64,000 bases of DNA from Paraburkholderia sp. PGU19. Its GTDB lineage: Bacteria; Pseudomonadota; Gammaproteobacteria; Burkholderiales; Burkholderiaceae. Positions 1 to 64,000 of the stretch are shown in pieces (position 1 is the first letter of the stretch; each line of letters opens with the position of its first letter). The notes under the pieces were generated by a model. That model made no database searches. It had not been told where the DNA came from and saw only the letters and a list, made by a program, of their open reading frames with translations. The stretch spans positions 1,984,001-2,048,000 of the forward strand of contig NZ_AP023180.1 in assembly GCF_013426915.1 (NCBI RefSeq), written 5' to 3'. A program made the translations under genes and the position numbers.

Positions 1-1
1 G

Positions 2-418
2 CTCGAAGCGTTTTCCGGCGAGCTTGCGGCGGAGCGGATGACAGCCGCCGAACTGACTGAAATCAAGGCGCTGCATTACGCGATGCTCGCGTGCCGTACG
101 CAGAACGATCTGGCCGGTTACTACAGCCGCAATCAGGCGATTCACGACAAGATCAACGAGGCCGCGCGCAACTCGGCGCTGCGTCAGACGTATATCGCAG
201 TGAACCGCCGTTTGCAGGCGCTGCGCTTTCGTTCGAACTTCCAGATTCCGAAGTGGGACAGCGCGATCCACGATCACGACGAGATGCTCAAAGCGCTGGA
301 GGCACGCGACGGCAAGCGTCTAAGCGCGATCTTGCGGCAGCACTTGCTCGACAAGCGCGATGCCGTGTTGCAGGTGCAGTCGCGCGAAGATGCGGCGGCT
401 GCGAAACTGAAGGCCTGA
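2..418 (+). CDS. GntR-family regulator, C-terminal FCD domain (partial)
   Basis: The reading frame is open from the first complete codon of the window, so the N-terminal winged-helix DNA-binding domain lies outside. The visible 138 residues are an all-helical FCD ligand-binding domain: the LEAFSGELAAER opening, the RNQAIHDKINEAARN helix and the histidine-containing IHDHDEMLKALEARD segment fit the metal/ligand-binding helices of this family. FCD-type GntR proteins are usually repressors released by small carboxylic acids. It converges on the MFS gene at 473 and shares a bidirectional terminator with it. Its target cannot be told from here. Confidence 0.85.
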   Translation, partial: LEAFSGELAAERMTAAELTEIKALHYAMLACRTQNDLAGYYSRNQAIHDKINEAARNSALRQTYIAVNRRLQALRFRSNFQIPKWDSAIHDHDEMLKALEARDGKRLSAILRQHLLDKRDAVLQVQSREDAAAAKLKA

Positions 419-422
419 AAGC

Positions 423-453
423 AAAACGCACGGCTCGATGCCGTGCGTTTTTT
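423..453. terminator. Bidirectional rho-independent terminator
   Basis: A perfect 10-bp stem (AACGCACGGC / GCCGTGCGTT) with a 5-nt loop is flanked by A residues on the left and a T tract on the right. It can end transcription from both the GntR gene and the converging MFS gene. Confidence 0.85.
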
Positions 454-472
454 CTATTCATTCACCAACGCC

Positions 473-1813
473 TCAAGCAGCGCGCCCCGTGTGATCCTTC
501 TGACGCAGCGATTGCGGCAGGCCATACAGAATGATCAACGCGCAGAGCAAACTCAACGCGCCGATCACATACAGCGCAGGCGTCGTGCTACCCGTCACGT
601 CGCGCACGCGGCCCACCATCACCGGGCTGACGATACCGCCCAACTGACCCAGCGTATTGATCAGCGCGATACCGCCCGCAGCGCCCGCGCCCGTGACGAG
701 CTTCGGCGGCAGCGCCCAGAACGCGGGAATCGAAGCGATCACGCCTGCGCCGAGCACTGCAAGTGCGACGACGAGCATCACCGTCTGCTTGTCGAAGAAG
801 CCCGCAGCAAAGAAACCGACCGCCGCCATCACGAGCAGCCCGCTCACGAACTTGCGGCGCTCGCCCGATGCATCCGACAAACGTCCCACGATCACCATGC
901 AGATCGCGCCGCAGATATAAGGCACGGCCGTCAGCAGACCGATGATGGTCGGGCTTTGCGTACCCGCGACGCGGATCAGATGCGGTGCCCAGAAATTCAG
1001 GCCATAAGACGCGATCTGAATCAGGAAGTAGATCAAGCCGAGTGTGAGGAAACCGGGCGTGCGGATCGCGCCGAGCAGCGAGTGGCCCTGCGTGGTCGGC
1101 TGCGCTTGCTGCGCGATCTGGCTCGACAGATACGTCTTCTCGGCAGGCGACAGCCAGCCCGCGTCTTCGATACGATCCTTCAGCACCTTGAGCACGAGAA
1201 TGCCGAGCACGATGCATGGCAGGCCGCCGAGCATGAAGAGCCAATGCCAGCCGCGAATGCCGAACACGCCGTCCATCTGACCGAGCACCAGACCCGAGAG
1301 CGGCGCACCGACAAGACCCGAGAACGCCGATGCGAGAAACAGCAGCGACGTCACGCGTCCGCGATAGCTCGCCGGAAACCACAGCGTCAGATAGTAGAGC
1401 ACGCCGGGCGCGAAGCCCGCTTCCATTGCGCCGATCACGAAACGCAGACCGTAGAACTGCCATTCGTTCTGGACGAACACCATCGCGGCCGTCGCGAGAC
1501 CCCACGAAATCATGATCCGCGCAATCCATCTGCGCGCGCCGACCTTGTACAGCAGCATGTTGCTGGGCACTTCGAACAGCACGTAGCCGATCACGAACAG
1601 ACTCGCGCCGAGGCCGTATGCCGTATCCGAAAAGCCGAGGTCGCTTTGCAGCTGGAACTTCGCGAAGCTGATGTTGATACGGTCGAAGAACGCGAACAGA
1701 TAGCAGATCATGATGAGCGGCATGAGCCGCCATGTGACCTTTTTGATGATGTCGGCCGTGGCCGTTAGTTTGTCGTCACGGCTGCCCGCCGCGACTGCGC
1801 CTGGTGTGCTCAT
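473..1813 (-). CDS. MFS transporter, anion:cation symporter (ACS) type
   Basis: This is a 446-residue inner-membrane carrier with about 12 hydrophobic segments. The early YLFAFFDRINISFAKFQLQ segment and the following EVPSNMLLYKVGARRWIAR loop are typical of the ACS family of the major facilitator superfamily (phthalate, tartrate and hexuronate permeases). It is the last gene of the leftward unit LysR, CoA-transferase, HMG-CoA-lyase-like enzyme, MFS, 61 bp after the lyase. The context suggests uptake of the dicarboxylate or branched acid that is then activated by the CoA-transferase. That substrate assignment is inference only. Confidence 0.85.
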   Translation of the reverse strand: MSTPGAVAAGSRDDKLTATADIIKKVTWRLMPLIMICYLFAFFDRINISFAKFQLQSDLGFSDTAYGLGASLFVIGYVLFEVPSNMLLYKVGARRWIARIMISWGLATAAMVFVQNEWQFYGLRFVIGAMEAGFAPGVLYYLTLWFPASYRGRVTSLLFLASAFSGLVGAPLSGLVLGQMDGVFGIRGWHWLFMLGGLPCIVLGILVLKVLKDRIEDAGWLSPAEKTYLSSQIAQQAQPTTQGHSLLGAIRTPGFLTLGLIYFLIQIASYGLNFWAPHLIRVAGTQSPTIIGLLTAVPYICGAICMVIVGRLSDASGERRKFVSGLLVMAAVGFFAAGFFDKQTVMLVVALAVLGAGVIASIPAFWALPPKLVTGAGAAGGIALINTLGQLGGIVSPVMVGRVRDVTGSTTPALYVIGALSLLCALIILYGLPQSLRQKDHTGRAA

Positions 1814-1874
1814 GGTTGTCTCCTTGTAGGCCGGATTCGTCGTCCGGTCATCGGTGTTGTTCAGTGGGTGATGT

Positions 1875-2822
1875 TCAGATGGCGCGCACGTAGTCCGGCA
1901 CGGGATGCACGTCGCAATTGCGGCCCGCTTTCATCAGTTGGCCTGGCACGTCATGGCCGAGCAAGGCAGGCAGCGTGCGCGACAGCGCGATCAGCTTCGG
2001 CAGATCGATGCCTGTCGGAATGCCGATCTCGTCGCACAGGTTGACGAGGTCTTCCGTGCAGATGTTGCCCGACGCGCCCGGCGCAAACGGGCAGCCGCCC
2101 AGGCCGCCGAGCGCTGCATCGAAACGGCGTGCGCCCACTTCATACGCGGCCAGCACGTTCGCGAGGCCGAGGCCGCGCGTGTTGTGGAAGTGCAGCGTGA
2201 GCGCGTCGGCGGGCACGCGTTGCAGCACGCGCTTGACGAGCCGCGCGACCTGGCGCGGATTCGCCATGCCCGTCGTATCAGCGAGCGTGATGCCGTCGAT
2301 GCCCATTTCACGGTACGTATCGACAATCGACACCACACGGTCTTCGTCGATCTTGCCTTCGAACGGGCAACCGAACGCCGTCGCCACCGTCGCATTCAGC
2401 GACACGGGGAAATGCTTCGCGAGCCGCACGATATCGCCGAATGCGACCAGCGACGCTTCGCAACTCATCCGCATGTTCGCGCGGTTGTGCGTCTGGCTCG
2501 CGGACATCACGAGGTTCAGTTCATCCGCATGTGCATTCAGCGCGCGCTCGGCGCCCTTCACGTTCGGCACCAGCGCAACGAAGATCACGCCTGCGCGGCG
2601 CTCAATCTGCGTGAACACCGCTTCGCCGTCACGCAACGCGGGGATCGCTTTCGGCGAGACGAACGAGCCGGCCTCGATGCGCGTAAAGCCCGCTGTCGAC
2701 AGTTGATCGATCAGCGCGATCTTGTCGGTCGTTTCGACCCACGTCGGTTCGATCTGCAAGCCGTCGCGCGGCGCGACTTCCTGCACGATCAGCTTGTCGC
2801 ATGTTTCGCGTTCGAAGTTCAT
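1875..2822 (-). CDS. Hydroxymethylglutaryl-CoA lyase family protein
   Basis: The 315-residue protein is a full-length DRE-TIM barrel metallolyase. Visible are the N-terminal VQEVAPRDGLQIEP strand with the metal and catalytic residues, EAGSFVSPKAIPAL, the DTTGMANPRQV segment, the HFHNTRGLGLANV metal-binding histidines and the catalytic cysteine loop GCPFAPGASGN. Family members cleave HMG-CoA to acetoacetate and acetyl-CoA, or related 3-hydroxy-acyl-CoAs. Its start overlaps the end of the CoA-transferase gene by 4 bp (ATGA), so the two are translationally coupled. Together they suggest activation of a short branched dicarboxylic acid followed by aldol cleavage. It may be a 3-hydroxy-3-methylglutaryl or a citramalyl-type substrate; the sequence alone does not decide. 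Confidence 0.88.
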   Translation of the reverse strand: MNFERETCDKLIVQEVAPRDGLQIEPTWVETTDKIALIDQLSTAGFTRIEAGSFVSPKAIPALRDGEAVFTQIERRAGVIFVALVPNVKGAERALNAHADELNLVMSASQTHNRANMRMSCEASLVAFGDIVRLAKHFPVSLNATVATAFGCPFEGKIDEDRVVSIVDTYREMGIDGITLADTTGMANPRQVARLVKRVLQRVPADALTLHFHNTRGLGLANVLAAYEVGARRFDAALGGLGGCPFAPGASGNICTEDLVNLCDEIGIPTGIDLPKLIALSRTLPALLGHDVPGQLMKAGRNCDVHPVPDYVRAI

Positions 2823-4012
2823 TGCACAGCTCCTTCGCGGCGCAGCCGCTCGATTTCGCCTTGCTCATAGCCGAGATCAGAGAGCACGCTCGACGTATGC
2901 TCGCCGAGCGCCGGACCTTGCCAGTGCACTTCGCCCGGCGTCTCCGACAGTTTCGGCACGATGCCCGGCATCTTCACCGACGCGCCGCCCGGCAAATCGG
3001 CCTTCAGCAACATCTCGCGCGCCTGATAATGCGGATCGGCGACAATGTCGGCCACCGAATAGATGCGGCCCGACGGCACTTCGGCGCGTTCGAGCGCGGC
3101 CAGCACGTCGTCGATCGATTGATGGGAGGTCCACGCGGTGATCGCGGCATCGAGCATCGCGCTTTGCGCGACGCGGCCGTCGTTGCGAGCGAGCGCGGGA
3201 TCGTCGGCGAGATCGGCGCGGCCGATCACCTGCATCAGGCGCTTGAAGATCGGATCGCTATTGCCCGCGATCACGACAAAGCCGCCATCTTCCGTGCGAT
3301 ACGTGTTCGACGGCGCGATGCCCGGCAGCGCGCCACCGCTGCGCTCGCGTACATGGCCGAGCAGATCGTATTCGGGCACGAGGCTTTCCATCAGGTTGAA
3401 GACGCTTTCGACGAGCGACACGTCCACGACCTGTCCATCGCCCTGCCCCGTCTTCACGCGCAGCAGCGACATCAGCGCGCCGATCACGCCGTGCAGCGAC
3501 GCGAGCGAATCGCCGAGGCTGACGCCGACGCGAGCGGGCGCGCCCTCGACTTCACCCGTCGTATAGCGGATGCCGCCCATTGCTTCGCCGATCGCGCCGA
3601 AGCCCGGACGATCGCGATACGGGCCCGTCTGGCCATAGCCGGAGATGCGGACCATCGTCAGCTTGGGGTTGATCGCGTGCAGCACGTCCCAGCCGAGGCC
3701 GAGCTTTTCGAGCGCGCCGGGGCGCAGGTTTTCGATGACGACGTCGGCGTCGGCGGCCAGACGTTTGACGACGTCGGCGCCTTCTTGCGACTTGAGATTT
3801 ACGCAGATCGACTTCTTGTTGCGCGATTGCAGATACCACCAGAGCGAGGTGCCTTCATGCAGCTTGCGCCATTTGCGCAGCGGGTCGCCCGTTTCGGGTG
3901 CTTCGATCTTGATGACTTCGGCGCCGAACTCGGCGAGCAGGCGCGCGGCGAACGGCGCCGCGATCAGCGTGCCGATCTCGACGACGCGAATACCCTGTAA
4001 CGGACCACTCAT
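2819..4012 (-). CDS. CaiB/BaiF (family III) CoA-transferase
   Basis: A 397-residue protein of the usual family III length. It opens with MSGPLQGIRVVEIGTLIAAP and has the LLAEFGAEVIKIEAPETGDP nucleotide-binding region, RNKKSICVNLKS, and the GYGQTGPYRDRPGFGAIGEA segment that characterise formyl-CoA, succinyl-CoA and carnitine CoA-transferases. These enzymes move CoA between acids through an aspartyl-CoA anhydride. The gene lies just downstream of LysR on the same strand and overlaps the lyase gene by 4 bp. Its ribosome-binding site GGAGA lies inside a perfect palindrome (see 4019-4046). Confidence 0.9.
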   Translation of the reverse strand: MSGPLQGIRVVEIGTLIAAPFAARLLAEFGAEVIKIEAPETGDPLRKWRKLHEGTSLWWYLQSRNKKSICVNLKSQEGADVVKRLAADADVVIENLRPGALEKLGLGWDVLHAINPKLTMVRISGYGQTGPYRDRPGFGAIGEAMGGIRYTTGEVEGAPARVGVSLGDSLASLHGVIGALMSLLRVKTGQGDGQVVDVSLVESVFNLMESLVPEYDLLGHVRERSGGALPGIAPSNTYRTEDGGFVVIAGNSDPIFKRLMQVIGRADLADDPALARNDGRVAQSAMLDAAITAWTSHQSIDDVLAALERAEVPSGRIYSVADIVADPHYQAREMLLKADLPGGASVKMPGIVPKLSETPGEVHWQGPALGEHTSSVLSDLGYEQGEIERLRREGAVQ

Positions 4013-4018
4013 GATGCT

Positions 4019-4046
4019 GTCTCCAATCTTGTTTCAGGTTGGAGAC
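4019..4046 (-). promoter_or_regulatory. 8-bp palindrome containing the CoA-transferase ribosome-binding site
   Basis: Read on the minus strand, GTCTCCAA and TTGGAGAC are perfect inverted arms separated by 12 bases. The second arm contains the GGAGA Shine-Dalgarno sequence that lies 6-7 bases before the ATG at 4012. It could be the operator of the adjacent LysR protein, or an mRNA hairpin that covers the ribosome-binding site. Both readings are inference. Confidence 0.5.
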
Positions 4047-4122
4047 AAGGTTAGAAGGGGCGCCGCCAGAGCGTCCAACCGCATTTCGCCAAGGACCGTT
4101 CGCGATCCGCGAACGCTCGGCG

Positions 4123-5058
4123 CTAAGCCTTGCCGGATAAGGCTTCGACGGAACTCAGATGGTCGAACAGCAGCCGCGCGACGGGCGACAGACGCGCCGA
4201 ATCGCGCGTCACGATGATGAGGCTGCGCTCCGACCATTCGTCTTCGAGCGCAACCGACACGAGGCCCAGCGGCCGCCCCATGATGCGATACACGTTGACG
4301 GGGAGCACGCCGACGCCCATGCCCGCCTGCACCATCCGGCACACGGCGTCGAAGCCCGGCACATGGATGCGCAGCTTCAGCGCCTTGCCCGCCTGGCGCG
4401 CGGCCATGTGCGTGCGCGCGTTGATCGAACTGGCCGAATGCAGGCCGACGTGATCGCTGTCGAGCGTCTCTTCGAACGCGACGCTCGTTCGGCCGGCCAG
4501 CGGATGGTCGTCGCGCATCACGACGCACAGCCGGTCGTGCCGGTAATGCGTGACTTCGAGACCGCGCGCGTCGGCTTCGCCGGAACAGATGCCGAGGTCG
4601 GCGAGACTGTCGGCTACGGCCTCGACCACGCCGCCGCTTGGGCGCTCTTCGAGATCGATCTTCACGCGGTCGTTGACGGCGAGAAAGGCGCGCAGATCTT
4701 CGGGCAAGAACTCGACGATCGCGGACAGGTTCGCCATCATCCGCACATAGCCACGCACGCCGCTCGCGTGGCCCGCGAGTTCGATACCGATGTTCTCGAT
4801 GCCGCGCATCACGCGGCGCGCGTGATGCAGCAGCGTTTCGCCGGCAGGCGTAAGCGTCATGCCGCGCGCGTTGCGCTGAAACAGCGTCGCGCCAACGGCC
4901 TGCTCCAGTTCGAGCAGCCGCTTGCTCGCTGCGGAGACGGCGATGGCCTCGCGTTCCGCGGCGCGCGTCAGCGTGCCTTCCTCATAAACGGCGATGAACA
5001 GTTGCAGCGTGGTGAGGTCGAGGCGGCGAAGCAGGTTCTTCAGGACCATGGCAGACAA
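4123..5058 (-). CDS. LysR-family transcriptional regulator
   Basis: The 311-residue protein has an N-terminal winged helix (about residues 11-70: LDLTTLQLFIAVYEEGTLTR, then AAEREAIAVSAASKRLLELE) and a LysR substrate-binding domain. The C-terminal part shows VAFEETLDSDHVGL and VQAGMGVGVLPVNVY, normal for inducer-binding domains. It lies 110 bp upstream of the CoA-transferase on the same strand, not divergent as most LysR genes are. It is the obvious candidate regulator of the CoA-transferase, lyase and MFS unit, with an acyl-CoA precursor as possible inducer (inference). Confidence 0.9.
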   Translation of the reverse strand: MSAMVLKNLLRRLDLTTLQLFIAVYEEGTLTRAAEREAIAVSAASKRLLELEQAVGATLFQRNARGMTLTPAGETLLHHARRVMRGIENIGIELAGHASGVRGYVRMMANLSAIVEFLPEDLRAFLAVNDRVKIDLEERPSGGVVEAVADSLADLGICSGEADARGLEVTHYRHDRLCVVMRDDHPLAGRTSVAFEETLDSDHVGLHSASSINARTHMAARQAGKALKLRIHVPGFDAVCRMVQAGMGVGVLPVNVYRIMGRPLGLVSVALEDEWSERSLIIVTRDSARLSPVARLLFDHLSSVEALSGKA

Positions 5059-5113
5059 TTAGCGCATTGGGTTGCGTGATATTGTGCCGCGAGCTAGCCG
5101 CGAACGCTCGAAG

Positions 5114-5248
5114 TCAATCGAAACACATCGGTGTGATCGGGTCGCTCGCGGGGAAAGTGTCCATCAGCGCTTCGTCCATCAGTTGCTCGTCGTGCGCGTC
5201 GCGGACCTCGGCCTCGGCTTTGTAAGCAGATTTGCTATGCTGTTCCAT
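5114..5248 (-). CDS. Small acidic protein with DTFPASDP motif (44 aa)
   Basis: A 44-codon reading frame begins with ATG at 5248, preceded by a strong Shine-Dalgarno sequence GGAGG at 8-nt spacing. The protein is acidic and ends with LMDEALMDTFPASDPITP plus four residues. The D-E-A-x-x-D-T-F-P-A-S-D-P tail is a recurrent signature of tiny uncharacterised proteobacterial proteins, so the frame is very likely real although short. It is upstream of LysR on the same strand, 55 bp away. No function is known to me. Confidence 0.75.
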   Translation of the reverse strand: MEQHSKSAYKAEAEVRDAHDEQLMDEALMDTFPASDPITPMCFD

Positions 5249-5395
5249 CCTCGGTTCCTCCGGTGCTTCAGGGTTGTCGATGGCTTCAGTATTGGTTTTG
5301 AGGCCGCTCCTTCAACCTGCGCACACCGCCGTAACCTGCCAACCACACGTCGTCCGCTGCCGTTTTCCATCACGCGTTGTCTGCGAGGTCACTGA

Positions 5396-6355
5396 ATGCC
5401 GAGCGTTGCCATAGCGATCTTTCCGGGCGTCCAGGCGCTGGATGTCGCCGGTCCTCTCGATGTGTTCGCCGAGGCGAATCTGTTCATCGACGGCAAGGAC
5501 CGCTATGAAGTGGCGCTGCTCGCCGCGGACGGCGAACCGTTGCGCGCGTCGAACGGCATCCGGCTCGTCGCCGATGAAACCTTCGATCAGCAGCGCAGCA
5601 TGTTCGATCTCGCGTTGATCGCAGGCGGTCCCGCCTTGCCGGAGAGCACGCCCGACGCGCGTCTCACGCACTGGCTCGCGGCCGTCGCGTCGCAATGTGA
5701 ACGTTACGGCTCGATCTGCACGGGCGCGTTCGCGTTGGGCCATGCTGGCTTGCTCGACGATCGCAACGTCACGACGCACTGGCAGCACGCGCAGCAGCTC
5801 GCGGCGCAGTTTCCGAAAGCGCGCGTCGATTTTGACCGCATCTATCTGCGCGACGAACGGCTCGTGACGTCGGCGGGCGTGACGGCGGGCATCGACCTCG
5901 CGCTGGCGCTCGTAACCGAAGATCACGGCCCGCAGACGGCGTTGAAGGTCGCGAAACGCCTCGTGGTGTTTTCGCAGCGCCAGGGCGGGCAGTCGCAATT
6001 CAGCCCTTACCTCACTGCGCCCGCCGACGAAACGTCGCCTGTTGCGAAGATCCAGGCGCATGTGATGGCGAACATCCGTGACAACTTCACGGTCAGGCAA
6101 CTCGCCGATGTGGCGGGCATGAGCGCGCGCAATTTCGCGCGCATCTTCGTGCAGGAAACGGGCGTGACGCCGCATGAGTTCGTCGAGCGGGCGCGGATGG
6201 ACGCGGCGCGCAAGCTGCTCGAAAGCAGCGGCGCGGCGCTCAAGACGATCGCCTACGATTGCGGCTTCGGCACGGCTGACCGCATGCGCATCGTGTTCAC
6301 GAAGCGCATCGGCGCGACGCCGAAACAGTACCGCGAGCGCTTTCGGCACGAATGA
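5396..6355 (+). CDS. GlxA-family transcriptional regulator (DJ-1/PfpI + AraC HTH)
   Basis: The 319-residue protein has an N-terminal DJ-1/PfpI-like domain (about 1-170) starting VAIAIFPGVQALDVAGPLDV. It carries a cysteine at about residue 108 in YGSICTGAFALGHAG. The C-terminal domain is an AraC-type double helix-turn-helix (about 215-315; VRQLADVAGMSARNFARIF and AYDCGFGTADRMRIVFTKRI). GlxA-type proteins are activators of small metabolic operons. It precedes the SDR gene by 90 bp on the same strand and may control it. Effector unknown. Confidence 0.9.
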   Translation: MPSVAIAIFPGVQALDVAGPLDVFAEANLFIDGKDRYEVALLAADGEPLRASNGIRLVADETFDQQRSMFDLALIAGGPALPESTPDARLTHWLAAVASQCERYGSICTGAFALGHAGLLDDRNVTTHWQHAQQLAAQFPKARVDFDRIYLRDERLVTSAGVTAGIDLALALVTEDHGPQTALKVAKRLVVFSQRQGGQSQFSPYLTAPADETSPVAKIQAHVMANIRDNFTVRQLADVAGMSARNFARIFVQETGVTPHEFVERARMDAARKLLESSGAALKTIAYDCGFGTADRMRIVFTKRIGATPKQYRERFRHE

Positions 6356-6445
6356 GCGAAGCGCCTGCGCGCGTCGAATGCGCGTGAGAAAATGGTGGGC
6401 TGATCGACGGTCTTATTCCACATCCAGCAAATCGGGCACATCGAC

Positions 6446-7195
6446 ATGAACGCTACTACTTCCGTTCGCGCCATCGTTACCGGCCATACGCGCGGTCTCG
6501 GCGAGGCGCTCGCGCAACGCCTGCTTGCACAAGGCATCGCCGTGCTCGGCATTTCGCGCTCGCGCAACGAAGCGCTCGCGAATCAGGCGGGCTTCGAGCA
6601 GATCGCGGTCGATCTGGCGGATGCTGAACACCTGACACAATTTCTCGCTGGCGACACGTTGCGCAACTTTCTGAAAGGCGCACAAACCGTGTTGCTGTTC
6701 AACAATGCGGGCACGGTGCAGCCGATCGGCCCTATCGAAGCGCAAGACGTTGCCGCGATTGCGCAAGCCGTGACGCTCAACGTGTCGGCGCCATTGATGC
6801 TGGCGAGCGCGTTCGCCACGGCGAGCCCGGATGCGGGCGACCGGCGCATCGTGCATATTTCCAGCGGCGCGGCGCGCCATCCGTATTCGGGCTGGAGTAT
6901 TTACTGCGCGACGAAGGCCGCGCTCGATCATCATGCGCGCTCCGTCGCGCTCGACCAGAACCGCGCACTGCGCATTTGCAGTGTCGCGCCGGGTGTCGTC
7001 GATACGAACATGCAGGCGGAGATTCGCTCGACAGGCCTGGAGAAATTCCCGATGCGCGAGAAGTTCGAAGAACTGAAGCGCAGCGGGAAGCTGGCGACGC
7101 CGGAAGAGTCTGCGGGCAAGCTGGTCGATTACGTGTTGAGCGATACGTTTGGGGCAGTGGCGACGGCGGATGTGAGGGAGTTGCCGCAGGGGTGA
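6446..7195 (+). CDS. SDR-family NAD(P)-dependent oxidoreductase
   Basis: A 249-residue classical short-chain dehydrogenase. The Rossmann motif is TGHTRGLGEALA near residues 13-24, NNAG follows near 90, and the catalytic YxxxK is Y153 in YCATK with the upstream serine in HISSGAAR. The C-terminus (RELPQG) is short. It resembles the benzil/sepiapterin reductase branch because of the IVTGHTRGLG opening and VAPGVVDTNMQAEIR, but the substrate cannot be assigned. It is probably transcribed with or under the GlxA-type regulator just upstream. Confidence 0.88.
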   Translation: MNATTSVRAIVTGHTRGLGEALAQRLLAQGIAVLGISRSRNEALANQAGFEQIAVDLADAEHLTQFLAGDTLRNFLKGAQTVLLFNNAGTVQPIGPIEAQDVAAIAQAVTLNVSAPLMLASAFATASPDAGDRRIVHISSGAARHPYSGWSIYCATKAALDHHARSVALDQNRALRICSVAPGVVDTNMQAEIRSTGLEKFPMREKFEELKRSGKLATPEESAGKLVDYVLSDTFGAVATADVRELPQG

Positions 7196-7562
7196 ATGGT
7201 AGTGCGACTTGCTTCGCGTCTCGGGCTTTCGATCCGAAGCGGAGCGTTCACGTGACGACGATCAAACTTCAGGATCGCGAGCACGTCAATTCAATCTCCT
7301 GAAAACCCTCACCTTTGGGTCGCATTGGAGGATCACCCGTCTCAAGAAGAGCAGGTCGCTGCCTCCCGACTGCAGCCAAAAGCGCGGAATCTCGCGGAAA
7401 ACCGGGCTTTTTCGGCCCCGTGATCACCACGGAACACGCAAGCGGTGAGTGAAAATCATCTCACTCACCTCACTCCCGAAAACCCTCACCTCAAAGCAAT
7501 TCGGGCCACGACACGCAATCCCCCGCGCATCGTGGCCCGACTTTCAACCCATCAAGAGAAGC
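7196..7562. other. Intergenic stretch with short repeats, no gene seen
   Basis: This convergent spacer separates the SDR and the MFS gene. It contains a 14-bp direct repeat GAAAACCCTCACCT at 7301-7314 and 7478-7491, a TGAGTGA/TCACTCA dyad at 7446-7467, and the stronger hairpin listed separately. Short frames here have no recognisable protein features. Confidence 0.5.
7501..7540 (-). terminator. Hairpin downstream of the catabolic operon
   Basis: An 11-bp perfect stem (TCGGGCCACGA / TCGTGGCCCGA) encloses an 18-nt loop, just beyond the last gene of the leftward operon. There is no long T run on the minus strand, so it may act as a weak or 3'-end-protecting hairpin. Confidence 0.5.
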
Positions 7563-8966
7563 TTAAGCCTCCAGTTGCTCCAGCACCTTCCCCTTCGTCT
7601 CGATCCCAAGAAACTTCACGACCAGCGCCGCGCAAAACGGCACAACAGCCAGCAAATAAAACGCCATATCGAGATTCCCACCGACCATCGTCTTCGACAC
7701 CAGCGTCGGCGCAAAGATCGCCGCAAGCTTCAGCCACGCGCCGCCGACGCCGCACCCAAACGCGCGGATACTCGTCGGATACAACTCAGGCGTGTACACA
7801 TAAGCCGTGATGAACCCACACGCCAGCCAGCCGAGCGCGAACGCACAGCACGTCGCGACCACATAAACGGAAGCGTCATGGAACACGCCCGCCAGCACCA
7901 GCGACAACGCGCACAACATGAATGACCAGTTGATGATCGGCTTACGTCCGACCTTATCGACGAGCATCGCGCACAGCAGCGAACCGAGCACGCCGAGCAC
8001 GGAAGCGGCAACAGCCAGATTCAGCGCGAGCTGCAACGGCGCGTGATACACCGTGCGATAAATCGTCGGCAGCCACGTCGACAGACCATACTGGATCACG
8101 CCACACGTCATCCACAGCATCGCGACCGCCGCCGAGCGCTTCCAGTACGCCTTGCCGAACAGATCGCTCATCTTGCGCTTCGGGTGACGCGCAGCCATCG
8201 CTTCGAAACCGGCGGGATCTTCCATCGGCGGCAACGCGGTTTTGGCAGTACGTTCGAACGCGTGCACGGCATCGGCGGCTTCGTTCATGCGGCCACGTTC
8301 AGCAAGCCAGCGCGGCGATTCGGGTACCAGCTTGCGCAACACGAAGAACAGAATCAACGGCATGCCGCCGATAAAGTACATCGTCTCCCAGCCGAAGCGC
8401 GGCACGATCCACGCGCCCAATGCATTCGAAGCAAGCAGGCCGACCGGGAACACGATCTCGTACAACAGCACGAAGCGCCCGCGCCCATGCGCCCGGCAGA
8501 TTTCATTGATGTATGTCGCGGCCACGGGCAACTCGCCGCCAAGCCCGATGCCCTGCACGATGCGCAACACGAAGAACACGGCGAACGTCGGCGCGAAGCC
8601 GCACGCAATACTCGTCACGCCGATCACGCCCGAACTCAGTGCAATCGCCTTCACGCGGCCATGACGCTCCGCATACCACGGAAACAGAAACGCACCGATC
8701 AGCTGACCAACCGAGCTCGCGCCGATCATCAGGCCCACGTCCCACGGCGTCAGATGCCATTTGCCGATCAGGATCGGCAGCGTCGCGGCGATCGCGATGA
8801 CGTCGAAGCCGTCGAAGAACGTCGCGAGACCGATCAGTATGCGCGCGCGCACCAGCATTGCGTTCGCGGGCAATCGTTCGAGCCGCGCAATGATCGAGCC
8901 GCGCGTCGCGGGATGGGAGACACCGGCGCTGCTGTGTGCCTCAAACGTATTGTCGATAGTGCTCAT
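7563..8966 (-). CDS. MFS transporter, aromatic acid/metabolite:H+ symporter type
   Basis: The 467-residue protein has about 12 membrane helices. LIGLATFFDGFDVIAIAATL in the first helix is the DG(F/Y)D motif of aromatic-acid:H+ symporters. RIVQGIGLGGELPVAATYIN and PESPRWLAERGRMNEA are shared with the sugar-porter and metabolite symporter branches. It is the last gene of the 14-gene leftward operon, 27 bp after the ferredoxin reductase. It most likely imports the aromatic or heterocyclic growth substrate of that operon across the inner membrane. Substrate unknown. Confidence 0.88.
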   Translation of the reverse strand: MSTIDNTFEAHSSAGVSHPATRGSIIARLERLPANAMLVRARILIGLATFFDGFDVIAIAATLPILIGKWHLTPWDVGLMIGASSVGQLIGAFLFPWYAERHGRVKAIALSSGVIGVTSIACGFAPTFAVFFVLRIVQGIGLGGELPVAATYINEICRAHGRGRFVLLYEIVFPVGLLASNALGAWIVPRFGWETMYFIGGMPLILFFVLRKLVPESPRWLAERGRMNEAADAVHAFERTAKTALPPMEDPAGFEAMAARHPKRKMSDLFGKAYWKRSAAVAMLWMTCGVIQYGLSTWLPTIYRTVYHAPLQLALNLAVAASVLGVLGSLLCAMLVDKVGRKPIINWSFMLCALSLVLAGVFHDASVYVVATCCAFALGWLACGFITAYVYTPELYPTSIRAFGCGVGGAWLKLAAIFAPTLVSKTMVGGNLDMAFYLLAVVPFCAALVVKFLGIETKGKVLEQLEA

Positions 8967-8993
8967 GCGTCGTTTCTCCGCCCCGTACTGTGG

Positions 8994-10250
8994 TTAGGCA
9001 AGCGCTTTGTCGGCGTCGGCCAGAGCCGCGACATCGACCGTGCGCCCCTGGGTCATCCATTTGCGCGCGAGCTTCAGGTCGCGCGGCGTGTTGATCGCGA
9101 TCACGCCGCGCACGCCCCCGTCCGCGACATGAAAGAGCGTCGCGCGGCGCGCGCTGACATCGCCGCGCACGACGAGTTCGGCATCGGCGGGAATGTCGCC
9201 TAGAATCTGCAGGTTCACGTCGTATTGATCCGACCAGAACCACGGAATCTCCGCATACGGTTCGAACTGGCCGAGTGCGGCTTTCGCGGCGACGATCGCC
9301 TGGTTCTGCGCATTCGCCCACGATTCGAGCCGCACGCGCCGCTTCAACCACGCGCTCGGATGATTCGCGACATCGCCGCAAGCGAAGATGCGCGGGTCGT
9401 TCGTCATGCCGTGTTCGTCGACGACGATGCCGTCGTTCACAGGCAAACCCGCCGCTTCGGCAATCGATGTATGCGGTGTGAGCCCGATGCCCGCCACGGC
9501 GAAATCGGCATCGATGCATGTGCCGTCCGCGAGCGTCGCGCGCACTTTGCTTGCGTCTTCAGGATGCGTATCGAGCGAAGTCAATGCAGCTGACAAACGC
9601 ACATCGACGCCATTCGAGCGATGCAGATCGAGCAGGAAGTCCGACGCGAAAGGCGGCACCGAACGCGCACACAGACGCGGCGCTCCTTCTACCACCGTCG
9701 CCGCCACACCGAGCTTGCGCGCGGTCGCCGCGACTTCGAGACCGATCCAGCCGCCGCCGATCACGAGCACATGCTTGCTCGCGCGCAAACGCTCGCCGAG
9801 CGCGGACGCTTCGTCCAACGTGCGCAGATACGCGATGTGATCCGTCTTCACCAACGATGCTGGCAACTTGCGCGCCGCGCCGCCCGTTGCGATCACGAGC
9901 CGGTCGTACTGCACTTCGCGGCCCGATTGCGTGCGCACGACGCGTTGCGCGCGGTCGATCTGCGTCGCAACGTCCGGTTGCCAGGCTTCGACATTGAGCG
10001 AAGCGAAATCGTCGCTTGCGAAGAGGCGCACCGTGTCGATATTGGCATCACCCGACAGCACCGCTTTCGACAACGGCGGCCGCTCGTACGGCAGATGGAT
10101 TTCATCCGCGATCATCACGAGACGGCCTTCGAAGCCCGTCTTGCGCAGCGTCTTCACGACCCAGCCCGCAGCCTGGCCGCCGCCGATCACGACGATCGTT
10201 TGCGGTGCGTCCGCGTTGCTGGCAACGTTTGAAATGGCAGCGTCAGTCAT
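8994..10250 (-). CDS. FAD-dependent ferredoxin reductase of a Rieske oxygenase system
   Basis: A 418-residue flavoprotein of the HcaD/BphA4 type. It has an N-terminal FAD-binding IVVIGGGQAAGW, the PYERPPLSKAVLSG signature, a second NAD-binding fold VLVIGGGWIGLEVAA, and IFACGDVANHP. The C-terminal domain has the WFWSDQYDVNLQILG signature of oxygenase-coupled reductases. It passes electrons from NADH to the Rieske ferredoxin encoded at 20575-20892. Its start overlaps the extradiol dioxygenase gene by 8 bp (ATGACTGA). Confidence 0.92.
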   Translation of the reverse strand: MTDAAISNVASNADAPQTIVVIGGGQAAGWVVKTLRKTGFEGRLVMIADEIHLPYERPPLSKAVLSGDANIDTVRLFASDDFASLNVEAWQPDVATQIDRAQRVVRTQSGREVQYDRLVIATGGAARKLPASLVKTDHIAYLRTLDEASALGERLRASKHVLVIGGGWIGLEVAATARKLGVAATVVEGAPRLCARSVPPFASDFLLDLHRSNGVDVRLSAALTSLDTHPEDASKVRATLADGTCIDADFAVAGIGLTPHTSIAEAAGLPVNDGIVVDEHGMTNDPRIFACGDVANHPSAWLKRRVRLESWANAQNQAIVAAKAALGQFEPYAEIPWFWSDQYDVNLQILGDIPADAELVVRGDVSARRATLFHVADGGVRGVIAINTPRDLKLARKWMTQGRTVDVAALADADKALA

Positions 10251-11208
10251 GTTTGCGCTCCGTCATGAACTTGCCTTCCGGCGCCTTCGCGTCCTTCTGA
10301 CGGCGTGTGTTGCCGTCGATGCCGCCGTCGATCGCCCATTCGGCGAACACGGTCGGACCCGGTTCAAAATCGCGCGGCTGCCATTCAGGTGTGAGTTGAT
10401 CTTCGTCGGCGTAGTACTCGATCAGGCCGCCCGCCGGATTCTGGAAGTACCAGAAGTACGCGGACGAAACGGGGTGACGTCCCGGCCCGAGTTGCGTGTC
10501 CCAGCCGCAACGGCTGACGTGCATGCCGCCGCCGAATACTTCGTGTATGTCGCGCACGGTAAACGCGACGTGATTCAGCCCGCGCTTGCCTGTCGGCAGT
10601 TGCAGCAAAAAGATGTCGTGATGGCCGCCGTGCGGCGCGCAGCGCATGAACGCGCCACGGCCTGGATATCGGTCCGACATTTCGAATCCGAGTCGTTCCT
10701 GATAGAACTTCTCCTGCTCCGCGAGGCAGTTCGTGAAGAACACGACGTGGCCCACTTCGACGGGTTCCGCGCGCTCGTAGATGGGACTCGGGGTATCGAC
10801 GCGCAGCGTCTGGCCCCACACGTTCGACGGCGAACCGTGCACGTCGACGGCACGCTTGCGCGTCACTTCGATGCGGATCGCCATCCCGTTCGGATCAATG
10901 CAGCCGACGGCGCCGTCGTTCGAGTAATAGCCCTGCGCGCCTTTCAGGCTCACGCGGTATGTATCGAGATCGGAAGGCGTCGCGACACCCCACGTCACTT
11001 CACGCAGCGTCGGACCTTCTTCGAATGCGGGCGGCAGCGACGGATCGTTCGCCAGCATCGCGAGCACCGTGCAGCCGTTCAACGTTTCGAAGCGCGCGCG
11101 CGTTTCGTCGTGCGCGGTTTCCTTCATGCCCCAGTCGGCGAAAAAGCGCCGACAGGTATCCAGATCCGTCACGCCGTACGTGATCTGTTCAATGCCGAGA
11201 ATGCTCAT
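10243..11208 (-). CDS. Extradiol-type (VOC superfamily) ring-cleavage dioxygenase
   Basis: The 321-residue protein has two vicinal-oxygen-chelate domains, as in type I catechol 2,3-dioxygenases. The C-terminal domain carries the iron ligands in the expected order: H154 (EVGHVVFF), H213 (GLNHVAFTV) and E264 (GLIEYYADED). A tyrosine/histidine-rich loop (GRHPVSSAYFWYF) lies near the active site. It should cleave a vicinal diol ring next to the hydroxyls. It lies 13 bp after the aldehyde dehydrogenase and overlaps the reductase. The C-terminal tail after residue 280 is charged and longer than usual. Confidence 0.88.
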   Translation of the reverse strand: MSILGIEQITYGVTDLDTCRRFFADWGMKETAHDETRARFETLNGCTVLAMLANDPSLPPAFEEGPTLREVTWGVATPSDLDTYRVSLKGAQGYYSNDGAVGCIDPNGMAIRIEVTRKRAVDVHGSPSNVWGQTLRVDTPSPIYERAEPVEVGHVVFFTNCLAEQEKFYQERLGFEMSDRYPGRGAFMRCAPHGGHHDIFLLQLPTGKRGLNHVAFTVRDIHEVFGGGMHVSRCGWDTQLGPGRHPVSSAYFWYFQNPAGGLIEYYADEDQLTPEWQPRDFEPGPTVFAEWAIDGGIDGNTRRQKDAKAPEGKFMTERKHD

Positions 11209-11221
11209 GTTGCGTGCCTCT

Positions 11222-12718
11222 TCAGTTCGCCCACGCCAGCGGGGCGTCGTTCAAGCCCCAGTAGAGGCTCTTTTGCTGCATGTACTCACGAATGCCCAGG
11301 CGGCCTTTCTCGCGGCCCATGCCGCTTTCTTTCCAGCCTGAGAACGGCGTCGAAATCGAGAACAGCTTGTACGTGTTGATCCAGACCGTGCCCGCTTCGA
11401 GCGCGCGCGCGACGCGCCATGCGCGCTTGTAGTCGCGCGTCCAGATGCCGGCGGCGAGACCGAATACGCTGTCGTTCGCTTCTTTCAGCAGCGACGCTTC
11501 GTCGTCGAATGGCATCGCGACGAGCACGGGGCCGAAGATTTCCTCCTGGCAAATGCGCGCGTTGTTCGACAGACCTTCGAGAATCGTCGGTTGATAGAAG
11601 AAGCCTTGCTCGCGGCTATTGCCTACAGGCCGCTCGCCGCCGCACAGCAAACGTCCGCCTTCTTCGAGGCCGAGCGCCACATAACGCTCAACCGACTCGC
11701 GATGCTTCGCGGAAATCAGCGGACCCATCTGCGTGTTCTCGCTCGTGGGATCACCGACGCGCAATTCGCGCGCTTTCGCGGTGAGCCGCTTCATGAACTC
11801 GGGATAGATCGAGCGCTGCACGAACAGGCGCGAGCCCGCAATACACGCCTCACCCGACGAGCTGAAGATGCCGTACAGCACGCCGTTTACCGCATGATCG
11901 AGATCGGCGTCGTCGAAGACCATCGTCGGCGATTTGCCGCCGAGTTCGAGCGACACGGGCATCAGCTTGTCGGCGGCGATGCGGGCGATGCCGCGTCCCA
12001 CTTCGGTGCCGCCCGTGAACGACACTTTCTTCACGAGCGGATGGCGCACCAGCACATCGCCGATCACCGAGCCCTTGCCCGGCAGCACGCTCAGCACGCC
12101 CTTCGGCACGCCCGCTTCCTCGCAGATACGTGCAAGCGCGAGCGACACGAGCGGCGTTATTTCAGCGGGCTTCAACACGACGGCGTTCCCGGCTGCAAGC
12201 GCAGGCGCGAGCTTTTGCGCGTCGGAAGCGATGGGCGAATTCCACGGCGTAATCGCCGCGATCACGCCGATCGGCTCATGCACGCTCATCGTCAGATAGT
12301 CGCCGCGCGAGGGCGTCACTTCTTCGTCGAGCGTTTCGAGGCACGCCGCGAAGTAGCGGAACGTGTTCGCTGCGCTCGCGACCAGCACGCGCGTCTCGCC
12401 AATCGGCTTGCCGTTGTCGCGGCGTTGCAGCTGCGCGAGCGCTTCGTGCTTCGCCATGATCAGATCGGCGATGCGATACAGGATCAGCGCGCGCTGATGC
12501 GGCTTCAGACCGGACCAGTTCGGCTTGCGCCACGCGATGTCGGCGGCTTCGACGGCTTCGCGCGCATCGTCGGCATCGGCCGTCGTGATCTCGGTGTTCA
12601 CCGAGCCGTCGGCGGGATAGATGCTCGCGTACAGCGCGCCGCGGCCACGCTTCCATTCGCCGCCGACGAAGATATCGGCGGAAGGCACGAGGCTCGAAAT
12701 GATGTCGGTGTGGGGCAT
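11222..12718 (-). CDS. Aldehyde dehydrogenase
   Basis: A 498-residue NAD(P)-dependent aldehyde dehydrogenase of normal length. Recognisable are ITPWNSPIASDAQKLAPALA, FTGGTEVGRGIA, the general base region VSLELGGKSP and the catalytic cysteine in SSGEACIAGSRLFV, followed by EEIFGPVLVAMPF. In meta-cleavage pathways such an enzyme oxidises a semialdehyde such as 2-hydroxymuconic semialdehyde. Here the extradiol dioxygenase gene directly follows it, which supports that role, although betaine- or succinate-semialdehyde-like activity cannot be excluded. Confidence 0.92.
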   Translation of the reverse strand: MPHTDIISSLVPSADIFVGGEWKRGRGALYASIYPADGSVNTEITTADADDAREAVEAADIAWRKPNWSGLKPHQRALILYRIADLIMAKHEALAQLQRRDNGKPIGETRVLVASAANTFRYFAACLETLDEEVTPSRGDYLTMSVHEPIGVIAAITPWNSPIASDAQKLAPALAAGNAVVLKPAEITPLVSLALARICEEAGVPKGVLSVLPGKGSVIGDVLVRHPLVKKVSFTGGTEVGRGIARIAADKLMPVSLELGGKSPTMVFDDADLDHAVNGVLYGIFSSSGEACIAGSRLFVQRSIYPEFMKRLTAKARELRVGDPTSENTQMGPLISAKHRESVERYVALGLEEGGRLLCGGERPVGNSREQGFFYQPTILEGLSNNARICQEEIFGPVLVAMPFDDEASLLKEANDSVFGLAAGIWTRDYKRAWRVARALEAGTVWINTYKLFSISTPFSGWKESGMGREKGRLGIREYMQQKSLYWGLNDAPLAWAN

Positions 12719-12742
12719 GTCGTACTTCCTTTGACTGTCAGA

Positions 12743-13573
12743 TCAGATCACGCAGCGGGCCGCGCGATTACGCAGCGCGCGGATCGCGCTGAACGCGGTC
12801 AATGCAGAGGTCTTCGGATTGTCGGGCAGCGGCTTGCCGCTCATTTCAAGCGACATCTCGCCGAACGCGCCGCGCGCGACGATGCGATGCACGTTGCGCG
12901 TCACAGCGGGATCGGCGATGAGACGCACCATCGTCTGATCGAGGCCGAGTCCCGCGAGCGCGACAGTTGCCGCGACGTTCGCGTTCTTCGGATACAGGCG
13001 CGCCGCTTCTCGCGCGCTGCCTTCGAAAATCACGCGCGCTTCCGTCAGCGCTTGCAGATCGCAGAGTTGTTCGGCGGGCGTGCCGAGCCAGCCCGTCGGC
13101 GGCTTGCGACCGATGTACTGCACTTCGTCGAGGCCGCCGAGCTTCGCCGCCGCGAGCGCATCGATGCCGCCGATGGCACCTGACAACAGCGTCACCGTTG
13201 CATGGCCTTCATCGGCGGCGGCGTTCAGCGCTTCGAGCAGACTAAGATCCGACAGCGCGCCGATCGAAGCAACGGCGCAATCCGTGCCCGCTTTCAGCAG
13301 CGGCACGACATGGCTCACCAGCGCGCCGTGCCCGGCACATTCGAGCGCGAACTGCGGACGCGACTTCAACGCATCGACGGACCACACGACATCCACATCC
13401 GGCCCGACCTGCTCTCGCACAGCGTTGGCCTGATGCTCGGGCACGATCACATGCGACACATGCACTTGCGGATCGGTGGCAACGGCGTGGTACACGGTCT
13501 GACCGATCGCGCCGAAGCCGATCATCGCGATGTCGAGCGGCGTGTGATGATTGATGCCCGCAACGTTAGGCAT
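12743..13573 (-). CDS. nadX: L-aspartate dehydrogenase-like protein
   Basis: The chosen start gives 276 residues beginning [10 protein letters not shown]; a longer frame would run far into the ThDP enzyme gene. The Rossmann motif [17 protein letters not shown] is near residues 15-31. Family marks are [20 protein letters not shown], the [15 protein letters not shown] active-site segment, and [15 protein letters not shown] in the C-terminal domain. Characterised members oxidise L-aspartate to iminoaspartate with NAD(P). Its start overlaps the ThDP enzyme by 8 bp (ATGCCTAA). In this aromatic operon it could instead act on an amino- or imino-acid intermediate (inference). Confidence 0.85.
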
Positions 13574-15224
13574 GTTCAGGCTCCTGTTTGCGCACGGGCG
13601 GGCCGGCGAAGGCCGTGGCGAATGAACCGACCGACAGCATGTCCACTTCGACCAGCACCGGCCCGTTCTTCGCGATGCCTTCGCGGATAATGTCGTCAGC
13701 CTGATCCAGCGACGAAATGCGGTAGTGCGTGAGACCAAAGCTCGCGCAGAATTGCGCGAAATCGGGTTGATGCAGTTGCACGTAGCAGCGGCGGCCGCCG
13801 TAGTGCGCGTCCTGAATGTTGCGGATCACGCCGTAGCATTGATCGTTCATCAGCACGATCATCACGTTCGCGTTTTCCTGCACGGCTGTGACCAGTTCCC
13901 CGACGTTGACCATCAGGCCGCCATCGCCGACGAGGCATACAGTCTTCGCCGCCGCATCCGCGAGCGCCGCACCGATCGCCATCTGAATGCCCTGGCCGAT
14001 GCCGCCGCCCAGTGCATGCACGCCCGCGCGCGGCTGGAAGATCTTCAGCATGCGGTTGCCCCACGTGCTGTTCGAGATCGTCACGTCGCGCACCCAGTTA
14101 TAGTCGCGGCCCACGGCATGTTGCAGCACGTCGACGAGGCGCTTGTACGGTCCAAGTCCCTTGCCCGTCTCAGCGACAGCGACTTCGCGCGTCGCAGCGA
14201 GATCGCCTGCAAATGCAGGGTCGATCTTCATGCGGCCTTCGAGCAGCGTCGCGAGTTGATCGAGCACGGCGACTGCGTCGCCATGAACGAACAGTTCGTT
14301 GCGGTAGCCACGGTTGTCGGCGAGTGCGTCGGCGTCGACGCGGAACAGCGGCTGCGGCAGCGCGAGCTTGTACTTGAGCGTCTCGTTGCCGCGCAGACGC
14401 GAGCCGACTACGAGCAACGCATCGCAGGTCTTGTAGAATTTCTCAACCGTCGGCTGCACGTTGAATGCGCCGAGCGTCGCGGGATGATCTTCGGGCAGCA
14501 CGCCACGGCCCTGCACGCTAGTGACGACGCCGAAGCCGAGCTTCACGAGGCGCTCGACCTGCGCACGCGCATGACGCGTGCCGCCGCCGAGCCACAGCAA
14601 CGGGCGCTTTGCTTTCGCGAGTTCGTCGGCGAGTTGCTCGACGCGCTTCGTGTCGTGCGTCAGCGTGTTGACGTGCGGCGCGGCCATGTCGACGGGCCAT
14701 TCGATTTCGGCGGCCTGAATGTCGATAGGAATCTCGACACTGACGGGGCCGCTCGGCGCGGTTTGCGCGACGCGCACGGCTTCGCGAATCGTCGCGAGTG
14801 CGGTCTCGACGGAACGCACGCGGTATGCGGCCTTCGAAATCGACGAGAGCATCGCCAGTTGATCAGGCGCTTCGTGGATGTACGCGAGGTCCTGATCCAG
14901 ATACGTCGATTCGATCTGACCGGTGATATGCACGAGTGCCGTGCCTGCCGTCAGCGCCTCGACCATCGCGCCCGCTGCATTGCCCGCAGCCGTGCCCGTG
15001 CTCGTGAACGCGACGCCGAGGCCGCCCGACACGCGCGCCAGACCATCGGCCATGTTCAGCGCGCCCGCTTCGCCGCGTGCGCCGACATAGCGGATGTTGC
15101 CGCGCGTGTTGATCGCGTCGAGGATCGGCATGTTGTGGATCGAGATCACGCCGAATGCGGTTTTGACGCCGCATTGCTCGAGAAAAGCGGCGATCAGCTC
15201 GCCGACGGTGGTTTTGTTAGACAT
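13566..15224 (-). CDS. Thiamine diphosphate enzyme, acetolactate synthase-like
   Basis: The start at 15224 (552 residues) has GGAGG 11 nt upstream; an alternative start at 15248 would overlap that site. The protein has the three ThDP-enzyme domains. The catalytic glutamate E52 is in [18 protein letters not shown]. The central domain has [14 protein letters not shown], and the ThDP motif starts at [15 protein letters not shown] and ends about 27 residues later with the ND pair. It may be a decarboxylase or carboligase rather than a biosynthetic acetolactate synthase, because no regulatory small subunit or ilvC is near. Both ends overlap neighbours by 8 bp. Confidence 0.88.
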
Positions 15225-16023
15225 GACGTGCAACGCCTCCGGAGACATCGATATGGCTTCCCGTCGTGTACGACGACAGGGGTGTAGCGAGATAAAAGAG
15301 CGCTTGTGCGGCCTCTTCAGGACGGCCGAAGCGGCCGAGCGGAATGTGCTTGGTGCGCGCGAGTTCGCCGGTCCAGTCTTCCCAGCTTTGACCCGGCTTT
15401 GCCTGCGTCTGATAGCGGCGGCGCCATTGGCCAGACTCGACGATGCCGATCAGAATCGAGTTCACGCGAATGTCCTGCGGCGCGAGTTCGACGGCCAGCG
15501 ACTTGATCAGGTTCTGCACGCCCGCGCGCGCCGACGAGGTTGCGACCATATGCGGCTCGGGCTGCAATGCGAGTAGCGAATTCACGCAGACGATCGAGCC
15601 GTTGCCTTGCTGCGCGGCTTGCGTGAGCATCGGCAGAAATTCGCGGGTCGGTCGGATGACGCTGAAATACTTGAGGTCCAGTTCTTCGCGCCATGCTTCG
15701 TCGCTCGTGTCCGCGAAGGTCGATACGCGGCCCTGGCCTGCGTTGTTCACGAGCATGTCAGCGCGGCCGAAGCATTGCTGTACATCGTTTGCGAATTTCG
15801 TGACTTCGTCAGCATCCAGTACGTTGCAGCGCGCGGCCAGCAATTGCGCTTGCGGAAACCGGGCGCGTAGCGAAGCTTCGGCGCTCGCGAGCCGGTCGGT
15901 ATCGCGCCCGCAGATCGCTACCGATGCGCCGGCGCGCAAAAAGAGTTCGGCCGTTGCGAGACCGATGCCGGACGAACCGCCCGTCACGACTGCAACCTGT
16001 CCTGTGAGATCGATTTGAATCAT
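15217..16023 (-). CDS. SDR-family oxidoreductase
   Basis: A 268-residue classical SDR. TGGSSGIGLATAELF is the coenzyme site near residues 14-28, VNNAGQGRV follows near 91. The C-terminal part has VNSILIGIVESGQWRRRY and YTTGSHIDVSGG. The usual catalytic YxxxK appears altered: the corresponding segment reads PHMVATSSARAGVQNL, with no tyrosine-x3-lysine. So it may be a variant or non-classical enzyme. It shares one base with the IclR gene upstream and overlaps the ThDP gene by 8 bp. Confidence 0.85.
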   Translation of the reverse strand: MIQIDLTGQVAVVTGGSSGIGLATAELFLRAGASVAICGRDTDRLASAEASLRARFPQAQLLAARCNVLDADEVTKFANDVQQCFGRADMLVNNAGQGRVSTFADTSDEAWREELDLKYFSVIRPTREFLPMLTQAAQQGNGSIVCVNSLLALQPEPHMVATSSARAGVQNLIKSLAVELAPQDIRVNSILIGIVESGQWRRRYQTQAKPGQSWEDWTGELARTKHIPLGRFGRPEEAAQALFYLATPLSSYTTGSHIDVSGGVARHV

Positions 16024-16883
16024 CAGAGCCCCAATGCCTTCATGTATCTGCTTTCCGCCGACGGCCGATAGTTCAGCCGCAGCGACAGTTGCTCCGCCGC
16101 GCTGCGCACCTTGTCGATCAGGCCGCCGTCCAGCAGCGCCGCGTCGATCTGCGGACGCGGAATCGTCGTCGTGATCACAGCGGCGATACGGCCCGTGTCG
16201 TTGCGCACGGGCGCGCTGATGACGGAAATGCCGTTTTCAAAGGACGATTCGCTGATCGCGAAGCCGCGCAATGCGTCGTCCTTCACGCGCTCGTACAGTT
16301 CGTCGACGGTGGCGGGCGTGTGTTTCGTGAAGCGTTCAAGCGTCTTCTCCGGATACAGCGCGCGCAGTTCGTCGAGCGTGAGATCGCCCATCAGGACATG
16401 GCCATGCGTGGTCGCATGCGCGGGCAACCGCGTGCCGACGTTCACCTTCACCGAGCTGAACACGGGCGCGTGACTCTGCGCCTTCGCGACGAACACCACG
16501 TCGCGGCCGTCGCGGATCACGATGTGCGTGGTCAGTCCCGTCGCGTCGCGCAATCCTTCGATCAACGGCAAGCCGAGATCGGTGAGTTCAAGCGAGCTGA
16601 GATATTCGAAGCCGAGGCGCAGCACCGCGACGCCCAGGCGATAGTTGCGGTCGCGATCCGCGCGCTCCAGAAAGCCGAGCGATTCGAGCGTCTGCAGCAG
16701 ACGGAAAACCGTCGTGCGCGGAATGCCGAGGCGCTTCGACAACTCGGGCGCGCCGAGCACCGGCTCGCGCGGCGAAAATTCCGTGAGAATGCGCAGGCCG
16801 CGTTCGAGTCCGGGCACGCGGTAATTCGCGTCGTTGCGGTCGTCTTCTGCTTCAGGCGCAGTGCCCGTCAATTCGGGGGTCAT
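16023..16883 (-). CDS. IclR-family regulator inside the catabolic operon
   Basis: The 286-residue protein has an N-terminal winged helix (about 22-85; VPGLERGLRILTEF, LSKRLGIPRTTVFRLLQTLE) and a GAF-like IclR effector domain (THGHVLMGDLTLDELRALYP, SESSFENGISVISAPVRN). Its ATG overlaps the hydrolase stop by 4 bp, so it is made as part of the operon. It is strongly similar to the second IclR protein at 22517-23452. Likely operators are the palindromes at 20931-20948 and 21202-21220 (inference). Confidence 0.92.
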   Translation of the reverse strand: MTPELTGTAPEAEDDRNDANYRVPGLERGLRILTEFSPREPVLGAPELSKRLGIPRTTVFRLLQTLESLGFLERADRDRNYRLGVAVLRLGFEYLSSLELTDLGLPLIEGLRDATGLTTHIVIRDGRDVVFVAKAQSHAPVFSSVKVNVGTRLPAHATTHGHVLMGDLTLDELRALYPEKTLERFTKHTPATVDELYERVKDDALRGFAISESSFENGISVISAPVRNDTGRIAAVITTTIPRPQIDAALLDGGLIDKVRSAAEQLSLRLNYRPSAESRYMKALGL

Positions 16884-17773
16884 GCTTTACTCCAGTAACC
16901 GTCGCTCACGCGGCAGAAGGCGTCGATGAGCGCGGTGTATTCATTGCCCGCTTCGATATAGCCCGCGTGACCCGCGCGCGGGATGATCTGCAGGCGCGTG
17001 CGCGCCGCCTGCGCGATCCGCTCGCATGACGACGGCGGTGTGATCGTGTCTTCCGCGCCGACCGCGACGGCGATACGGCCGTTGATCTTCGCGACATCGC
17101 TGGCGAGGTCGGCGTTGGCGAGCAGATGCGTCGCCTGCGCGTAACCGGTCGACACGATGCGCGACATGTTCCAGCGCACCCAGTTACGCGATGCGTCGTC
17201 GGCATACGGCGACAGCATGTTGGCGCTGCGTTGGTCCGCGAGTCCTTGCGGGCCGAGTTCGGCAAGCATCGCGAGGCGGCTGTCGCGCTTCGACGCGCGC
17301 ACTTCTTCGGATGCCGCGCCGTAGCCCGCTGCGGGCGAAATCAGCAGCAGCCCCGCGACACGTTCCGCATGCGACGCTGCGAACGAGCCCGCGATGATCG
17401 CGCCGAGCGAATGCCCGATCAGTACGCAACGTTCTATCTTGAGCACATTGAGCCATTGCTCGAGCGCGCTCGAGTATTCGTTCGCGGTAGGCGAAGCCGA
17501 CGCAACGGGTGTCGATTCGCCGTAGCCCGGCGCGTCCCACGCGAACACGCGGCGCGTCGTGCCGAGCGATTCGAACTGTTGCACCCACGAAGCCGCGCCC
17601 GAGCCGATGCCGTGCAACAGTACGAGCGGCAACGCATCAGCGTGTGCGGCACCCGCTGCGCGATAACCGATCGCGCGTTGCGACGCAATCGCGATCCGCT
17701 GCGCCGGGAAGTGCGAGAGGCGCGTTTCCAGCGTGGCGTTTCGATCGGCAATGACGGGCAAGGCTGCGGACAT
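16880..17773 (-). CDS. Alpha/beta hydrolase
   Basis: A 297-residue alpha/beta-fold hydrolase. LVLLHGIGSGAASWVQQFE gives the oxyanion-hole HG, the nucleophile serine is in LIGHSLGAIIAGS, the acid is in VAVGAEDTITPP, and the histidine in RAGHAGYIEAGN. The size and order match meta-cleavage-product hydrolases and 3-oxoadipate enol-lactonases. Within this operon, C-C bond hydrolysis of a ring-fission product is the best guess. It lies 31 bp after the cupin gene and overlaps the IclR gene by 4 bp. Confidence 0.88.
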   Translation of the reverse strand: MSAALPVIADRNATLETRLSHFPAQRIAIASQRAIGYRAAGAAHADALPLVLLHGIGSGAASWVQQFESLGTTRRVFAWDAPGYGESTPVASASPTANEYSSALEQWLNVLKIERCVLIGHSLGAIIAGSFAASHAERVAGLLLISPAAGYGAASEEVRASKRDSRLAMLAELGPQGLADQRSANMLSPYADDASRNWVRWNMSRIVSTGYAQATHLLANADLASDVAKINGRIAVAVGAEDTITPPSSCERIAQAARTRLQIIPRAGHAGYIEAGNEYTALIDAFCRVSDGYWSKA

Positions 17774-17804
17774 GGGCTTCGCTTCTCGAATGATGTGCGT
17801 TGAT

Positions 17805-18344
17805 TTACTTCGCGAGATCGCGCTTGATCTTCGCCAGCGGCGAATCGGGCGGATACGTCGGTGTGATCGGCTTCGACGAACCGAGCATCACGCACATCAG
17901 CGCGTCTTCTTCACCGATGTTGATTTCCGTGCGATAAACGCCGGGCGGCACCGAAATCAGATCGCGTTCGCCGAGCACGGCTTCCCACGTTTCGCCGTCG
18001 CGCTCGCAGACCACTTTCATCTTGCCGCGCAACACGAAGAAGATCTCTTCGACGTCGGTATGAATGTGGCTAGGGCCGATGTTGCCGGCGGGAATCACCA
18101 TCGTCGAGAACGTGAAGTTGCCGGCGGGCACCGTGTTCATGTCTTTGGCGACACCCGTGCCGCCCGTGCCGACATAGCGCATTTGCGCCCGACGGTACTT
18201 CGGGTCGTAGTCGGCCTGGAACTTCAGCGCGTCCCAGTCGTAGCGGCGCGTTTCGAACCGCGCGACGCGCGTGTCCATCCATTGTTCGAAACTTGCGTCG
18301 GCGGGTTGATCCCACGATTTGCGTTCGAGATCGGCGTCGGCCAT
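17805..18344 (-). CDS. Cupin-domain protein (possible dioxygenase or isomerase)
   Basis: The start at 18344 has GGAGA 5-6 bases upstream and gives 179 residues; longer frames run into the SDR gene and look non-coding. The single cupin barrel (about 85-165) holds the metal-binding motif GPSHIHTDVEEIFFVLRGKM and a second motif ending PPGVYRTEINIGEEDAL. The N-terminal 80 residues are tryptophan- and arginine-rich without a known domain. Small cupins in aromatic operons include ring-cleaving dioxygenases and isomerases. Its step here is unknown. Confidence 0.82.
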   Translation of the reverse strand: MADADLERKSWDQPADASFEQWMDTRVARFETRRYDWDALKFQADYDPKYRRAQMRYVGTGGTGVAKDMNTVPAGNFTFSTMVIPAGNIGPSHIHTDVEEIFFVLRGKMKVVCERDGETWEAVLGERDLISVPPGVYRTEINIGEEDALMCVMLGSSKPITPTYPPDSPLAKIKRDLAK

Positions 18345-18379
18345 TGTTTTCTCCATGTGGTTTGCTGGTTCGAGCAAGG

Positions 18380-19138
18380 TCAATTCATCACGAAGCCGCC
18401 GTTCACGGGCAGCAACTGGCCCGTCACGAAGCGGGCGGCATCCGTCAGCAGGAAAAGCACGGGGCCCGTTACGTCGTCGGGCACCTGAGCACGCGTCAAG
18501 GCGCGGCCCTTCAGGTAATACTCGTGGCGTTCGGCGGGCACGTAGGCCGTCGCTTCGACTTCCGTGAGGCCGGGTGCAATCGCATTCACCGTGATGCCGT
18601 GCGCGCCGAATTCGCGTGCGAGCGAACGCGTCATTGCGATGACCGCGCCCTTGCTCGCAACGTATGCGAGCAGCTTCGGCGCGCCCCACATCGCCGTGTC
18701 AGAAGCGATATTGACGATCGCGCCGCGCTTCGAGTCGCGCAGATGCGGCAACGCTGCCGTACACATCAGCCACGTGCCGCGCACGTTGACGTTCATCACG
18801 GCGTCCCACGTTTGCGTGGTCAGCTCTTCTGCGAAGCGTCCGCCTGAGTTGGTGATGGCGGCGTTGTTGATCAGCGCGTCGATGCCGCCCATCTTTTGCG
18901 CGGCCTGTGCGACGAACGCATCGATGCTGTCGGGACTCGCGAGATCGAGCGGAACGAAGTGCACATTCGCGCCGAGCTTTTCCGCGAGCGCGTGGCCTTC
19001 CGCGTCGAGCACATCGCCGAACACGACACGCGCGTCGGCTTTAGCAAGCGCTTCGATGAACGCCGCGCCGAGCCCACGCGCGCCGCCTGTCACGACGACA
19101 CGCCGTCCGCTCAGGCTGGAGACCGTGACATCAGGCAT
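18380..19138 (-). CDS. SDR-family oxidoreductase (possible cis-diol dehydrogenase)
   Basis: A 252-residue classical SDR: VVVTGGARGLGAAFIEAL near residues 10-27, INNAAITNSGG, the active-site serine in VNIASDTAMW, YVASKGAVIAMTRSLARE containing YxxxK, and NAIAPGLTEVEATAYVP. Directly following the oxygenase alpha gene with an 8-bp overlap (ATGCCTGA), it is the natural candidate for oxidising the dihydrodiol product of the Rieske oxygenase to a catechol-type diol. That role is inference from position. Confidence 0.9.
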   Translation of the reverse strand: MPDVTVSSLSGRRVVVTGGARGLGAAFIEALAKADARVVFGDVLDAEGHALAEKLGANVHFVPLDLASPDSIDAFVAQAAQKMGGIDALINNAAITNSGGRFAEELTTQTWDAVMNVNVRGTWLMCTAALPHLRDSKRGAIVNIASDTAMWGAPKLLAYVASKGAVIAMTRSLAREFGAHGITVNAIAPGLTEVEATAYVPAERHEYYLKGRALTRAQVPDDVTGPVLFLLTDAARFVTGQLLPVNGGFVMN

Positions 19139-20219
19139 GAGCGTGCCCCGTCGACGCTTGCGCGCCCGCTTCCGCCTGCTTCGCGTTTAGCGCTTCGAGA
19201 TCGGCGAAATGCTGTTGCGCACGTTGACGCAGCATGCGGCGCACGCGCGTCATGCCGACATCGTGCTGATAGAGGAATTCGTGAGCACGCGCGTTCGGTG
19301 CGAGGCTTTCGAGCACATAGCGGTCTTGTTCGAGCACCGCCCAGTGCAGCCCTTCAAGACGATTGCGATACAGGAAGCGCCATGCGTCGCGCTGCCAGCC
19401 GCTCACCTTGCGCGTACGCCAGAAGTAGACCTGGCAGTTGTCGTTATCGACGGGCACCGCAAAGCCGACGATGCCGAAGCTGCCGCCAGGGCCGAACTTC
19501 TTCTTATAGGGAATCGCGAGTCGCATCCACAGGCAACCCGTTTCGCCGAGTTCGACCCAGTCGAAATTCACATCGCGCTGGCCGACCTTCTCGAACATGA
19601 GGCCAGTCTCGGTTTTACGCACGCGCATGTCGGCCTGCTTGTCGCCTTCTGCCATCGAATGCGACGTCGCGTGCAGATACGCGCCATGCATCGGGTCCAT
19701 CACGTTGTCGATCGCGTACTGATAGTTGCACTTCCAGTTCGATACGCACAAGAACTGCGAGTACTCCGCGCCGACCAGTTCTTCGGGCAGTGCGAGCGGC
19801 GTCGGCTCCTTGTGCGCGTCGTCGCCGAACCACAGGAAGATCGCGCCCGCATGTTCCTCAACGGGATACGACTTCACGCACTTCTGTCCTTCGAGCGGAC
19901 AGGCCGACACGGCAGGCACGGCCTGCACGGTGCCCGAGCCGTCGACTTCGATGCCGTGATACCAGCATGCGACGCGATTGCCGAGATTCCAGCCGAGCGA
20001 CAGGCGCGCGCCGCGATGCGGGCAACGGTCTTCGAGCGCGTGGACTTTGCCGTCCTGATCGCGCCACAGCACGATCTGCTCGCTGAGTCGCGTGAGGCCG
20101 ATGGGCGCATTGCCTACCTGCCAGCTCGGCGCGACGGGATACCAGTAGTTCTTGATGCCGCGATCGAGGTACGCCTGAATCGGATCGGCTGCGGGGCTCG
20201 TTGTATTGAGGGACGTCAT
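19131..20219 (-). CDS. Rieske non-heme iron oxygenase, alpha subunit
   Basis: The 362-residue terminal oxygenase has the [2Fe-2S] Rieske motif C66-P-H68 and C85-W-Y-H88, and the mononuclear iron ligands D175-P-M-H178 and H183 (DPMHGAYLH). GGAG precedes the ATG by 6 bases. No beta-subunit gene is present, so it probably works as an alpha homotrimer, like the phthalate and dicamba monooxygenase-type enzymes. Electrons would come from the ferredoxin at 20575 and the reductase at 8994. Substrate unknown. Confidence 0.93.
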   Translation of the reverse strand: MTSLNTTSPAADPIQAYLDRGIKNYWYPVAPSWQVGNAPIGLTRLSEQIVLWRDQDGKVHALEDRCPHRGARLSLGWNLGNRVACWYHGIEVDGSGTVQAVPAVSACPLEGQKCVKSYPVEEHAGAIFLWFGDDAHKEPTPLALPEELVGAEYSQFLCVSNWKCNYQYAIDNVMDPMHGAYLHATSHSMAEGDKQADMRVRKTETGLMFEKVGQRDVNFDWVELGETGCLWMRLAIPYKKKFGPGGSFGIVGFAVPVDNDNCQVYFWRTRKVSGWQRDAWRFLYRNRLEGLHWAVLEQDRYVLESLAPNARAHEFLYQHDVGMTRVRRMLRQRAQQHFADLEALNAKQAEAGAQASTGHAHA

Positions 20220-20261
20220 GGGGAAACTCCGTGTTCGCTTGATCGAGTGTTCGCGTGGCGC

Positions 20262-20573
20262 TTATTCCGCGAGCAGCCGCAGTTCCGCGGCGAGACGCTC
20301 TTCGCTCCACTGCGCGCCTTCCGGCGTGCGGAATCCGACGCCGTTCAGGCCCGCCACCACTTCATGCAACTCGACGGCACCTGCTTCGAACACCTGTTCC
20401 AGCGCGTTGCCGAAGTCGTTCTCGTATTGCGTCGGCTCCGCCTTACGCGTCTGCCAGATCATGTTCTCGGTTTCGCCCGGCTTTTCGATCACGCCCTTGC
20501 CGGCGACGTTGTTCGGCTGCGGCGCGAGCCACGGCTTCAGGAAAGGATTGAAGTTCACGACGGCTTCTTTCAT
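20262..20573 (-). CDS. Small protein between Rieske ferredoxin and oxygenase
   Basis: The 103-residue frame begins MKEAVVNFNPFLKPWLAP one base after the ferredoxin stop. It is acidic, with a predicted helical C-terminal half (ENDFGNALEQVFEAGAVELH, then EVVAGLNGVGFRTPEGAQWS and EERLAAELRLLAE). The last part resembles the small helix-turn-helix seen in some serine recombinases (R-T-P-x-G-x-x-W), which is how homologues tend to be labelled. There is no recombinase catalytic domain, so it is not a mobile-element gene. It may be an accessory or assembly factor for the oxygenase. Confidence 0.75.
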   Translation of the reverse strand: MKEAVVNFNPFLKPWLAPQPNNVAGKGVIEKPGETENMIWQTRKAEPTQYENDFGNALEQVFEAGAVELHEVVAGLNGVGFRTPEGAQWSEERLAAELRLLAE

Positions 20574-20574
20574 G

Positions 20575-20892
20575 TCATTCCACCTTGATCTGGATTTCTT
20601 CACCCGCGAGGCGCACCGCGTACACCTTCAGGTCGCGGCCGCCCGGCTCTTTCAGACACTTGCCCGTCGGGATGTGAAAAACGGCTTCGTGCAGCGGACA
20701 TTCGACCGTGTCGCCGTCGACGAAGCCTTGTGTCAGCAGCGCATACGCATGCGGGCAGACGTTCTCGAGCGCGTAGACCTCATCGCCCACCTTGTAGATG
20801 CCGATTTCCTTGCCGTCGCCGAGCTTGAACTCGACGGGCGCGTCTTCGGATAACGCGCCGGCGTGTCCGGCGCAAAGCCACTGTTCACTCAT
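20575..20892 (-). CDS. Rieske [2Fe-2S] ferredoxin
   Basis: A 105-residue ferredoxin subunit with C46-P-H48 and C65-P-L-H68 cluster ligands, in the normal spacing for biphenyl/toluene dioxygenase-type ferredoxins. It is the first gene of the leftward operon, 66 bp after a likely sigma-70 promoter. It carries electrons from the FAD reductase to the Rieske oxygenase. Confidence 0.93.
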   Translation of the reverse strand: MSEQWLCAGHAGALSEDAPVEFKLGDGKEIGIYKVGDEVYALENVCPHAYALLTQGFVDGDTVECPLHEAVFHIPTGKCLKEPGGRDLKVYAVRLAGEEIQIKVE

Positions 20893-20930
20893 TTCTCACC
20901 TTCTCCGACCAACCGGTTCCGATCGTTTGA

Positions 20931-20948
20931 TGTTCCACCTAAGGAACA
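20931..20948 (-). promoter_or_regulatory. Perfect palindrome, probable IclR operator
   Basis: TGTTCC-ACCTAA-GGAACA is an 18-bp sequence with perfect 6-bp arms. It lies about 18 bases downstream of the -10 box of the ferredoxin promoter, so binding there would block transcription. Two IclR regulators flank this operon and IclR proteins favour GGAAC-type palindromes, hence the assignment. Confidence 0.6.
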
Positions 20949-20965
20949 ACAGTTTATGTATGGTC

Positions 20966-20993
20966 ATTATAGAAACATGTTTGGGCGAACAAA
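20966..20993 (-). promoter_or_regulatory. Sigma-70 promoter of the catabolic operon
   Basis: On the minus strand TTTGTT and a perfect TATAAT are separated by 16 bases. The -10 box lies about 74 bp upstream of the ferredoxin ATG, in a locally AT-rich stretch of an otherwise GC-rich region. Confidence 0.6.
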
Positions 20994-21170
20994 ATAAAAA
21001 TTCTGCGCTTCCAGGGAAAACACCAACAGCAGCTTTTTTGCAACGTAAGAAGCGCGTAAACCGGGCCAAATCAATGGGTTGCTGCGCATAAAGAGCGCGC
21101 GCGTACGGCATCCGAAGTGATCGGATGAATGAGGGTTTTCACTGTCGCAAAAACTTTTTTGATCGCGCTA

Positions 21171-21220
21171 TTGACTCTCTATACTTTCCATAGGCGATAC
21201 ACATTCCCATAGGTGGAACA
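21171..21220 (+). promoter_or_regulatory. Porin promoter region with second operator-like site
   Basis: A TTGACT -35-like box at 21171 is followed at about 17-18 bases by a weak GCGATAC -10. The sequence 21202-21220 (CATTCCCATAGGTGGAACA) matches one strand of the 20931 palindrome at 14 of 18 positions, including an identical TAGGTGGAACA half. A related TTCCATAGG copy is at 21186-21194. The rest of the 441-bp divergent spacer shows nothing else. Confidence 0.45.
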
Positions 21221-21333
21221 AAGTACGGATAGCCGATGTGGCAGGCGACCAGAAGGCCATCCAGAGAGATGACAGGCAAAGGAAGAGAAACCGGCGCGTC
21301 CGGCTCTCGACTACACGATCAGGAGTACCAAGG

Positions 21334-22407
21334 GTGAAACGCATCATCGCTGCCGGCGCGGCAGGACTTGTGGTGACATCGACGGCATGGGCGCAAAGCA
21401 GCGTCACGCTGTACGGCAGCCTCGATGCCGGCATTGCTTACGTGAGCAACGTCGGCGGGCATACGAAGTGGATGGAGGAACAGGGCAACATGCAGCCGGA
21501 CCGCTGGGGCCTGCGCGGCGTCGAAGACCTGGGCGGCGGTCTGCACACGATCTTCCAGCTGGAAAACGGCTTCTATACGAACACCGGCAACTTCGCGAAA
21601 GCGGGCACGCTGTTCAACCGGCAGGCGTACGTGGGCATCAGTTCCGACCAGTTCGGGCAGATCACGCTCGGCCATCAGACGCCGTTCAACTTCGACATGC
21701 TCGGTCCGCTCAGCACCGGGTACCTCGCGGCGAGCTGGTTTGCGTTCCACCCCGGCAACATCGACGAACTGGCCGACACGGGCGTCGTACCGTTCGACAA
21801 CTCCGTGAAGTTCAAGTCGATCAGCTACGCGGGCTTTACGGTCGGCGCGATGATGGGCCTCGGCAACACGACGAACTTCTCGACGGGCAAGACGCTGAGT
21901 TTCGGCGTGAACTATGCGAACGGCCCGTTCAAGGCGGCGGCTGTCTACTCGAACGAGCACAACCGCACGCCTTCGATCATCACGACGGGCATCAACACAT
22001 TCCAGGGCGTGCCGGCGGCAACCTACTCCGCCGACAAGGTCGAAAACATGGGCGCGGGCCTGTCGTACCAGCTCGGCAAGCTGCTCGTGCATGCGTTGTA
22101 CACGCGCGTGAAGTTGCAGTCGAACGGATTCTCGGACACGTATCAGAGCTGGGACGCGGGTGCGAACTATCAGTTCACGCCGGCCAACACGCTCGCGGGC
22201 GGCGCCGCGACGACGACGCTGTCCGGCCGCCGCTGGACGCAGTTCGAAATCGGCGATATCTATGCGCTGTCCAAGCGCACGCAGGTCTATGTGAACGTGC
22301 TCTACGAGCATGCGAACGAGAATGCGAACGCTGCGTTCTTCACGGCGGGCGTGTCGGGCGGCCGCAATCAGGCGATTGTACTGACGGGCATTCACCACTC
22401 GTTCTGA
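21334..22407 (+). CDS. Gram-negative porin (OmpC-type general porin)
   Basis: The GTG start at 21334 has AGGAG 8 bases upstream and is followed by a clear signal peptide (VKRIIAAGAAGLVVTSTAWA); the frame is open further upstream without such features. The mature protein begins QSSVTLYGSLDAGIAYV and has the beta-strand pattern, DRWGLRGVEDLGGGL and RQAYVGISSDQFGQITLG, of burkholderial trimeric porins. It ends with the outer-membrane C-terminal phenylalanine (GIHHSF). It is divergent from the catabolic operon and probably provides outer-membrane entry for its substrate. Confidence 0.93.
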   Translation: MKRIIAAGAAGLVVTSTAWAQSSVTLYGSLDAGIAYVSNVGGHTKWMEEQGNMQPDRWGLRGVEDLGGGLHTIFQLENGFYTNTGNFAKAGTLFNRQAYVGISSDQFGQITLGHQTPFNFDMLGPLSTGYLAASWFAFHPGNIDELADTGVVPFDNSVKFKSISYAGFTVGAMMGLGNTTNFSTGKTLSFGVNYANGPFKAAAVYSNEHNRTPSIITTGINTFQGVPAATYSADKVENMGAGLSYQLGKLLVHALYTRVKLQSNGFSDTYQSWDAGANYQFTPANTLAGGAATTTLSGRRWTQFEIGDIYALSKRTQVYVNVLYEHANENANAAFFTAGVSGGRNQAIVLTGIHHSF

Positions 22408-22442
22408 GCGACGGTTTGAGGCCTTTTTTAAGGCCCGAAATG

Positions 22443-22473
22443 AAACAGGCGGCCCATCAAGGCCGCCTGTTTT
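22443..22473 (+). terminator. Rho-independent terminator of the porin gene
   Basis: A 12-bp perfect stem (AAACAGGCGGCC / GGCCGCCTGTTT) with a 6-base loop follows the porin stop by about 35 bases. Flanking A and T runs could make it work also for the converging IclR gene. Confidence 0.85.
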
Positions 22474-22516
22474 CGTTCTTCTGCCGCGCTATTGCGACGC
22501 GAAAGCGATGGCGCTT

Positions 22517-23452
22517 CTAGCGACGCGTTTGCGCGAGCGTCGGATCGTCGGGGGACGGACGATAGTTCAGACGCGCCGACAGATCAAGCGCCGCGCCGCA
22601 CACCTTCGCGACGAGCGGCGCGCGTTCATCGTCACCGATATCGGAACGCGGCACTGTCGTCGTCATCGCCGCGACGATCTTGCCCGTCTGGTCGCGCACG
22701 GGCGCGCTGACCACGGATATCCCGCGCTCGAACGATGCCTCGCTGATCGCATAGCCCTGCGCGGCCGTTTCGCGGATTCGTTCGTACAATTCGTCGACGG
22801 TGGCGGGCGTGCGGTCGGTGAAGCGTTCGAGCTGCTGCTCGGGGTAAAGCTGGCGCAACTGCATCAGCGAGAGATCGCCCATCAGCACCTGGCCGTGGAC
22901 GGTCGCGTGCGCGGGGAGCCGCGTGCCGACATGCACCTTCACTGAGCTGAACATCGGATCATGCGTCTGCGCCTTCGCGACGAACACGACATCGCGCTCG
23001 TCGCGTATCAGCAGATGCGTGCTCAAGCCCGTCTGATCGCGCAGCCGTTCGAGGATCGGCGTGCCGAAGTCGGTCAGTTCGAGCGAACTCAGATACTCGA
23101 AGCCGAGGCGCAGCACCGCGACGCCAAGACGAAAATGCCGGTCGCCATTCGCGCGTTCGAGAAAACCGAGTGCTTCGAGCGTTTGCAGCAAACGGAATGT
23201 GGTCGTGCGCGGGATGCCGATGCGCTTGGACAGCTCGGGCGCGCCGAGCACGGGTTCGCGCGCCGAGAACTCGGCAAGAATGCGCAAGCCGCGTTCGAGG
23301 CCGGGGACGAGATACGTCGAGCCGCCGCCCGTTTCCTCTTCGGCGGATTCCGCGATATCCGTGCTGCGCGCGGTGTCCTCGTCGGCCGATCCGTGCGCCG
23401 CCTGCGGTCCCGCAGTCCGGTGTCCCACTCCTGTCGTGTTTTCTCTTGCCAT
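22517..23452 (-). CDS. IclR-family regulator, paralogue of the operon-encoded one
   Basis: The 311-residue protein has a variable acidic N-terminus of about 45 residues and then an IclR winged helix (LVPGLERGLRILAEF, LSKRIGIPRTTTFRLLQTLE) and effector domain (HGQVLMGDLSLMQLRQLYP). It matches the 16023-16883 protein at most positions over the whole shared length. It converges on the porin gene. It probably controls the same divergent operon and porin, either redundantly or with another inducer. Confidence 0.92.
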   Translation of the reverse strand: MARENTTGVGHRTAGPQAAHGSADEDTARSTDIAESAEEETGGGSTYLVPGLERGLRILAEFSAREPVLGAPELSKRIGIPRTTTFRLLQTLEALGFLERANGDRHFRLGVAVLRLGFEYLSSLELTDFGTPILERLRDQTGLSTHLLIRDERDVVFVAKAQTHDPMFSSVKVHVGTRLPAHATVHGQVLMGDLSLMQLRQLYPEQQLERFTDRTPATVDELYERIRETAAQGYAISEASFERGISVVSAPVRDQTGKIVAAMTTTVPRSDIGDDERAPLVAKVCGAALDLSARLNYRPSPDDPTLAQTRR

Positions 23453-23521
23453 GTCCGGCTGTGTCGTTGAACCGTGGAAGATAGAGATGATAGCGCGAAG
23501 GGGTGGGTGGGGCGGCGAGAG

Positions 23522-23956
23522 TCAATACCGGTCGATATCCCGGTTCAACATCTTCAGCCGGGTGCAGCCGTCCGGCGTGAAGTGCGTGCCGAATCGCACG
23601 AGCCCTTGCGTGTGCAGATGGCACGACATCGTGAAACTCAGCAGCATGCCTGCCTCGGTCTCGTCGATCGTGATATCGATGCGAGCCAGGCGCGGTTCAT
23701 ATTCGAGCAGCGTCATCTCGATCTCGCGGCGGAGTTTGTGCGCCGACGCCGGCAAATGCCGGTAAATCTCCGATAGATCCGCGAGGCCATAATCCGGCAG
23801 ATGCACGAGTCCGTCGCGGCGACTGTTCAGAATGCGATGTATGTTGTCCTGCACCGACAGAAACGTCTGTGTCTGGGCGTCGAACTCGTCGACGGCCGCG
23901 CCGTTCGCAAAGTGCCCGGTCACCATTTCGAAAAGTCCGGGGCCGCCTCCCGTCAC
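23522..23956 (-). CDS. tssE: Type VI secretion baseplate protein TssE
   Basis: A 144-residue gp25-like protein. The GPW/gp25 domain covers about residues 30-135, with NIHRILNSRRDGLVHLPDYG, the family hallmark that includes the N-R-R turn. It starts with GTG and overlaps the tssH stop by 4 bp (GTGA). TssE is the baseplate wedge that starts sheath polymerisation. The sheath genes tssB and tssC are not in this window. Confidence 0.88.
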   Translation of the reverse strand: MTGGGPGLFEMVTGHFANGAAVDEFDAQTQTFLSVQDNIHRILNSRRDGLVHLPDYGLADLSEIYRHLPASAHKLRREIEMTLLEYEPRLARIDITIDETEAGMLLSFTMSCHLHTQGLVRFGTHFTPDGCTRLKMLNRDIDRY

Positions 23957-26694
23957 GCGGCGGCCTCATCGTGAAGCCTCGCTTCTTCGAAATCCACGAT
24001 CACGCCTTCCGTCTCGCTCACCGACAACCGTATCGTGGCCGGCAACTTGCCTTTCGCCGAGCGCACCAGCAACTCACGCGACAGCACGGGCAGGATCTGT
24101 TGATCGAGCAAGCTGTCGATATTCCGTGCGCCCGAATCCGGCGTCTGACAGGCAAGGACAATTTCATCGATTAGCGTGTCGTCGCAGATCAGCGCGACTT
24201 CGAAACGCTTTGCGATCCGGTGCGCGACCTTATCGAGCTTCATGCGCACGATAGTCCCAAGCGCCGCAGCCGCAAGCGGCCGATAGATCACCGATTGAAA
24301 CCGCGCGAGCAGGGCCGGTTGGAAGTGCTCGACGAGCACGGGACGAACACGCTCCATCAGCAGCGCGTCACTGACAGGCACATGGTCGGGAGCGTTCTGC
24401 GCAACGTCGCTCGCGGCTTCATTTGCGGTGTCGAATGCGGTCACGATTTGCTCGCTGGCCAGATTCGACGTCATCAGAATCACCGTGTTGCGGAAGTCGA
24501 TGATGCGCCCCTCGCCGTCGCGCATGAAGCCACGGTCGAACACCTGATAGAACAGGTTCAACACATCCCGATGCGCCTTCTCGACCTCATCCAGCAAGAT
24601 CACGCTATACGGCCGCTGACGCACCGCTTCTGTCAGCACCCCGCCCTGGCCGTAGCCGACATAGCCAGGCGGCGAGCCTTTGAGTTGCGATACGGTGTGC
24701 GCTTCCTGGTGCTCGGAAAGATTGATCGTGATGAGCGCACGTTCGCCGCCGAACATCAGATCGGCCAGCGCGCGCGCCGTCTCCGTCTTGCCGACGCCCG
24801 ACGGCCCCACCAGCAGGAATACGCCAAGCGGCGCCTCTTCGGACTTGAGTCCTGCTTTCGCCGTGCGCAGGCTCTTGCCAAGCGCGGCGAGCGCGTCGTC
24901 CTGACCGACGACGACGCGCGCGAGCCGCGTTTCGAGTTCCACGAGCGTCGCGAGTTCGTCTTCAAGCAGACTGCCGGCGGGCACGCCTGTCCAGTCGGCG
25001 ATCACGGACGCGATCGCGGCTTCGTCGACTTCCGCGTGAACAAGCGGCTCGGCGCCGCGCTGCGTCAGCGCCGCATGGGCCTCTCGGATGGACTGCTGCA
25101 GCGTGCCGCGCACTGTTTCGTCAGCTGTTGCCCGCCATTGCTCGCGCAATCCGACGACCCGCGCCGCCGCTTCCTTTTGCGCGGCAAAAGCGGATTCCAG
25201 TTCGTGCAACCCGGCGCGTAGTTCATCAAGCCGAGCGTCGATGGCATTCACGCGGTCGCGAACGTCCGCGGATGCCGCCGCCTGATCCTCGATCAATGCA
25301 TGGCGCTCGACTTCGAGCGACGCTTTCTCTGCTTCGCGCGTGGAAATGGCCAAAGGCGTCGCCTCGCAGCTCATGCGCACGCGGGCGGCGGCCGTATCAA
25401 GAAGATCGACGGCCTTGTCCGGCAACTGGCGCCCCGTCAGATATCGACGCGACAGCTTCACGGCGGACGCCACGGCCGCGTCGGTGATATGCACGCGATG
25501 ATGTTGCGCGTAACGCGCTTTCAACCCACGCAACATCAGGCACGCATTGTCGTCGTCGGGCTCATCGACCTTGACCATCTGAAAACGCCGCTCCAGTGCC
25601 GCATCGCGCTCGAAATACTGCTTGTACTCCGACCATGTGGTCGCAGCAATCGTGCGCAACTCGCCGCGCGCGAGTGCCGGCTTGAGCAGGTTCGCAGCGT
25701 CGGCGCCGCCTGCGGAATTGCCCGCTCCGATCAGCGTGTGGGCTTCGTCGATGAACAGCAGAACGGGCACAGGCGATTGCTGCACGGCCTCGATGACGTT
25801 TTTCAGGCGCTGCTCGAATTCGCCCTTCACACCCGCGCCCGCCTGCAGCAGACCCAGGTCGAGCGTCAGCACGCTGACGTCGCGAATTGCCAGAGGGACA
25901 TCGCCTTGCGCGATTTTCAACGACAGACCTTCCACCAGCGCCGTCTTGCCGACACCGGGGTCACCCACCAGAATCGGATTGTTCTTGCGCCGCCGCGCAA
26001 GAATGTCGACCATCTGGCGAATCTCCACGTCGCGGCCGAACACCGGGTCGATACGCCCTTCGCGCGCCTTCTGCGTGATATCGATGGTGAAGCGCGAAAG
26101 CGCGTCGTTCGAGTGCTGGCGACCCGATGCGTGAGCGCTTCCGTCTCTGGGCACCGTGTCCGGCGTCACTTCGGCGTGTGATTGCGCAGCCGCGTTCGCG
26201 TCGGCGCGCGGCGCTTCGATAGAAATCCGGTCGAGTTCCGGCATCACCCGCTCGATCTGCGCAGGCGATACCGACAGCAATGCCCACGCATCCGGCGCGC
26301 GAAGCAACGACGGCGTATCGGCTAATGCAGCCAGTAGATGCGCCGAGCGAATGACGGTACTGCCCGTTCCAGACGAGTCCAGCGAAGCGCGCATCCACGC
26401 CGCTTCGAGCAACTGTCCGAGGCGGTTCGACAACCCAGGCTTGCCGCGCAGCTCATGCGGCAGCCGGTCGATCGCACTCAGCAAGCCGTTCCAGATTGCG
26501 TCGGCGTCCAGTTCATAGCGCCGCATGAGCGCCACGAGGTCACCGTCTCCGAGTTCAAGCAGCTTGATGAGCCAATGCTCGACCTCGATGTCGCGATGGG
26601 CGCGGGTTTCGCACAGGCTCGCCGCGTCGGCGAGGGCTTGTGCGCAATGCTCGTTCAGGCGGCGCAGGAACAGGGAGAAATCTCTGGCGATCAT
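23953..26694 (-). CDS. clpV: Type VI secretion ATPase TssH (ClpV)
   Basis: The start at 26694 (MIARDFSLFLRRLNEHCAQA) gives 913 residues; longer frames add unrelated residues. The N-domain covers about 1-150. AAA module 1 has GDPGVGKTALVEG and LLFIDEAHTLIGAG; module 2 has GPSGVGKTETARAL and ILLDEVEKAH, plus the C-terminal D2-small domain. ClpV disassembles contracted TssBC sheaths. No clear ribosome-binding site is seen at this start. The protein appears intact even though its usual substrate genes are missing from the window. Confidence 0.93.
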   Translation of the reverse strand: MIARDFSLFLRRLNEHCAQALADAASLCETRAHRDIEVEHWLIKLLELGDGDLVALMRRYELDADAIWNGLLSAIDRLPHELRGKPGLSNRLGQLLEAAWMRASLDSSGTGSTVIRSAHLLAALADTPSLLRAPDAWALLSVSPAQIERVMPELDRISIEAPRADANAAAQSHAEVTPDTVPRDGSAHASGRQHSNDALSRFTIDITQKAREGRIDPVFGRDVEIRQMVDILARRRKNNPILVGDPGVGKTALVEGLSLKIAQGDVPLAIRDVSVLTLDLGLLQAGAGVKGEFEQRLKNVIEAVQQSPVPVLLFIDEAHTLIGAGNSAGGADAANLLKPALARGELRTIAATTWSEYKQYFERDAALERRFQMVKVDEPDDDNACLMLRGLKARYAQHHRVHITDAAVASAVKLSRRYLTGRQLPDKAVDLLDTAAARVRMSCEATPLAISTREAEKASLEVERHALIEDQAAASADVRDRVNAIDARLDELRAGLHELESAFAAQKEAAARVVGLREQWRATADETVRGTLQQSIREAHAALTQRGAEPLVHAEVDEAAIASVIADWTGVPAGSLLEDELATLVELETRLARVVVGQDDALAALGKSLRTAKAGLKSEEAPLGVFLLVGPSGVGKTETARALADLMFGGERALITINLSEHQEAHTVSQLKGSPPGYVGYGQGGVLTEAVRQRPYSVILLDEVEKAHRDVLNLFYQVFDRGFMRDGEGRIIDFRNTVILMTSNLASEQIVTAFDTANEAASDVAQNAPDHVPVSDALLMERVRPVLVEHFQPALLARFQSVIYRPLAAAALGTIVRMKLDKVAHRIAKRFEVALICDDTLIDEIVLACQTPDSGARNIDSLLDQQILPVLSRELLVRSAKGKLPATIRLSVSETEGVIVDFEEARLHDEAAA

Positions 26695-26796
26695 GGCGGA
26701 AGAAAGACGGGGCACAAGCCGGTCCGCGCAAGCGGACCGGAGACGATGACGATCCCTCAAGGCGTGTTGCCAGACAGGACCGTCACGCTTGAACGC

Positions 26797-27282
26797 TTAC
26801 GAACGCTCGTTCCACGTATCGCCGTGGATGATGTTGCCATCCTTGTACGACCACGTGATCTTTTCGTAGCGCAGTTCGATTTCTTCGAGATGGTTGTGCT
26901 TCTCGAATTCGGGGATCTTGATGTCGAGCATCTTCGGACGCACGGCCACGACCTTCACATTGTCGAGCTTGGTGTTGAAGTATTCCTTTTCCTTGCCGGC
27001 GTCGTCGATCTTGTACCACTTGATTTCGACCGACCTCAGCGTCTGGCCGCTCGTCACGGCCTTGTACAGATACGGCGTCGACGCGTCGGTTTCCTTCGTG
27101 AACGTGATCGGCGCGTGCACGCGTGTGCCCGTCAGCTTGCCGGTATTGCCGTCGGTCGGAATGTGGATGCCGTGATCGAACCGAACCACTTCCACGCTGC
27201 CTTCGCGATCGTGAACGGTGACCGAGCCCTTGATGTCGGCGCCGCCATCATCCTTGAGCCACATATATGCGGGAATTGCCAT
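26797..27282 (-). CDS. hcp: Type VI secretion tube protein Hcp (TssD)
   Basis: A 161-residue Hcp1-family protein starting MAIPAYMWLKDDGGADIKGS, with HIPTDGNTGKLTGTRVHAPI, KEKEYFNTKLDNVKVV and the C-terminal EEIELRYEKITWSYKDGNII strand pair. AAGGAG lies 8 bases before the ATG. Hcp hexamers stack to form the inner tube. It follows the OmpA-like gene by 12 bp. Confidence 0.95.
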   Translation of the reverse strand: MAIPAYMWLKDDGGADIKGSVTVHDREGSVEVVRFDHGIHIPTDGNTGKLTGTRVHAPITFTKETDASTPYLYKAVTSGQTLRSVEIKWYKIDDAGKEKEYFNTKLDNVKVVAVRPKMLDIKIPEFEKHNHLEEIELRYEKITWSYKDGNIIHGDTWNERS

Positions 27283-27294
27283 TTCTTCTTCTCC

Positions 27295-28941
27295 TTATGA
27301 GCAGGCCGGATGGCCATGTGTAAAACCGTCGCCGCGATCGACACGGCAGTCGGGTACTAGCGTGATCTCGACGCGCCTGTTCGCCGCTCGTCCTGCCTCA
27401 CCGTCATTCGGCGCTTTGGGACGCGTGTCGCCGTAACCCTGTATCGCGAAGCGCGTGACCGACAGGCCGGACGCATCCGCTAGCCAGTCGCGGACGGCGG
27501 CGGCCCGGGCCTCGGACAACGCCAGGTTGCTGCCCGTGCTACCAACGGAATCCGTATGGCCGGCAATCAACACCCGCTTGTCCGGGTGCGCCTTGATCAT
27601 TTCGAGCGCGCCGATCAACGCGCGGTTTGAACCGGACTTGAGCTTCGAACTGCCGCTGTCGAAGAGCGACATGCTGTCGAGTTCGATCGTCGACGGCGCG
27701 GGGGCGGGCGGCTGATAACCGGCAATCAGTCGATTGACGACGGGCAGCAACGGCGCGCCGCGATACAACCCGAGACCGAGCCGCGGCGGCACGCCTGCGC
27801 TCGCGTATTGCTCCAACTGGTCGCGATCGCGCTTGAGCGCCGTGAGCGCGTCCACGCGCGCGGCATCCTGTGCCGGCGGGATGGCCTCGTAGCGCGCCAT
27901 ATGAGCTAGCACGCCGGAAACGAGCGCGCGGTTCTGCCACGCGGAAGCCACCGCTGCCGCGCAAAACCATACGGAAAGCCACGCGAACGCATGAGCGAGC
28001 GCGATGGGCAAAGCCCGACGAACCGGCTGTGGCGCAATGCCACGAATCAGTGGTATCGGCAATGGATAACGCTGCGTGATGCCTGCGGCGGCGGGCAGAT
28101 CGAGCGCCGTTGTTGCGGCGACGAACTGTCCATACAGCGAATCGGGAAGCATCGGGCCAGCCACGACCGTCACGCCAAAAGCGTTCAGCGTCAACGCCTG
28201 CATGCCACGCTGCGTATCCAGCAACGGTGGCAAAACGGCTTCAAAAGCACAACGTGCGAATGCGTCCAGTTGTGTCGCAATGAACGCTCGCGGCTGGCGG
28301 TCCTCCGGCATCGCCCTTTCGGCGAAGGCGCCAAGCGACGCCGAAAGCTGCTTCGCCGTCGCGGGCAAGTCCAACGGAGCCGGAGCGGAAACGCCGAACC
28401 AGGGGCAATCGAGCGGCCTGTCCCGGGTTTCTGTCGCGTACAACGCGATGCATACCGGCAACCTGTATCCCACCGCGCGACTCGCTTCGTTGATCGCGAC
28501 TCGCCAGCGCTTGAGCGTCGCCTGCAAGGCGACGGCGCTCGCCGGGTCGTCGGACGTCATCAGCCACGCGACGGCGTCGGGACCCTGGCCGCCACGCCAA
28601 CGCTTCAGTGCATCCGCGAGGTGCATCAGCTTCGACGGATCATCATGACGCACCCATATCGCTGTATCCGTGACGATGACGGCGTTTTTGTCGAAGACAC
28701 GCGAGAGCACGCTGCCCGGTTCGCCAACCGTCAGCACGAGTGGCGTATTGCGTTTGATGTCTGCGGGCAACGATGCGAGCGCTGCATCGATGGAACGCAG
28801 TACGTGCTGCGTCGATGCGCGCCGTGCCCGCATGCGGCGGGTTGCGGTCGCGATGCAAACCAATGCCGCCAGCAATACGAGCGCGGCGCACGACCCGTTC
28901 CAGTCGCGCGTCAACGGTGAGAACAACGCCAGCCACGTCAA
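27295..28941 (-). CDS. OmpA-domain protein with TssM-like N-terminal region (5' end probably lost)
   Basis: The 548-residue frame begins only with TTG, has no ribosome-binding site, and the open frame upstream to 29037 contains no ATG or GTG. The first translated residues are in the middle of a hydrophobic helix. A long region with weak likeness to TssM/IcmF follows (LVLTVGEPGSVLSRVF stands where a Walker A would be but lacks GKT). A second membrane segment comes near 325-345, then an OmpA peptidoglycan-binding domain (AGHTDSVGSTGSNLALSEAR). The gene is probably truncated by the rearrangement next to it. Confidence 0.7.
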   Translation of the reverse strand: MTWLALFSPLTRDWNGSCAALVLLAALVCIATATRRMRARRASTQHVLRSIDAALASLPADIKRNTPLVLTVGEPGSVLSRVFDKNAVIVTDTAIWVRHDDPSKLMHLADALKRWRGGQGPDAVAWLMTSDDPASAVALQATLKRWRVAINEASRAVGYRLPVCIALYATETRDRPLDCPWFGVSAPAPLDLPATAKQLSASLGAFAERAMPEDRQPRAFIATQLDAFARCAFEAVLPPLLDTQRGMQALTLNAFGVTVVAGPMLPDSLYGQFVAATTALDLPAAAGITQRYPLPIPLIRGIAPQPVRRALPIALAHAFAWLSVWFCAAAVASAWQNRALVSGVLAHMARYEAIPPAQDAARVDALTALKRDRDQLEQYASAGVPPRLGLGLYRGAPLLPVVNRLIAGYQPPAPAPSTIELDSMSLFDSGSSKLKSGSNRALIGALEMIKAHPDKRVLIAGHTDSVGSTGSNLALSEARAAAVRDWLADASGLSVTRFAIQGYGDTRPKAPNDGEAGRAANRRVEITLVPDCRVDRGDGFTHGHPACS

Positions 28942-28975
28942 CGCGAGCAGCGCAATCCAGACGAAGGTGGACCGC

Positions 28976-29386
28976 CAGGGATATCCGCCGACGGGCGACC
29001 GCTTCCAGTGGCGCGTGCTGTCGCATCTCGCACCGAACTACCTGTCGCTGCTGAATGCTGAAATCCTGCGCGGCAGTCTCGCGCTCTACGACTGGACGGA
29101 CGGCGAGTTGAACCGTCGGCGCATCGACGCCATCACCGATGTCCAGCATCGGCTCGTGCAGAAACTGATGCGCGGCGGTGTGCAACGCGGTGTCGAGATT
29201 GTCGTGACGATCGACAGCGGCCGTTTTGCGGGCGACGGCGATCTCGAACTGTTCGGCGGCATGTTGAACCGGTTCCTCGGGCTGTACGCGTCGCTCAATC
29301 TTTATACGAAGCTCGTGATCGTCTCGCAACCCACAGGCCGTCGTATCGAATGGCCCGACACCAAGAGTGAAGGAGCACCGTTTTGA
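28976..29386 (+). pseudogene. tssF: 5'-truncated tssF (baseplate protein, C-terminal fragment)
   Basis: About 130 codons match the C-terminal end of TssF: TGDRFQWRVLSHLAPNYLSL, LYDWTDGELNRRRIDAITDV and GELEFGG-like GDLELFGGMLNRFLGLYASL. TssF is normally about 580-620 residues, so roughly four fifths are absent. To the left of about 28980 the frame runs antisense through the OmpA-like gene and has no TssF likeness. Its stop overlaps the tssG start. It is unlikely to give a working baseplate subunit. Confidence 0.8.
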
Positions 29387-30459
29387 ACGGCCTGAATTCC
29401 ATGCGTTCGCGATCCGTCCATCACGAGGCAAACGACGCCACCAAGGCCGACCATCCGTTGCTGCCCGCGCTGCTCGATCACGCGATGCAGATGAATTTCT
29501 TCCGCTTCTGCCAGCTCATCGAACTGGCCGCGCCGGATCGCGCGCCCATCGGCACAACGGATTCGCCAACCGACGAACCGGTCCGCTTTCGTTCGCGCGC
29601 ACGTCTGGGGTTTCCGCGTCGTGAGATCGATGCGATCGAAAGCGATCCCGACGATCCGCTGAAACCGCCGGCTATCGTGACGACCTTTCTTGGTCTCTAT
29701 GGCGTGGATGCGCGCATGCCATCGTACTTCGCCGACGAAGTCGCACAGAGCCGCGAAGGCGCGGAACCGCTCGCCGCGTTTCTCGATCTCTTCCATCACC
29801 GCATCGTCACGCAGTACTACCGCGTATGGCGCAAGTATCGCTATCCGGCGGGTTTCAAAAACGACGGCACCGACGAGGTTTCGCGCTATCTGCTCAGCTA
29901 TGCCGGACTCGGCATCGGCACACCTGACGTGGCGCGCGAAGTCGGCACCAGAAAGCTGCTGTCGATGCTCGGTCTCGCAGGTCAAAAGACGCGCACGGCC
30001 GAAGGGCTTGCGGGCGTTCTCCGGCACGCCGTGCCCGATACGGATGTCGACGTCGACGAATTTCATCCCGTCTGGATCAACGCGGACGGCGATCAAGGTG
30101 CGGCGCTCGGCGAATCCTGCCTGCTCGGCCGCGGCTTCTACGACAGGAGCAACAGCGTGCGCATCGTGCTCACGCCGAACACGCGCGAAGCCGTGCTTGC
30201 GCTGCTGCCCGGTCACACCGCGCATCGCGAGGTGATGACGCTGCTGCGCTTTTACCTTGGCTACGAAGCACAAGCGAACCTGGAAATGCAGGTCGCGCCC
30301 GACCTGATGCCGCCACAGAAGCTTAACGCGGAAGAAGTGCGGCTCGGCTTCACGACAAGGCTGGCCGGCGCAGGCATGTCAAGCCGCAATAGCGCGCGAA
30401 CGCGCGTGCAACTGGGCGTATGGACGGGCAGCAGCGGCGATCGCACGCCGATGCATTGA
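29383..30459 (+). CDS. tssG: Type VI secretion baseplate protein TssG
   Basis: A 358-residue TssG (ImpH/VasB) protein: MQMNFFRFCQLIELAAPDRA, VRFRSRARLGFPRREI, FLGLYGVDARMPSYFADEV and FLDLFHHRIVTQYYRVWRKY are typical. The TTG start has AAGGAG 7 bases upstream and overlaps the tssF stop; an in-frame ATG at 29401 is the alternative. TssG forms the wedge with TssF and TssE. It appears intact although its partner is truncated. Confidence 0.9.
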   Translation: MNGLNSMRSRSVHHEANDATKADHPLLPALLDHAMQMNFFRFCQLIELAAPDRAPIGTTDSPTDEPVRFRSRARLGFPRREIDAIESDPDDPLKPPAIVTTFLGLYGVDARMPSYFADEVAQSREGAEPLAAFLDLFHHRIVTQYYRVWRKYRYPAGFKNDGTDEVSRYLLSYAGLGIGTPDVAREVGTRKLLSMLGLAGQKTRTAEGLAGVLRHAVPDTDVDVDEFHPVWINADGDQGAALGESCLLGRGFYDRSNSVRIVLTPNTREAVLALLPGHTAHREVMTLLRFYLGYEAQANLEMQVAPDLMPPQKLNAEEVRLGFTTRLAGAGMSSRNSARTRVQLGVWTGSSGDRTPMH

Positions 30460-30490
30460 TCGACAGAACACCTCAAACGAAGTCGAAAAC

Positions 30491-31153
30491 ATGAACAGGA
30501 AAATAAACGCGCCGGGCATGAGCGCATTGCTGTTGACTGCGCTGACACTGGCAGGATGCGGACTCACTCAGGCAGTGTCCGATAACACGGTGGATGCCGC
30601 GAAATGGGTTTTCACGACTCAGGTCAAGACCATGAGCGTCGATCTCGTCAGCCGCGCTTCACTGAACGAGAACGCCGCCGGGCAATCGCTTTCGACGGTC
30701 GTACGGCTGTACCAGTTGAAGGATGCGCAGAACTTCCAGCAACTTGAGTACGCGCAATTGCAGACCAACGATCTCGACGCGCTGAAGGCCGATCTGCTGG
30801 CAACCCGAGACGTCGTGCTGCGCCCCAACGCCAGCGCGAACATCAACGAGCCGATGAAAGAAGATGCCCAATACGTAGGGGTCGTCGCATTCTTTCGCAA
30901 TCCCGACCGCGACTCGACGTGGAAACTGCTGGTCCCGAAGAAGCAGTGGAAAAAAACCGATCCCGTGAAGATCGTCGTGCGCGGCAACGTGATGGAACTC
31001 GTCGATGCAAAGCCGGAGCCGGTGAAGCACGACGCGCCACAGCAGAGCGCGCCTAATGCCGCCAGCGCACCGGCTGCTGCAACGCCGAAAGCGAAAGCCG
31101 CTGCGTCGATCACAACGGGTTCAATCACGGTGCTTCAGCCTCTCGAAGGCTAA
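30491..31153 (+). CDS. tssJ: Type VI secretion outer-membrane lipoprotein TssJ
   Basis: The 220-residue protein has a lipoprotein signal with lipobox LAGC at about residue 23, then a SciN/TssJ beta-sandwich (SLSTVVRLYQLKDAQNFQQL, DVVLRPNASANINEPMKEDA, QYVGVVAFFRNPD). The C-terminal 45 residues are an alanine/proline-rich extension. TssJ anchors the membrane complex TssLM to the outer membrane; neither partner is here. Confidence 0.88.
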   Translation: MNRKINAPGMSALLLTALTLAGCGLTQAVSDNTVDAAKWVFTTQVKTMSVDLVSRASLNENAAGQSLSTVVRLYQLKDAQNFQQLEYAQLQTNDLDALKADLLATRDVVLRPNASANINEPMKEDAQYVGVVAFFRNPDRDSTWKLLVPKKQWKKTDPVKIVVRGNVMELVDAKPEPVKHDAPQQSAPNAASAPAAATPKAKAAASITTGSITVLQPLEG

Positions 31154-31469
31154 CCGCCCTTTGGCCGTCGACGCACGCGCGCATCGACGGTCGATTTGCC
31201 TTCAATGCGGCATTGCTTATCGGCGAGGCCGCTTCTCACGCTGCCGTTGCGCAGCACCTCTTTCGTCTCACTGCCGCTCAAGCGGCGGTGCGCCATCCCC
31301 AAGCCTGATCTGAACGATCCCCTGTCGGCAATCGACGGGCGCTGCGAAAGCACTCAGCACCTCTCCCTCCGTACAAACCCCCGTCTGAGCGAAAAAATAT
31401 TTTCACAAGATAAATTTCATGTAAATTCACTTTCATTCCAGTCAGACCGACAGATCCGCTCCGACACTC
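31154..31469. other. Intergenic stretch with AT-rich regulatory-looking segment
   Basis: The first part holds a CCGTCGA/TCGACGG hairpin (31165-31190) that may end the T6SS transcript. The segment 31391-31440 is unusually AT-rich and contains a GAAAA-N4-TTTTC dyad (31391-31404) and three TTTCA elements; it may hold the promoter and an RpiR-type site for the gene at 31470. No gene is seen. Confidence 0.4.
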
Positions 31470-32423
31470 ATGTCCCGCCAACGTCAGAACCCACCCACCG
31501 CCGCCGAGCCCGCCATCGCCGCCCGCATCACGGCCGCGATGCCGATCCTCACGCCTGTCCACCGGCGCATGGGCGAGTTCGTGCTGGCCAACCAGTTCCG
31601 CGCCGCGACCATGCGGATCGACGAACTGGCAACGGCCGTCGGCGCGTCCATCGCGACGGCGAACCGCTTTGCGCGCGCGCTCGGCTTCGACGGCTATCCG
31701 GCGTTTCGCGAGGCGCTGGTGCGCGGCTTCGAAGCGACGCTCGCGCCCGTCGAGCGCCTCCGCACCGCGCAGGAATCGCAGACCAACGGCGACGAACTGT
31801 TCAGCGCGTCACTCGAACAGGCCTCGACCAATCTCGGCACGACGCGCAGCACGATCGACGGCACAGCCGCCGAAGCCGCCGTCGACGCGATCATCGCCGC
31901 ACGACGCGTGTTCATCCTCGGCTCCGGCGCGAGCGCGTTTCTTGCGAGCCTGATGGAGCACAACCTTTTGCCGTATCACGACAACGTGCAGTCGCTCGCC
32001 TTGATTGGCGGACCGACGCACGCGGCGCGCCGCCTGTTCAACGCGTGCAAGGGCGATCTGGTGATCGCCATCGCGTTTCCTCGCTATGTCGACGACACGC
32101 TCGAGCTCGCGCGCCGCGCCGCCAGCCTCGGCGCAGACGTGCTCGCGTTGACGGACGGCCCGACGTCGCCGCTCGCCACGCTCGCCACACGCTCGCTCTT
32201 CATCCGCGCCGAACGGCGTCTCGCCGCGACATCGGAAGCGACCGTGCTCGCCGTGATCGAAGCGCTGTGCGACGCCGTCGCGTTCCGCGCGAAGCGCTCC
32301 GCGCAGGCTGCCGCCAACATGACCGAGTTCGTGTTGCCGTGGCTCACCGACACATCCACGCTGTCAGCCCATTCGAAGACCGCCACGCGGCCCACTCCTA
32401 AACAGGCAAAGAACAAGCAATGA
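31470..32423 (+). CDS. MurR/RpiR-family transcriptional regulator
   Basis: The 317-residue protein has an N-terminal HTH_6 domain (about 20-90; GEFVLANQFRAATMRIDELA, SIATANRFARALGFDGYPAF) and a C-terminal SIS domain (about 130-270; RRVFILGSGASAFLASLMEH, DLVIAIAFPRYVDDTLELAR). SIS domains bind phospho-sugars or amino-sugar derivatives, so a muropeptide-related effector is conceivable. Its stop overlaps the isoaspartyl peptidase ATG by 4 bp, so it is the first gene of the peptide unit and its probable regulator. Confidence 0.9.
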   Translation: MSRQRQNPPTAAEPAIAARITAAMPILTPVHRRMGEFVLANQFRAATMRIDELATAVGASIATANRFARALGFDGYPAFREALVRGFEATLAPVERLRTAQESQTNGDELFSASLEQASTNLGTTRSTIDGTAAEAAVDAIIAARRVFILGSGASAFLASLMEHNLLPYHDNVQSLALIGGPTHAARRLFNACKGDLVIAIAFPRYVDDTLELARRAASLGADVLALTDGPTSPLATLATRSLFIRAERRLAATSEATVLAVIEALCDAVAFRAKRSAQAAANMTEFVLPWLTDTSTLSAHSKTATRPTPKQAKNKQ

Positions 32424-33415
32424 CCACCAAGGCAGTAATCGCGATTCATGGCGGCGCGGGCACGATCGTGCGCGCGTCGATGGCCTCCGATGCGGAAGCC
32501 CGCTATCACGCCGAATTGCGCGCCGTGCTCGTCGCCGCGCAACGCGTGCTCGCCGACGGCGGCAGCGCGCTCGACGCCGTCACGCAAGCCGTGCGGCTGC
32601 TCGAAGAGTGTCCGCTATTCAACGCGGGGCACGGTTCGGTTTTTACATCGGCGGGCACGCACGAACTCGATGCGTCGATCATGGACGGCCGCACGCTGGA
32701 AGCAGGCGCGGTGTCGTGCGTGAAGCGAGTTCGCAACCCCATCGTCGCGGCGCGCCACGTGCTCGAGTACAGCGAGCACGTGATGTTCACGGCCGAAGGC
32801 GCCGAAGCGTTCGCACAGGCGCAAGGTCTGGAGTTCGTCGATCCGTCGTACTTCCACACGGATGCACGCTATCGCCAGTGGCAACTCGCGCGCGAGCAGC
32901 AGCGCGCGATGCTCGACCATGACGGCGCAACACTTGCCGCGCAAGAAGCATCGTCCGCAAACAACGAAGCGCTGCCTCACGAACCCATCGACCCGAACAA
33001 AAAGTTCGGCACGGTCGGCGCAGTCGCCGTGGATCTGTACGGCCACGTCGCGGCCGCGACCTCGACGGGCGGCATCACGAACAAGCAGTTGGGCCGTGTC
33101 GGCGATGCGCCGTTGATCGGTGCGGGCTGCTATGCCGACGACGCAACCTGCGCCGTCTCGACCACGGGCTCCGGCGAAATGTTCATGCGCATGGTCGCCG
33201 CCTACGACGTCGCCGCGCAAATGGCCTATCGCGGCGCCTCGCTCGAAGAGGCTGCGAACGACGTCGTGATGAACCGCTTGCCGCGCATCGACGGACGCGG
33301 CGGCCTGATCGCCGTCGACGCGCACGGCAACGTCGTGCTGCCCTTCAACACCGAGGGCATGTATCGCGGTTATGCGCGCGTCGGCGAAGCGCCCGTCACG
33401 GCGATCTATCGCTAG
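32420..33415 (+). CDS. iaaA: Isoaspartyl peptidase / plant-type L-asparaginase
   Basis: A 331-residue Ntn-hydrolase that cleaves itself before the nucleophile T198 ([19 protein letters not shown]). Other marks are AIHGGAGTI at the N-terminus, [20 protein letters not shown] and [20 protein letters not shown]. It removes isoaspartyl residues from dipeptides and also hydrolyses asparagine. It sits directly before the gsi-type importer, as in the E. coli iaaA-gsiABCD unit. Confidence 0.93.
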
Positions 33416-33468
33416 TCCGCCGCCACGCTTTCGCAAATCCCCTGTTTCAGATGCCGGGAGACATCATC

Positions 33469-35379
33469 GTGCCGAACACGCCGAACACGCACCACCCGCG
33501 ACGCCCGCTCGACAGCCTGCCGCCGCAACGCGTCGTCGATATCGACCGCCTCACGGTCGCATTCCGTCGCGGCGAGTCCACGTTCAACGCGGTGCGCGAC
33601 CTGTCGCTCACCGTCGATCGCGGTGAGACGCTCGCCATCGTCGGCGAATCGGGCTCGGGCAAATCGGTGACGTCGCTCGCGTTGATGCGCCTCGTCGAAC
33701 ACGGCGGCGGAAGCATTGCGAACGGCAGCATCGCGTTTCGCCGGCGCAACGGCAACGTGCTCGATCTTGCGCGGGCATCGCAATCCACCATGCGTTCCGT
33801 TCGCGGCGCGGATATCGCGATGATCTTCCAGGAGCCGATGACGTCGCTCAACCCCGTCTTCACGGTCGGCGATCAGATCAGCGAAGCGATCGCGCTGCAT
33901 CAGAACATGAGCCGCAGTCAGGCACATGCTGAAACGCTGCGTCTGCTCGATCTCGTCCGCATTCCCGAAGCACGCCGCGTCTCTGCGCGCTATCCGCACC
34001 AGTTGTCGGGCGGCATGCGGCAACGGGTGATGATCGCGATGGCGCTGTCGTGCAAGCCGTCTCTGCTGATCGCCGACGAGCCGACCACCGCGCTCGACGT
34101 GACGATACAGGCGCAGATCCTGCAACTGATACGGGGCCTGCAAGACGAGATGAACATGGGCGTGATCTTCATCACGCACGACATGGGCGTCGTCGCGGAA
34201 GTGGCGGATCGCGTGCTGGTGATGTATCGCGGTGACAAGGTCGAAGAAGGCGAGTCGTCGCAGCTGTTCGCGGCGCCCACGCATCCTTATACGAAAGCGC
34301 TGCTCGCGGCCGTGCCGAAGCTCGGTTCGATGCAAGGCACGGACGCGCCCGCGAAGTTTTCGTTGCTCACGCTCGACGGCGCACATGCGCAGCAGCCGCC
34401 TGCCGAAAGCGAAAGCGAGTCGGCATCGCAAGCATCAGAGCAGGCTCAGCCGATTCTCCGCGTACGCGATCTCGTCACGCGTTTCCCTGTGCGCAGCGGC
34501 CTGTTCGGCAAGCTCACGGGCCGCGTGCATGCCGTCGAGCGCGTCAGCTTCGATCTGCACGCCGGCGAAACGCTCGCGCTGGTCGGTGAATCCGGTTGCG
34601 GCAAATCGACGACGGGGCGCTCGCTGTTGAGGCTCGTGGAAAGCCAGAGCGGCAGCATCGAGTTCGACGGCAAGGACATCAGTTCGCTCACCGGCCCTTC
34701 GCTGCAGGCTTTGCGCCGCGATATCCAGTTCATTTTCCAGGACCCGTTCGCGTCGCTCAATCCGCGTCTGACGGTCGGCTTCTCGATCATGGAGCCGCTG
34801 CTCGTGCACAACGTCGCGAGCGGTAAGGAAGCGCAGGAGCGCGTCGCGTGGCTGCTCGACAAGGTCGGCCTGCCCGCCGACGCCGCGCGCCGCTATCCGC
34901 ATGAATTCTCGGGCGGCCAGCGTCAGCGCATCGCGATTGCGCGTGCGCTCGCGCTCAATCCGAAGGTCGTGATCGCGGACGAATCGGTGTCGGCGCTCGA
35001 CGTCTCCGTGCAGGCGCAGATCGTCAATCTGATGCTGGACCTGCAGCGCGAGTTGGGTGTGGCGTATCTGTTCATCTCGCACGACATGGCCGTCGTCGAG
35101 CGTATCAGTCATCGCGTCGCGGTGATGTATCTCGGCCAGATCGTCGAGATCGGACCGCGTCGCGCGGTGTTCGAATCGCCGCAGCACCCGTACACGAAGA
35201 AGCTGATGGGCGCCGTGCCCGTCGCCGATCCGGCGCGCCGCCACGCGAAGCGCATGCTCGCCGCCGACGAATTACCCAGCCCGATTCGCGCGCTCGACAA
35301 TGAGCCCGTCGTCGCGCCGCTCGTCGCTGTAGGCCCGGATCATTTCGTGGCCGCGCATCGAATTGGCGGCGCTTACTAG
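33469..35379 (+). CDS. gsiA: GsiA-type peptide ABC importer, dual ATPase
   Basis: The protein has two ABC cassettes: GESGSGKS with LSGGMRQR in the first half and GESGCGKS with FSGGQRQR in the second, joined by a glutamate/serine-rich linker. GTG at 33469 has GGGAG at 8-nt spacing and gives 636 residues. ATG at 33451, without a ribosome-binding site, gives 642. It energises uptake of glutathione or other short peptides through GsiC and GsiD. Confidence 0.9.
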
Positions 35380-35478
35380 CAACTCGGCACATCACGCATT
35401 ACCGGCAACAACCCCTTAGCCGCGCAGACCAGCGGCATAACTACAGGCAGTTCCCTCGCTCAGTGGAGTTCTGAAACG

Positions 35479-37041
35479 ATGACTACGCTTCTCTTCTCTC
35501 AACCGTTGCGCCTGCGTTCGCTCGTGACGAGCGGCGCGCTGGTCTTTGCGATGCTCGCGTCGGGCGCCGCGCACGCGGCAACGACGGCCGTGATGGCCGT
35601 CGATTCGACGTTCACGACGCTCGACCCGTACGACGCCAACGACACCCTTTCTCAAGCCGTGTCGAAGTCGTTCTATCAAGGTCTGTTCGGCTTCGACAAG
35701 GACATGAAGCTGGTCAACGTGCTCGCGACGAGCTACGAGGCGAGCCCCGATGCACGCGTCTACACGTTCAAGCTGCGCCAGGGCGTGAAGTTCCAGGACG
35801 GTACCGACTTCAACGCCGCAGCCGTCAAAGCGACGTTCGACCGCGTGACGGACCCGGCGAACAAGCTGAAGCGCTACAACATGTTCAGCCGCATCGAGAA
35901 GACGGAAGTGGTCGATCCGTACACGGTGAAGGTCACGCTGAAGGCGCCGTTCTCGGCGTTCATCAACGTGCTCGCGCATCCGTCGGCCGTGATGATCTCG
36001 CCCGCCGCGATGAAGAAGTACGGCAAGGATCTCGCATTTCACCCGGTCGGTACGGGCCCGTTCGAACTCGTGAAGTGGGACCCGGCGGGCGATCTGACCG
36101 TGAAGAAGTTCGACGGTTACTGGAAGAAGGGTTATCCGAAGATCGATGAAATCGACTGGAAGCCCGTGGTCGACAACAACACGCGCGCCGCGCTCGTGCG
36201 CACGGGCGAAGCGGACTTCGCGTTCCGCATTCCGTTCGAGCAGGCCGCCGCGCTGCAATCGGAACCGAAAGTCGACATCATCGCCACGCCGTCGATCATC
36301 AACCGCTACGTCAGCCTGAACACGACGAAGAAGCCGTTCGACAACCCGAAGGTGCGCGAAGCGCTGAACTACGCGATCAACAAGGAAGCGCTTGCGAAGG
36401 TCGCGTTCTCGGGTTACGCCGTGCCCGCCGATGGCGTGATCCCCGAAGGCGTCGATTACGCGACGAAGCTCGGCCCCTGGCCATACGACCCCGCGAAAGC
36501 ACGCGCGCTGCTGAAGGAAGCGGGTTATCCGAACGGCTTCGAGACGACGCTCTGGTCGGCGTACAACAACTCGACTTCGCAGAAAGCGATTCAGTTCGTG
36601 CAGCAGCAACTGGCGCAAGTGGGCGTGAAGGCAAGCGTCGAAGCACTCGAAGCCGGCCAGCGCGTCGCGAAGGTCGAAAGCGCGCAAGACCCGGCGACGG
36701 CGCCCGTGCGCATGTACTACATCGGCTGGTCGTCGTCGACGGGTGAAGCGGACTGGGGCATCACGCCGCTGCTCGCGTCGTCGTCGATCCCGCCGAAGCT
36801 TGTGAACACCGCGTACTACAAGAACGATACCGTCGACAGCGATCTCACCAAGGCGCTCGAAACCACAGACCGCACGCAGAAGGCCGCGCTGTATGGCGAC
36901 GCGCAAAAGCGCATCTGGGCCGACGCGCCGTGGCTCTTCCTCGTCAAGGAGAAGGTCGTGTACGCGCGCAGCAAGCGGCTTGCGGGCGCGTACGTCGCGC
37001 CGGACGGCTCGTTCAATTTCGATGAAATCGCGCTGAAGTAA
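35479..37041 (+). CDS. gsiB: GsiB-type periplasmic peptide-binding protein
   Basis: The 520-residue protein has a signal peptide ending near ASGAAHA and the SBP family 5 fold: [59 protein letters not shown] and [20 protein letters not shown]. It delivers peptides to the GsiCD permease. It is 99 bp after gsiA. Confidence 0.92.
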
Positions 37042-37132
37042 TCGCTCGCACAGCGCTGGCCTCGATGTTCTTGCGTTAAGGCCAGCGCGCTCGCTTCATG
37101 TCGCCCACGTTTTTCGATAGCGGATCGCTCTC

Positions 37133-38053
37133 ATGCTGAATTTTCTCGTCAAACGTCTGCTGGGCCTGCTGCCGACGCTCGTGATCGTCGCCGGCCTCGT
37201 GTTCCTGTTCGTGCACATGCTGCCCGGCGACCCGGCACGGCTCGCAGCCGGCCCCGAAGCCGACGATGCAACCGTCGCGCTCGTGCGCGCCGATCTCGGC
37301 CTCGACAAGCCTATGCCGCAGCAGTTCGTGAACTTCTTCATGCGCACCGCGCATGGCGACTTTGGCATCTCGACGCGCAGCAAGCGCCCTGTCTCCGCGG
37401 AGATCGGCGAGCGCTTCATGCCGACGCTGATGCTCACGCTCGTCAGCATGGTGTGGGCCGTGATCTTCGGCATGACGATCGGCATCGTGTCGGCCGTGTG
37501 GCGCAACAAGTGGCCCGACCGGCTCGGCATGACGATCGCCGTGTCGGGCATCTCGTTTCCCGCATTCGCGTTCGGCATGCTGCTGATGGAAGTGTTCTCG
37601 GTGAAGCTCGGCTGGCTGCCGATTGTCGGCGACGGCTCGTGGCGCAGCTACGTGCTGCCGTCCATCACGCTCGGCGCGGCTGTCGCGGCCGTGATGGCGC
37701 GCTTCACGCGAGCTTCGTTCGTCGAGGTGCTGAACGAGGACTTCGTGCGCACTGCGCGAGCGAAAGGCGTCGCGGAGCAATGGGTCGTCATCAAGCACTG
37801 CCTGCGCAACGCGATGATTCCCGTCGTCACGATGATGGGTTTGCAGTTCGGTTTTCTGCTCGGCGGTTCGATCGTCGTCGAAGTGGTGTTCAACTGGCCG
37901 GGCATGGGACGCCTGCTGGTGGATGCCGTTGCGATGCGCGATTACCCCGTGATTCAGGCTGAAGTGCTGCTGTTCTCGCTGGAATTCATCGTCATCAATC
38001 TGGTCGTCGACGTGCTGTACGCCGTCATCAATCCGACCATCCGTTTCAAGTGA
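37133..38053 (+). CDS. gsiC: GsiC-type peptide ABC permease
   Basis: A 306-residue inner-membrane protein of the DppB family: [20 protein letters not shown] opening, [14 protein letters not shown], and the EAA loop [20 protein letters not shown] contacting the ATPase. About six membrane helices. Confidence 0.93.
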
Positions 38054-38060
38054 GGCCCGC

Positions 38061-38966
38061 ATGAGCACGACCGCCGACAACAGCCGCGCCGTCTCGTCCA
38101 CCCGCGACGAAAGCGCGATCCGCACGCCATGGACCGAGTTCTGGCGCAAGTTCCGCAAGCAGCATGTCGCCCTCGCAGCGGGTGTGTTCGTGTTGCTGCT
38201 GATCGTCGTATCGATCGTGGGCCCGCATATCGTTCCGTTCGACCCTGAAAACTATTTCGACTACGACGCGCTGAATGCGGGGCCATCGGCTGCGCACTGG
38301 TTCGGTGTCGATTCGCTGGGCCGCGATATCTTCAGCCGCATCGTCGCGGGCACGCGCATTTCGCTTGCGGCGGGCTTCGTGTCGGTGGCGATCGGTGCGA
38401 TCGTCGGCACGTTCTTCGGTTTGCTCGCAGGCTATTACGAAGGCTGGTGGGACCGCATCACGATGCGCGTCGCCGACGTGCTGTTCGCGTTCCCCGGCAT
38501 TCTGCTCGCCATCGGCATCGTCGCGATTCTCGGCAACGGCATGATCAACGTGATCGCCGCCGTCGCCGTGTTTAGCATCCCGGCGTTCGCGCGGCTCGTG
38601 CGCGGCAACACGCTGATGCTGAAGCAGCTGACGTATATCGAAGCCGCGCGCAGCATCGGTGCGTCGGACTGGACCATCATCATGCGGCATATTCTGCCGG
38701 GCACGATTTCGTCGGTAGTCGTGTATCTGACGATGCGCATCGGCACGTCGATCATCACGGCCGCGAGCCTGTCGTTTCTCGGCCTCGGCGCGCAGCCGCC
38801 AACGCCCGAGTGGGGCGCGATGCTTAACGAAGCGCGAGCCGACATGGTGACGGCGCCGCATATCGCGCTGTTTCCAAGCCTTGCGATCTTCCTGACCGTG
38901 CTCGCGTTCAATCTGCTCGGCGACGGCTTGCGCGATGCGCTCGACCCGAAGCTGGACCGGCCATGA
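38061..38966 (+). CDS. gsiD: GsiD-type peptide ABC permease
   Basis: A 301-residue DppC-family permease: [37 protein letters not shown], the EAA loop [20 protein letters not shown] and [20 protein letters not shown]. It lies 7 bp after gsiC; its stop overlaps the aminopeptidase start by 4 bp (ATGA). Confidence 0.93.
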
Positions 38967-40024
38967 CTGAGCTTGCGATGCCGCAGGTCGGCGTGTTGCC
39001 GGCGGGCGCGTTGGGCACGATTGCGGATGTGTCCGGCGTGACAGTCGGGCATTGCACGCTCGCCGATGGCCCGATACAGACGGGCGTGACCGTGGTCCGT
39101 GCGCATCCGGACGATCCATATCGTCACAAGGTGCCTGCGGCTGCGAGCGTGATCAACGGCTTCGGCAAGAGCATCGGACTCGTGCAGGTCGAAGAACTCG
39201 GCGTGCTCGAAACGCCGATTGCGTTGACCAATACGTTCGGCGTCGCGACTGTCGCGCAGGCGCAGATTCGCGCCGCCATTGCCAGCAATCCGCAGATCGG
39301 GCGCAAGTGGCCGACCGTCAATCCGCTCGTGTTCGAATGCAACGACGGTTACCTCAACGATATTCAGGCGCTTGCCGTTGAAGACAAGCACTACGTCGCG
39401 GCGCTCGATGCGGCGGCATCCGGATTCCAACGTGGCTCCGTCGGCGCGGGGCGCGGCATGTCGTGCTTCGATTTGAAAGGCGGCATCGGCTCGGCTTCGC
39501 GCGTGGCGAATGTGGCAGGCAAGGGTTTCACTGTCGGTGCGCTGGTGCTCGCGAACTTCGGACGGCTGCCGATGCTGACGATCGATGGCATTCCGCTTGG
39601 GCGCGAACTGTTTGCCCGCAAGCAGCCAGCATCAACAGCAAAACCCGAGCAAGGCTCGATCATCATGATCGTCGCCACCGATGCGCCTCTCGATTCACGC
39701 CAGCTCAAGCGCCTCTCGATGCGCGCCGCCGCGGGTCTCGCGCGCACGGGTTCGGTTTATGGTCATGGTAGCGGCGATATCGCGCTAGCGTTCTCGACGG
39801 CATGGACAATCCCGCATGAAGGCGATTTCATCGCAACGCCGCCGTTGCTCAGCGATGCGCGTCTCGATCCGCTGTTTCATGCATGCGCGGATAGCGTCGA
39901 GCAGGCAATCATCGATGCATTGTGGTCAGCCACCTCGGTCACGGGGCGCGACGCGCACACACGTCTTTCGTTGCGTGAAGCCGCGCGCGATCTCGAACAC
40001 CTGTTGAAACGGCACACAACATGA
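38963..40024 (+). CDS. P1-family aminopeptidase (DmpA/BapA type)
   Basis: A 353-residue Ntn-like peptidase that matures by self-cleavage. The predicted site is G231-S232 in [16 protein letters not shown], equal to the cleavage that exposes the catalytic serine in Dmp[20 protein letters not shown] and [13 protein letters not shown] are also conserved. Members cut N-terminal D-residues or beta-amino acids from short peptides. Overlaps on both sides put it within the gsi unit, so it likely acts on imported peptides. Confidence 0.9.
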
Positions 40025-40845
40025 AAGTACTGATTTCCGTCGATATCGAAGGCGTGGCAGGCGTCGTGAATTCCGAGCAGGTTCGAGCGGGCAATGGCGA
40101 ATACGAACGCGCGCGACGCTGGATGACGCTCGAAGCAAACGCGGCGATTGAAGGCGCATTCGCGGGCGGCGCAACGGACGTCTGGGTCAACGACTCGCAC
40201 GGCGGCTTTCGTAATCTGTTACCCGACATGCTCGACGCGCGCGCCAATGTGATACTCGGCAAGCCGCGAACGCTCGGCATGATGGCGGGCCTCGAATACG
40301 GGCCGCAACTCGTGTTCATGATCGGCTATCACGCAATGGCGCAAAGCCGCGGCATTCTTGCGCATACGATCAACAGCTTTGCCTTCACGCGCATAACGAT
40401 GAACGGCCGCGATGTAGGTGAAGCGGGGATTTATGGCGCGCTGGCTCGCGAGTATGGCGCGAGCGTCGTGCTGCTTTCGGGCGACGATGTGTTTGCCGAC
40501 GAAACGCGGCCCATATTTCCCGATGCGACGTTCGTGGTCACCAAGAACGCGATGGGTTTTGGAAGCGGCGCGACGCAGACGCCGGAGCGTGCGTGTGCTG
40601 CGATCAGAGAATCAGCGCGGGATGTTGTCGCGAAGTTCGAAGGGCTGGCCGTTGCGCCACGACTCCAGTCCCAACCCGTCGATATCGAACTGCGCGTGCA
40701 AACTACCGCGCTCGCCGATCTGTTTGCGCAGATGCCTTCGCTGGAACGCGTGGACGGCGTGACGCTGCGCTTTTCTACGCCGTCAGTCGAGCATGCGGTG
40801 CGTACGCTGAATTGCCTGTCGGCGATGTCCTTCATGTTGCGCTGA
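40021..40845 (+). CDS. M55-family D-aminopeptidase (DppA type)
   Basis: The 274-residue zinc peptidase begins [16 protein letters not shown] with D8 and E10 as metal ligands, followed by NDSHGGFRNLLPDM and MIGYHAMAQSRGILAHT, which carry the other histidines. The Bacillus DppA enzyme is a D-alanine-specific decameric aminopeptidase. It overlaps the preceding gene by 4 bp and ends the unit. The presence of D-, beta- and isoaspartyl-specific enzymes points to unusual or cell-wall peptides. Confidence 0.92.
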   Translation: MKVLISVDIEGVAGVVNSEQVRAGNGEYERARRWMTLEANAAIEGAFAGGATDVWVNDSHGGFRNLLPDMLDARANVILGKPRTLGMMAGLEYGPQLVFMIGYHAMAQSRGILAHTINSFAFTRITMNGRDVGEAGIYGALAREYGASVVLLSGDDVFADETRPIFPDATFVVTKNAMGFGSGATQTPERACAAIRESARDVVAKFEGLAVAPRLQSQPVDIELRVQTTALADLFAQMPSLERVDGVTLRFSTPSVEHAVRTLNCLSAMSFMLR

Positions 40846-40868
40846 CCTGTCTGTGCAGATCAGCGCAA
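40837..40868. terminator. Hairpin between converging peptide and sugar units
   Basis: A 9-bp perfect stem TTGCGCTGA / TCAGCGCAA overlaps the stop codon of the M55 peptidase and encloses a 14-base loop with its own short TCTG/CAGA stem. There is no T tract; termination is likely but not certain. Confidence 0.5.
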
Positions 40869-40887
40869 CCTCAAGCAAGCGGCAACC

Positions 40888-41904
40888 TCATACCCGCCGC
40901 TTGCTCCGCCGGAACTGATCGAACAGCACCGCCAGCAGCAGAATCCCGCCGCGAATCAGATACTGATAAAACGTCGGCACATTCAACAGGCTCATCGCGT
41001 CCTGCACCGAGCCCATAATCAGCACGCCGACCAGCACGCCGGAAATCGTCGCGACACCGCCCGTCAGCGATACACCGCCAAGCACGCAAGCCGAAATCAC
41101 GCCCAGTTCGAGGCCGACAGAAGTCTTCGGATCGCCGAGACTCATCCGCGACGCGAGCATCACACCCGCGAAACCCGTCACCAGCCCTTGCAGCACGAAC
41201 ACGGTGATCTTGATACGCGTAACGGGCAGACCCGCCAGCAACGCGGCCTCGCTATTGCCGCCGACAGCCAGCACGTTCTTGCCGAACACCGTCTTGCGCA
41301 ACAAAAAGCCAAACAGCACGAAGCCGACGATGTTGCTCCAGATCGGAAACGAAATGCCGAGGAATGAACCGCCGCCGAGATCGAAGAAGCTCTCTTCCGA
41401 GATCATCACCGCATCGCCGTTCGACGTGATGAACGCGAGACCGCGCACCACTTCCATCATGGCGAGCGTGACGATCAGCGAATTGATCTTGTAACGCGCA
41501 ATCAGCACGCCGTTCACCATCCCGACCGCGCCGCCCGCCAGCACGCCCGCGGTGACGCCGAGCATCACACTATGCGTCGCCGTAATCAGCGTCGATGCAA
41601 CGACGCCCGAAAACGCGACGATCGACGCCACCGACAAATCCACTTCGCCAAGCGCCAACACGAACATCATCGTCACGGAGATCGAACCGATCAGCGTGAC
41701 GGACAGCAACAGGCCCTGCATGTTGCGGGTCGTCAGAAAGTCGGGCACCGCGAACGACAGCACCGCGAACAGAATGACGAACACCATCACGATGCCCGAC
41801 TTGTTGATCAGGTCCCACGTGCGCGCCGCGTGCGCGGCCGCGCCGGGCGAGGCGGCGTGATTGGCTGCCGGCTCGGTCGCCGGACGTGTGCTCGGTGTTT
41901 GCAT
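40888..41904 (-). CDS. araH: Sugar ABC transporter permease (AraH/RbsC type)
   Basis: A 338-residue permease of the BPD_transp_2 family with about eight or more membrane helices. ALGEVDLSVASIVAFSGVVA is the family signature and VLGGVSLTGGVATISGVLVG matches RbsC/AraH. It is the last gene of the leftward unit. Confidence 0.88.
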   Translation of the reverse strand: MQTPSTRPATEPAANHAASPGAAAHAARTWDLINKSGIVMVFVILFAVLSFAVPDFLTTRNMQGLLLSVTLIGSISVTMMFVLALGEVDLSVASIVAFSGVVASTLITATHSVMLGVTAGVLAGGAVGMVNGVLIARYKINSLIVTLAMMEVVRGLAFITSNGDAVMISEESFFDLGGGSFLGISFPIWSNIVGFVLFGFLLRKTVFGKNVLAVGGNSEAALLAGLPVTRIKITVFVLQGLVTGFAGVMLASRMSLGDPKTSVGLELGVISACVLGGVSLTGGVATISGVLVGVLIMGSVQDAMSLLNVPTFYQYLIRGGILLLAVLFDQFRRSKRRV

Positions 41905-41952
41905 GGTCTTCCAGTTCCGTGGTCTACGTGGTGCGTTGTTGCGCGCGCTGCA

Positions 41953-43524
41953 TTACTGCGGCAAAGCGAGTTTGATCAGTTGATCGGGCGTGGCCTGCGC
42001 TTTCGGCAGATCGCCGACGATGCGCCCTTCCTTCATCACGAGCACGCGGTCCGCAATGCCGATCACTTCCGCCAGATCGCTCGATACGACGATCACCGTG
42101 CGCCCCGCTTCGGCGAGGTCGTACAGCAGGTCGTAAATTTCCGCGCGCGCGCCGACGTCGATGCCGCGAGTCGGTTCGTCGAGCAGAAACACGTCGATGC
42201 GTTCAGCGAGCCAGCGCGACAGGATCACCTTCTGTTGGTTGCCGCCCGACAACGTGCCGATCACGGTTTCCGTGTTGCGTGTCTTGATCGACAGCTTGTC
42301 GATGTATTCGCGCGTCAGGTCGCGTTCGCGCTTGCCGTTCAGCAAAAAGCTCAACGGGCTGAAATGCCGGCGCGCGCTGATATTGAGGTTGTCGGCCACG
42401 GAAGCAATCGCGACGATGCCTTCCTGCTTGCGATCTTCCGGGCACAGCGCGATACCTGCGCGCACTGCGTCGCGCGGCGTCGCAAACGACACGCGCTTGC
42501 CGTTCAGTTCGACATGGCCGCTTGCCGGCCGCGTCGCGCCATAGAGCAGCTTCATCAACTCGGAGCGCCCCGCGCCCACCAGCCCGAAGAAGCCGACGAT
42601 CTCACCCTTACGCGCAGTGAAGGAGACCGGAGCGGAAAGCCCCGGCCCCATCAACTGCTTCGCTTCAAGCTGTACCTCGCCCGCCTGGCGCGGACGATAC
42701 CCATACACATCGCGGATCGAGCGGCCCACCATGCAGCTGATCAACCGGTCGCGATCCAGGTCCGCGACGGAATCGAATGTCTCGATCCGACGGCCGTCGC
42801 GGAACACGGTGACGCGGTCGCACAGTTCGTACACCTCGTCCATCCGGTGCGTGACGTAAATCACTGCGCGCCCCTGCGCGCGCAATGCATTGATGATCTT
42901 GAAGAGCCGTTCTGTCTCACGCGCGGACAGTGAACTGGTCGGTTCGTCGAAGGCGATCACGCGCGCGTCGCGCATCAGCGCCTTGCCGATTTCGATCATC
43001 TGCCGCTGGCCGATCGACAGGCTCTTCACCTGCGTGTTCGGATCGATCGATTCACCTAGCCGCTCCAGTTCCGTCATCGCGCGTTTGACGAGCGCTTTCT
43101 CGTCGAGCACGCCGAAGCGGTTCGGCAACTGCCCGAGCATCAGGTTCTCAGCGACCGTCAGCTCGGGCACGAGATGCAGTTCCTGATAGATGATTGCGAT
43201 GCCCGCCTCGATCGCGGCTTTCGTCGTCGTGAACTTGTGTTCGACACCGGCGAGGCGCAACGCGCCCGCCTGCGTCTGGTTCACGCCCGACAACACCTTC
43301 AGCAGCGTCGACTTGCCCGCGCCGTTCTCGCCCATCAGGCCGTGCACTTCACCGCCGCGCACGTCGAAAGACACATTGTCGAGCGCCACCACGCCCGGAA
43401 ACGCGACCGTAATGCCGTCGAGTTGGAGATGCGTGGCGGACGCCGTCAACGGCTGTTCCGAAGGAGCAACGTAAGTGGCATTAGTGGCGCTGGCGGCGTC
43501 ATTCGCGTTCATCGTGTTTTGCAT
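41953..43524 (-). CDS. araG: Sugar ABC transporter ATPase (AraG type)
   Basis: A 523-residue protein with two ABC domains: [17 protein letters not shown] and [14 protein letters not shown] in the first, the degenerate [16 protein letters not shown] and [20 protein letters not shown] in the second. This asymmetry is normal for AraG, RbsA and MglA. It lies between the binding protein and permease genes. Confidence 0.92.
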
Positions 43525-43537
43525 CCGTTCTACCGCA

Positions 43538-44542
43538 TCAGATTCCGAGTTCCGTGCGCACGTCCTTCCAGTTGTCGCGCGTCATCAGCTTGCCCGTGGT
43601 CTGCGTGTCAGCAGGCGGCTGCTTGCCCGACTTGATCCAGTCGACGAGGTTCTGCGTGCTCTGCTTGCCGTGGTTCGTCGAGCTGACGGCGATCGTGCCG
43701 TAGAAGCCCGTCGGTTCCTTCTTCTGGAACTCGGCGAACGCTTCGCCCGCGCCGTTGATGCCCACGCCGATCACGTCCGAACCGGGAATGTGCAGTTGCT
43801 CGGTGGCACGCACGCCGCCCAGCACGCTCTCTTCGTTCAGCGCGAAAATCACCCACTTCTTGATGTTCGGATGCTTCGACAGCACGGGCGACGCTGCGTT
43901 GAAGCCGCCTTCGTCGTCGGTGGTCTTTTGCGGCGCGTCGAAGATGTTGTCCTTCTTGAAGCCGTTGGCGAGCAGCGACTCCGTTGCGCCATCGGTGCGC
44001 AGCTTGGCCGTCGGCAGTTCGTAATCGGTGATGCGGATCGCGCCCACTTCTTCCGGCTTCCAGCCGCGCTTCTTCATTTCGTCGGTGATCGCCGTGCCAA
44101 CCTGATTGCCGATCTTGAACGCCGACATGCCCAGATGCGGCACGCCTGCGAGCGGCTTGCCCGTCGAGTCGACCAGTTGATCGTCGACGGTCACGAACTT
44201 CATGTTGTAGCGCTTGGCGCGCGCCTGAATCGCCGGTCCAAGACGCACGTCGGGCGGGCAGATCACGAAGCCCTGCGCGCCTTGTGCGCCGAGGTTGTCG
44301 ATCGCGGCGAGCACTTTCTCGCCGTCGGGCGCGCCGATGTTCACGACCGAGAAGCCTTCCTTCTGGCCCAAAGCCGCCGCCGCTTTCTGCTCGTTGATGA
44401 ACCATGCCTGTTCGGGCATTTTCACGAGCACGCCGATTTTCAGCGGCGCGTCCGCGTGCGCGGTCATCTGCATGGCGAACGGCGCTGCGAGCAGCGCGGC
44501 GGCCATCGCGGACAAAGTGAGGCGTCTAAGCTTACGGGTCAT
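43538..44542 (-). CDS. araF: Periplasmic arabinose-type sugar-binding protein (AraF-like)
   Basis: The 334-residue protein has a signal peptide ending near MTAHA, then [20 protein letters not shown], which follows the E. coli AraF pattern of an aromatic pair and glutamate near the sugar. [19 protein letters not shown] is near the C-terminus. L-arabinose or D-galactose is the probable ligand, given the neighbouring dehydrogenase. Confidence 0.9.
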
Positions 44543-44634
44543 GCTTGTCTCCTTGGATCAGGTCGTTGCTTGTGGTTGTTCGAATGACGCAAAACAGGTC
44601 TAAAGGGACGACCAGGCCCGCGTTCTCTCAGGCT

Positions 44635-46047
<1,413 letters not shown>

Positions 46048-47790
46048 ATGACCGACCAACCCCGCAAACTGCGCTCCGCCGCCTGGTTCGGCACCGCCGA
46101 CAAGAACGGCTTCATGTACCGCAGCTGGATGAAGAATCAGGGCATCCCCGATCACGAATTCGCTGGCAAGCCGATCATCGGCATCTGCAATACGTGGTCC
46201 GAGCTGACGCCGTGCAACGCGCATTTCCGCAAGCTCGCCGAACACGTGAAACGCGGCGTGTATGAAGTGGGTGGTTTCCCCGTCGAGTTCCCGGTGTTCT
46301 CGAACGGCGAGTCGAACCTGCGGCCCACTGCCATGTTCACGCGCAATCTCGCGAGCATGGATGTCGAGGAATCGATTCGCGGCAATCCCATCGACGCCGT
46401 CGTGCTGCTCGCCGGCTGCGACAAGACCACGCCCGCGCTGCTGATGGGCGCGGCCAGTTGCGACGTGCCCGCTATCGTCGTGAGCGGCGGGCCGATGCTC
46501 AACGGCAAGCATGAGGGGCGCGACATCGGCTCGGGCACGGTCGTGTGGCAGCTGAGCGAACAGGTGAAGGCGGGCAAGATCTCGATTCATGAGTTCATGT
46601 CGGCGGAAGCGGGCATGTCGCGCTCGGCGGGCACCTGCAACACGATGGGCACGGCATCGACGATGGCCTGCATGGCGGAAGCGCTCGGCGTCACGCTGCC
46701 GCACAACGCCGCAATTCCCGCCGTCGATTCGCGCCGCTATGTGCTCGCGCATCTGTCGGGCATGCGTATCGTCGAGATGGCATTGCAGGACGTGCGGCTC
46801 TCGAAGCTGCTCACGAAAGAAGCGTTCGAGAATGCGATCCGCGCGAATGCGGCGATCGGCGGATCGACCAATGCGGCGATCCACCTGAAGGCGATTGCGG
46901 GGCGCATCGGCGTGAAGCTCGAACTGGATGACTGGACGCGCATCGGACGCGGCACGCCGACGCTCGTCGATCTCCAGCCTTCAGGCCGTTTTCTGATGGA
47001 AGAGTTTTACTACGCAGGTGGCTTGCCCGCCGTGCTGCGCAGGCTCGGCGAAGCGGGTCTGCTGCCGCATCCCGACGCGCTGACTGCGAACGGCAAGACG
47101 CTGTGGGAAAACAGCATCGACGCGCCGATCTACAACGACGAAGTGATCCGTCCGCTGGAGAAGCCGCTGCGCGAAGACGGCGGCCTGTGCGTGCTGCGCG
47201 GCAATCTCGCGCCCAACGGCGCGGTGCTCAAGCCGTCGGCGGCCACGCCTGCGCTGTTGAAGCATCGCGGCCGCGCCGTGGTGTTCGAGAACTTCGACGA
47301 CTACAAGAAGCGCATCGCCGATCCCGAACTCGACGTGACGGCTGACTCCGTGCTCGTGATGAAGAACTGCGGGCCGAAGGGTTATCCCGGCATGGCGGAA
47401 GTCGGCAATATGGGACTGCCGCCGAAGCTGCTCGCGCAAGGCGTGACGGACATGGTGCGCGTGTCGGATGCGCGCATGAGCGGCACCGCGTATGGCACTG
47501 TGGTGCTGCACGTGGCGCCCGAAGCACGCGCGGGGGGACCGCTCGCTGTGGTGCGCAACGGCGACTGGATCGAGCTGGATTGCGACGCGGGCCGTCTGCA
47601 TGTCGATATCGACGAGAAGGAAATGACCGCGCGTCTCGCCGAATGGAAGGAGTCGCAGCAACGCAATCCCGCCGATGCGAGCGGCTACCGCAACCTCTAT
47701 ATCGACCATGTGCTGCAGGCCGATCAGGGCTGCGATTTCGACTTCCTGGTGGGTTGTCGCGGCGCGGACGTGCCGCCGCATTCGCATTGA
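46048..47790 (+). CDS. IlvD/Edd-family sugar-acid dehydratase (L-arabinonate type)
   Basis: The ATG at 46048 gives 580 residues, close to the Rhizobium L-arabinonate dehydratase. Iron-sulfur cysteines are in ICNTWSELTPC, AGCDKTTPALLMGAASC and SAGTCNTMGTAS. Further marks are NAAIGGSTNAAIHLKAIAG, NLAPNGAVLKPSAATP and MKNCGPKGYPGMAEVGNMG. It would convert L-arabinonate (or D-galactonate/D-fuconate) to a 2-keto-3-deoxy acid. The 27-bp spacer to the next gene contains a 7-bp hairpin (47798-47814). Aldolase or second dehydratase genes are not in the window. Confidence 0.9.
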   Translation: MTDQPRKLRSAAWFGTADKNGFMYRSWMKNQGIPDHEFAGKPIIGICNTWSELTPCNAHFRKLAEHVKRGVYEVGGFPVEFPVFSNGESNLRPTAMFTRNLASMDVEESIRGNPIDAVVLLAGCDKTTPALLMGAASCDVPAIVVSGGPMLNGKHEGRDIGSGTVVWQLSEQVKAGKISIHEFMSAEAGMSRSAGTCNTMGTASTMACMAEALGVTLPHNAAIPAVDSRRYVLAHLSGMRIVEMALQDVRLSKLLTKEAFENAIRANAAIGGSTNAAIHLKAIAGRIGVKLELDDWTRIGRGTPTLVDLQPSGRFLMEEFYYAGGLPAVLRRLGEAGLLPHPDALTANGKTLWENSIDAPIYNDEVIRPLEKPLREDGGLCVLRGNLAPNGAVLKPSAATPALLKHRGRAVVFENFDDYKKRIADPELDVTADSVLVMKNCGPKGYPGMAEVGNMGLPPKLLAQGVTDMVRVSDARMSGTAYGTVVLHVAPEARAGGPLAVVRNGDWIELDCDAGRLHVDIDEKEMTARLAEWKESQQRNPADASGYRNLYIDHVLQADQGCDFDFLVGCRGADVPPHSH

Positions 47791-47817
47791 ACGCGCCGCG
47801 CTACGCGACGTAGCGGA

Positions 47818-48546
47818 TCAGCTCAGGCTGTGCGCGGCGATGCCGAGAATCGTGTCGGCATCGACGCGCGCGTTTTCCAGTTGCACGAGGCTCGCCTGAC
47901 GCGCGGCCAGCGCATCGCGATTCTGGATCGCGGTGAGGATCGCCTTATGGCGCGGCAGCGATAGCGCGTGCGTGTCGGGATGGCGGCTCGTCAGCTTGAT
48001 CGACTCCGACAACGCCAGCGACATCATGTTGCCGATATACGCGAGCATGTCGTTGTGCGTCGCGGCCATGATCGCGCGGTGAAATTCGAGGTCCGGTTCG
48101 AGCAGATCGCCAGCGCTTTGCGCGTGCTCCATGCGGTCGTACGCGGAGCCGATCCGCACCAGATCTTCGTCCGTTGCCGCCGTCGCGGCGAGCGCGGCCG
48201 CAGCCGGCTCGATGATGCGGCGCACCGTCATCAGCGACAGAAAGAACTCACCTTCGGGAATGCTGTTGAGCGTCCAGTAGAGCACATCGGGATCGAGCAT
48301 GTGCCACTCTTCGCGCGGCCGCACGACGCTGCCCACGCGCGGCTTCGAAACGACCAGCCCTTTGGCCACCAGCACGCGCGTCGCTTCGCGTAGCACGGGA
48401 CGGCTCACGCCGTATTTTTCGCACAGCGTCGCTTCGGCGGGCAGTCGTTCGCCTGGCGCCAGCCTGCCGCTGACGATCTCAATACCGAGTTCCTGCACGA
48501 TCCGCGCATGCAGGCTTTTGCGTTTCTGAAGATGCCGGTAGTCCAT
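47818..48546 (-). CDS. GntR-family regulator, FadR/FCD subfamily
   Basis: The start at 48546 gives 242 residues beginning MDYRHLQKRKSLHARIVQEL; a longer frame adds a cysteine/histidine-rich stretch that looks non-coding. The winged helix covers about 12-75 (LPAEATLCEKYGVSRPVLRE), and the FCD domain has DLEFHRAIMAATHNDMLAYI with metal-type histidines. It converges on the dehydratase and probably represses it through the palindrome at 46007-46023. Confidence 0.9.
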   Translation of the reverse strand: MDYRHLQKRKSLHARIVQELGIEIVSGRLAPGERLPAEATLCEKYGVSRPVLREATRVLVAKGLVVSKPRVGSVVRPREEWHMLDPDVLYWTLNSIPEGEFFLSLMTVRRIIEPAAAALAATAATDEDLVRIGSAYDRMEHAQSAGDLLEPDLEFHRAIMAATHNDMLAYIGNMMSLALSESIKLTSRHPDTHALSLPRHKAILTAIQNRDALAARQASLVQLENARVDADTILGIAAHSLS

Positions 48547-48805
48547 GATGTATTTGTTGTGGCCGTGCGTATGCGGATAGCTGTACCGTTCCCGTTGCGG
48601 GCTGTGCAAGCATAGCATGGGGCGCACGCCCCGCCTTCCGCTTTGACGCAGCACGACACGTTGCCATTATCGCGCCGGCCTGATGTCGTCATGCGTGCGC
48701 TGCGCCGCGTTAGGTTCGTTTTTTGCTTGATCGTTTGTGGACGGGCTGCTTTACTCAAAGGCAGTCTGGAAGACCCGTGCATTCAACTCGACATGGACCA
48801 CGGCA

Positions 48806-49057
48806 ATGAAGCTCAAACCGCTACTTCTGCTGGTCGCATGCGTGGCGGCGGCGAACGTCGGAACGGCCGCTACGCGCGACGAGCAGACCAAGGCCTGCAA
48901 GCACGACGCGATCAAGTTCTGCGCGATCCATATTCCCAACAGGGAGAAGATCGAAGCGTGCATGAAGCAGCACTACGACAAGCTGTCGCCGAAATGCCAG
49001 GCGATGTTCGATCCGCCTGACAACGACAACGACAGCGGCAGCCAGTCGTCGAGCTAG
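48806..49057 (+). CDS. Small secreted cysteine-rich protein
   Basis: The start at 48806 gives 83 residues with a signal peptide (MKLKPLLLLVACVAAANVGT). The mature part has four cysteines in the pattern CKHDAIKFC, EACMKQHYDKLSPKC. This resembles the cysteine-rich GLG1 repeat (C-x-x-D-x-x-x-x-C ... C ... LS-x-x-C). The tail is acidic and serine/aspartate-rich. A periplasmic protein with two disulfides is likely; its role is unknown. Confidence 0.72.
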   Translation: MKLKPLLLLVACVAAANVGTAATRDEQTKACKHDAIKFCAIHIPNREKIEACMKQHYDKLSPKCQAMFDPPDNDNDSGSQSSS

Positions 49058-49092
49058 CCGCGCTCATCGACGTGCCAACGTGCTAGTCGTGC

Positions 49093-50142
49093 TCAGCCCG
49101 CTCTGACGAGCGGCACAGCCACTTCGACCCGGCCCGTTTCCAGGCCGACCGTGTTGCGCATGGCGCGCAAACGGAAATCGTCGAGCGCGCGAAGCTCGGC
49201 TTCGTCGCCGATGCCAAGCTTCGCCAGCAATTCAGCGACGATCGCGTAGACGATAGTCGAGTTGCCGTCTTCCACTTTCACCGCGATGCCGAGCGCGCCC
49301 TTCGCGCCGAGCTTCACCGTCTGCGCCGACGCGCGCACGCCGATCGCATAGCTCGCATCCGCGCCGACCTTGCCCACCAGCGCGCCCTTGAATGCGCCCA
49401 TCAGCGCGGTGCAGAACCGCCCTTCGCCCGCGACCATCTCCGGGTAGCCCGTCATTGCACGGAAGATGCGCGCAAGCGCCGCGTCTCTTTTCGAATCCAT
49501 CGACACATGCCCGTCGGCGGCCCGCGCGAGCTTCATGTAAAGACGCGCGAGACGGTCGAGCGGGAACGCGGGCGTCGGCAGATTGCAGCCGTCGACAACC
49601 CATTGCACGCCGTCGTCGGGCAGATCACAGGCGTCGGCAACCGTGCGCTTCACGAGTTGCTGCAACGGATGCTCCGGCAGATGGTAGTCGGCGAGCGCCG
49701 CGCCGATCGCTCGCGCGCCCGCCAGCATGCCCGCGTGCTTGCCCGAACAGTTGCTGCACACGGCGCCCGGAATGAAATCGCGCTTGATCCATTCGCGGTA
49801 GACGGCATCCGAAATGGGCGGATGGCCGCCGCAGCGCAAATCGGCTTCCGTTGCCTGCGACCTGGCGAGCATGTGCCGCACGCGTTCGATGTGTCGATCT
49901 TCGCTGCTGTGCGAGCCGCACATCAGCGCGAGGTCCGCGTCGTCGAAACCAAAGCGCTCGAGCGCGCCCGACTCGACGACGGCGAGCGCCTGAGCCGGCT
50001 TCGCTGCCGACCTGACCAGCGTGACGCGCGACGGGTCGCCGCACGAATACAGCAGCGCTCCGTCAGTATCGACGACGGCCACATGTGCGATATGCGTGTT
50101 CTCGACAACATCGCCGCGATAGACGGTTGCAGCAACGGACAT
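49093..50142 (-). CDS. L-asparaginase II-type protein (PF06089 family)
   Basis: The start at 50142 has AAGGAG 6 bases upstream and gives 349 residues; a longer frame is not supported. Family segments are VTLVRSAAKPAQALAVVESG, LALMCGSHSSEDRHIERVRH, CSNCSGKHAGMLAGARAIGA and YPEMVAGEGRFCTALMGAFK. These are the Rhizobium-type thermolabile asparaginases, with catalytic Ser/Lys/Cys groups in the S-A-A-K-P and CSNCSGKH motifs. It is unrelated in fold to the isoaspartyl peptidase at 32420. Confidence 0.9.
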   Translation of the reverse strand: MSVAATVYRGDVVENTHIAHVAVVDTDGALLYSCGDPSRVTLVRSAAKPAQALAVVESGALERFGFDDADLALMCGSHSSEDRHIERVRHMLARSQATEADLRCGGHPPISDAVYREWIKRDFIPGAVCSNCSGKHAGMLAGARAIGAALADYHLPEHPLQQLVKRTVADACDLPDDGVQWVVDGCNLPTPAFPLDRLARLYMKLARAADGHVSMDSKRDAALARIFRAMTGYPEMVAGEGRFCTALMGAFKGALVGKVGADASYAIGVRASAQTVKLGAKGALGIAVKVEDGNSTIVYAIVAELLAKLGIGDEAELRALDDFRLRAMRNTVGLETGRVEVAVPLVRAG

Positions 50143-50366
50143 CCCGGTCTCCTTGTGCGTTGGGTTCGGTCTGCGCAACGGCAGTGCATGCCGTCGGATT
50201 CTACAACCCTGCCAGGCGCGATACGTGCGTGTCGAGTACATTGGATTCACCCGGCGCCCGGCTGCATCGGGCCGGGGTATCCGACCAGGTTCATCCAACC
50301 GGGTTTATCCGCATCAGGCCGCGCAAGCGGAATCGATCGTAAAGCCATTACGACAGGAGAATAGAA

Positions 50367-50678
50367 ATGCACATCGCCAGAAAACTGATCGTCCTCCTCG
50401 CCTCGGCCTCGCTGGGCATCGGTGCGGTTGCGCCGGCATTTGCGCAGAACGATACGTCGACGGATACGGGCGCGGCGGGCATGGCCGCCTCCGCCGCGAA
50501 GCCGACCAAGCAGCAGCAAAAGCAGGCCCGCAAGGAAGCGCGCGCGAAGAAGAACGCCGAGTTGAAGAAGCTCGAAGACGCGGGCTACCAGCCTGGCCGC
50601 TCGAACGACCCGAACTACCCGCAGGATTTGCAAAACGCGCAGAAAAAGGCAGGTATTGGCGCGGGCGCGAGCCAATAA
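50367..50678 (+). CDS. Secreted DUF4148-like protein
   Basis: A 103-residue protein with AGGAG 6 bases before the ATG and a signal peptide ending PAFA. The lysine/alanine-rich centre (KPTKQQQKQARKEARAKK) leads to LKKLEDAGYQPGRSNDPNYP, the DUF4148 type of motif (L-x-x-L-E-x-A-G-Y-x-P-x-x-x-x-P-x-Y-P). Such small proteins are abundant in Burkholderiaceae. Function unknown. Confidence 0.78.
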   Translation: MHIARKLIVLLASASLGIGAVAPAFAQNDTSTDTGAAGMAASAAKPTKQQQKQARKEARAKKNAELKKLEDAGYQPGRSNDPNYPQDLQNAQKKAGIGAGASQ

Positions 50679-50964
50679 ACATCGTTCGATTGAATCGGCC
50701 GCGCGTGGCGTTTTCAGCGTGCGGCCGCGCCGGTTTTCGCAGTATCGATAGTCGCTGTTATTCCCTTCCCGCCAGTCCTCCCTAAGCGCTCACTTTCTGT
50801 CCGGCCGCCGCCGTTTCAGCGTCCTGTTCCACGAACGCTTTACGCTATGTGATACTTTCCAACGCTTGTCCATACAACGAATTGCATCGCAGCAATCTGG
50901 GCATGGCCGTGCAGTCGCACATTCCGGCTACAACTACAGACGCCAACGTTTTCTCCAGTCAAAA

Positions 50965-53900
50965 ATGCCGAATCCATCACACGCGCCAGGCGGCACCGCA
51001 GAAAAATTGACCGCTTCCGCCGCTGTCGATCAGATCAGTTTTCGCCGCATCATTCGCCGCAATATCGCGCTGCCGCTCGCGCTCGGCGTCGTCACGATGG
51101 CACTGTTCATCGCGCTGATCGCCTATCTCGTCAACACGATGAGCTGGGTCGAGCATTCGGAGCGCGTGATCGGCAACGCGAATGAAATGCTGCGGCTTGC
51201 CGTCGACCGTGAGTCGGCATTGCGCGGCTTCCTGATTACGGGCGACGAGACTTTCCTCGCGCCCTATCAGCTGGGTCAGCCGCGTTTCGAAACGGAGATC
51301 AACACGCTGATGCAGCTGGTCTCCGACAATCCGTCCCAGGTCGAGCAGCTCAAACGCATTCGCGGCGTGCAGCAACGCTGGGACCAGTTCGCGCAGGAGA
51401 TGATCGATCTGCGCCGGCGTAACCTCGACTACACGGAACAGGTGAAGAGCGGACGCGGCAAAATCGAGTTCGACGAAACGCGGCGGCTCTTCGGGCAATT
51501 TCTCTCCGTCGAAGAAGCGCTGCGTCAACAGCGCTCCAGCGACGCGCGCAGCGTCACTTCCATTCTGGTGGGCGTCTTTCTGCTGTTCAGCCTGTCGATC
51601 AGCGGCTTCATCGCCTATCGCGGGCGGCGCGATCTGGTGAATCTGTCCGAGGCGTACGACGGCGTGCTCGCGCGCCAGGCCGAGCACACGGAAGTCTTGC
51701 AGCAACAGGTATGGCTGCGCTCCGGGCAGCGCCTGCTCGCGGAGAAGATCGTCGGCCAGTCGAGTTCGCCTCTCGTCGGCCGCGCGATACTCGACTTTCT
51801 CGCGGAGTATCTCGACGTCGCGGTCGCGGCCATGTACGTGCGCGACCGCGCGACCAGCAGTCTCAAACGGATCGCCACGTACGGCTTCAGCCAGGAAAGC
51901 GAACAGGCGGCGCGCACGTTCCGCGAAGCCGAAAGCCTGATCGGTCAGGCGGCCGTGTCGCGCCGCACGCTCGTGTTGCACGACGTCCCCGACGATTACG
52001 TGAAAGTCGTCTCGGGCACGGGCATGAGCCCGCCGCGCAATCTGGTCGTGCTGCCTATCGAAAACGACGGCATCGTGAACGGCGTCGTCGAACTCGGCTT
52101 CATGCGCAACATCGCACCGCGCGATCACGAGTTCCTGCAACTGATCGCGAACAGCATGGGCGACTCCATCGAGGCCGCGCTGTATCGCGAGCGTCTGCAG
52201 GATGCGCTCGCCGAAACCCAGCAGTTGAATGAAGAGCTTCAGGTGCAGCAGGAAGAACTGCGTGTGTCGAACGAAGGGCTCGAAGAACGTGGCCGCGCGC
52301 TCGTCGAATCGCAATCGCGGCTCGAAGCGCAGCAGGCGGAACTCGAGCAGACCAATGTACAGCTCGAAGACTACGCGAAGCGCCTGGAGCGTCAGAAGGC
52401 CGATCTGCTCGAAGCGCAGGACGAACTCGCCGCGAACGCCGCGCGGCTGGAGCAGTCGAGCCGCTACAAGTCCGAGTTCCTTGCGAACATGTCGCACGAA
52501 CTGCGCACGCCGTTGAACAGTTCGCTGATTCTCGCGCGGCTGTTGCAGGAGAACCGCAGTGGCAACCTGACAGAAGAACAGGTGCGCTACGCGGAAACGA
52601 TTCATGCGTCGAACAGCGATCTGCTGGTGCTGATCAACGACATTCTCGATCTGTCGAAAGTGGAAGCCGGACAGATCGCGATCGAAAGCGGAACGGTGCC
52701 CGTCGACTCGATGCTGCAATCGCTGCGTGAAATGTTTGAGCCGATGGCGGCTGCGAAGCATTTGCAGTTTTCCGTCGAGCGCGCGCCCGGCGTGCCGGAG
52801 GCCTTCGTCACCGACGGCCAGCGCGTCACGCAGATTCTGCGCAATCTGCTGTCGAACGCATTGAAGTTCACCGAGCACGGCGAAGTCGCGCTGACAGTCG
52901 CCGCCGGCGACGCGGGTACGCTGCGCTTCGACGTGCGCGACACGGGCATCGGCATCGCCGCCGACAAGCTCGAACTGATCTTCGAAGCCTTCCAGCAGGC
53001 GGACGGCTCGACGAGCCGCCACTATGGCGGCAGCGGCCTCGGCCTGTCGATCTCGCGCGAATTCGCGCGGCTGCTGGGCGGTCGCGTGAGCGTCGCGAGC
53101 GAACCCGGCAAGGGCAGCGTGTTTACGCTATGGCTGCCGCTGCAAGGCCCCGCCGAAACGCAGTCCCGCGCAACGCAGGTGACTGAGCCGCTGACGCTGC
53201 CCGTGCGCAGCAAGCCCACGCCGTCGCCCGTGGCCAACGCCGCGTCCGTGCAGACGGGCAACGCGCAGCCGACGATCGGCGACGACCGAGACAACCTCCG
53301 CCACGAAAACCGCCTGATTCTCGCGATTGAAGACGATCTCGTCTTTGCCGAAATCCTGCGCGACCTCACGCATGAACTCGAATTCGACTTCGTCCATGCC
53401 ACCGATGCGACGACGGGCCTCACGCTCGTGCGCGACATGCAGCCGACGGCCGTGCTGCTCGACGTCGGCCTGCCCGACCGCTCGGGGCTGACGGTGCTCG
53501 AATGGCTGAAGAACGATCCCGCCACGCGTCACATTCCGATTCACATCGTCTCCGCCACCGATCACGCTGAAAAAGCGCTGCATCTGGGCGCCGTCGGCTA
53601 CACGCTGAAGCCCACGGCGCGCACCACGCTCGAAGCCGCGATCCGGCGGCTGGAGACGCGCCTGCAACAGCGCATGAAGCGGGTGCTGGTGATCGAGGAC
53701 GATGCGGCGATGCGCGAAAGCATCCGCGCGCTGCTGCAGAGCGACACCACAGAAATCGTCGCCGTCGCGACGCTGGCGGGCGCGCTGGAGCAACTGTCTA
53801 CGACGCTGTTCGATTGCGTCGTGACCGACCTCGCGCTGCCCGATGGCACCGGCTACGATCTGCTCGAACAGCTCGCCGCCGACGTCACGCATCAGGCGAT

Positions 53901-54483
53901 GCCCGTCATCGTCTACACGGGCCGCATGTTGTCGGGCGACGAAGAGCACCGGCTGCGCCGCTACTCGAAATCGATCATCATCAAAGGCGCGAAGTCGCCC
54001 GAACGTCTGCTCGATGAAGTGACGCTGTTCCTGCATAGCGTCGAGTCGTCGCTTGCGCCTGAGCAGCAGCGCATGCTGCGTACCGTGCGCCAGCGCGACA
54101 ACCAGTTCGAAGGGCGCACCATCCTGCTTGCGGAAGACGACGTGCGCAATATCTTCGCGCTGTCGCATGTGCTGGAGCCGCTCGGCGCGAAGCTCGAAAT
54201 CGCGCGCAACGGGCGCGAAGCGCTCGAAGCGCTGAACACCGGACGCGAGGTGGATCTCGTGCTGATGGACATCATGATGCCGGAGATGGATGGCCTGACG
54301 GCGATCGCGCACATCCGCCGCGACGCGCGCTTCGCGCATCTGCCCATCGTCGCGCTGACGGCGAAGGCGATGGCGCAAGACCGCATGCGCTGCCTCGAAG
54401 CGGGCGCCGACGACTACATCTCCAAGCCCATCGACGTCGACAAGCTGATCTCGCTGTGCCGCGTCTGGCTGCGGCAGCGCTAG
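50965..54483 (+). CDS. Hybrid sensor histidine kinase with three receiver domains
   Basis: From the ATG at 50965 the protein has 1172 residues. It has a first membrane helix near 33-56, an extracytoplasmic CHASE3-like helical region, a second helix near 215-235, a GAF domain about 275-410, and a long coiled coil about 410-500. Then come HisKA with H511 in NMSHELRTPLN, an HATPase domain (QILRNLLSNALKFTEHGEVA, GGSGLGLSIS), and three receivers with D833, D955 and D1102. Signals probably pass in phosphorelay style. CheR, CheB and a REC-kinase follow, so it likely senses stress or redox state together with them. No ribosome-binding site is obvious. Confidence 0.9.
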   Translation: MPNPSHAPGGTAEKLTASAAVDQISFRRIIRRNIALPLALGVVTMALFIALIAYLVNTMSWVEHSERVIGNANEMLRLAVDRESALRGFLITGDETFLAPYQLGQPRFETEINTLMQLVSDNPSQVEQLKRIRGVQQRWDQFAQEMIDLRRRNLDYTEQVKSGRGKIEFDETRRLFGQFLSVEEALRQQRSSDARSVTSILVGVFLLFSLSISGFIAYRGRRDLVNLSEAYDGVLARQAEHTEVLQQQVWLRSGQRLLAEKIVGQSSSPLVGRAILDFLAEYLDVAVAAMYVRDRATSSLKRIATYGFSQESEQAARTFREAESLIGQAAVSRRTLVLHDVPDDYVKVVSGTGMSPPRNLVVLPIENDGIVNGVVELGFMRNIAPRDHEFLQLIANSMGDSIEAALYRERLQDALAETQQLNEELQVQQEELRVSNEGLEERGRALVESQSRLEAQQAELEQTNVQLEDYAKRLERQKADLLEAQDELAANAARLEQSSRYKSEFLANMSHELRTPLNSSLILARLLQENRSGNLTEEQVRYAETIHASNSDLLVLINDILDLSKVEAGQIAIESGTVPVDSMLQSLREMFEPMAAAKHLQFSVERAPGVPEAFVTDGQRVTQILRNLLSNALKFTEHGEVALTVAAGDAGTLRFDVRDTGIGIAADKLELIFEAFQQADGSTSRHYGGSGLGLSISREFARLLGGRVSVASEPGKGSVFTLWLPLQGPAETQSRATQVTEPLTLPVRSKPTPSPVANAASVQTGNAQPTIGDDRDNLRHENRLILAIEDDLVFAEILRDLTHELEFDFVHATDATTGLTLVRDMQPTAVLLDVGLPDRSGLTVLEWLKNDPATRHIPIHIVSATDHAEKALHLGAVGYTLKPTARTTLEAAIRRLETRLQQRMKRVLVIEDDAAMRESIRALLQSDTTEIVAVATLAGALEQLSTTLFDCVVTDLALPDGTGYDLLEQLAADVTHQAMPVIVYTGRMLSGDEEHRLRRYSKSIIIKGAKSPERLLDEVTLFLHSVESSLAPEQQRMLRTVRQRDNQFEGRTILLAEDDVRNIFALSHVLEPLGAKLEIARNGREALEALNTGREVDLVLMDIMMPEMDGLTAIAHIRRDARFAHLPIVALTAKAMAQDRMRCLEAGADDYISKPIDVDKLISLCRVWLRQR

Positions 54484-54502
54484 GCGCGAGGAGCCGTCAG
54501 TC

Positions 54503-55351
54503 ATGAGCCGCATCTCGTACGACGATTCGCCGCAACGCATGCACGATTTCGATATCGAGCTGAAGCTGCTGCTGGAAGCGATTTATCTGAAGTACCAGCA
54601 CGACTTCCGCCACTACTCGATGTCTTCGCTGCGGCGGCGTCTCGTGCAAGCGCTCGAAGCGTTCGGCGTGGCGACGCTCTCGCAGTTGCAGGACAGGATC
54701 ATGCGCAACGAGGCGGACTTCGTGCGGCTTTTTCACTACCTGACGGTACAGGTCAGCGAGATGTTCCGCGACCCCGACTACTTTCTCGCGCTGCGCAATC
54801 ATGTGCTGCCCGTGCTGCAAACGTATCCGTCGATCAAGGTGTGGGTGGCCGGCTGCAGCACAGGCGAGGAACTGTGGTCGCTGAAGATCCTGTTCGACGA
54901 AGCGGGCCTCACCGAGCGCACGCTCTTCTACGCAACCGATATCAACCCTGACGCGCTCGCGCGTGCCGAAGCGGGCATTTACGCGCTCGACCGGATCGCG
55001 GGCTTCACGCGCAATTATCTGGCCGCGGGCGGCAAGCGCTCGCTCGCCGATTACTATCATGCGGCGTATAGCGGCGCGCGCTTCTCCGGCCCGCTGAAAG
55101 AGCGGGTGGTGTTCGCGGACCACAGCCTGTCGACCGATGAAGTGTTTCTCGAAGCGCATCTCGTGTCGTGCCGCAATGTTCTGATCTATTTCGATCGCGG
55201 CCTGCAGGATCGCGCGCTGGGGCTGTTCAAGGACACGCTCGTGCGGCGCGGCTTTCTCGGCCTCGGCAGCAAGGAAAGCCTGCGCTTTTCGACGCAGTAC
55301 GATGCATTCGACGAATTCCGCGAGCGCGAGCGCATCTATCAGAAGCGCTAG
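54503..55351 (+). CDS. cheR: CheR-type protein methyltransferase
   Basis: A 282-residue protein with the small N-terminal CheR domain (about 12-80; YLKYQHDFRHYSMSSLRRRL), the SAM-binding motif VWVAGCSTGEELWSLKILFD, and ATDINPDALARAEAG and VSCRNVLIYFDRGLQDRALG. It lies 19 bp after the hybrid kinase. No chemoreceptor gene is nearby, so it may methylate the kinase's cytoplasmic coiled coil (inference). Confidence 0.9.
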   Translation: MSRISYDDSPQRMHDFDIELKLLLEAIYLKYQHDFRHYSMSSLRRRLVQALEAFGVATLSQLQDRIMRNEADFVRLFHYLTVQVSEMFRDPDYFLALRNHVLPVLQTYPSIKVWVAGCSTGEELWSLKILFDEAGLTERTLFYATDINPDALARAEAGIYALDRIAGFTRNYLAAGGKRSLADYYHAAYSGARFSGPLKERVVFADHSLSTDEVFLEAHLVSCRNVLIYFDRGLQDRALGLFKDTLVRRGFLGLGSKESLRFSTQYDAFDEFRERERIYQKR

Positions 55352-55392
55352 ACTGCCCGTGCCTTTCAACATCGAACGAACGATCGACGCGT

Positions 55393-56028
55393 ATGAACAC
55401 ACCTCGCCGACCTTCTCCACTGGGCGCAACCGCGCCGGTGGAACCGCGCGCGTTCGAGGCGGTGGCAATCGGCGCGTCGGCGGGCGGCATCGACGCGTTG
55501 AACGTGCTGTTGCCCGCGCTGCCGGCATCGTTCGGGCTCACTGTGCTGATCGTTTCGCACCTGCCTGCGAATTCGCCGAGTTGTCTCGCCGAAACGCTCG
55601 GCTATCGCTGCACGCTGCCCGTCGTCGAGCCGGATGCGGGAGAACCGCTGCTGCCGGGCCGCGTGCATCTCGCGCCGCCCGGCTATCACATGTTGATCGA
55701 CGACGACCGCACGGTCGCGCTGTCGATCGATTCGACGGTGCGCTATTCGCGCCCGTCCATCGACGTGCTGTTCGAATCCGCCGCGCACGTGTACCGCGAG
55801 CGCTTGCTCGGCATCCTGCTGTCGGGCGCGAACGACGACGGCGCGCACGGCCTCGAAGTGATCCGCGCGATGGGCGGCCTCGCGTGGGTGCAGGACCCGC
55901 AAACGGCTGTCTCCGCGACGATGCCGCGCGCGGCCATCGCGCGCGGCGCCGTCGACGAAGTGCTTTCTCCAACCCTGATGGCCCGGCGGCTCGCCGGTTT
56001 GCCGCCTCACACTAGAACGATGACATGA
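55393..56028 (+). CDS. cheB: CheB-type methylesterase, no receiver domain
   Basis: The start at 55393 gives 211 residues, only the catalytic domain. The triad fits S29 (AIGASAGGIDAL), H56 (IVSHLPANSPSCLAETLG) and D149 (LLSGANDDGAHGLEVIRAMG). The N-terminal receiver that normally controls CheB is absent, as in CheB-like proteins of hybrid-kinase loci. Its stop overlaps the next ATG by 4 bp. Confidence 0.88.
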   Translation: MNTPRRPSPLGATAPVEPRAFEAVAIGASAGGIDALNVLLPALPASFGLTVLIVSHLPANSPSCLAETLGYRCTLPVVEPDAGEPLLPGRVHLAPPGYHMLIDDDRTVALSIDSTVRYSRPSIDVLFESAAHVYRERLLGILLSGANDDGAHGLEVIRAMGGLAWVQDPQTAVSATMPRAAIARGAVDEVLSPTLMARRLAGLPPHTRTMT

Positions 56029-57137
56029 GGAACTCACCCGTCAACATTCTGATCGTCGACGATATCGCGCATAACATCACGGCGCTCGAAGCGCTGCTGG
56101 CGCGTCCGGGGATCGAGCTGCTGGTCGCGAACTCGGGCACGGCCGCGCTCGACCTGCTGCTCAAGCATGAAGCCGCGCTCGCGATCCTCGACGTCAACAT
56201 GCCCGGCATGAACGGCTTCGAGCTTGCTTCGCTGATGCGCGGCAGCCCGCGCACGTCGCACGTGCCGATCATCTTTCTGACGGCCACGGCGGAAGACGCG
56301 TCGCGCACGTTTCGCGGCTACGAAGCGGGCGCCGTCGACTTTCTGCACAAGCCGTTCGACCCGCGCATCCTGCAATCGAAGGTCGATGTGTTCGTGCAGC
56401 TGGAGCAGCACAAGCGGCAACTCGCCGATCAACTGCTGACCACGCGCCAGTTGCTCGAAGCGAACGAAATGCTGATGGCCGTGCTCGGCCACGATCTGCG
56501 CACGCCGCTCGGCACGGTGCTCGCTTCGGCTGAATTTCTGGTGCGCAACGCCGCCGACGAGCAATCGGCGACTGTCGCGGGCCGCATCAGGAACAGCACG
56601 ATGCGCATGTCGCGGATGGTGCATCAATTGCTCAATCTCGCGCGCCTGCAAGGCGGCCGCATGCAATTACAGCCGCGTGCAAGTGATCTGGCAGCGCTGT
56701 GCCGCGGCGTGATCGAAGAGTTCGCGACGCACGAGCGCGCCGGCCAGATCGTATTCACTTCGCGCGGCAATACGACGGGCACGTGGGACACCGACCTGCT
56801 GTGGCAGGCCATTTCGAATCTGATCAGCAATGCATTGCATCACGGCGAGCGCGACAGCCCGATCACAGTCGACCTCAATGCTGAAGAGCCGAACCGGCTC
56901 CGCTTGACTATCAGCAATCGCGGCGCGATTCCGCCCGCGATGCTGCCGCATCTGTTCGAGGCTTTCGGCTCGAACGGCGTGGGCGAGCGCTCGCGCGAAG
57001 GGCTCGGCCTCGGGCTGCACATCGTGGACAAGATCGTGCGCATGCATGGCGGCAAGGTGACGGGCAAATCGGACGAGATCGTCGGCACTGTCTTTACGGT
57101 CGAACTGCCGCGCACCGCGCAAAGCTGGGTGCTCTGA
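56025..57137 (+). CDS. Receiver-histidine kinase (REC-HisKA-HATPase)
   Basis: A 370-residue soluble protein: receiver with D56 (LAILDVNMPGMNGFELASLM), short linker, HisKA with H156 (VLGHDLRTPLGTVLASAEFL) and HATPase (WQAISNLISNALHHGE, EGLGLGLHIVDKIV). It has no membrane helix. The receiver-first order suggests it is switched by phosphotransfer from the large hybrid kinase. It is translationally coupled to cheB. Confidence 0.9.
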   Translation: MRNSPVNILIVDDIAHNITALEALLARPGIELLVANSGTAALDLLLKHEAALAILDVNMPGMNGFELASLMRGSPRTSHVPIIFLTATAEDASRTFRGYEAGAVDFLHKPFDPRILQSKVDVFVQLEQHKRQLADQLLTTRQLLEANEMLMAVLGHDLRTPLGTVLASAEFLVRNAADEQSATVAGRIRNSTMRMSRMVHQLLNLARLQGGRMQLQPRASDLAALCRGVIEEFATHERAGQIVFTSRGNTTGTWDTDLLWQAISNLISNALHHGERDSPITVDLNAEEPNRLRLTISNRGAIPPAMLPHLFEAFGSNGVGERSREGLGLGLHIVDKIVRMHGGKVTGKSDEIVGTVFTVELPRTAQSWVL

Positions 57138-57345
57138 CACGGCGCGACGGCCGGCAGGCCGCGCGCGAAATACTTCGTAAGAGATGCGCCAGCGGCGCGC
57201 GCGCCTTGCGCGGCTTGGGCAAGCGTCCGCGCCCCGTTTCACGCGCCGCCCCGGCGCGTGCGGTGCTCAGTCGACGTAATAACGGCTTGCCATCAAACCG
57301 CACTACAATGCTTGCCGTCCGATGCCCGTTGTCCGCTTCTTCATC

Positions 57346-58179
57346 ATGTCCAGCCGCCCTTCCCGTATTGCTCTCGCGTTGACCCTGCCCGTGCTTGCCG
57401 CGCTCGCCGCGTGCTCGACGCCGCCCAAGGCGAAGCTGCAGGAAGACTTCGTCAGCAGTGGCGCGAGTCCGTACACGCGCACGTTTCAGGTGACGAGCAC
57501 GGAAGCCTGCGAAGGCGCGCGCCGCGCGCTGTTGAGCCAGGGCTACATGACGACGCTGGTGCGCCCCGATACCGTCGACGCCAGCAAGAACTTCCAGCCC
57601 GCCAGCGACTCGCATTTCACCGTTGAATTCCACATCGTCTGCACGGCGGGCGACGACGCGACCAACAGCAGCATCGTCTATGCGAACGCGGTGCAGAGCG
57701 GCTACGCGCTCAAGAAGAGCGATACGTCGGCGAGCGTCGGGCTGAGCGTGCTCGGCTCGCTGTCGCTGCCGATCCGCCAGAACAGCGACGCGATGGTGAA
57801 GATATCGAGCGAAACCATCCAGTCGGGCAAGTTCTACGACGGCTTCTTCAATCTGATCAGCCACTATCTGGCGAACGTGGTGCGCAGCGTGCCTGTGCCC
57901 GGCAATACCGTCGAAGCGACGCCGCTGCCCATGCCCGCTCCCGCGCCGGCGCTGGTCGTCACGCCGATGTCGTCCACGGGCGGCAACGCGGCGCCCGTCA
58001 TCATGCCCGCGGCTTCGAAGGAACAGACCACACCGCTTGCAGCGGCAGCGACGCCGGTTGCTTCGGCAACGCCCGTCTCCGCGACGACGCACGCGCACGA
58101 AGCCGCCGCCGCTTCGCCTGACAGCACGCCTGCGATCATTGAATCGCCGGCTTCGGATGCGGCGGCCTTGGCGCAGTGA
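57346..58179 (+). CDS. DUF2242-family lipoprotein
   Basis: From ATG 57346 the protein has 277 residues; another ATG at 57322 would add eight. The lipobox LAAC is near residue 22. The DUF2242 domain (about 35-185) shows CEGARRALLSQGYMTTLV, FQPASDSHFTVEFHIVC, SVGLSVLGSLSLPIRQNSDA and GKFYDGFFNLISHYL. The C-terminal 90 residues are alanine/proline/threonine-rich and probably disordered. Its stop is only 2 bp from the stop of the converging fic gene. Function unknown. Confidence 0.82.
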   Translation: MSSRPSRIALALTLPVLAALAACSTPPKAKLQEDFVSSGASPYTRTFQVTSTEACEGARRALLSQGYMTTLVRPDTVDASKNFQPASDSHFTVEFHIVCTAGDDATNSSIVYANAVQSGYALKKSDTSASVGLSVLGSLSLPIRQNSDAMVKISSETIQSGKFYDGFFNLISHYLANVVRSVPVPGNTVEATPLPMPAPAPALVVTPMSSTGGNAAPVIMPAASKEQTTPLAAAATPVASATPVSATTHAHEAAAASPDSTPAIIESPASDAAALAQ

Positions 58180-58181
58180 AC

Positions 58182-59330
58182 TTACGCGGTCGTGTCCGCC
58201 CGTCCCCACCCAGGGATGTTCAGGTAATAGCGCGTCGAGCGACCGGCACCGACCTTGCACAGTAGCCCCATGTCCTCGAGTTCGATCAGTTCACGCGACG
58301 CTGTGGCTCGCGAGGTGCCGCCGACGCTCTCGTACTTCCGGGTGCTCATGCCCCCTTCGAAGCCGTTGGGACCGGCATCGATCAGAAGGTTGACGACTTT
58401 GCGCTGTCGAGTCGTAAGTACCTTGTCCTGATGGTTCATCCAGAAAATGGCTTTAGCAAGCGTGGCGTCCACGACACTGGACGCCTCTTCGCAGGACACT
58501 CGCACCTGTTCCACAAACCACAGCACCCATTCGGTCACGTCCAGCTCGCCATGCTGAGCGCGCTCGAGTTGCGCGTAGTAGTCGCGTCGCTTGTCGAGCA
58601 GGCGCTGTGAGGTACGAATCAGGCGGCTGACTTCACCGCTGTCGCGCGCCAGCACGAGGTCGATAAGCACTCGACCAATGCGGCCATTCCCGTCCTCAAA
58701 GGGGTGAATCGTCGCGAACCACAGGTGAGCGAGTGCCGCTTTGACGAGATCGTCGTGTTCGGTCGTTGCGTTGAACCAGTCCACGAACTTCTGCATTTCG
58801 GCCGGAATGTCCGCTGATGACGGAGCCTCGTAGTGGACCTGTTCGCGTCCGACGCTCCCGCTGACGATTTGCATCGGCTCGGCATGCTCGCGGTAGGCGC
58901 CTACGAGAATTTTGACCATGCCTGAGTAGCCCGTCGGAAAGAGGGCCGCCTGCCACGCACACAATCGATCGTGCGTGAGTGGCGCTTCCCGTTGCCGCAC
59001 GGCGTCATCCATGATGTCGAGAAGGCCTTCGACACTTCGGGGCGCAATCGGGCCATCCTGATTCCCGACACCGAGCCGCCGTGCCACGGACGACCGTACT
59101 GCGGTGAGGTCGATGCGTTCGCCCTCAATCGCCGCCGTCGCGACTGCATCCTGGCTCCAGGCCTCGGCGGCAAGTTCGAGACGCTGCTCGAAGCCAAGAC
59201 CCGCCAGCTTGCCTTCAACGACGCCCTGGGCTCTGCGCGCGCGGGCCACCTCGCCGCCGACGCGAACAGCGTCGTAGTGCATGGCTGGCCACGATGAGAC
59301 TTTCCAGATGAGAGATCGGGTTGGTGACAT
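58182..59330 (-). CDS. Fic-domain protein with C-terminal winged helix
   Basis: The 382-residue protein has the N-terminal Fic-associated domain (LIWKVSSWPAMHYDAVRVGG) with an inhibitory-helix motif T65-A-A-I-E69-G70. The catalytic loop is H210-P-F-E-D-G-N-G-R218. The C-terminal helix-turn-helix (about 305-375; TTRQRKVVNLLIDAG, TSRATASRELIELEDMGLL) is DNA-binding in type. Fic proteins usually AMPylate target hydroxyls, and the glutamate keeps them autoinhibited. The winged helix plus the tandem dyads immediately upstream suggest autoregulation. There is no partner toxin or antitoxin gene. Confidence 0.9.
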   Translation of the reverse strand: MSPTRSLIWKVSSWPAMHYDAVRVGGEVARARRAQGVVEGKLAGLGFEQRLELAAEAWSQDAVATAAIEGERIDLTAVRSSVARRLGVGNQDGPIAPRSVEGLLDIMDDAVRQREAPLTHDRLCAWQAALFPTGYSGMVKILVGAYREHAEPMQIVSGSVGREQVHYEAPSSADIPAEMQKFVDWFNATTEHDDLVKAALAHLWFATIHPFEDGNGRIGRVLIDLVLARDSGEVSRLIRTSQRLLDKRRDYYAQLERAQHGELDVTEWVLWFVEQVRVSCEEASSVVDATLAKAIFWMNHQDKVLTTRQRKVVNLLIDAGPNGFEGGMSTRKYESVGGTSRATASRELIELEDMGLLCKVGAGRSTRYYLNIPGWGRADTTA

Positions 59331-59342
59331 GGTGTTGATGCG

Positions 59343-59443
59343 TTGAGGCGATTGCGGGCTCTAATCGACTCGGATTGTGAGTCGAAAACAGTGTAACCCA
59401 CTTTGAGGCGATTGCACGCCTAATCGACTCAAATCATGAGTCG
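59343..59443 (-). repeat. Two tandem 60-bp-spaced dyad repeats upstream of fic
   Basis: TTGAGGCGATTGC is repeated at 59343 and 59403. Each copy is followed by TAATCGACTC, 7 bases, and GAGTCG, giving dyads CGACTC-N7-GAGTCG at 59366-59384 and 59425-59443. In the second unit TTGAGGCGATT and AATCGACTCAA form a further near-perfect dyad. They start 13 bases upstream of the fic ATG and are good candidates for binding by the Fic winged helix. Confidence 0.65.
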
Positions 59444-59822
59444 GTACTCAACTCGCGCTGCGGGCTGAACTGCCGCGTGCACGTCCCTGTTTCTCCGTAA
59501 CTTGATCGACAGTTTTACCATTCACGCGGCAATTTTTATTTTCACGCCGCACTCAAGATTTCAACCATTTTGCCGACCGCGAACGAATATCTGTTTTAAA
59601 TCATCGATCGGTAAAAACGTTCGTAGTAAAAACGACCGAAGCATCGATATAAATCGAATAATCGAAAATATTTTCCCGATTGGGTTTTGCCCGCACTTAA
59701 GCGCAGCATCGATCCAGCCGTTACCACCTTCACGGAATTAACAAAACGGTACGCAATTTGAGGCAGTAAAACCTGCCGATTCATATTGCGTGCCGCACGT
59801 TGCTAAAAATTGGAGAGGGTCC
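59444..59822. other. AT-rich leader upstream of motA, no gene seen
   Basis: The stretch 59500-59790 is clearly more AT-rich than the rest of the window and carries no frame with protein features. It probably contains the motA promoter and a long 5' leader. I found no convincing sigma-28 (TAAA-N15-GCCGATAA) site. Confidence 0.4.
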
Positions 59823-60692
59823 ATGTTTGTCGCTATTGGTTGGGTGCTGGTTCTCGGCTCTGTGATCGGGAGCTTCGTGGGAGTGGGCGGCCATTTGCCC
59901 GCGCTGGTTCAGCCGTTCGAACTGCTGTGTATTTTCGGCGCGGCAATGGGCGCGTTCGTCGTCAGCAATCCCGTTTCGGTATTGAAGAAAACCATCAAGG
60001 CTTTGCCCGGATGCTTCAAGGGCGGCAGTTATTCGAAAGAGGTTTATCTCGAACTGATTGCGCTGCTTTACGAGCTGCTTCAGAAAGCACGTAAGGAAGG
60101 CATGATGGCGCTCGAAGCCGACGTGAATGCGCCGGAAGAAAGCGCGCTTTTCCAGAAGTATTCGCACGTATTGAAGGACCATCATCTGCTCGATTTCATC
60201 GTCGATTATCTGCGGATGATGGCGACGGGCAACGTGAACGTACACGAAATGCAGGACCTGATGGACGAAGAACTGGCGACGCATCACGCCGAATCGTCGG
60301 TGGCCGCGAACGCGATCCAGAAGATGGCTGACGGCCTGCCCGCGTTCGGCATCGTCGCGGCCGTGATGGGCGTCGTCCACACGATGGGCTCGGTCGGCGC
60401 GCCGCCCGCCGTGCTCGGCGAGATGATCGCGGGCGCGCTGGTCGGCACGTTCCTCGGCATTCTGCTCGCGTATGGCTTCATCGGCCCTGTTGCCGATTTG
60501 CTCAACGCGAAGGGCCGCGCGGAAGCCAAGCCGTATCAGTGCGTGAAGGCCGTGCTGCTCGCGTCGCTGTCCGGCTACGCGCCGCCCGTCGCCATCGAAT
60601 TCGGCCGCAAGGTGCTGTTCACGGCCGACCGTCCGAGCTTCCAGGAGCTCGACGACGCCGTGCGCGCCACCAAGATGCCGAAGTCGGCCTGA
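59823..60692 (+). CDS. motA: Flagellar motor stator protein MotA
   Basis: The start at 59823 has GGAGAGG about 5 bases upstream and gives 289 residues. Four membrane helices flank a cytoplasmic loop; FVAIGWVLVLGSVIGSFVGV opens it, and helices 3-4 read LPAFGIVAAVMGVVHTMGSV and GEMIAGALVGTFLGILLAYG, including the channel threonine and conserved proline residues. It forms the proton-driven stator with MotB. Confidence 0.94.
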   Translation: MFVAIGWVLVLGSVIGSFVGVGGHLPALVQPFELLCIFGAAMGAFVVSNPVSVLKKTIKALPGCFKGGSYSKEVYLELIALLYELLQKARKEGMMALEADVNAPEESALFQKYSHVLKDHHLLDFIVDYLRMMATGNVNVHEMQDLMDEELATHHAESSVAANAIQKMADGLPAFGIVAAVMGVVHTMGSVGAPPAVLGEMIAGALVGTFLGILLAYGFIGPVADLLNAKGRAEAKPYQCVKAVLLASLSGYAPPVAIEFGRKVLFTADRPSFQELDDAVRATKMPKSA

Positions 60693-60715
60693 CGCGCGCG
60701 GAGAAGGAGATCAGC

Positions 60716-61699
60716 ATGGCCGAAAGACGACCCCGCGGCGAAGAGGCGAGCGAGAAGGCTGCGCCCGTGATCGTGCGCCGCTCGAAGAAGGGCGACGGGC
60801 ACGGCGGACATCACGGCGGCGCATGGAAGATCGCCTACGCGGACTTCGTGACCGCGATGATGGCGTTCTTCCTGCTGATGTGGCTGCTCGGATCGACGTC
60901 GAAATACGACAAGCAGGGCATCGAGGATTACTTCAACACGCCGCTGTCGAGCCTGCTCGGCGGCAACGAAGGGACGGCGGCGGCGCGTCCGAACGTCATC
61001 CAGGGCGGCGGCCGCGACATGTCCGACACGCGCCCCGGCGACGGCAAGAAAGCGCAGCAGGAGCCCGCCAAGCCGACGCTCACGCAGGCGACCATGGCGC
61101 CCAACGACACCGCGCGTCTCGAACAGCTGAAGGCGAAGCTGTCGGCGCTGATCGAGCAGACGCCCGCGTTGAAGGCGTTCAAGGACCAGATCCGCATCTC
61201 GATCACGAACGAGGGCTTGCGCATCGAGATCGTCGATTCGCTGAAGCGCCCGATGTTCGCGACGGGCAGCGCGAAACTGCAAAGCTACGCGGTCGAGATC
61301 CTCACGCAGATCGGCGCGTCGCTGAACGATGTCGATAACCGCATTTCGATTGCGGGCCACACGGACGCCGTGACCTACGCGAACGGCCCGGCAGGTTACT
61401 CGAACTGGGAGCTGTCGTCGGAGCGCGCGAACGCGGCGCGGCGCGCACTCGTGGCGGGCGGTATGCGCGAAGACAAGTTGCTGCAGGTGCGCGGTCTCGC
61501 GGACGTGCTGCCGCTCAACGCGAACGTCGCCGACGAGCCGACCAACCGGCGCATCAGCGTGCTGGTGCTGAACAAGGCCGCCGAGCAGGCGTTCTTCCGC
61601 GACGGCGGACGCACGTCGATCGATGAAGCGCTGCCCGCAAGCGAGGCCATCCCCGGCGTGGTGTCGAAACTGAAGGTAAGCACGCGCAGCGCGTATTGA
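60716..61699 (+). CDS. motB: Flagellar motor stator protein MotB
   Basis: A 327-residue protein with one N-terminal membrane helix holding the proton-binding D43 (IAYADFVTAMMAFFLLMWLL). It has a plug/linker rich in Gly, Ala and Pro and an OmpA-like peptidoglycan-binding domain (AGHTDAVTYANGPAGYSNWE, ELSSERANAARRAL). The lysine/histidine-rich N-terminus (RRSKKGDGHGGHHGG) is longer than in E. coli. It follows motA by 23 bp, with AAGGAG upstream. Confidence 0.94.
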   Translation: MAERRPRGEEASEKAAPVIVRRSKKGDGHGGHHGGAWKIAYADFVTAMMAFFLLMWLLGSTSKYDKQGIEDYFNTPLSSLLGGNEGTAAARPNVIQGGGRDMSDTRPGDGKKAQQEPAKPTLTQATMAPNDTARLEQLKAKLSALIEQTPALKAFKDQIRISITNEGLRIEIVDSLKRPMFATGSAKLQSYAVEILTQIGASLNDVDNRISIAGHTDAVTYANGPAGYSNWELSSERANAARRALVAGGMREDKLLQVRGLADVLPLNANVADEPTNRRISVLVLNKAAEQAFFRDGGRTSIDEALPASEAIPGVVSKLKVSTRSAY

Positions 61700-61718
61700 T
61701 CGCGATGTCGTGTGTTCG

Positions 61719-61753
61719 GCCGCACGCTTCGAAAGGAGCGTGCGGCTTTTTTT
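61719..61753 (+). terminator. Rho-independent terminator of motAB
   Basis: A 10-bp perfect stem GCCGCACGCT / AGCGTGCGGC with an 8-base loop is followed by seven T residues. The remaining spacer to 62007 shows only a TGACC/GGTCA dyad and no gene. Confidence 0.9.
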
Positions 61754-62007
61754 GCTTCGCTCCAGGGCGATTTCACTGAGCAAATTGACCGTACGACGAA
61801 ATGGTCATACGCACTGTTTCACCCAGCGACACATTCGCGTCGTCAATTGCCTCAGGTCTTGCGCTCAGGCAAAGCAATTTCAGCGCTGCACTTCACAACC
61901 GCAACACGTTTCTGATATTGGTAGAGGAGCGTAGCTGTTGCGCTTGCGCGAGATCACGCGTGCAAACGTGCATTTCCCTTCCAATGCCTCATTGACGGAG
62001 AACGACA

Positions 62008-62595
62008 ATGCAAAGAAGACACTTCGTGACAGCAAGTGCCGCTGCACTCGCATACGGCAGCCTGCTGTTGTCGGGCTGCAGCACGACGACGAGTAGCGGT
62101 GAATCGGCCGCAACCGACATGTCCAAGCGGCAGTCGATCGACGCCAGCGTCGACGGCGCGCTTGCGAAGCTCTACACGAGCGTACAGGGCTCGCGTGAAC
62201 TGGTCGGCAAGGCGCGCGGCGTACTTGTGTTCCCATCCGTTCTGCAGGTGGGCTTCGTGGTGGGCGGGCAGTATGGCGAAGGCGCGCTGCGCGTCGGCGG
62301 CAGTACGGCGGGCTACTACAGCACGGTCTCCGGCTCGTTCGGCCTGACGGCGGGCGCGCAGTCGAAGGCGATCATCTTCCTCTTCATGACGGAAGACGCG
62401 CTCGACAAATTCCGCAACGCCAAGGGCTGGTCGGCAGGCGCCGATGCGTCGGTGGCGCTCATCAAGGTCGGGGCGAACGGCGCTGTCGATACCACGACGG
62501 CAACCGCGCCTGTCGAGGCGATCGTCATGACGAACTCCGGACTGATGGCCGACGTGTCGCTCGCGGGCACCAAGGTGTCGAAGCTGAACATCTGA
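62008..62595 (+). CDS. SYLF-domain lipoprotein (BPSL1445 type)
   Basis: A 195-residue protein with GGAG before the start, an RRHFV twin-arginine-like motif and lipobox LSGC near residue 24. The SYLF (Ysc84) domain fills the rest: GKARGVLVFPSVLQVGFVVG, YYSTVSGSFGLTAGAQSKAI, and KGWSAGADASVALIKVG. The fold binds phospholipids. A periplasmic or outer-membrane role in envelope homeostasis is likely. Confidence 0.9.
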   Translation: MQRRHFVTASAAALAYGSLLLSGCSTTTSSGESAATDMSKRQSIDASVDGALAKLYTSVQGSRELVGKARGVLVFPSVLQVGFVVGGQYGEGALRVGGSTAGYYSTVSGSFGLTAGAQSKAIIFLFMTEDALDKFRNAKGWSAGADASVALIKVGANGAVDTTTATAPVEAIVMTNSGLMADVSLAGTKVSKLNI

Positions 62596-62656
62596 GCTTG
62601 GTGCCGTGCGACGTGGCGCGCTCGCCACCGTCGCGCGTTGCCGCTGCGGGAAAAAT

Positions 62657-62696
62657 AAACGGCTCGCCGAGACCGATGGCGAGCCGTTTGCTTTTT
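62657..62696. terminator. Bidirectional rho-independent terminator
   Basis: AAACGGCTCGCC and GGCGAGCCGTTT form a 12-bp perfect stem with a 9-base loop, with A-rich sequence to the left and a T run to the right. It separates the converging SYLF and outer-membrane protein genes. Confidence 0.88.
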
Positions 62697-62712
62697 AGGT
62701 GCTACGCGGCGA

Positions 62713-63363
62713 TCAGAAGCGATACGTCACGCCGACCTTCACGATCGGGTACCAGCGCCACTTGTCGGCCTTGTCCTGCAGGGCCTGGCGTTCCTGGTCG
62801 ACGTTCGCCTGACCCGCTTCGGCGACGATGTCCGCGGGGACGTCGAGCGTCACTTGCGGGCGGCCATAGGTGACGCCTGCATCGAAGAACGCCGAGAAGC
62901 CCTTCTGCGCGACAGGCGTATGGCCAAAGCCAATGCCGATATACGGACGCACCGTCGGATACTTCGCCTCCGCGTGAACGGTCTCGCCGTTCGTCGCGTA
63001 GTTGGTGCCGTTGATGCTGACCGTGCCGCTCGGGCTGTTCGCGTCGCCCGATACGTTATCGCCGCCGATCAACACACCGGCCGTGATGCGGAACGGCACC
63101 GTAGCGGGCGCCGGGAAGAAGTCGAGGTACAGGCCGCCGTGATAGATCTTGGCCTTGCCGTCGTAGTTCAGGCCACCGGCGCTGAAATTGTGCGAGAACG
63201 CAATGCCATTGAATTCGGCGCGGATGTTATCGCGCGTGCCGAGCGGTTCAGAGAAACCGATACCGAGGCCTTCCGTGCCGACCTGGCCATAAATTTCGTG
63301 AGCGTGCGCAACGGGCGCGGACAGCGCGAAGCCCGCCGCGAGCGTGACCAACAGCCTTTTCAT
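62713..63363 (-). CDS. Outer-membrane beta-barrel-like protein
   Basis: The start at 63363 gives 216 residues with a signal peptide (MKRLLVTLAAGFALSAPVAH); another ATG at 63378 would add five residues. The mature protein alternates beta-strand patterns (IYGQVGTEGLGIGFSEPLG, IYHGGLYLDFFPAPATVPF, VRPYIGIGFGHTPVAQKGFS) and ends with an aromatic outer-membrane signature KVGVTYRF. It resembles OmpW/opacity-type eight-stranded barrels of unknown role. Confidence 0.8.
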   Translation of the reverse strand: MKRLLVTLAAGFALSAPVAHAHEIYGQVGTEGLGIGFSEPLGTRDNIRAEFNGIAFSHNFSAGGLNYDGKAKIYHGGLYLDFFPAPATVPFRITAGVLIGGDNVSGDANSPSGTVSINGTNYATNGETVHAEAKYPTVRPYIGIGFGHTPVAQKGFSAFFDAGVTYGRPQVTLDVPADIVAEAGQANVDQERQALQDKADKWRWYPIVKVGVTYRF

Positions 63364-63613
63364 CTGTGAGATTTCCATCGGGGTTCTGGAGGACGCCTGA
63401 CCTTGACGCCGCGTGTATCGGGAAAAATTGCCCGTCACACGCGATGACCTTGCGTTGCGGCGGTGTCCCAGACCCGTCTTATTACGTAGCACTCACAGAA
63501 AATCTTTAATGAATATTTAAAACGTTCTTTGCGTCCCGACTCAAGCCCTTTAAATGTCGGGCTCCTCAGCGAAACCCGGTAAATTACGCGGCCTTACCAA
63601 TGCTTTAAATCCG

Positions 63614-64000
63614 TCATTCGATGCCGCGCGTCATTCGCTGGATCGCCTGAGGCGGCTGGCCGAACGCGCGCAAAAAGGCCCGACGCATGCGCTCGCGGTC
63701 GCCGAAACCCACATCGCGCGCCACCACGTCGACGCCATGCCGTCCCGTCTCGAGCATCAGGCGCGCCGCTTCGACGCGCAGCCGCTCGACCGCCTTCGCG
63801 GGCGTCTGCCCCGTTTCTTCCCTGAACGCGCGCGTGAACTGCCGCGGGCTCAAATGCGCGGCGTCCGCGAGCTGTTCGACGGAAAGCGGCGTGTTCAGAT
63901 TGCGCCTCGCGTACGACAGCGCCGTCTGGATGCGATCGGACTTCGGCTCGAGTTCGAGCAGCGCCGAAAACTGCGATTGACCGCCCGCGCGCCGGTGATA
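63614..64000 (-). CDS. GlxA-family regulator, C-terminal part (partial)
   Basis: The frame is open to the window edge. The visible 128 residues begin with YHRRAGGQSQFSALLE, the end of a DJ-1/PfpI regulator domain, then an AraC-type double helix-turn-helix: LSVEQLADAAHLSPRQFTRA and VVARDVGFGDRERMRRAFLR. The 250-bp spacer to the outer-membrane protein gene has a CCCGAC/GTCGGG hairpin (63535-63561) and AT-rich sequence. Its first part lies beyond 64000. Confidence 0.9.
   Translation of the reverse strand, partial: YHRRAGGQSQFSALLELEPKSDRIQTALSYARRNLNTPLSVEQLADAAHLSPRQFTRAFREETGQTPAKAVERLRVEAARLMLETGRHGVDVVARDVGFGDRERMRRAFLRAFGQPPQAIQRMTRGIE

What the first reader, a model, noticed from the sequence alone, without database searches (positions are those of the whole stretch)
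7563..20892. Fourteen-gene catabolic operon with an unusual enzyme combination
The operon encodes a complete three-component Rieske oxygenase, a possible diol dehydrogenase (SDR), an extradiol dioxygenase, aldehyde dehydrogenase and alpha/beta hydrolase. It adds a cupin, a ThDP acetolactate-synthase-like enzyme and an aspartate-dehydrogenase-like protein. There is no hydratase-aldolase pair of a standard meta pathway. I know of no described pathway with this exact set, so it may degrade an uncharacterised, perhaps nitrogen-bearing, aromatic compound.
Basis: partly seen in the sequence, partly recalled or inferred. Interest (0 to 1): 0.75.

Follow-up and report, generated by a model that had tools for sequence, protein, structure and literature searches.

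The report
Probable kynurenic acid degradation operon
A tightly packed 14-gene bacterial operon holds the set of enzymes that a breakdown route for kynurenic acid (a product of the amino acid tryptophan) described in the 1960s would need, so it probably supplies the missing genes of that old pathway, though no experiment has yet shown it.

Summary
The 14 genes are really there, on the minus strand at 7563-20892: junctions of -32 to +42 nt, a terminator-like hairpin after the last gene, and an IclR-type palindrome before the first in 77 of 77 related loci. The set is not rare: 74 of 80 fetched Burkholderia-group loci carry all 14 genes, and a core recurs in Cupriavidus, Acinetobacter, Klebsiella, Paracoccus, Novosphingobium and Streptomyces. 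Best explanation: kynurenate catabolism. The Rieske system plus SDR1 make 7,8-dihydroxykynurenate, the extradiol enzyme opens the ring, SDR2, ThDP enzyme and ALDH shorten the side chain, hydrolase and cupin open the pyridine ring, and aspartate dehydrogenase traps iminosuccinate as aspartate. The route balances atom for atom. In one genus an aromatic-aminotransferase operon within 10 kb of tryptophan dioxygenase occurs in 8 of 53 genomes, all among the 20 with the cluster, but this weakens to p=0.03 once genome size is controlled. The eight paper searches that ran (four more timed out) listed no gene assignment. Substrate, step order and last steps are inferred.

The parts
20575..20892 (-). 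Rieske ferredoxin, first gene of the operon
   Evidence: PF00355/PF13806; AndAb/HcaC-like by NCBIfam, below cut-offs
20262..20573 (-). 103-aa protein of family PF20552 (HTH_62), proposed partner or small subunit of the oxygenase
   Evidence: PF20552 89 bits; next to this oxygenase type in the opened plasmid regions, several kb away in three alphaproteobacterial ones; possibly fused to the oxygenase N-terminus in L195; model: disordered N-terminus plus three helices, no PDB match at E<=0.001
19131..20219 (-). Rieske oxygenase alpha subunit (VanA_C type), proposed kynurenate 7,8-dioxygenase
   Evidence: PF00355 + PF19112; Rieske C66 H68 C85 H88 and mononuclear-iron H178 H183 D299 (with D175) kept in at least 93% of 37 sequences
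18380..19138 (-). SDR1, proposed dihydrodiol dehydrogenase
   Evidence: adh_short; classical Tyr159/Lys163 kept in at least 93% of 31 sequences
17805..18344 (-). Cupin, proposed metal hydrolase or tautomerase in ring opening (start 18344 or 18356)
   Evidence: PF07883; H93, H95, E99 kept in at least 93% of 34 sequences; the usual fourth ligand position is not histidine in the window
16880..17773 (-). Alpha/beta hydrolase, proposed C-C or lactam hydrolase
   Evidence: PF00561; S122, D242, H269 kept in at least 93% of 30 sequences
16023..16883 (-). IclR-family regulator (PcaR/PcaU/PobR-like)
   Evidence: PF01614/PF09339, NCBIfam subfamily below cut-off
15217..16023 (-). SDR2, atypical SDR with Thr/Arg in place of the catalytic Tyr/Lys; proposed side-chain C=C reductase
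   Evidence: NF005468 469.7 bits, cut-off 266; T162 and R166 kept in at least 93% of 29 sequences
13566..15248 (-). ThDP-dependent enzyme, proposed 2-oxo-acid decarboxylase
   Evidence: PF02775/PF02776/PF00205; NF005470 954 bits, cut-off 495; best-scoring solved structure is an acetolactate synthase
12743..13573 (-). L-aspartate dehydrogenase, proposed trap for iminosuccinate
   Evidence: NF009826 equivalog 539 bits, cut-off 479; PF01958
11222..12718 (-). Aldehyde dehydrogenase, proposed 5-(2-formylethyl)-4,6-dihydroxypicolinate dehydrogenase
   Evidence: PF00171; BADH/HpaE-like, below equivalog cut-offs
10243..11208 (-). Type I extradiol dioxygenase, proposed 7,8-dihydroxykynurenate 8,8a-dioxygenase
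   Evidence: PF00903; H154, H213, E264 and H197, H245, Y254 kept in at least 93% of 31 sequences
8994..10250 (-). Ferredoxin reductase of the Rieske system
   Evidence: PF07992 + PF14759; HcaD/AndAa-like, below cut-offs
7563..8966 (-). MFS transporter, aromatic acid/H+ symporter type
   Evidence: PF00083/PF07690, TIGR00895 best but below cut-off
7501..7540 (-). Terminator-like hairpin after the last gene
   Evidence: 18-pair stem
20933..20946 (.). Palindrome TTCC-N6-GGAA upstream of the ferredoxin gene, proposed IclR operator
   Evidence: a TTCC-N5..7-GGAA site in 77 of 77 related loci, 0 of 77 in a control stretch inside the operon
21204..21218 (.). Second palindrome, TTCC-N7-GGAA, upstream of the porin
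21238..22407 (+). Divergent porin ORF, likely outer-membrane uptake (neighbour, outside the operon)
   Evidence: PF13609 158 bits
22517..23452 (-). Second IclR-family regulator (neighbour)
   Evidence: PF01614; a gene at that place in 76 of 80 loci

Best explanation
The operon is a kynurenate (quinoline-pathway) catabolic unit. Kynurenate enters through the porin and MFS transporter. The three-component Rieske system adds O2 at C7-C8; SDR1 rearomatises the diol to 7,8-dihydroxykynurenate; the extradiol enzyme cleaves C8-C8a to 5-(3-carboxy-3-oxopropenyl)-4,6-dihydroxypicolinate. SDR2 reduces the side-chain double bond, the ThDP enzyme decarboxylates the 2-oxo acid to an aldehyde, ALDH oxidises it to 5-(2-carboxyethyl)-4,6-dihydroxypicolinate. 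The hydrolase and cupin then hydrolyse the ring (lactam and C-C bond, two waters) to iminosuccinate plus glutarate, and aspartate dehydrogenase reduces iminosuccinate to L-aspartate. IclR proteins control the unit through the palindrome at 20933. Shown: gene content, operon layout, conservation, catalytic residues, atom balance. Inferred: substrate, order of steps, and the roles of SDR2, cupin and hydrolase. The intermediates are recalled from the classical literature, of which I saw only titles and one review sentence.
For: (1) Each recalled step has one enzyme of the right class and no core enzyme is left over; atoms balance, and the final ring opening to iminosuccinate + glutarate needs exactly two waters and no redox. 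(2) Aspartate dehydrogenase, odd in an aromatic operon, is explained by the ring N next to a 2-carboxylate. (3) Catalytic residues of the oxygenase, extradiol enzyme, SDR1 and hydrolase are kept across diverse loci. (4) Alternative entries fit quinolines. A flavoprotein like salicylate and 3-hydroxybenzoate hydroxylases occurs at 8 loci (the query's own L158, and 58-70% identical in L099, L103, L105, L139, L145, L146, L148); one is Vibrio L099, whose fetched locus has neither oxygenase nor SDR1, as expected if it hydroxylates 8-hydroxykynurenate (xanthurenate). A xanthine-dehydrogenase-type Mo enzyme lies next to or two genes from the oxygenase at 4 loci (the query's own L097 and three genomes of one genus, L198-L200), as would suit quinaldate. 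(5) In one genus (53 genomes) an operon of amino-acid permease and aromatic aminotransferase, with RidA in 7 of 8 and tryptophan dioxygenase in 5 of 8 (one cut by its contig end), occurs in 8 genomes, all among the 20 with the cluster, within 10 kb of tryptophan dioxygenase in 8 of 8. (6) A RidA-family gene lies near the oxygenase in L158 and L192; I read two more by eye in L195. (7) Papers seen: Taniuchi & Hayaishi 1963 title on 7,8-dihydroxykynurenic acid (reference list); Horibata 1961 title and a review sentence that pseudomonads turn kynurenate into glutamate, alanine and organic acids.
Against: Both concern a 54-56% identical oxygenase variant, tied to the window type mainly by L158, where that variant sits among eight genes 72-93% identical to the window's. 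In the window's own genome the one tryptophan dioxygenase found is on another contig beside kynureninase, the nearest relatives of the aminotransferase are two near-identical copies of which one lies beside a gene that I read as 4-hydroxyphenylpyruvate dioxygenase (tyrosine route), and none of the kynurenine-pathway queries hits the window. No tryptophan dioxygenase or kynureninase hit lies in the 80 Burkholderia-group loci. 5 of 15 cluster genomes tested lack tryptophan dioxygenase. P. aeruginosa lacking kynU accumulates kynurenate to 100 uM (PMC4938989, passages); I recall, untested, that PAO1 has a related cluster (PA3498-PA3511), which would be in tension. A CoA-transferase/acyl-CoA dehydrogenase pair next to the L104 cluster passes no glutarate cut-off and its relatives were found at no other cluster locus searched. 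Three of the four Mo-enzyme loci are from one genus. VanA_C-type oxygenases are often demethylases or monooxygenases rather than dihydroxylases (general knowledge).
Confidence: 0.6

Rival explanations
1. The same chemistry, but the natural substrate is another quinoline or N-heteroaromatic acid (quinaldate, xanthurenate, a plant or fungal quinoline alkaloid), with kynurenate at most an intermediate or side substrate.
For: Mo-hydroxylase at 4 loci and flavin hydroxylase at 8 loci suggest several entry routes; a GH3 beta-glucosidase-like gene and a TonB receptor precede the Novosphingobium ThDP gene, hinting at glycosides; 5 of 15 cluster genomes tested lack tryptophan dioxygenase.
Against: The permease/aminotransferase operon near tryptophan dioxygenase occurred only in cluster-bearing genomes of the one genus tested, which points to a tryptophan-derived quinoline.
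Confidence: 0.22
2. A meta-type pathway for an aromatic compound without nitrogen, in which aspartate dehydrogenase only assimilates ammonia or feeds oxaloacetate, and the ThDP enzyme and ALDH process an ordinary oxo acid.
For: Extradiol enzyme and ALDH resemble catechol and homoprotocatechuate enzymes; AspDHs of several bacteria, R. eutropha and P. aeruginosa among them, have been characterised as ordinary aspartate dehydrogenases (PMC5554190, passages seen; whether they belong to this cluster was not tested).
Against: AspDH is found with the set from Burkholderia to Streptomyces, though not in the fetched stretches of L199 and L200; RidA recurs; no hydratase or aldolase is recognised.
Confidence: 0.12
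3. The run is not one functional unit but two overlapping modules (oxygenase module; AspDH-ThDP-ALDH module) that happen to be adjacent.
For: In the fetched Vibrio locus L099 the ThDP-AspDH-ALDH-extradiol part occurs without the oxygenase, and in Novosphingobium L101 the two parts are about 2.5 kb apart.
Against: Gaps of -32 to +42 nt, one conserved palindrome, 74 of 80 loci with all 14 genes.
Confidence: 0.06

Closest known systems
Quinoline (kynurenate) pathway of tryptophan in pseudomonads, biochemistry of about 1961-63
   Same: Number and class of steps: dihydroxylation at 7,8, diol dehydrogenation, extradiol cleavage, decarboxylation to an aldehyde, oxidation to an acid (steps recalled)
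   Different: Known as activities only; no gene assignment was listed in the searches. The end to iminosuccinate + glutarate is my proposal
Anthranilate and 3-phenylpropionate dioxygenase electron-transfer chains (AndAa/AndAb, HcaD/HcaC)
   Same: Ferredoxin and reductase are of these types
   Different: Oxygenase is of the VanA_C type with no beta subunit among the 14 genes; scores below equivalog cut-offs
Dicamba O-demethylase DdmC, carbazole 1,9a-dioxygenase CarAa, 2-oxoquinoline 8-monooxygenase
   Same: Closest or detectable solved relatives of the oxygenase
   Different: The best matches cover the N-terminal half (about residues 20-190); none has a known HTH_62 partner as far as I recall
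Classical meta-cleavage operons (HpaE/HpaD, catechol 2,3-dioxygenase type)
   Same: Extradiol enzyme and ALDH class
   Different: No hydratase/aldolase recognised; ThDP enzyme, aspartate dehydrogenase and cupin instead

Membership tests
Kynurenate (quinoline) catabolic pathway | Multicomponent oxygenase plus diol dehydrogenase | tested here: met
   Ferredoxin, oxygenase, reductase and classical SDR present with catalytic residues; class only, not substrate
Kynurenate (quinoline) catabolic pathway | Extradiol ring-cleavage enzyme | tested here: met
   H154, H213, E264, H197, H245, Y254 conserved; class only
Kynurenate (quinoline) catabolic pathway | 2-oxo-acid decarboxylase and aldehyde dehydrogenase for the side chain | tested here: met
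   ThDP and ALDH families present; substrate not tested
Kynurenate (quinoline) catabolic pathway | Genomic link to tryptophan/kynurenine genes | tested here: inconclusive
   8 of 8 aminotransferase operons in cluster genomes of one genus, p=0.03 after size strata; none in the window or in the 80 Burkholderia-group loci
Kynurenate (quinoline) catabolic pathway | Growth on and turnover of kynurenate | not testable with these tools
   needs bench work
Standard meta-cleavage pathway | Hydratase-aldolase pair | tested here: not met
   none recognised among the 14 genes
L-aspartate dehydrogenase | NCBI equivalog cut-off | tested here: met
   539.4 vs 479 bits
Classical short-chain dehydrogenase (SDR2) | Catalytic Tyr-x3-Lys | tested here: not met
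   Thr162/Arg166 kept in at least 93% of 29 sequences
Ring-hydroxylating oxygenase with PF00848 alpha subunit | PF00848 domain | tested here: not met
   9 matches in the genome, none in the operon

The most novel reading that the evidence does not exclude
This is the complete, previously unassigned gene set for kynurenate breakdown, including the three enzymes that I recall as orphan activities (kynurenate 7,8-hydroxylase, dihydrodiol dehydrogenase, 7,8-dihydroxykynurenate 8,8a-dioxygenase); it ends by hydrolysing a dihydroxypicolinate to iminosuccinate, which aspartate dehydrogenase captures as aspartate, and its oxygenase needs a new kind of small partner protein (PF20552).
Probability: 0.4. 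Interest if true: 0.78.

Novelty: new variant of a known kind. Interest (0 to 1): 0.62.

Why it matters
Kynurenate is a neuroactive and immunoactive tryptophan product; a 2024 review says bacteria metabolise it but, in the passage that I saw, names no genes. If right, a biochemical route about 60 years old gets its genes, a widespread soil-bacterial operon gets a function, a conserved protein of unclear role becomes a likely oxygenase partner, and a physiological role is suggested for some known aspartate dehydrogenases, if they are orthologues (not tested). It would also allow kynurenate use to be predicted from genomes.

Tried and rejected
Structure of the oxygenase: the model was poor (mean pLDDT 44.5) and was not used. 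Fold search with the small protein: no PDB match at E<=0.001, so the name 'recombinase-like HTH' is neither confirmed nor replaced. No PADLOC match at E<=1.

Glutarate genes next to the cluster as a test of the predicted end product: only L104 showed a CoA-transferase/acyl-CoA dehydrogenase pair, neither passes a glutarate-specific cut-off, and the search used that pair and the window's CoA-transferase as queries, not a proven glutaryl-CoA dehydrogenase; not counted as support. Window genes 473-4012 (MFS, HMG-CoA-lyase-like, CoA-transferase) were considered as part of the route and dropped: among the cluster loci the CoA-transferase was met only in L010 and L011.

Tryptophan dioxygenase co-occurrence: 8 of 12 vs 50 of 288 in the order (p=3e-4; not size-controlled) and 20 of 20 vs 20 of 33 in the genus; the latter vanished among genomes of 4 Mb or more, so neither is counted. 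Tryptophan dioxygenase in the same region as the cluster in G208 is one case and not counted. Of the five Burkholderia-group loci with a roughly 30%-identical 'aminotransferase' after the operon, I read four (L017, L018, L050, L069): regulators with an N-terminal DNA-binding part, by eye; L015 was not read.

Partner protein, results against: L194 has an oxygenase relative (51%) with no PF20552 protein detected; of the 20 stretches taken around PF20552 matches, seven with weak matches show no cluster gene (L149, L150, L153-L156) or only stray ones (L151), and L152 shows only the small protein on a short contig.

Selections: the best 15 of the 29 PF20552-positive genomes were given; 41 chosen loci were given to the conservation count, and per family only sequences above a score and length limit were kept (29-37 per enzyme with the window, 26 for the small protein). 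The class-wide draw found the oxygenase only in the own genome (1 of 369). Variovorax L102 has a ThDP relative without the set.


Full report
What is there. The window lies in an 11.2-Mb genome of 5 contigs; the best matches of its ThDP protein in public genomes are in Paraburkholderia and Burkholderia. Fourteen genes run on the minus strand from 20892 down to 7563: Rieske ferredoxin, a 103-aa PF20552 protein, Rieske oxygenase, SDR1, cupin, alpha/beta hydrolase, IclR regulator, SDR2, ThDP enzyme, aspartate dehydrogenase, aldehyde dehydrogenase, extradiol dioxygenase, ferredoxin reductase and MFS transporter. The 13 junctions are -32 to +42 nt. An 18-pair hairpin follows the last gene. A divergent porin and a second IclR gene lie upstream. 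A palindrome TTCC-N5..7-GGAA occurs within 420 bases before the ferredoxin start in 77 of 77 related loci with enough sequence (39-55 bases before it, with N6, in the 25 printed), and in 0 of 77 control stretches inside the operon. I conclude that the run is one regulated operon.

How common it is. Of those 80, 74 carry all 14 genes; five of the other six are cut by contig ends and L023 lacks only the transporter. In the genus of the window 84 of 117 genomes have the oxygenase at E<=1e-50; in a draw of 300 genomes of the order 12 do, and in 369 of the class only the own genome. Diverged sets occur in Cupriavidus, Caballeronia pNK84, Acinetobacter, Klebsiella, Paracoccus, Pseudosulfitobacter, Nitratireductor, Novosphingobium, Vibrio and Streptomyces. 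The recurring core is oxygenase, PF20552 protein, SDR1, SDR2, hydrolase, cupin, extradiol enzyme, ThDP enzyme, AspDH and ALDH; ferredoxin, reductase and transporter vary. The fetched Vibrio locus L099 has no oxygenase or SDR1, and AspDH was not met in the fetched stretches of L199 and L200.

Are the enzymes intact? In alignments of 26 to 37 sequences (window included) from 41 chosen loci the oxygenase keeps both metal sites, the extradiol enzyme keeps its iron ligands H154, H213, E264 and the catalytic H197, H245, Y254, SDR1 keeps Tyr/Lys and the hydrolase Ser/Asp/His (the assignment of these residues to functions is general knowledge of the families). SDR2 has Thr162 and Arg166 where classical SDRs have Tyr and Lys, and keeps them across the set, so it is unlikely to be an ordinary alcohol dehydrogenase. 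The small protein is predicted to have a disordered N-terminus and three helices without a PDB match at E<=0.001. Its strong matches accompany this oxygenase type, though several kilobases and transporter genes can separate them; L194 has an oxygenase relative without a detected partner, and weak PF20552 matches occur away from the cluster. In L195 a related stretch may be fused to the oxygenase N-terminus (E 0.019 with a database size that I set to 100,000), which suggests an oxygenase partner rather than a recombinase.

What it most likely does. The classical kynurenate route, as I recall it, runs: kynurenate, 7,8-dihydrodiol, 7,8-dihydroxykynurenate, 5-(3-carboxy-3-oxopropenyl)-4,6-dihydroxypicolinate, 5-(2-formylethyl)- and 5-(2-carboxyethyl)-4,6-dihydroxypicolinate. 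Each conversion needs one class of enzyme that the operon has, in the number it has them. I add the end: the acid plus two waters equals iminosuccinate plus glutarate, and iminosuccinate plus 2H is aspartate; all eight reactions balance. This uses the two remaining candidates for hydrolysis (alpha/beta hydrolase, cupin) and explains the aspartate dehydrogenase, a member by NCBI's cut-off. A balance is not proof of a route. From the literature I saw only the title of Taniuchi and Hayaishi 1963 in a reference list (PMC5610271), the title of Horibata 1961 and one review sentence (PMC11354673), and passages of PMC4938989 and PMC5554190; passages of PMC11354734 and PMC13151070 added nothing on bacterial kynurenate breakdown.

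Independent hints. First, alternative entry genes: a flavin hydroxylase related to salicylate and 3-hydroxybenzoate hydroxylases at 8 loci (L158, from which the query came, and 58-70% identical in seven more), one of them Vibrio L099, whose fetched locus has no dioxygenase or SDR1; and a Mo-hydroxylase next to or two genes from the oxygenase in 4 loci, three of them from one genus. Xanthurenate and quinaldate would need just such enzymes. Second, RidA-family imine deaminases near the oxygenase in L158 and L192, and by eye in L195. Third, a tryptophan link: in the genus of G196, 20 of 53 genomes carry the cluster. An aminotransferase at least 84% identical to that of G196, an aromatic amino acid transaminase by NCBI's cut-off, in an operon with an amino-acid permease (8 of 8), RidA (7 of 8, the eighth cut by its contig end) and tryptophan 2,3-dioxygenase (5 of 8), occurs in 8 of 53, all within the 20. 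The carriers are spread over several branches of the oxygenase tree but missing from one deep branch of four, and the gene always lies within 10 kb of a tryptophan dioxygenase gene.

Against. The tryptophan-dioxygenase correlation in that genus disappears among genomes of 4 Mb or more (20 of 20 vs 19 of 20). The aminotransferase link concerns a 54-56% identical oxygenase type; the bridge to the window type is Caballeronia M1242 (L158), where that type sits among eight genes 72-93% identical to the window's. The window's own genome shows no kynurenine genes near the operon, and its relatives of the aminotransferase look like tyrosine enzymes. None of the 80 Burkholderia-group loci shows tryptophan dioxygenase or kynureninase. 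Five of 15 cluster genomes tested lack tryptophan dioxygenase. P. aeruginosa without kynU accumulates kynurenate, which would be awkward if PAO1 has a related cluster, as I recall but did not test. No enzyme activity can be shown here.

Is it in print? Eight paper searches ran; four more timed out. They combined PA-locus tags, aspartate dehydrogenase, dihydroxykynurenate, Rieske, xanthurenate, quinaldic acid and phrases for kynurenate degradation. None of the listings showed a paper that ties genes to kynurenate breakdown; longer listings were cut at 15 to 20 papers. The library holds open-licence papers only, so subscription papers and preprints could hold it.

Verdict. Observation confirmed; interpretation partly supported. 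The operon is real, apparently intact and widespread. Most likely it degrades kynurenate (0.6), with other quinoline acids as main rival (0.22). It is a proposed new gene assignment for an old pathway, hence a new variant of a known kind rather than something categorically new.

Noticed in passing
window 15217-16023: SDR2 family (NF005468) has Thr and Arg in place of the catalytic Tyr and Lys, conserved across diverse loci: an unexplained atypical SDR.
   Followed up: partly
L195:1511-2791: An oxygenase whose N-terminus resembles the PF20552 protein, in a stretch with a Mo-enzyme large subunit, an FAH-family hydrolase and, by eye, RidA proteins: perhaps another N-heteroaromatic pathway.
   Followed up: partly
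L097 and L157 (Caballeronia sp. NK8 plasmid pNK84): A second, partial copy of the set (ferredoxin, small protein, oxygenase, ThDP enzyme, extradiol enzyme) with a Mo-hydroxylase and an aminotransferase gene that appears broken into two frames.
   Followed up: partly
L085:18440-18835 and L087:18460-18852: RidA-like genes (34-35% identity, minus strand) beyond the transporter end of the cluster in two Burkholderia loci.
   Followed up: no
window 29383-30459: Type VI secretion TssG homologue (PF06996), about 8.5 kb from the catabolic operon.
   Followed up: no
window 32420-37041: Asparaginase_2 family enzyme followed by an ABC transporter ATPase of the oligopeptide type and a solute-binding protein.
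   Followed up: no
window 473-4012: MFS transporter, HMG-CoA-lyase-like enzyme and family III CoA-transferase in a row; among the cluster loci the CoA-transferase was met only in two close relatives (L010, L011).
   Followed up: partly
L098, L104, L105: Alphaproteobacterial versions carry a flavodoxin-domain protein after the reductase and no Rieske ferredoxin hit, plus a longer cupin (about 315 aa) with two regions matching the cupin query.
   Followed up: no
L106 (Klebsiella aerogenes NCTC10006): Ferredoxin reductase and aldehyde dehydrogenase are each annotated as two open frames; described only.
   Followed up: no
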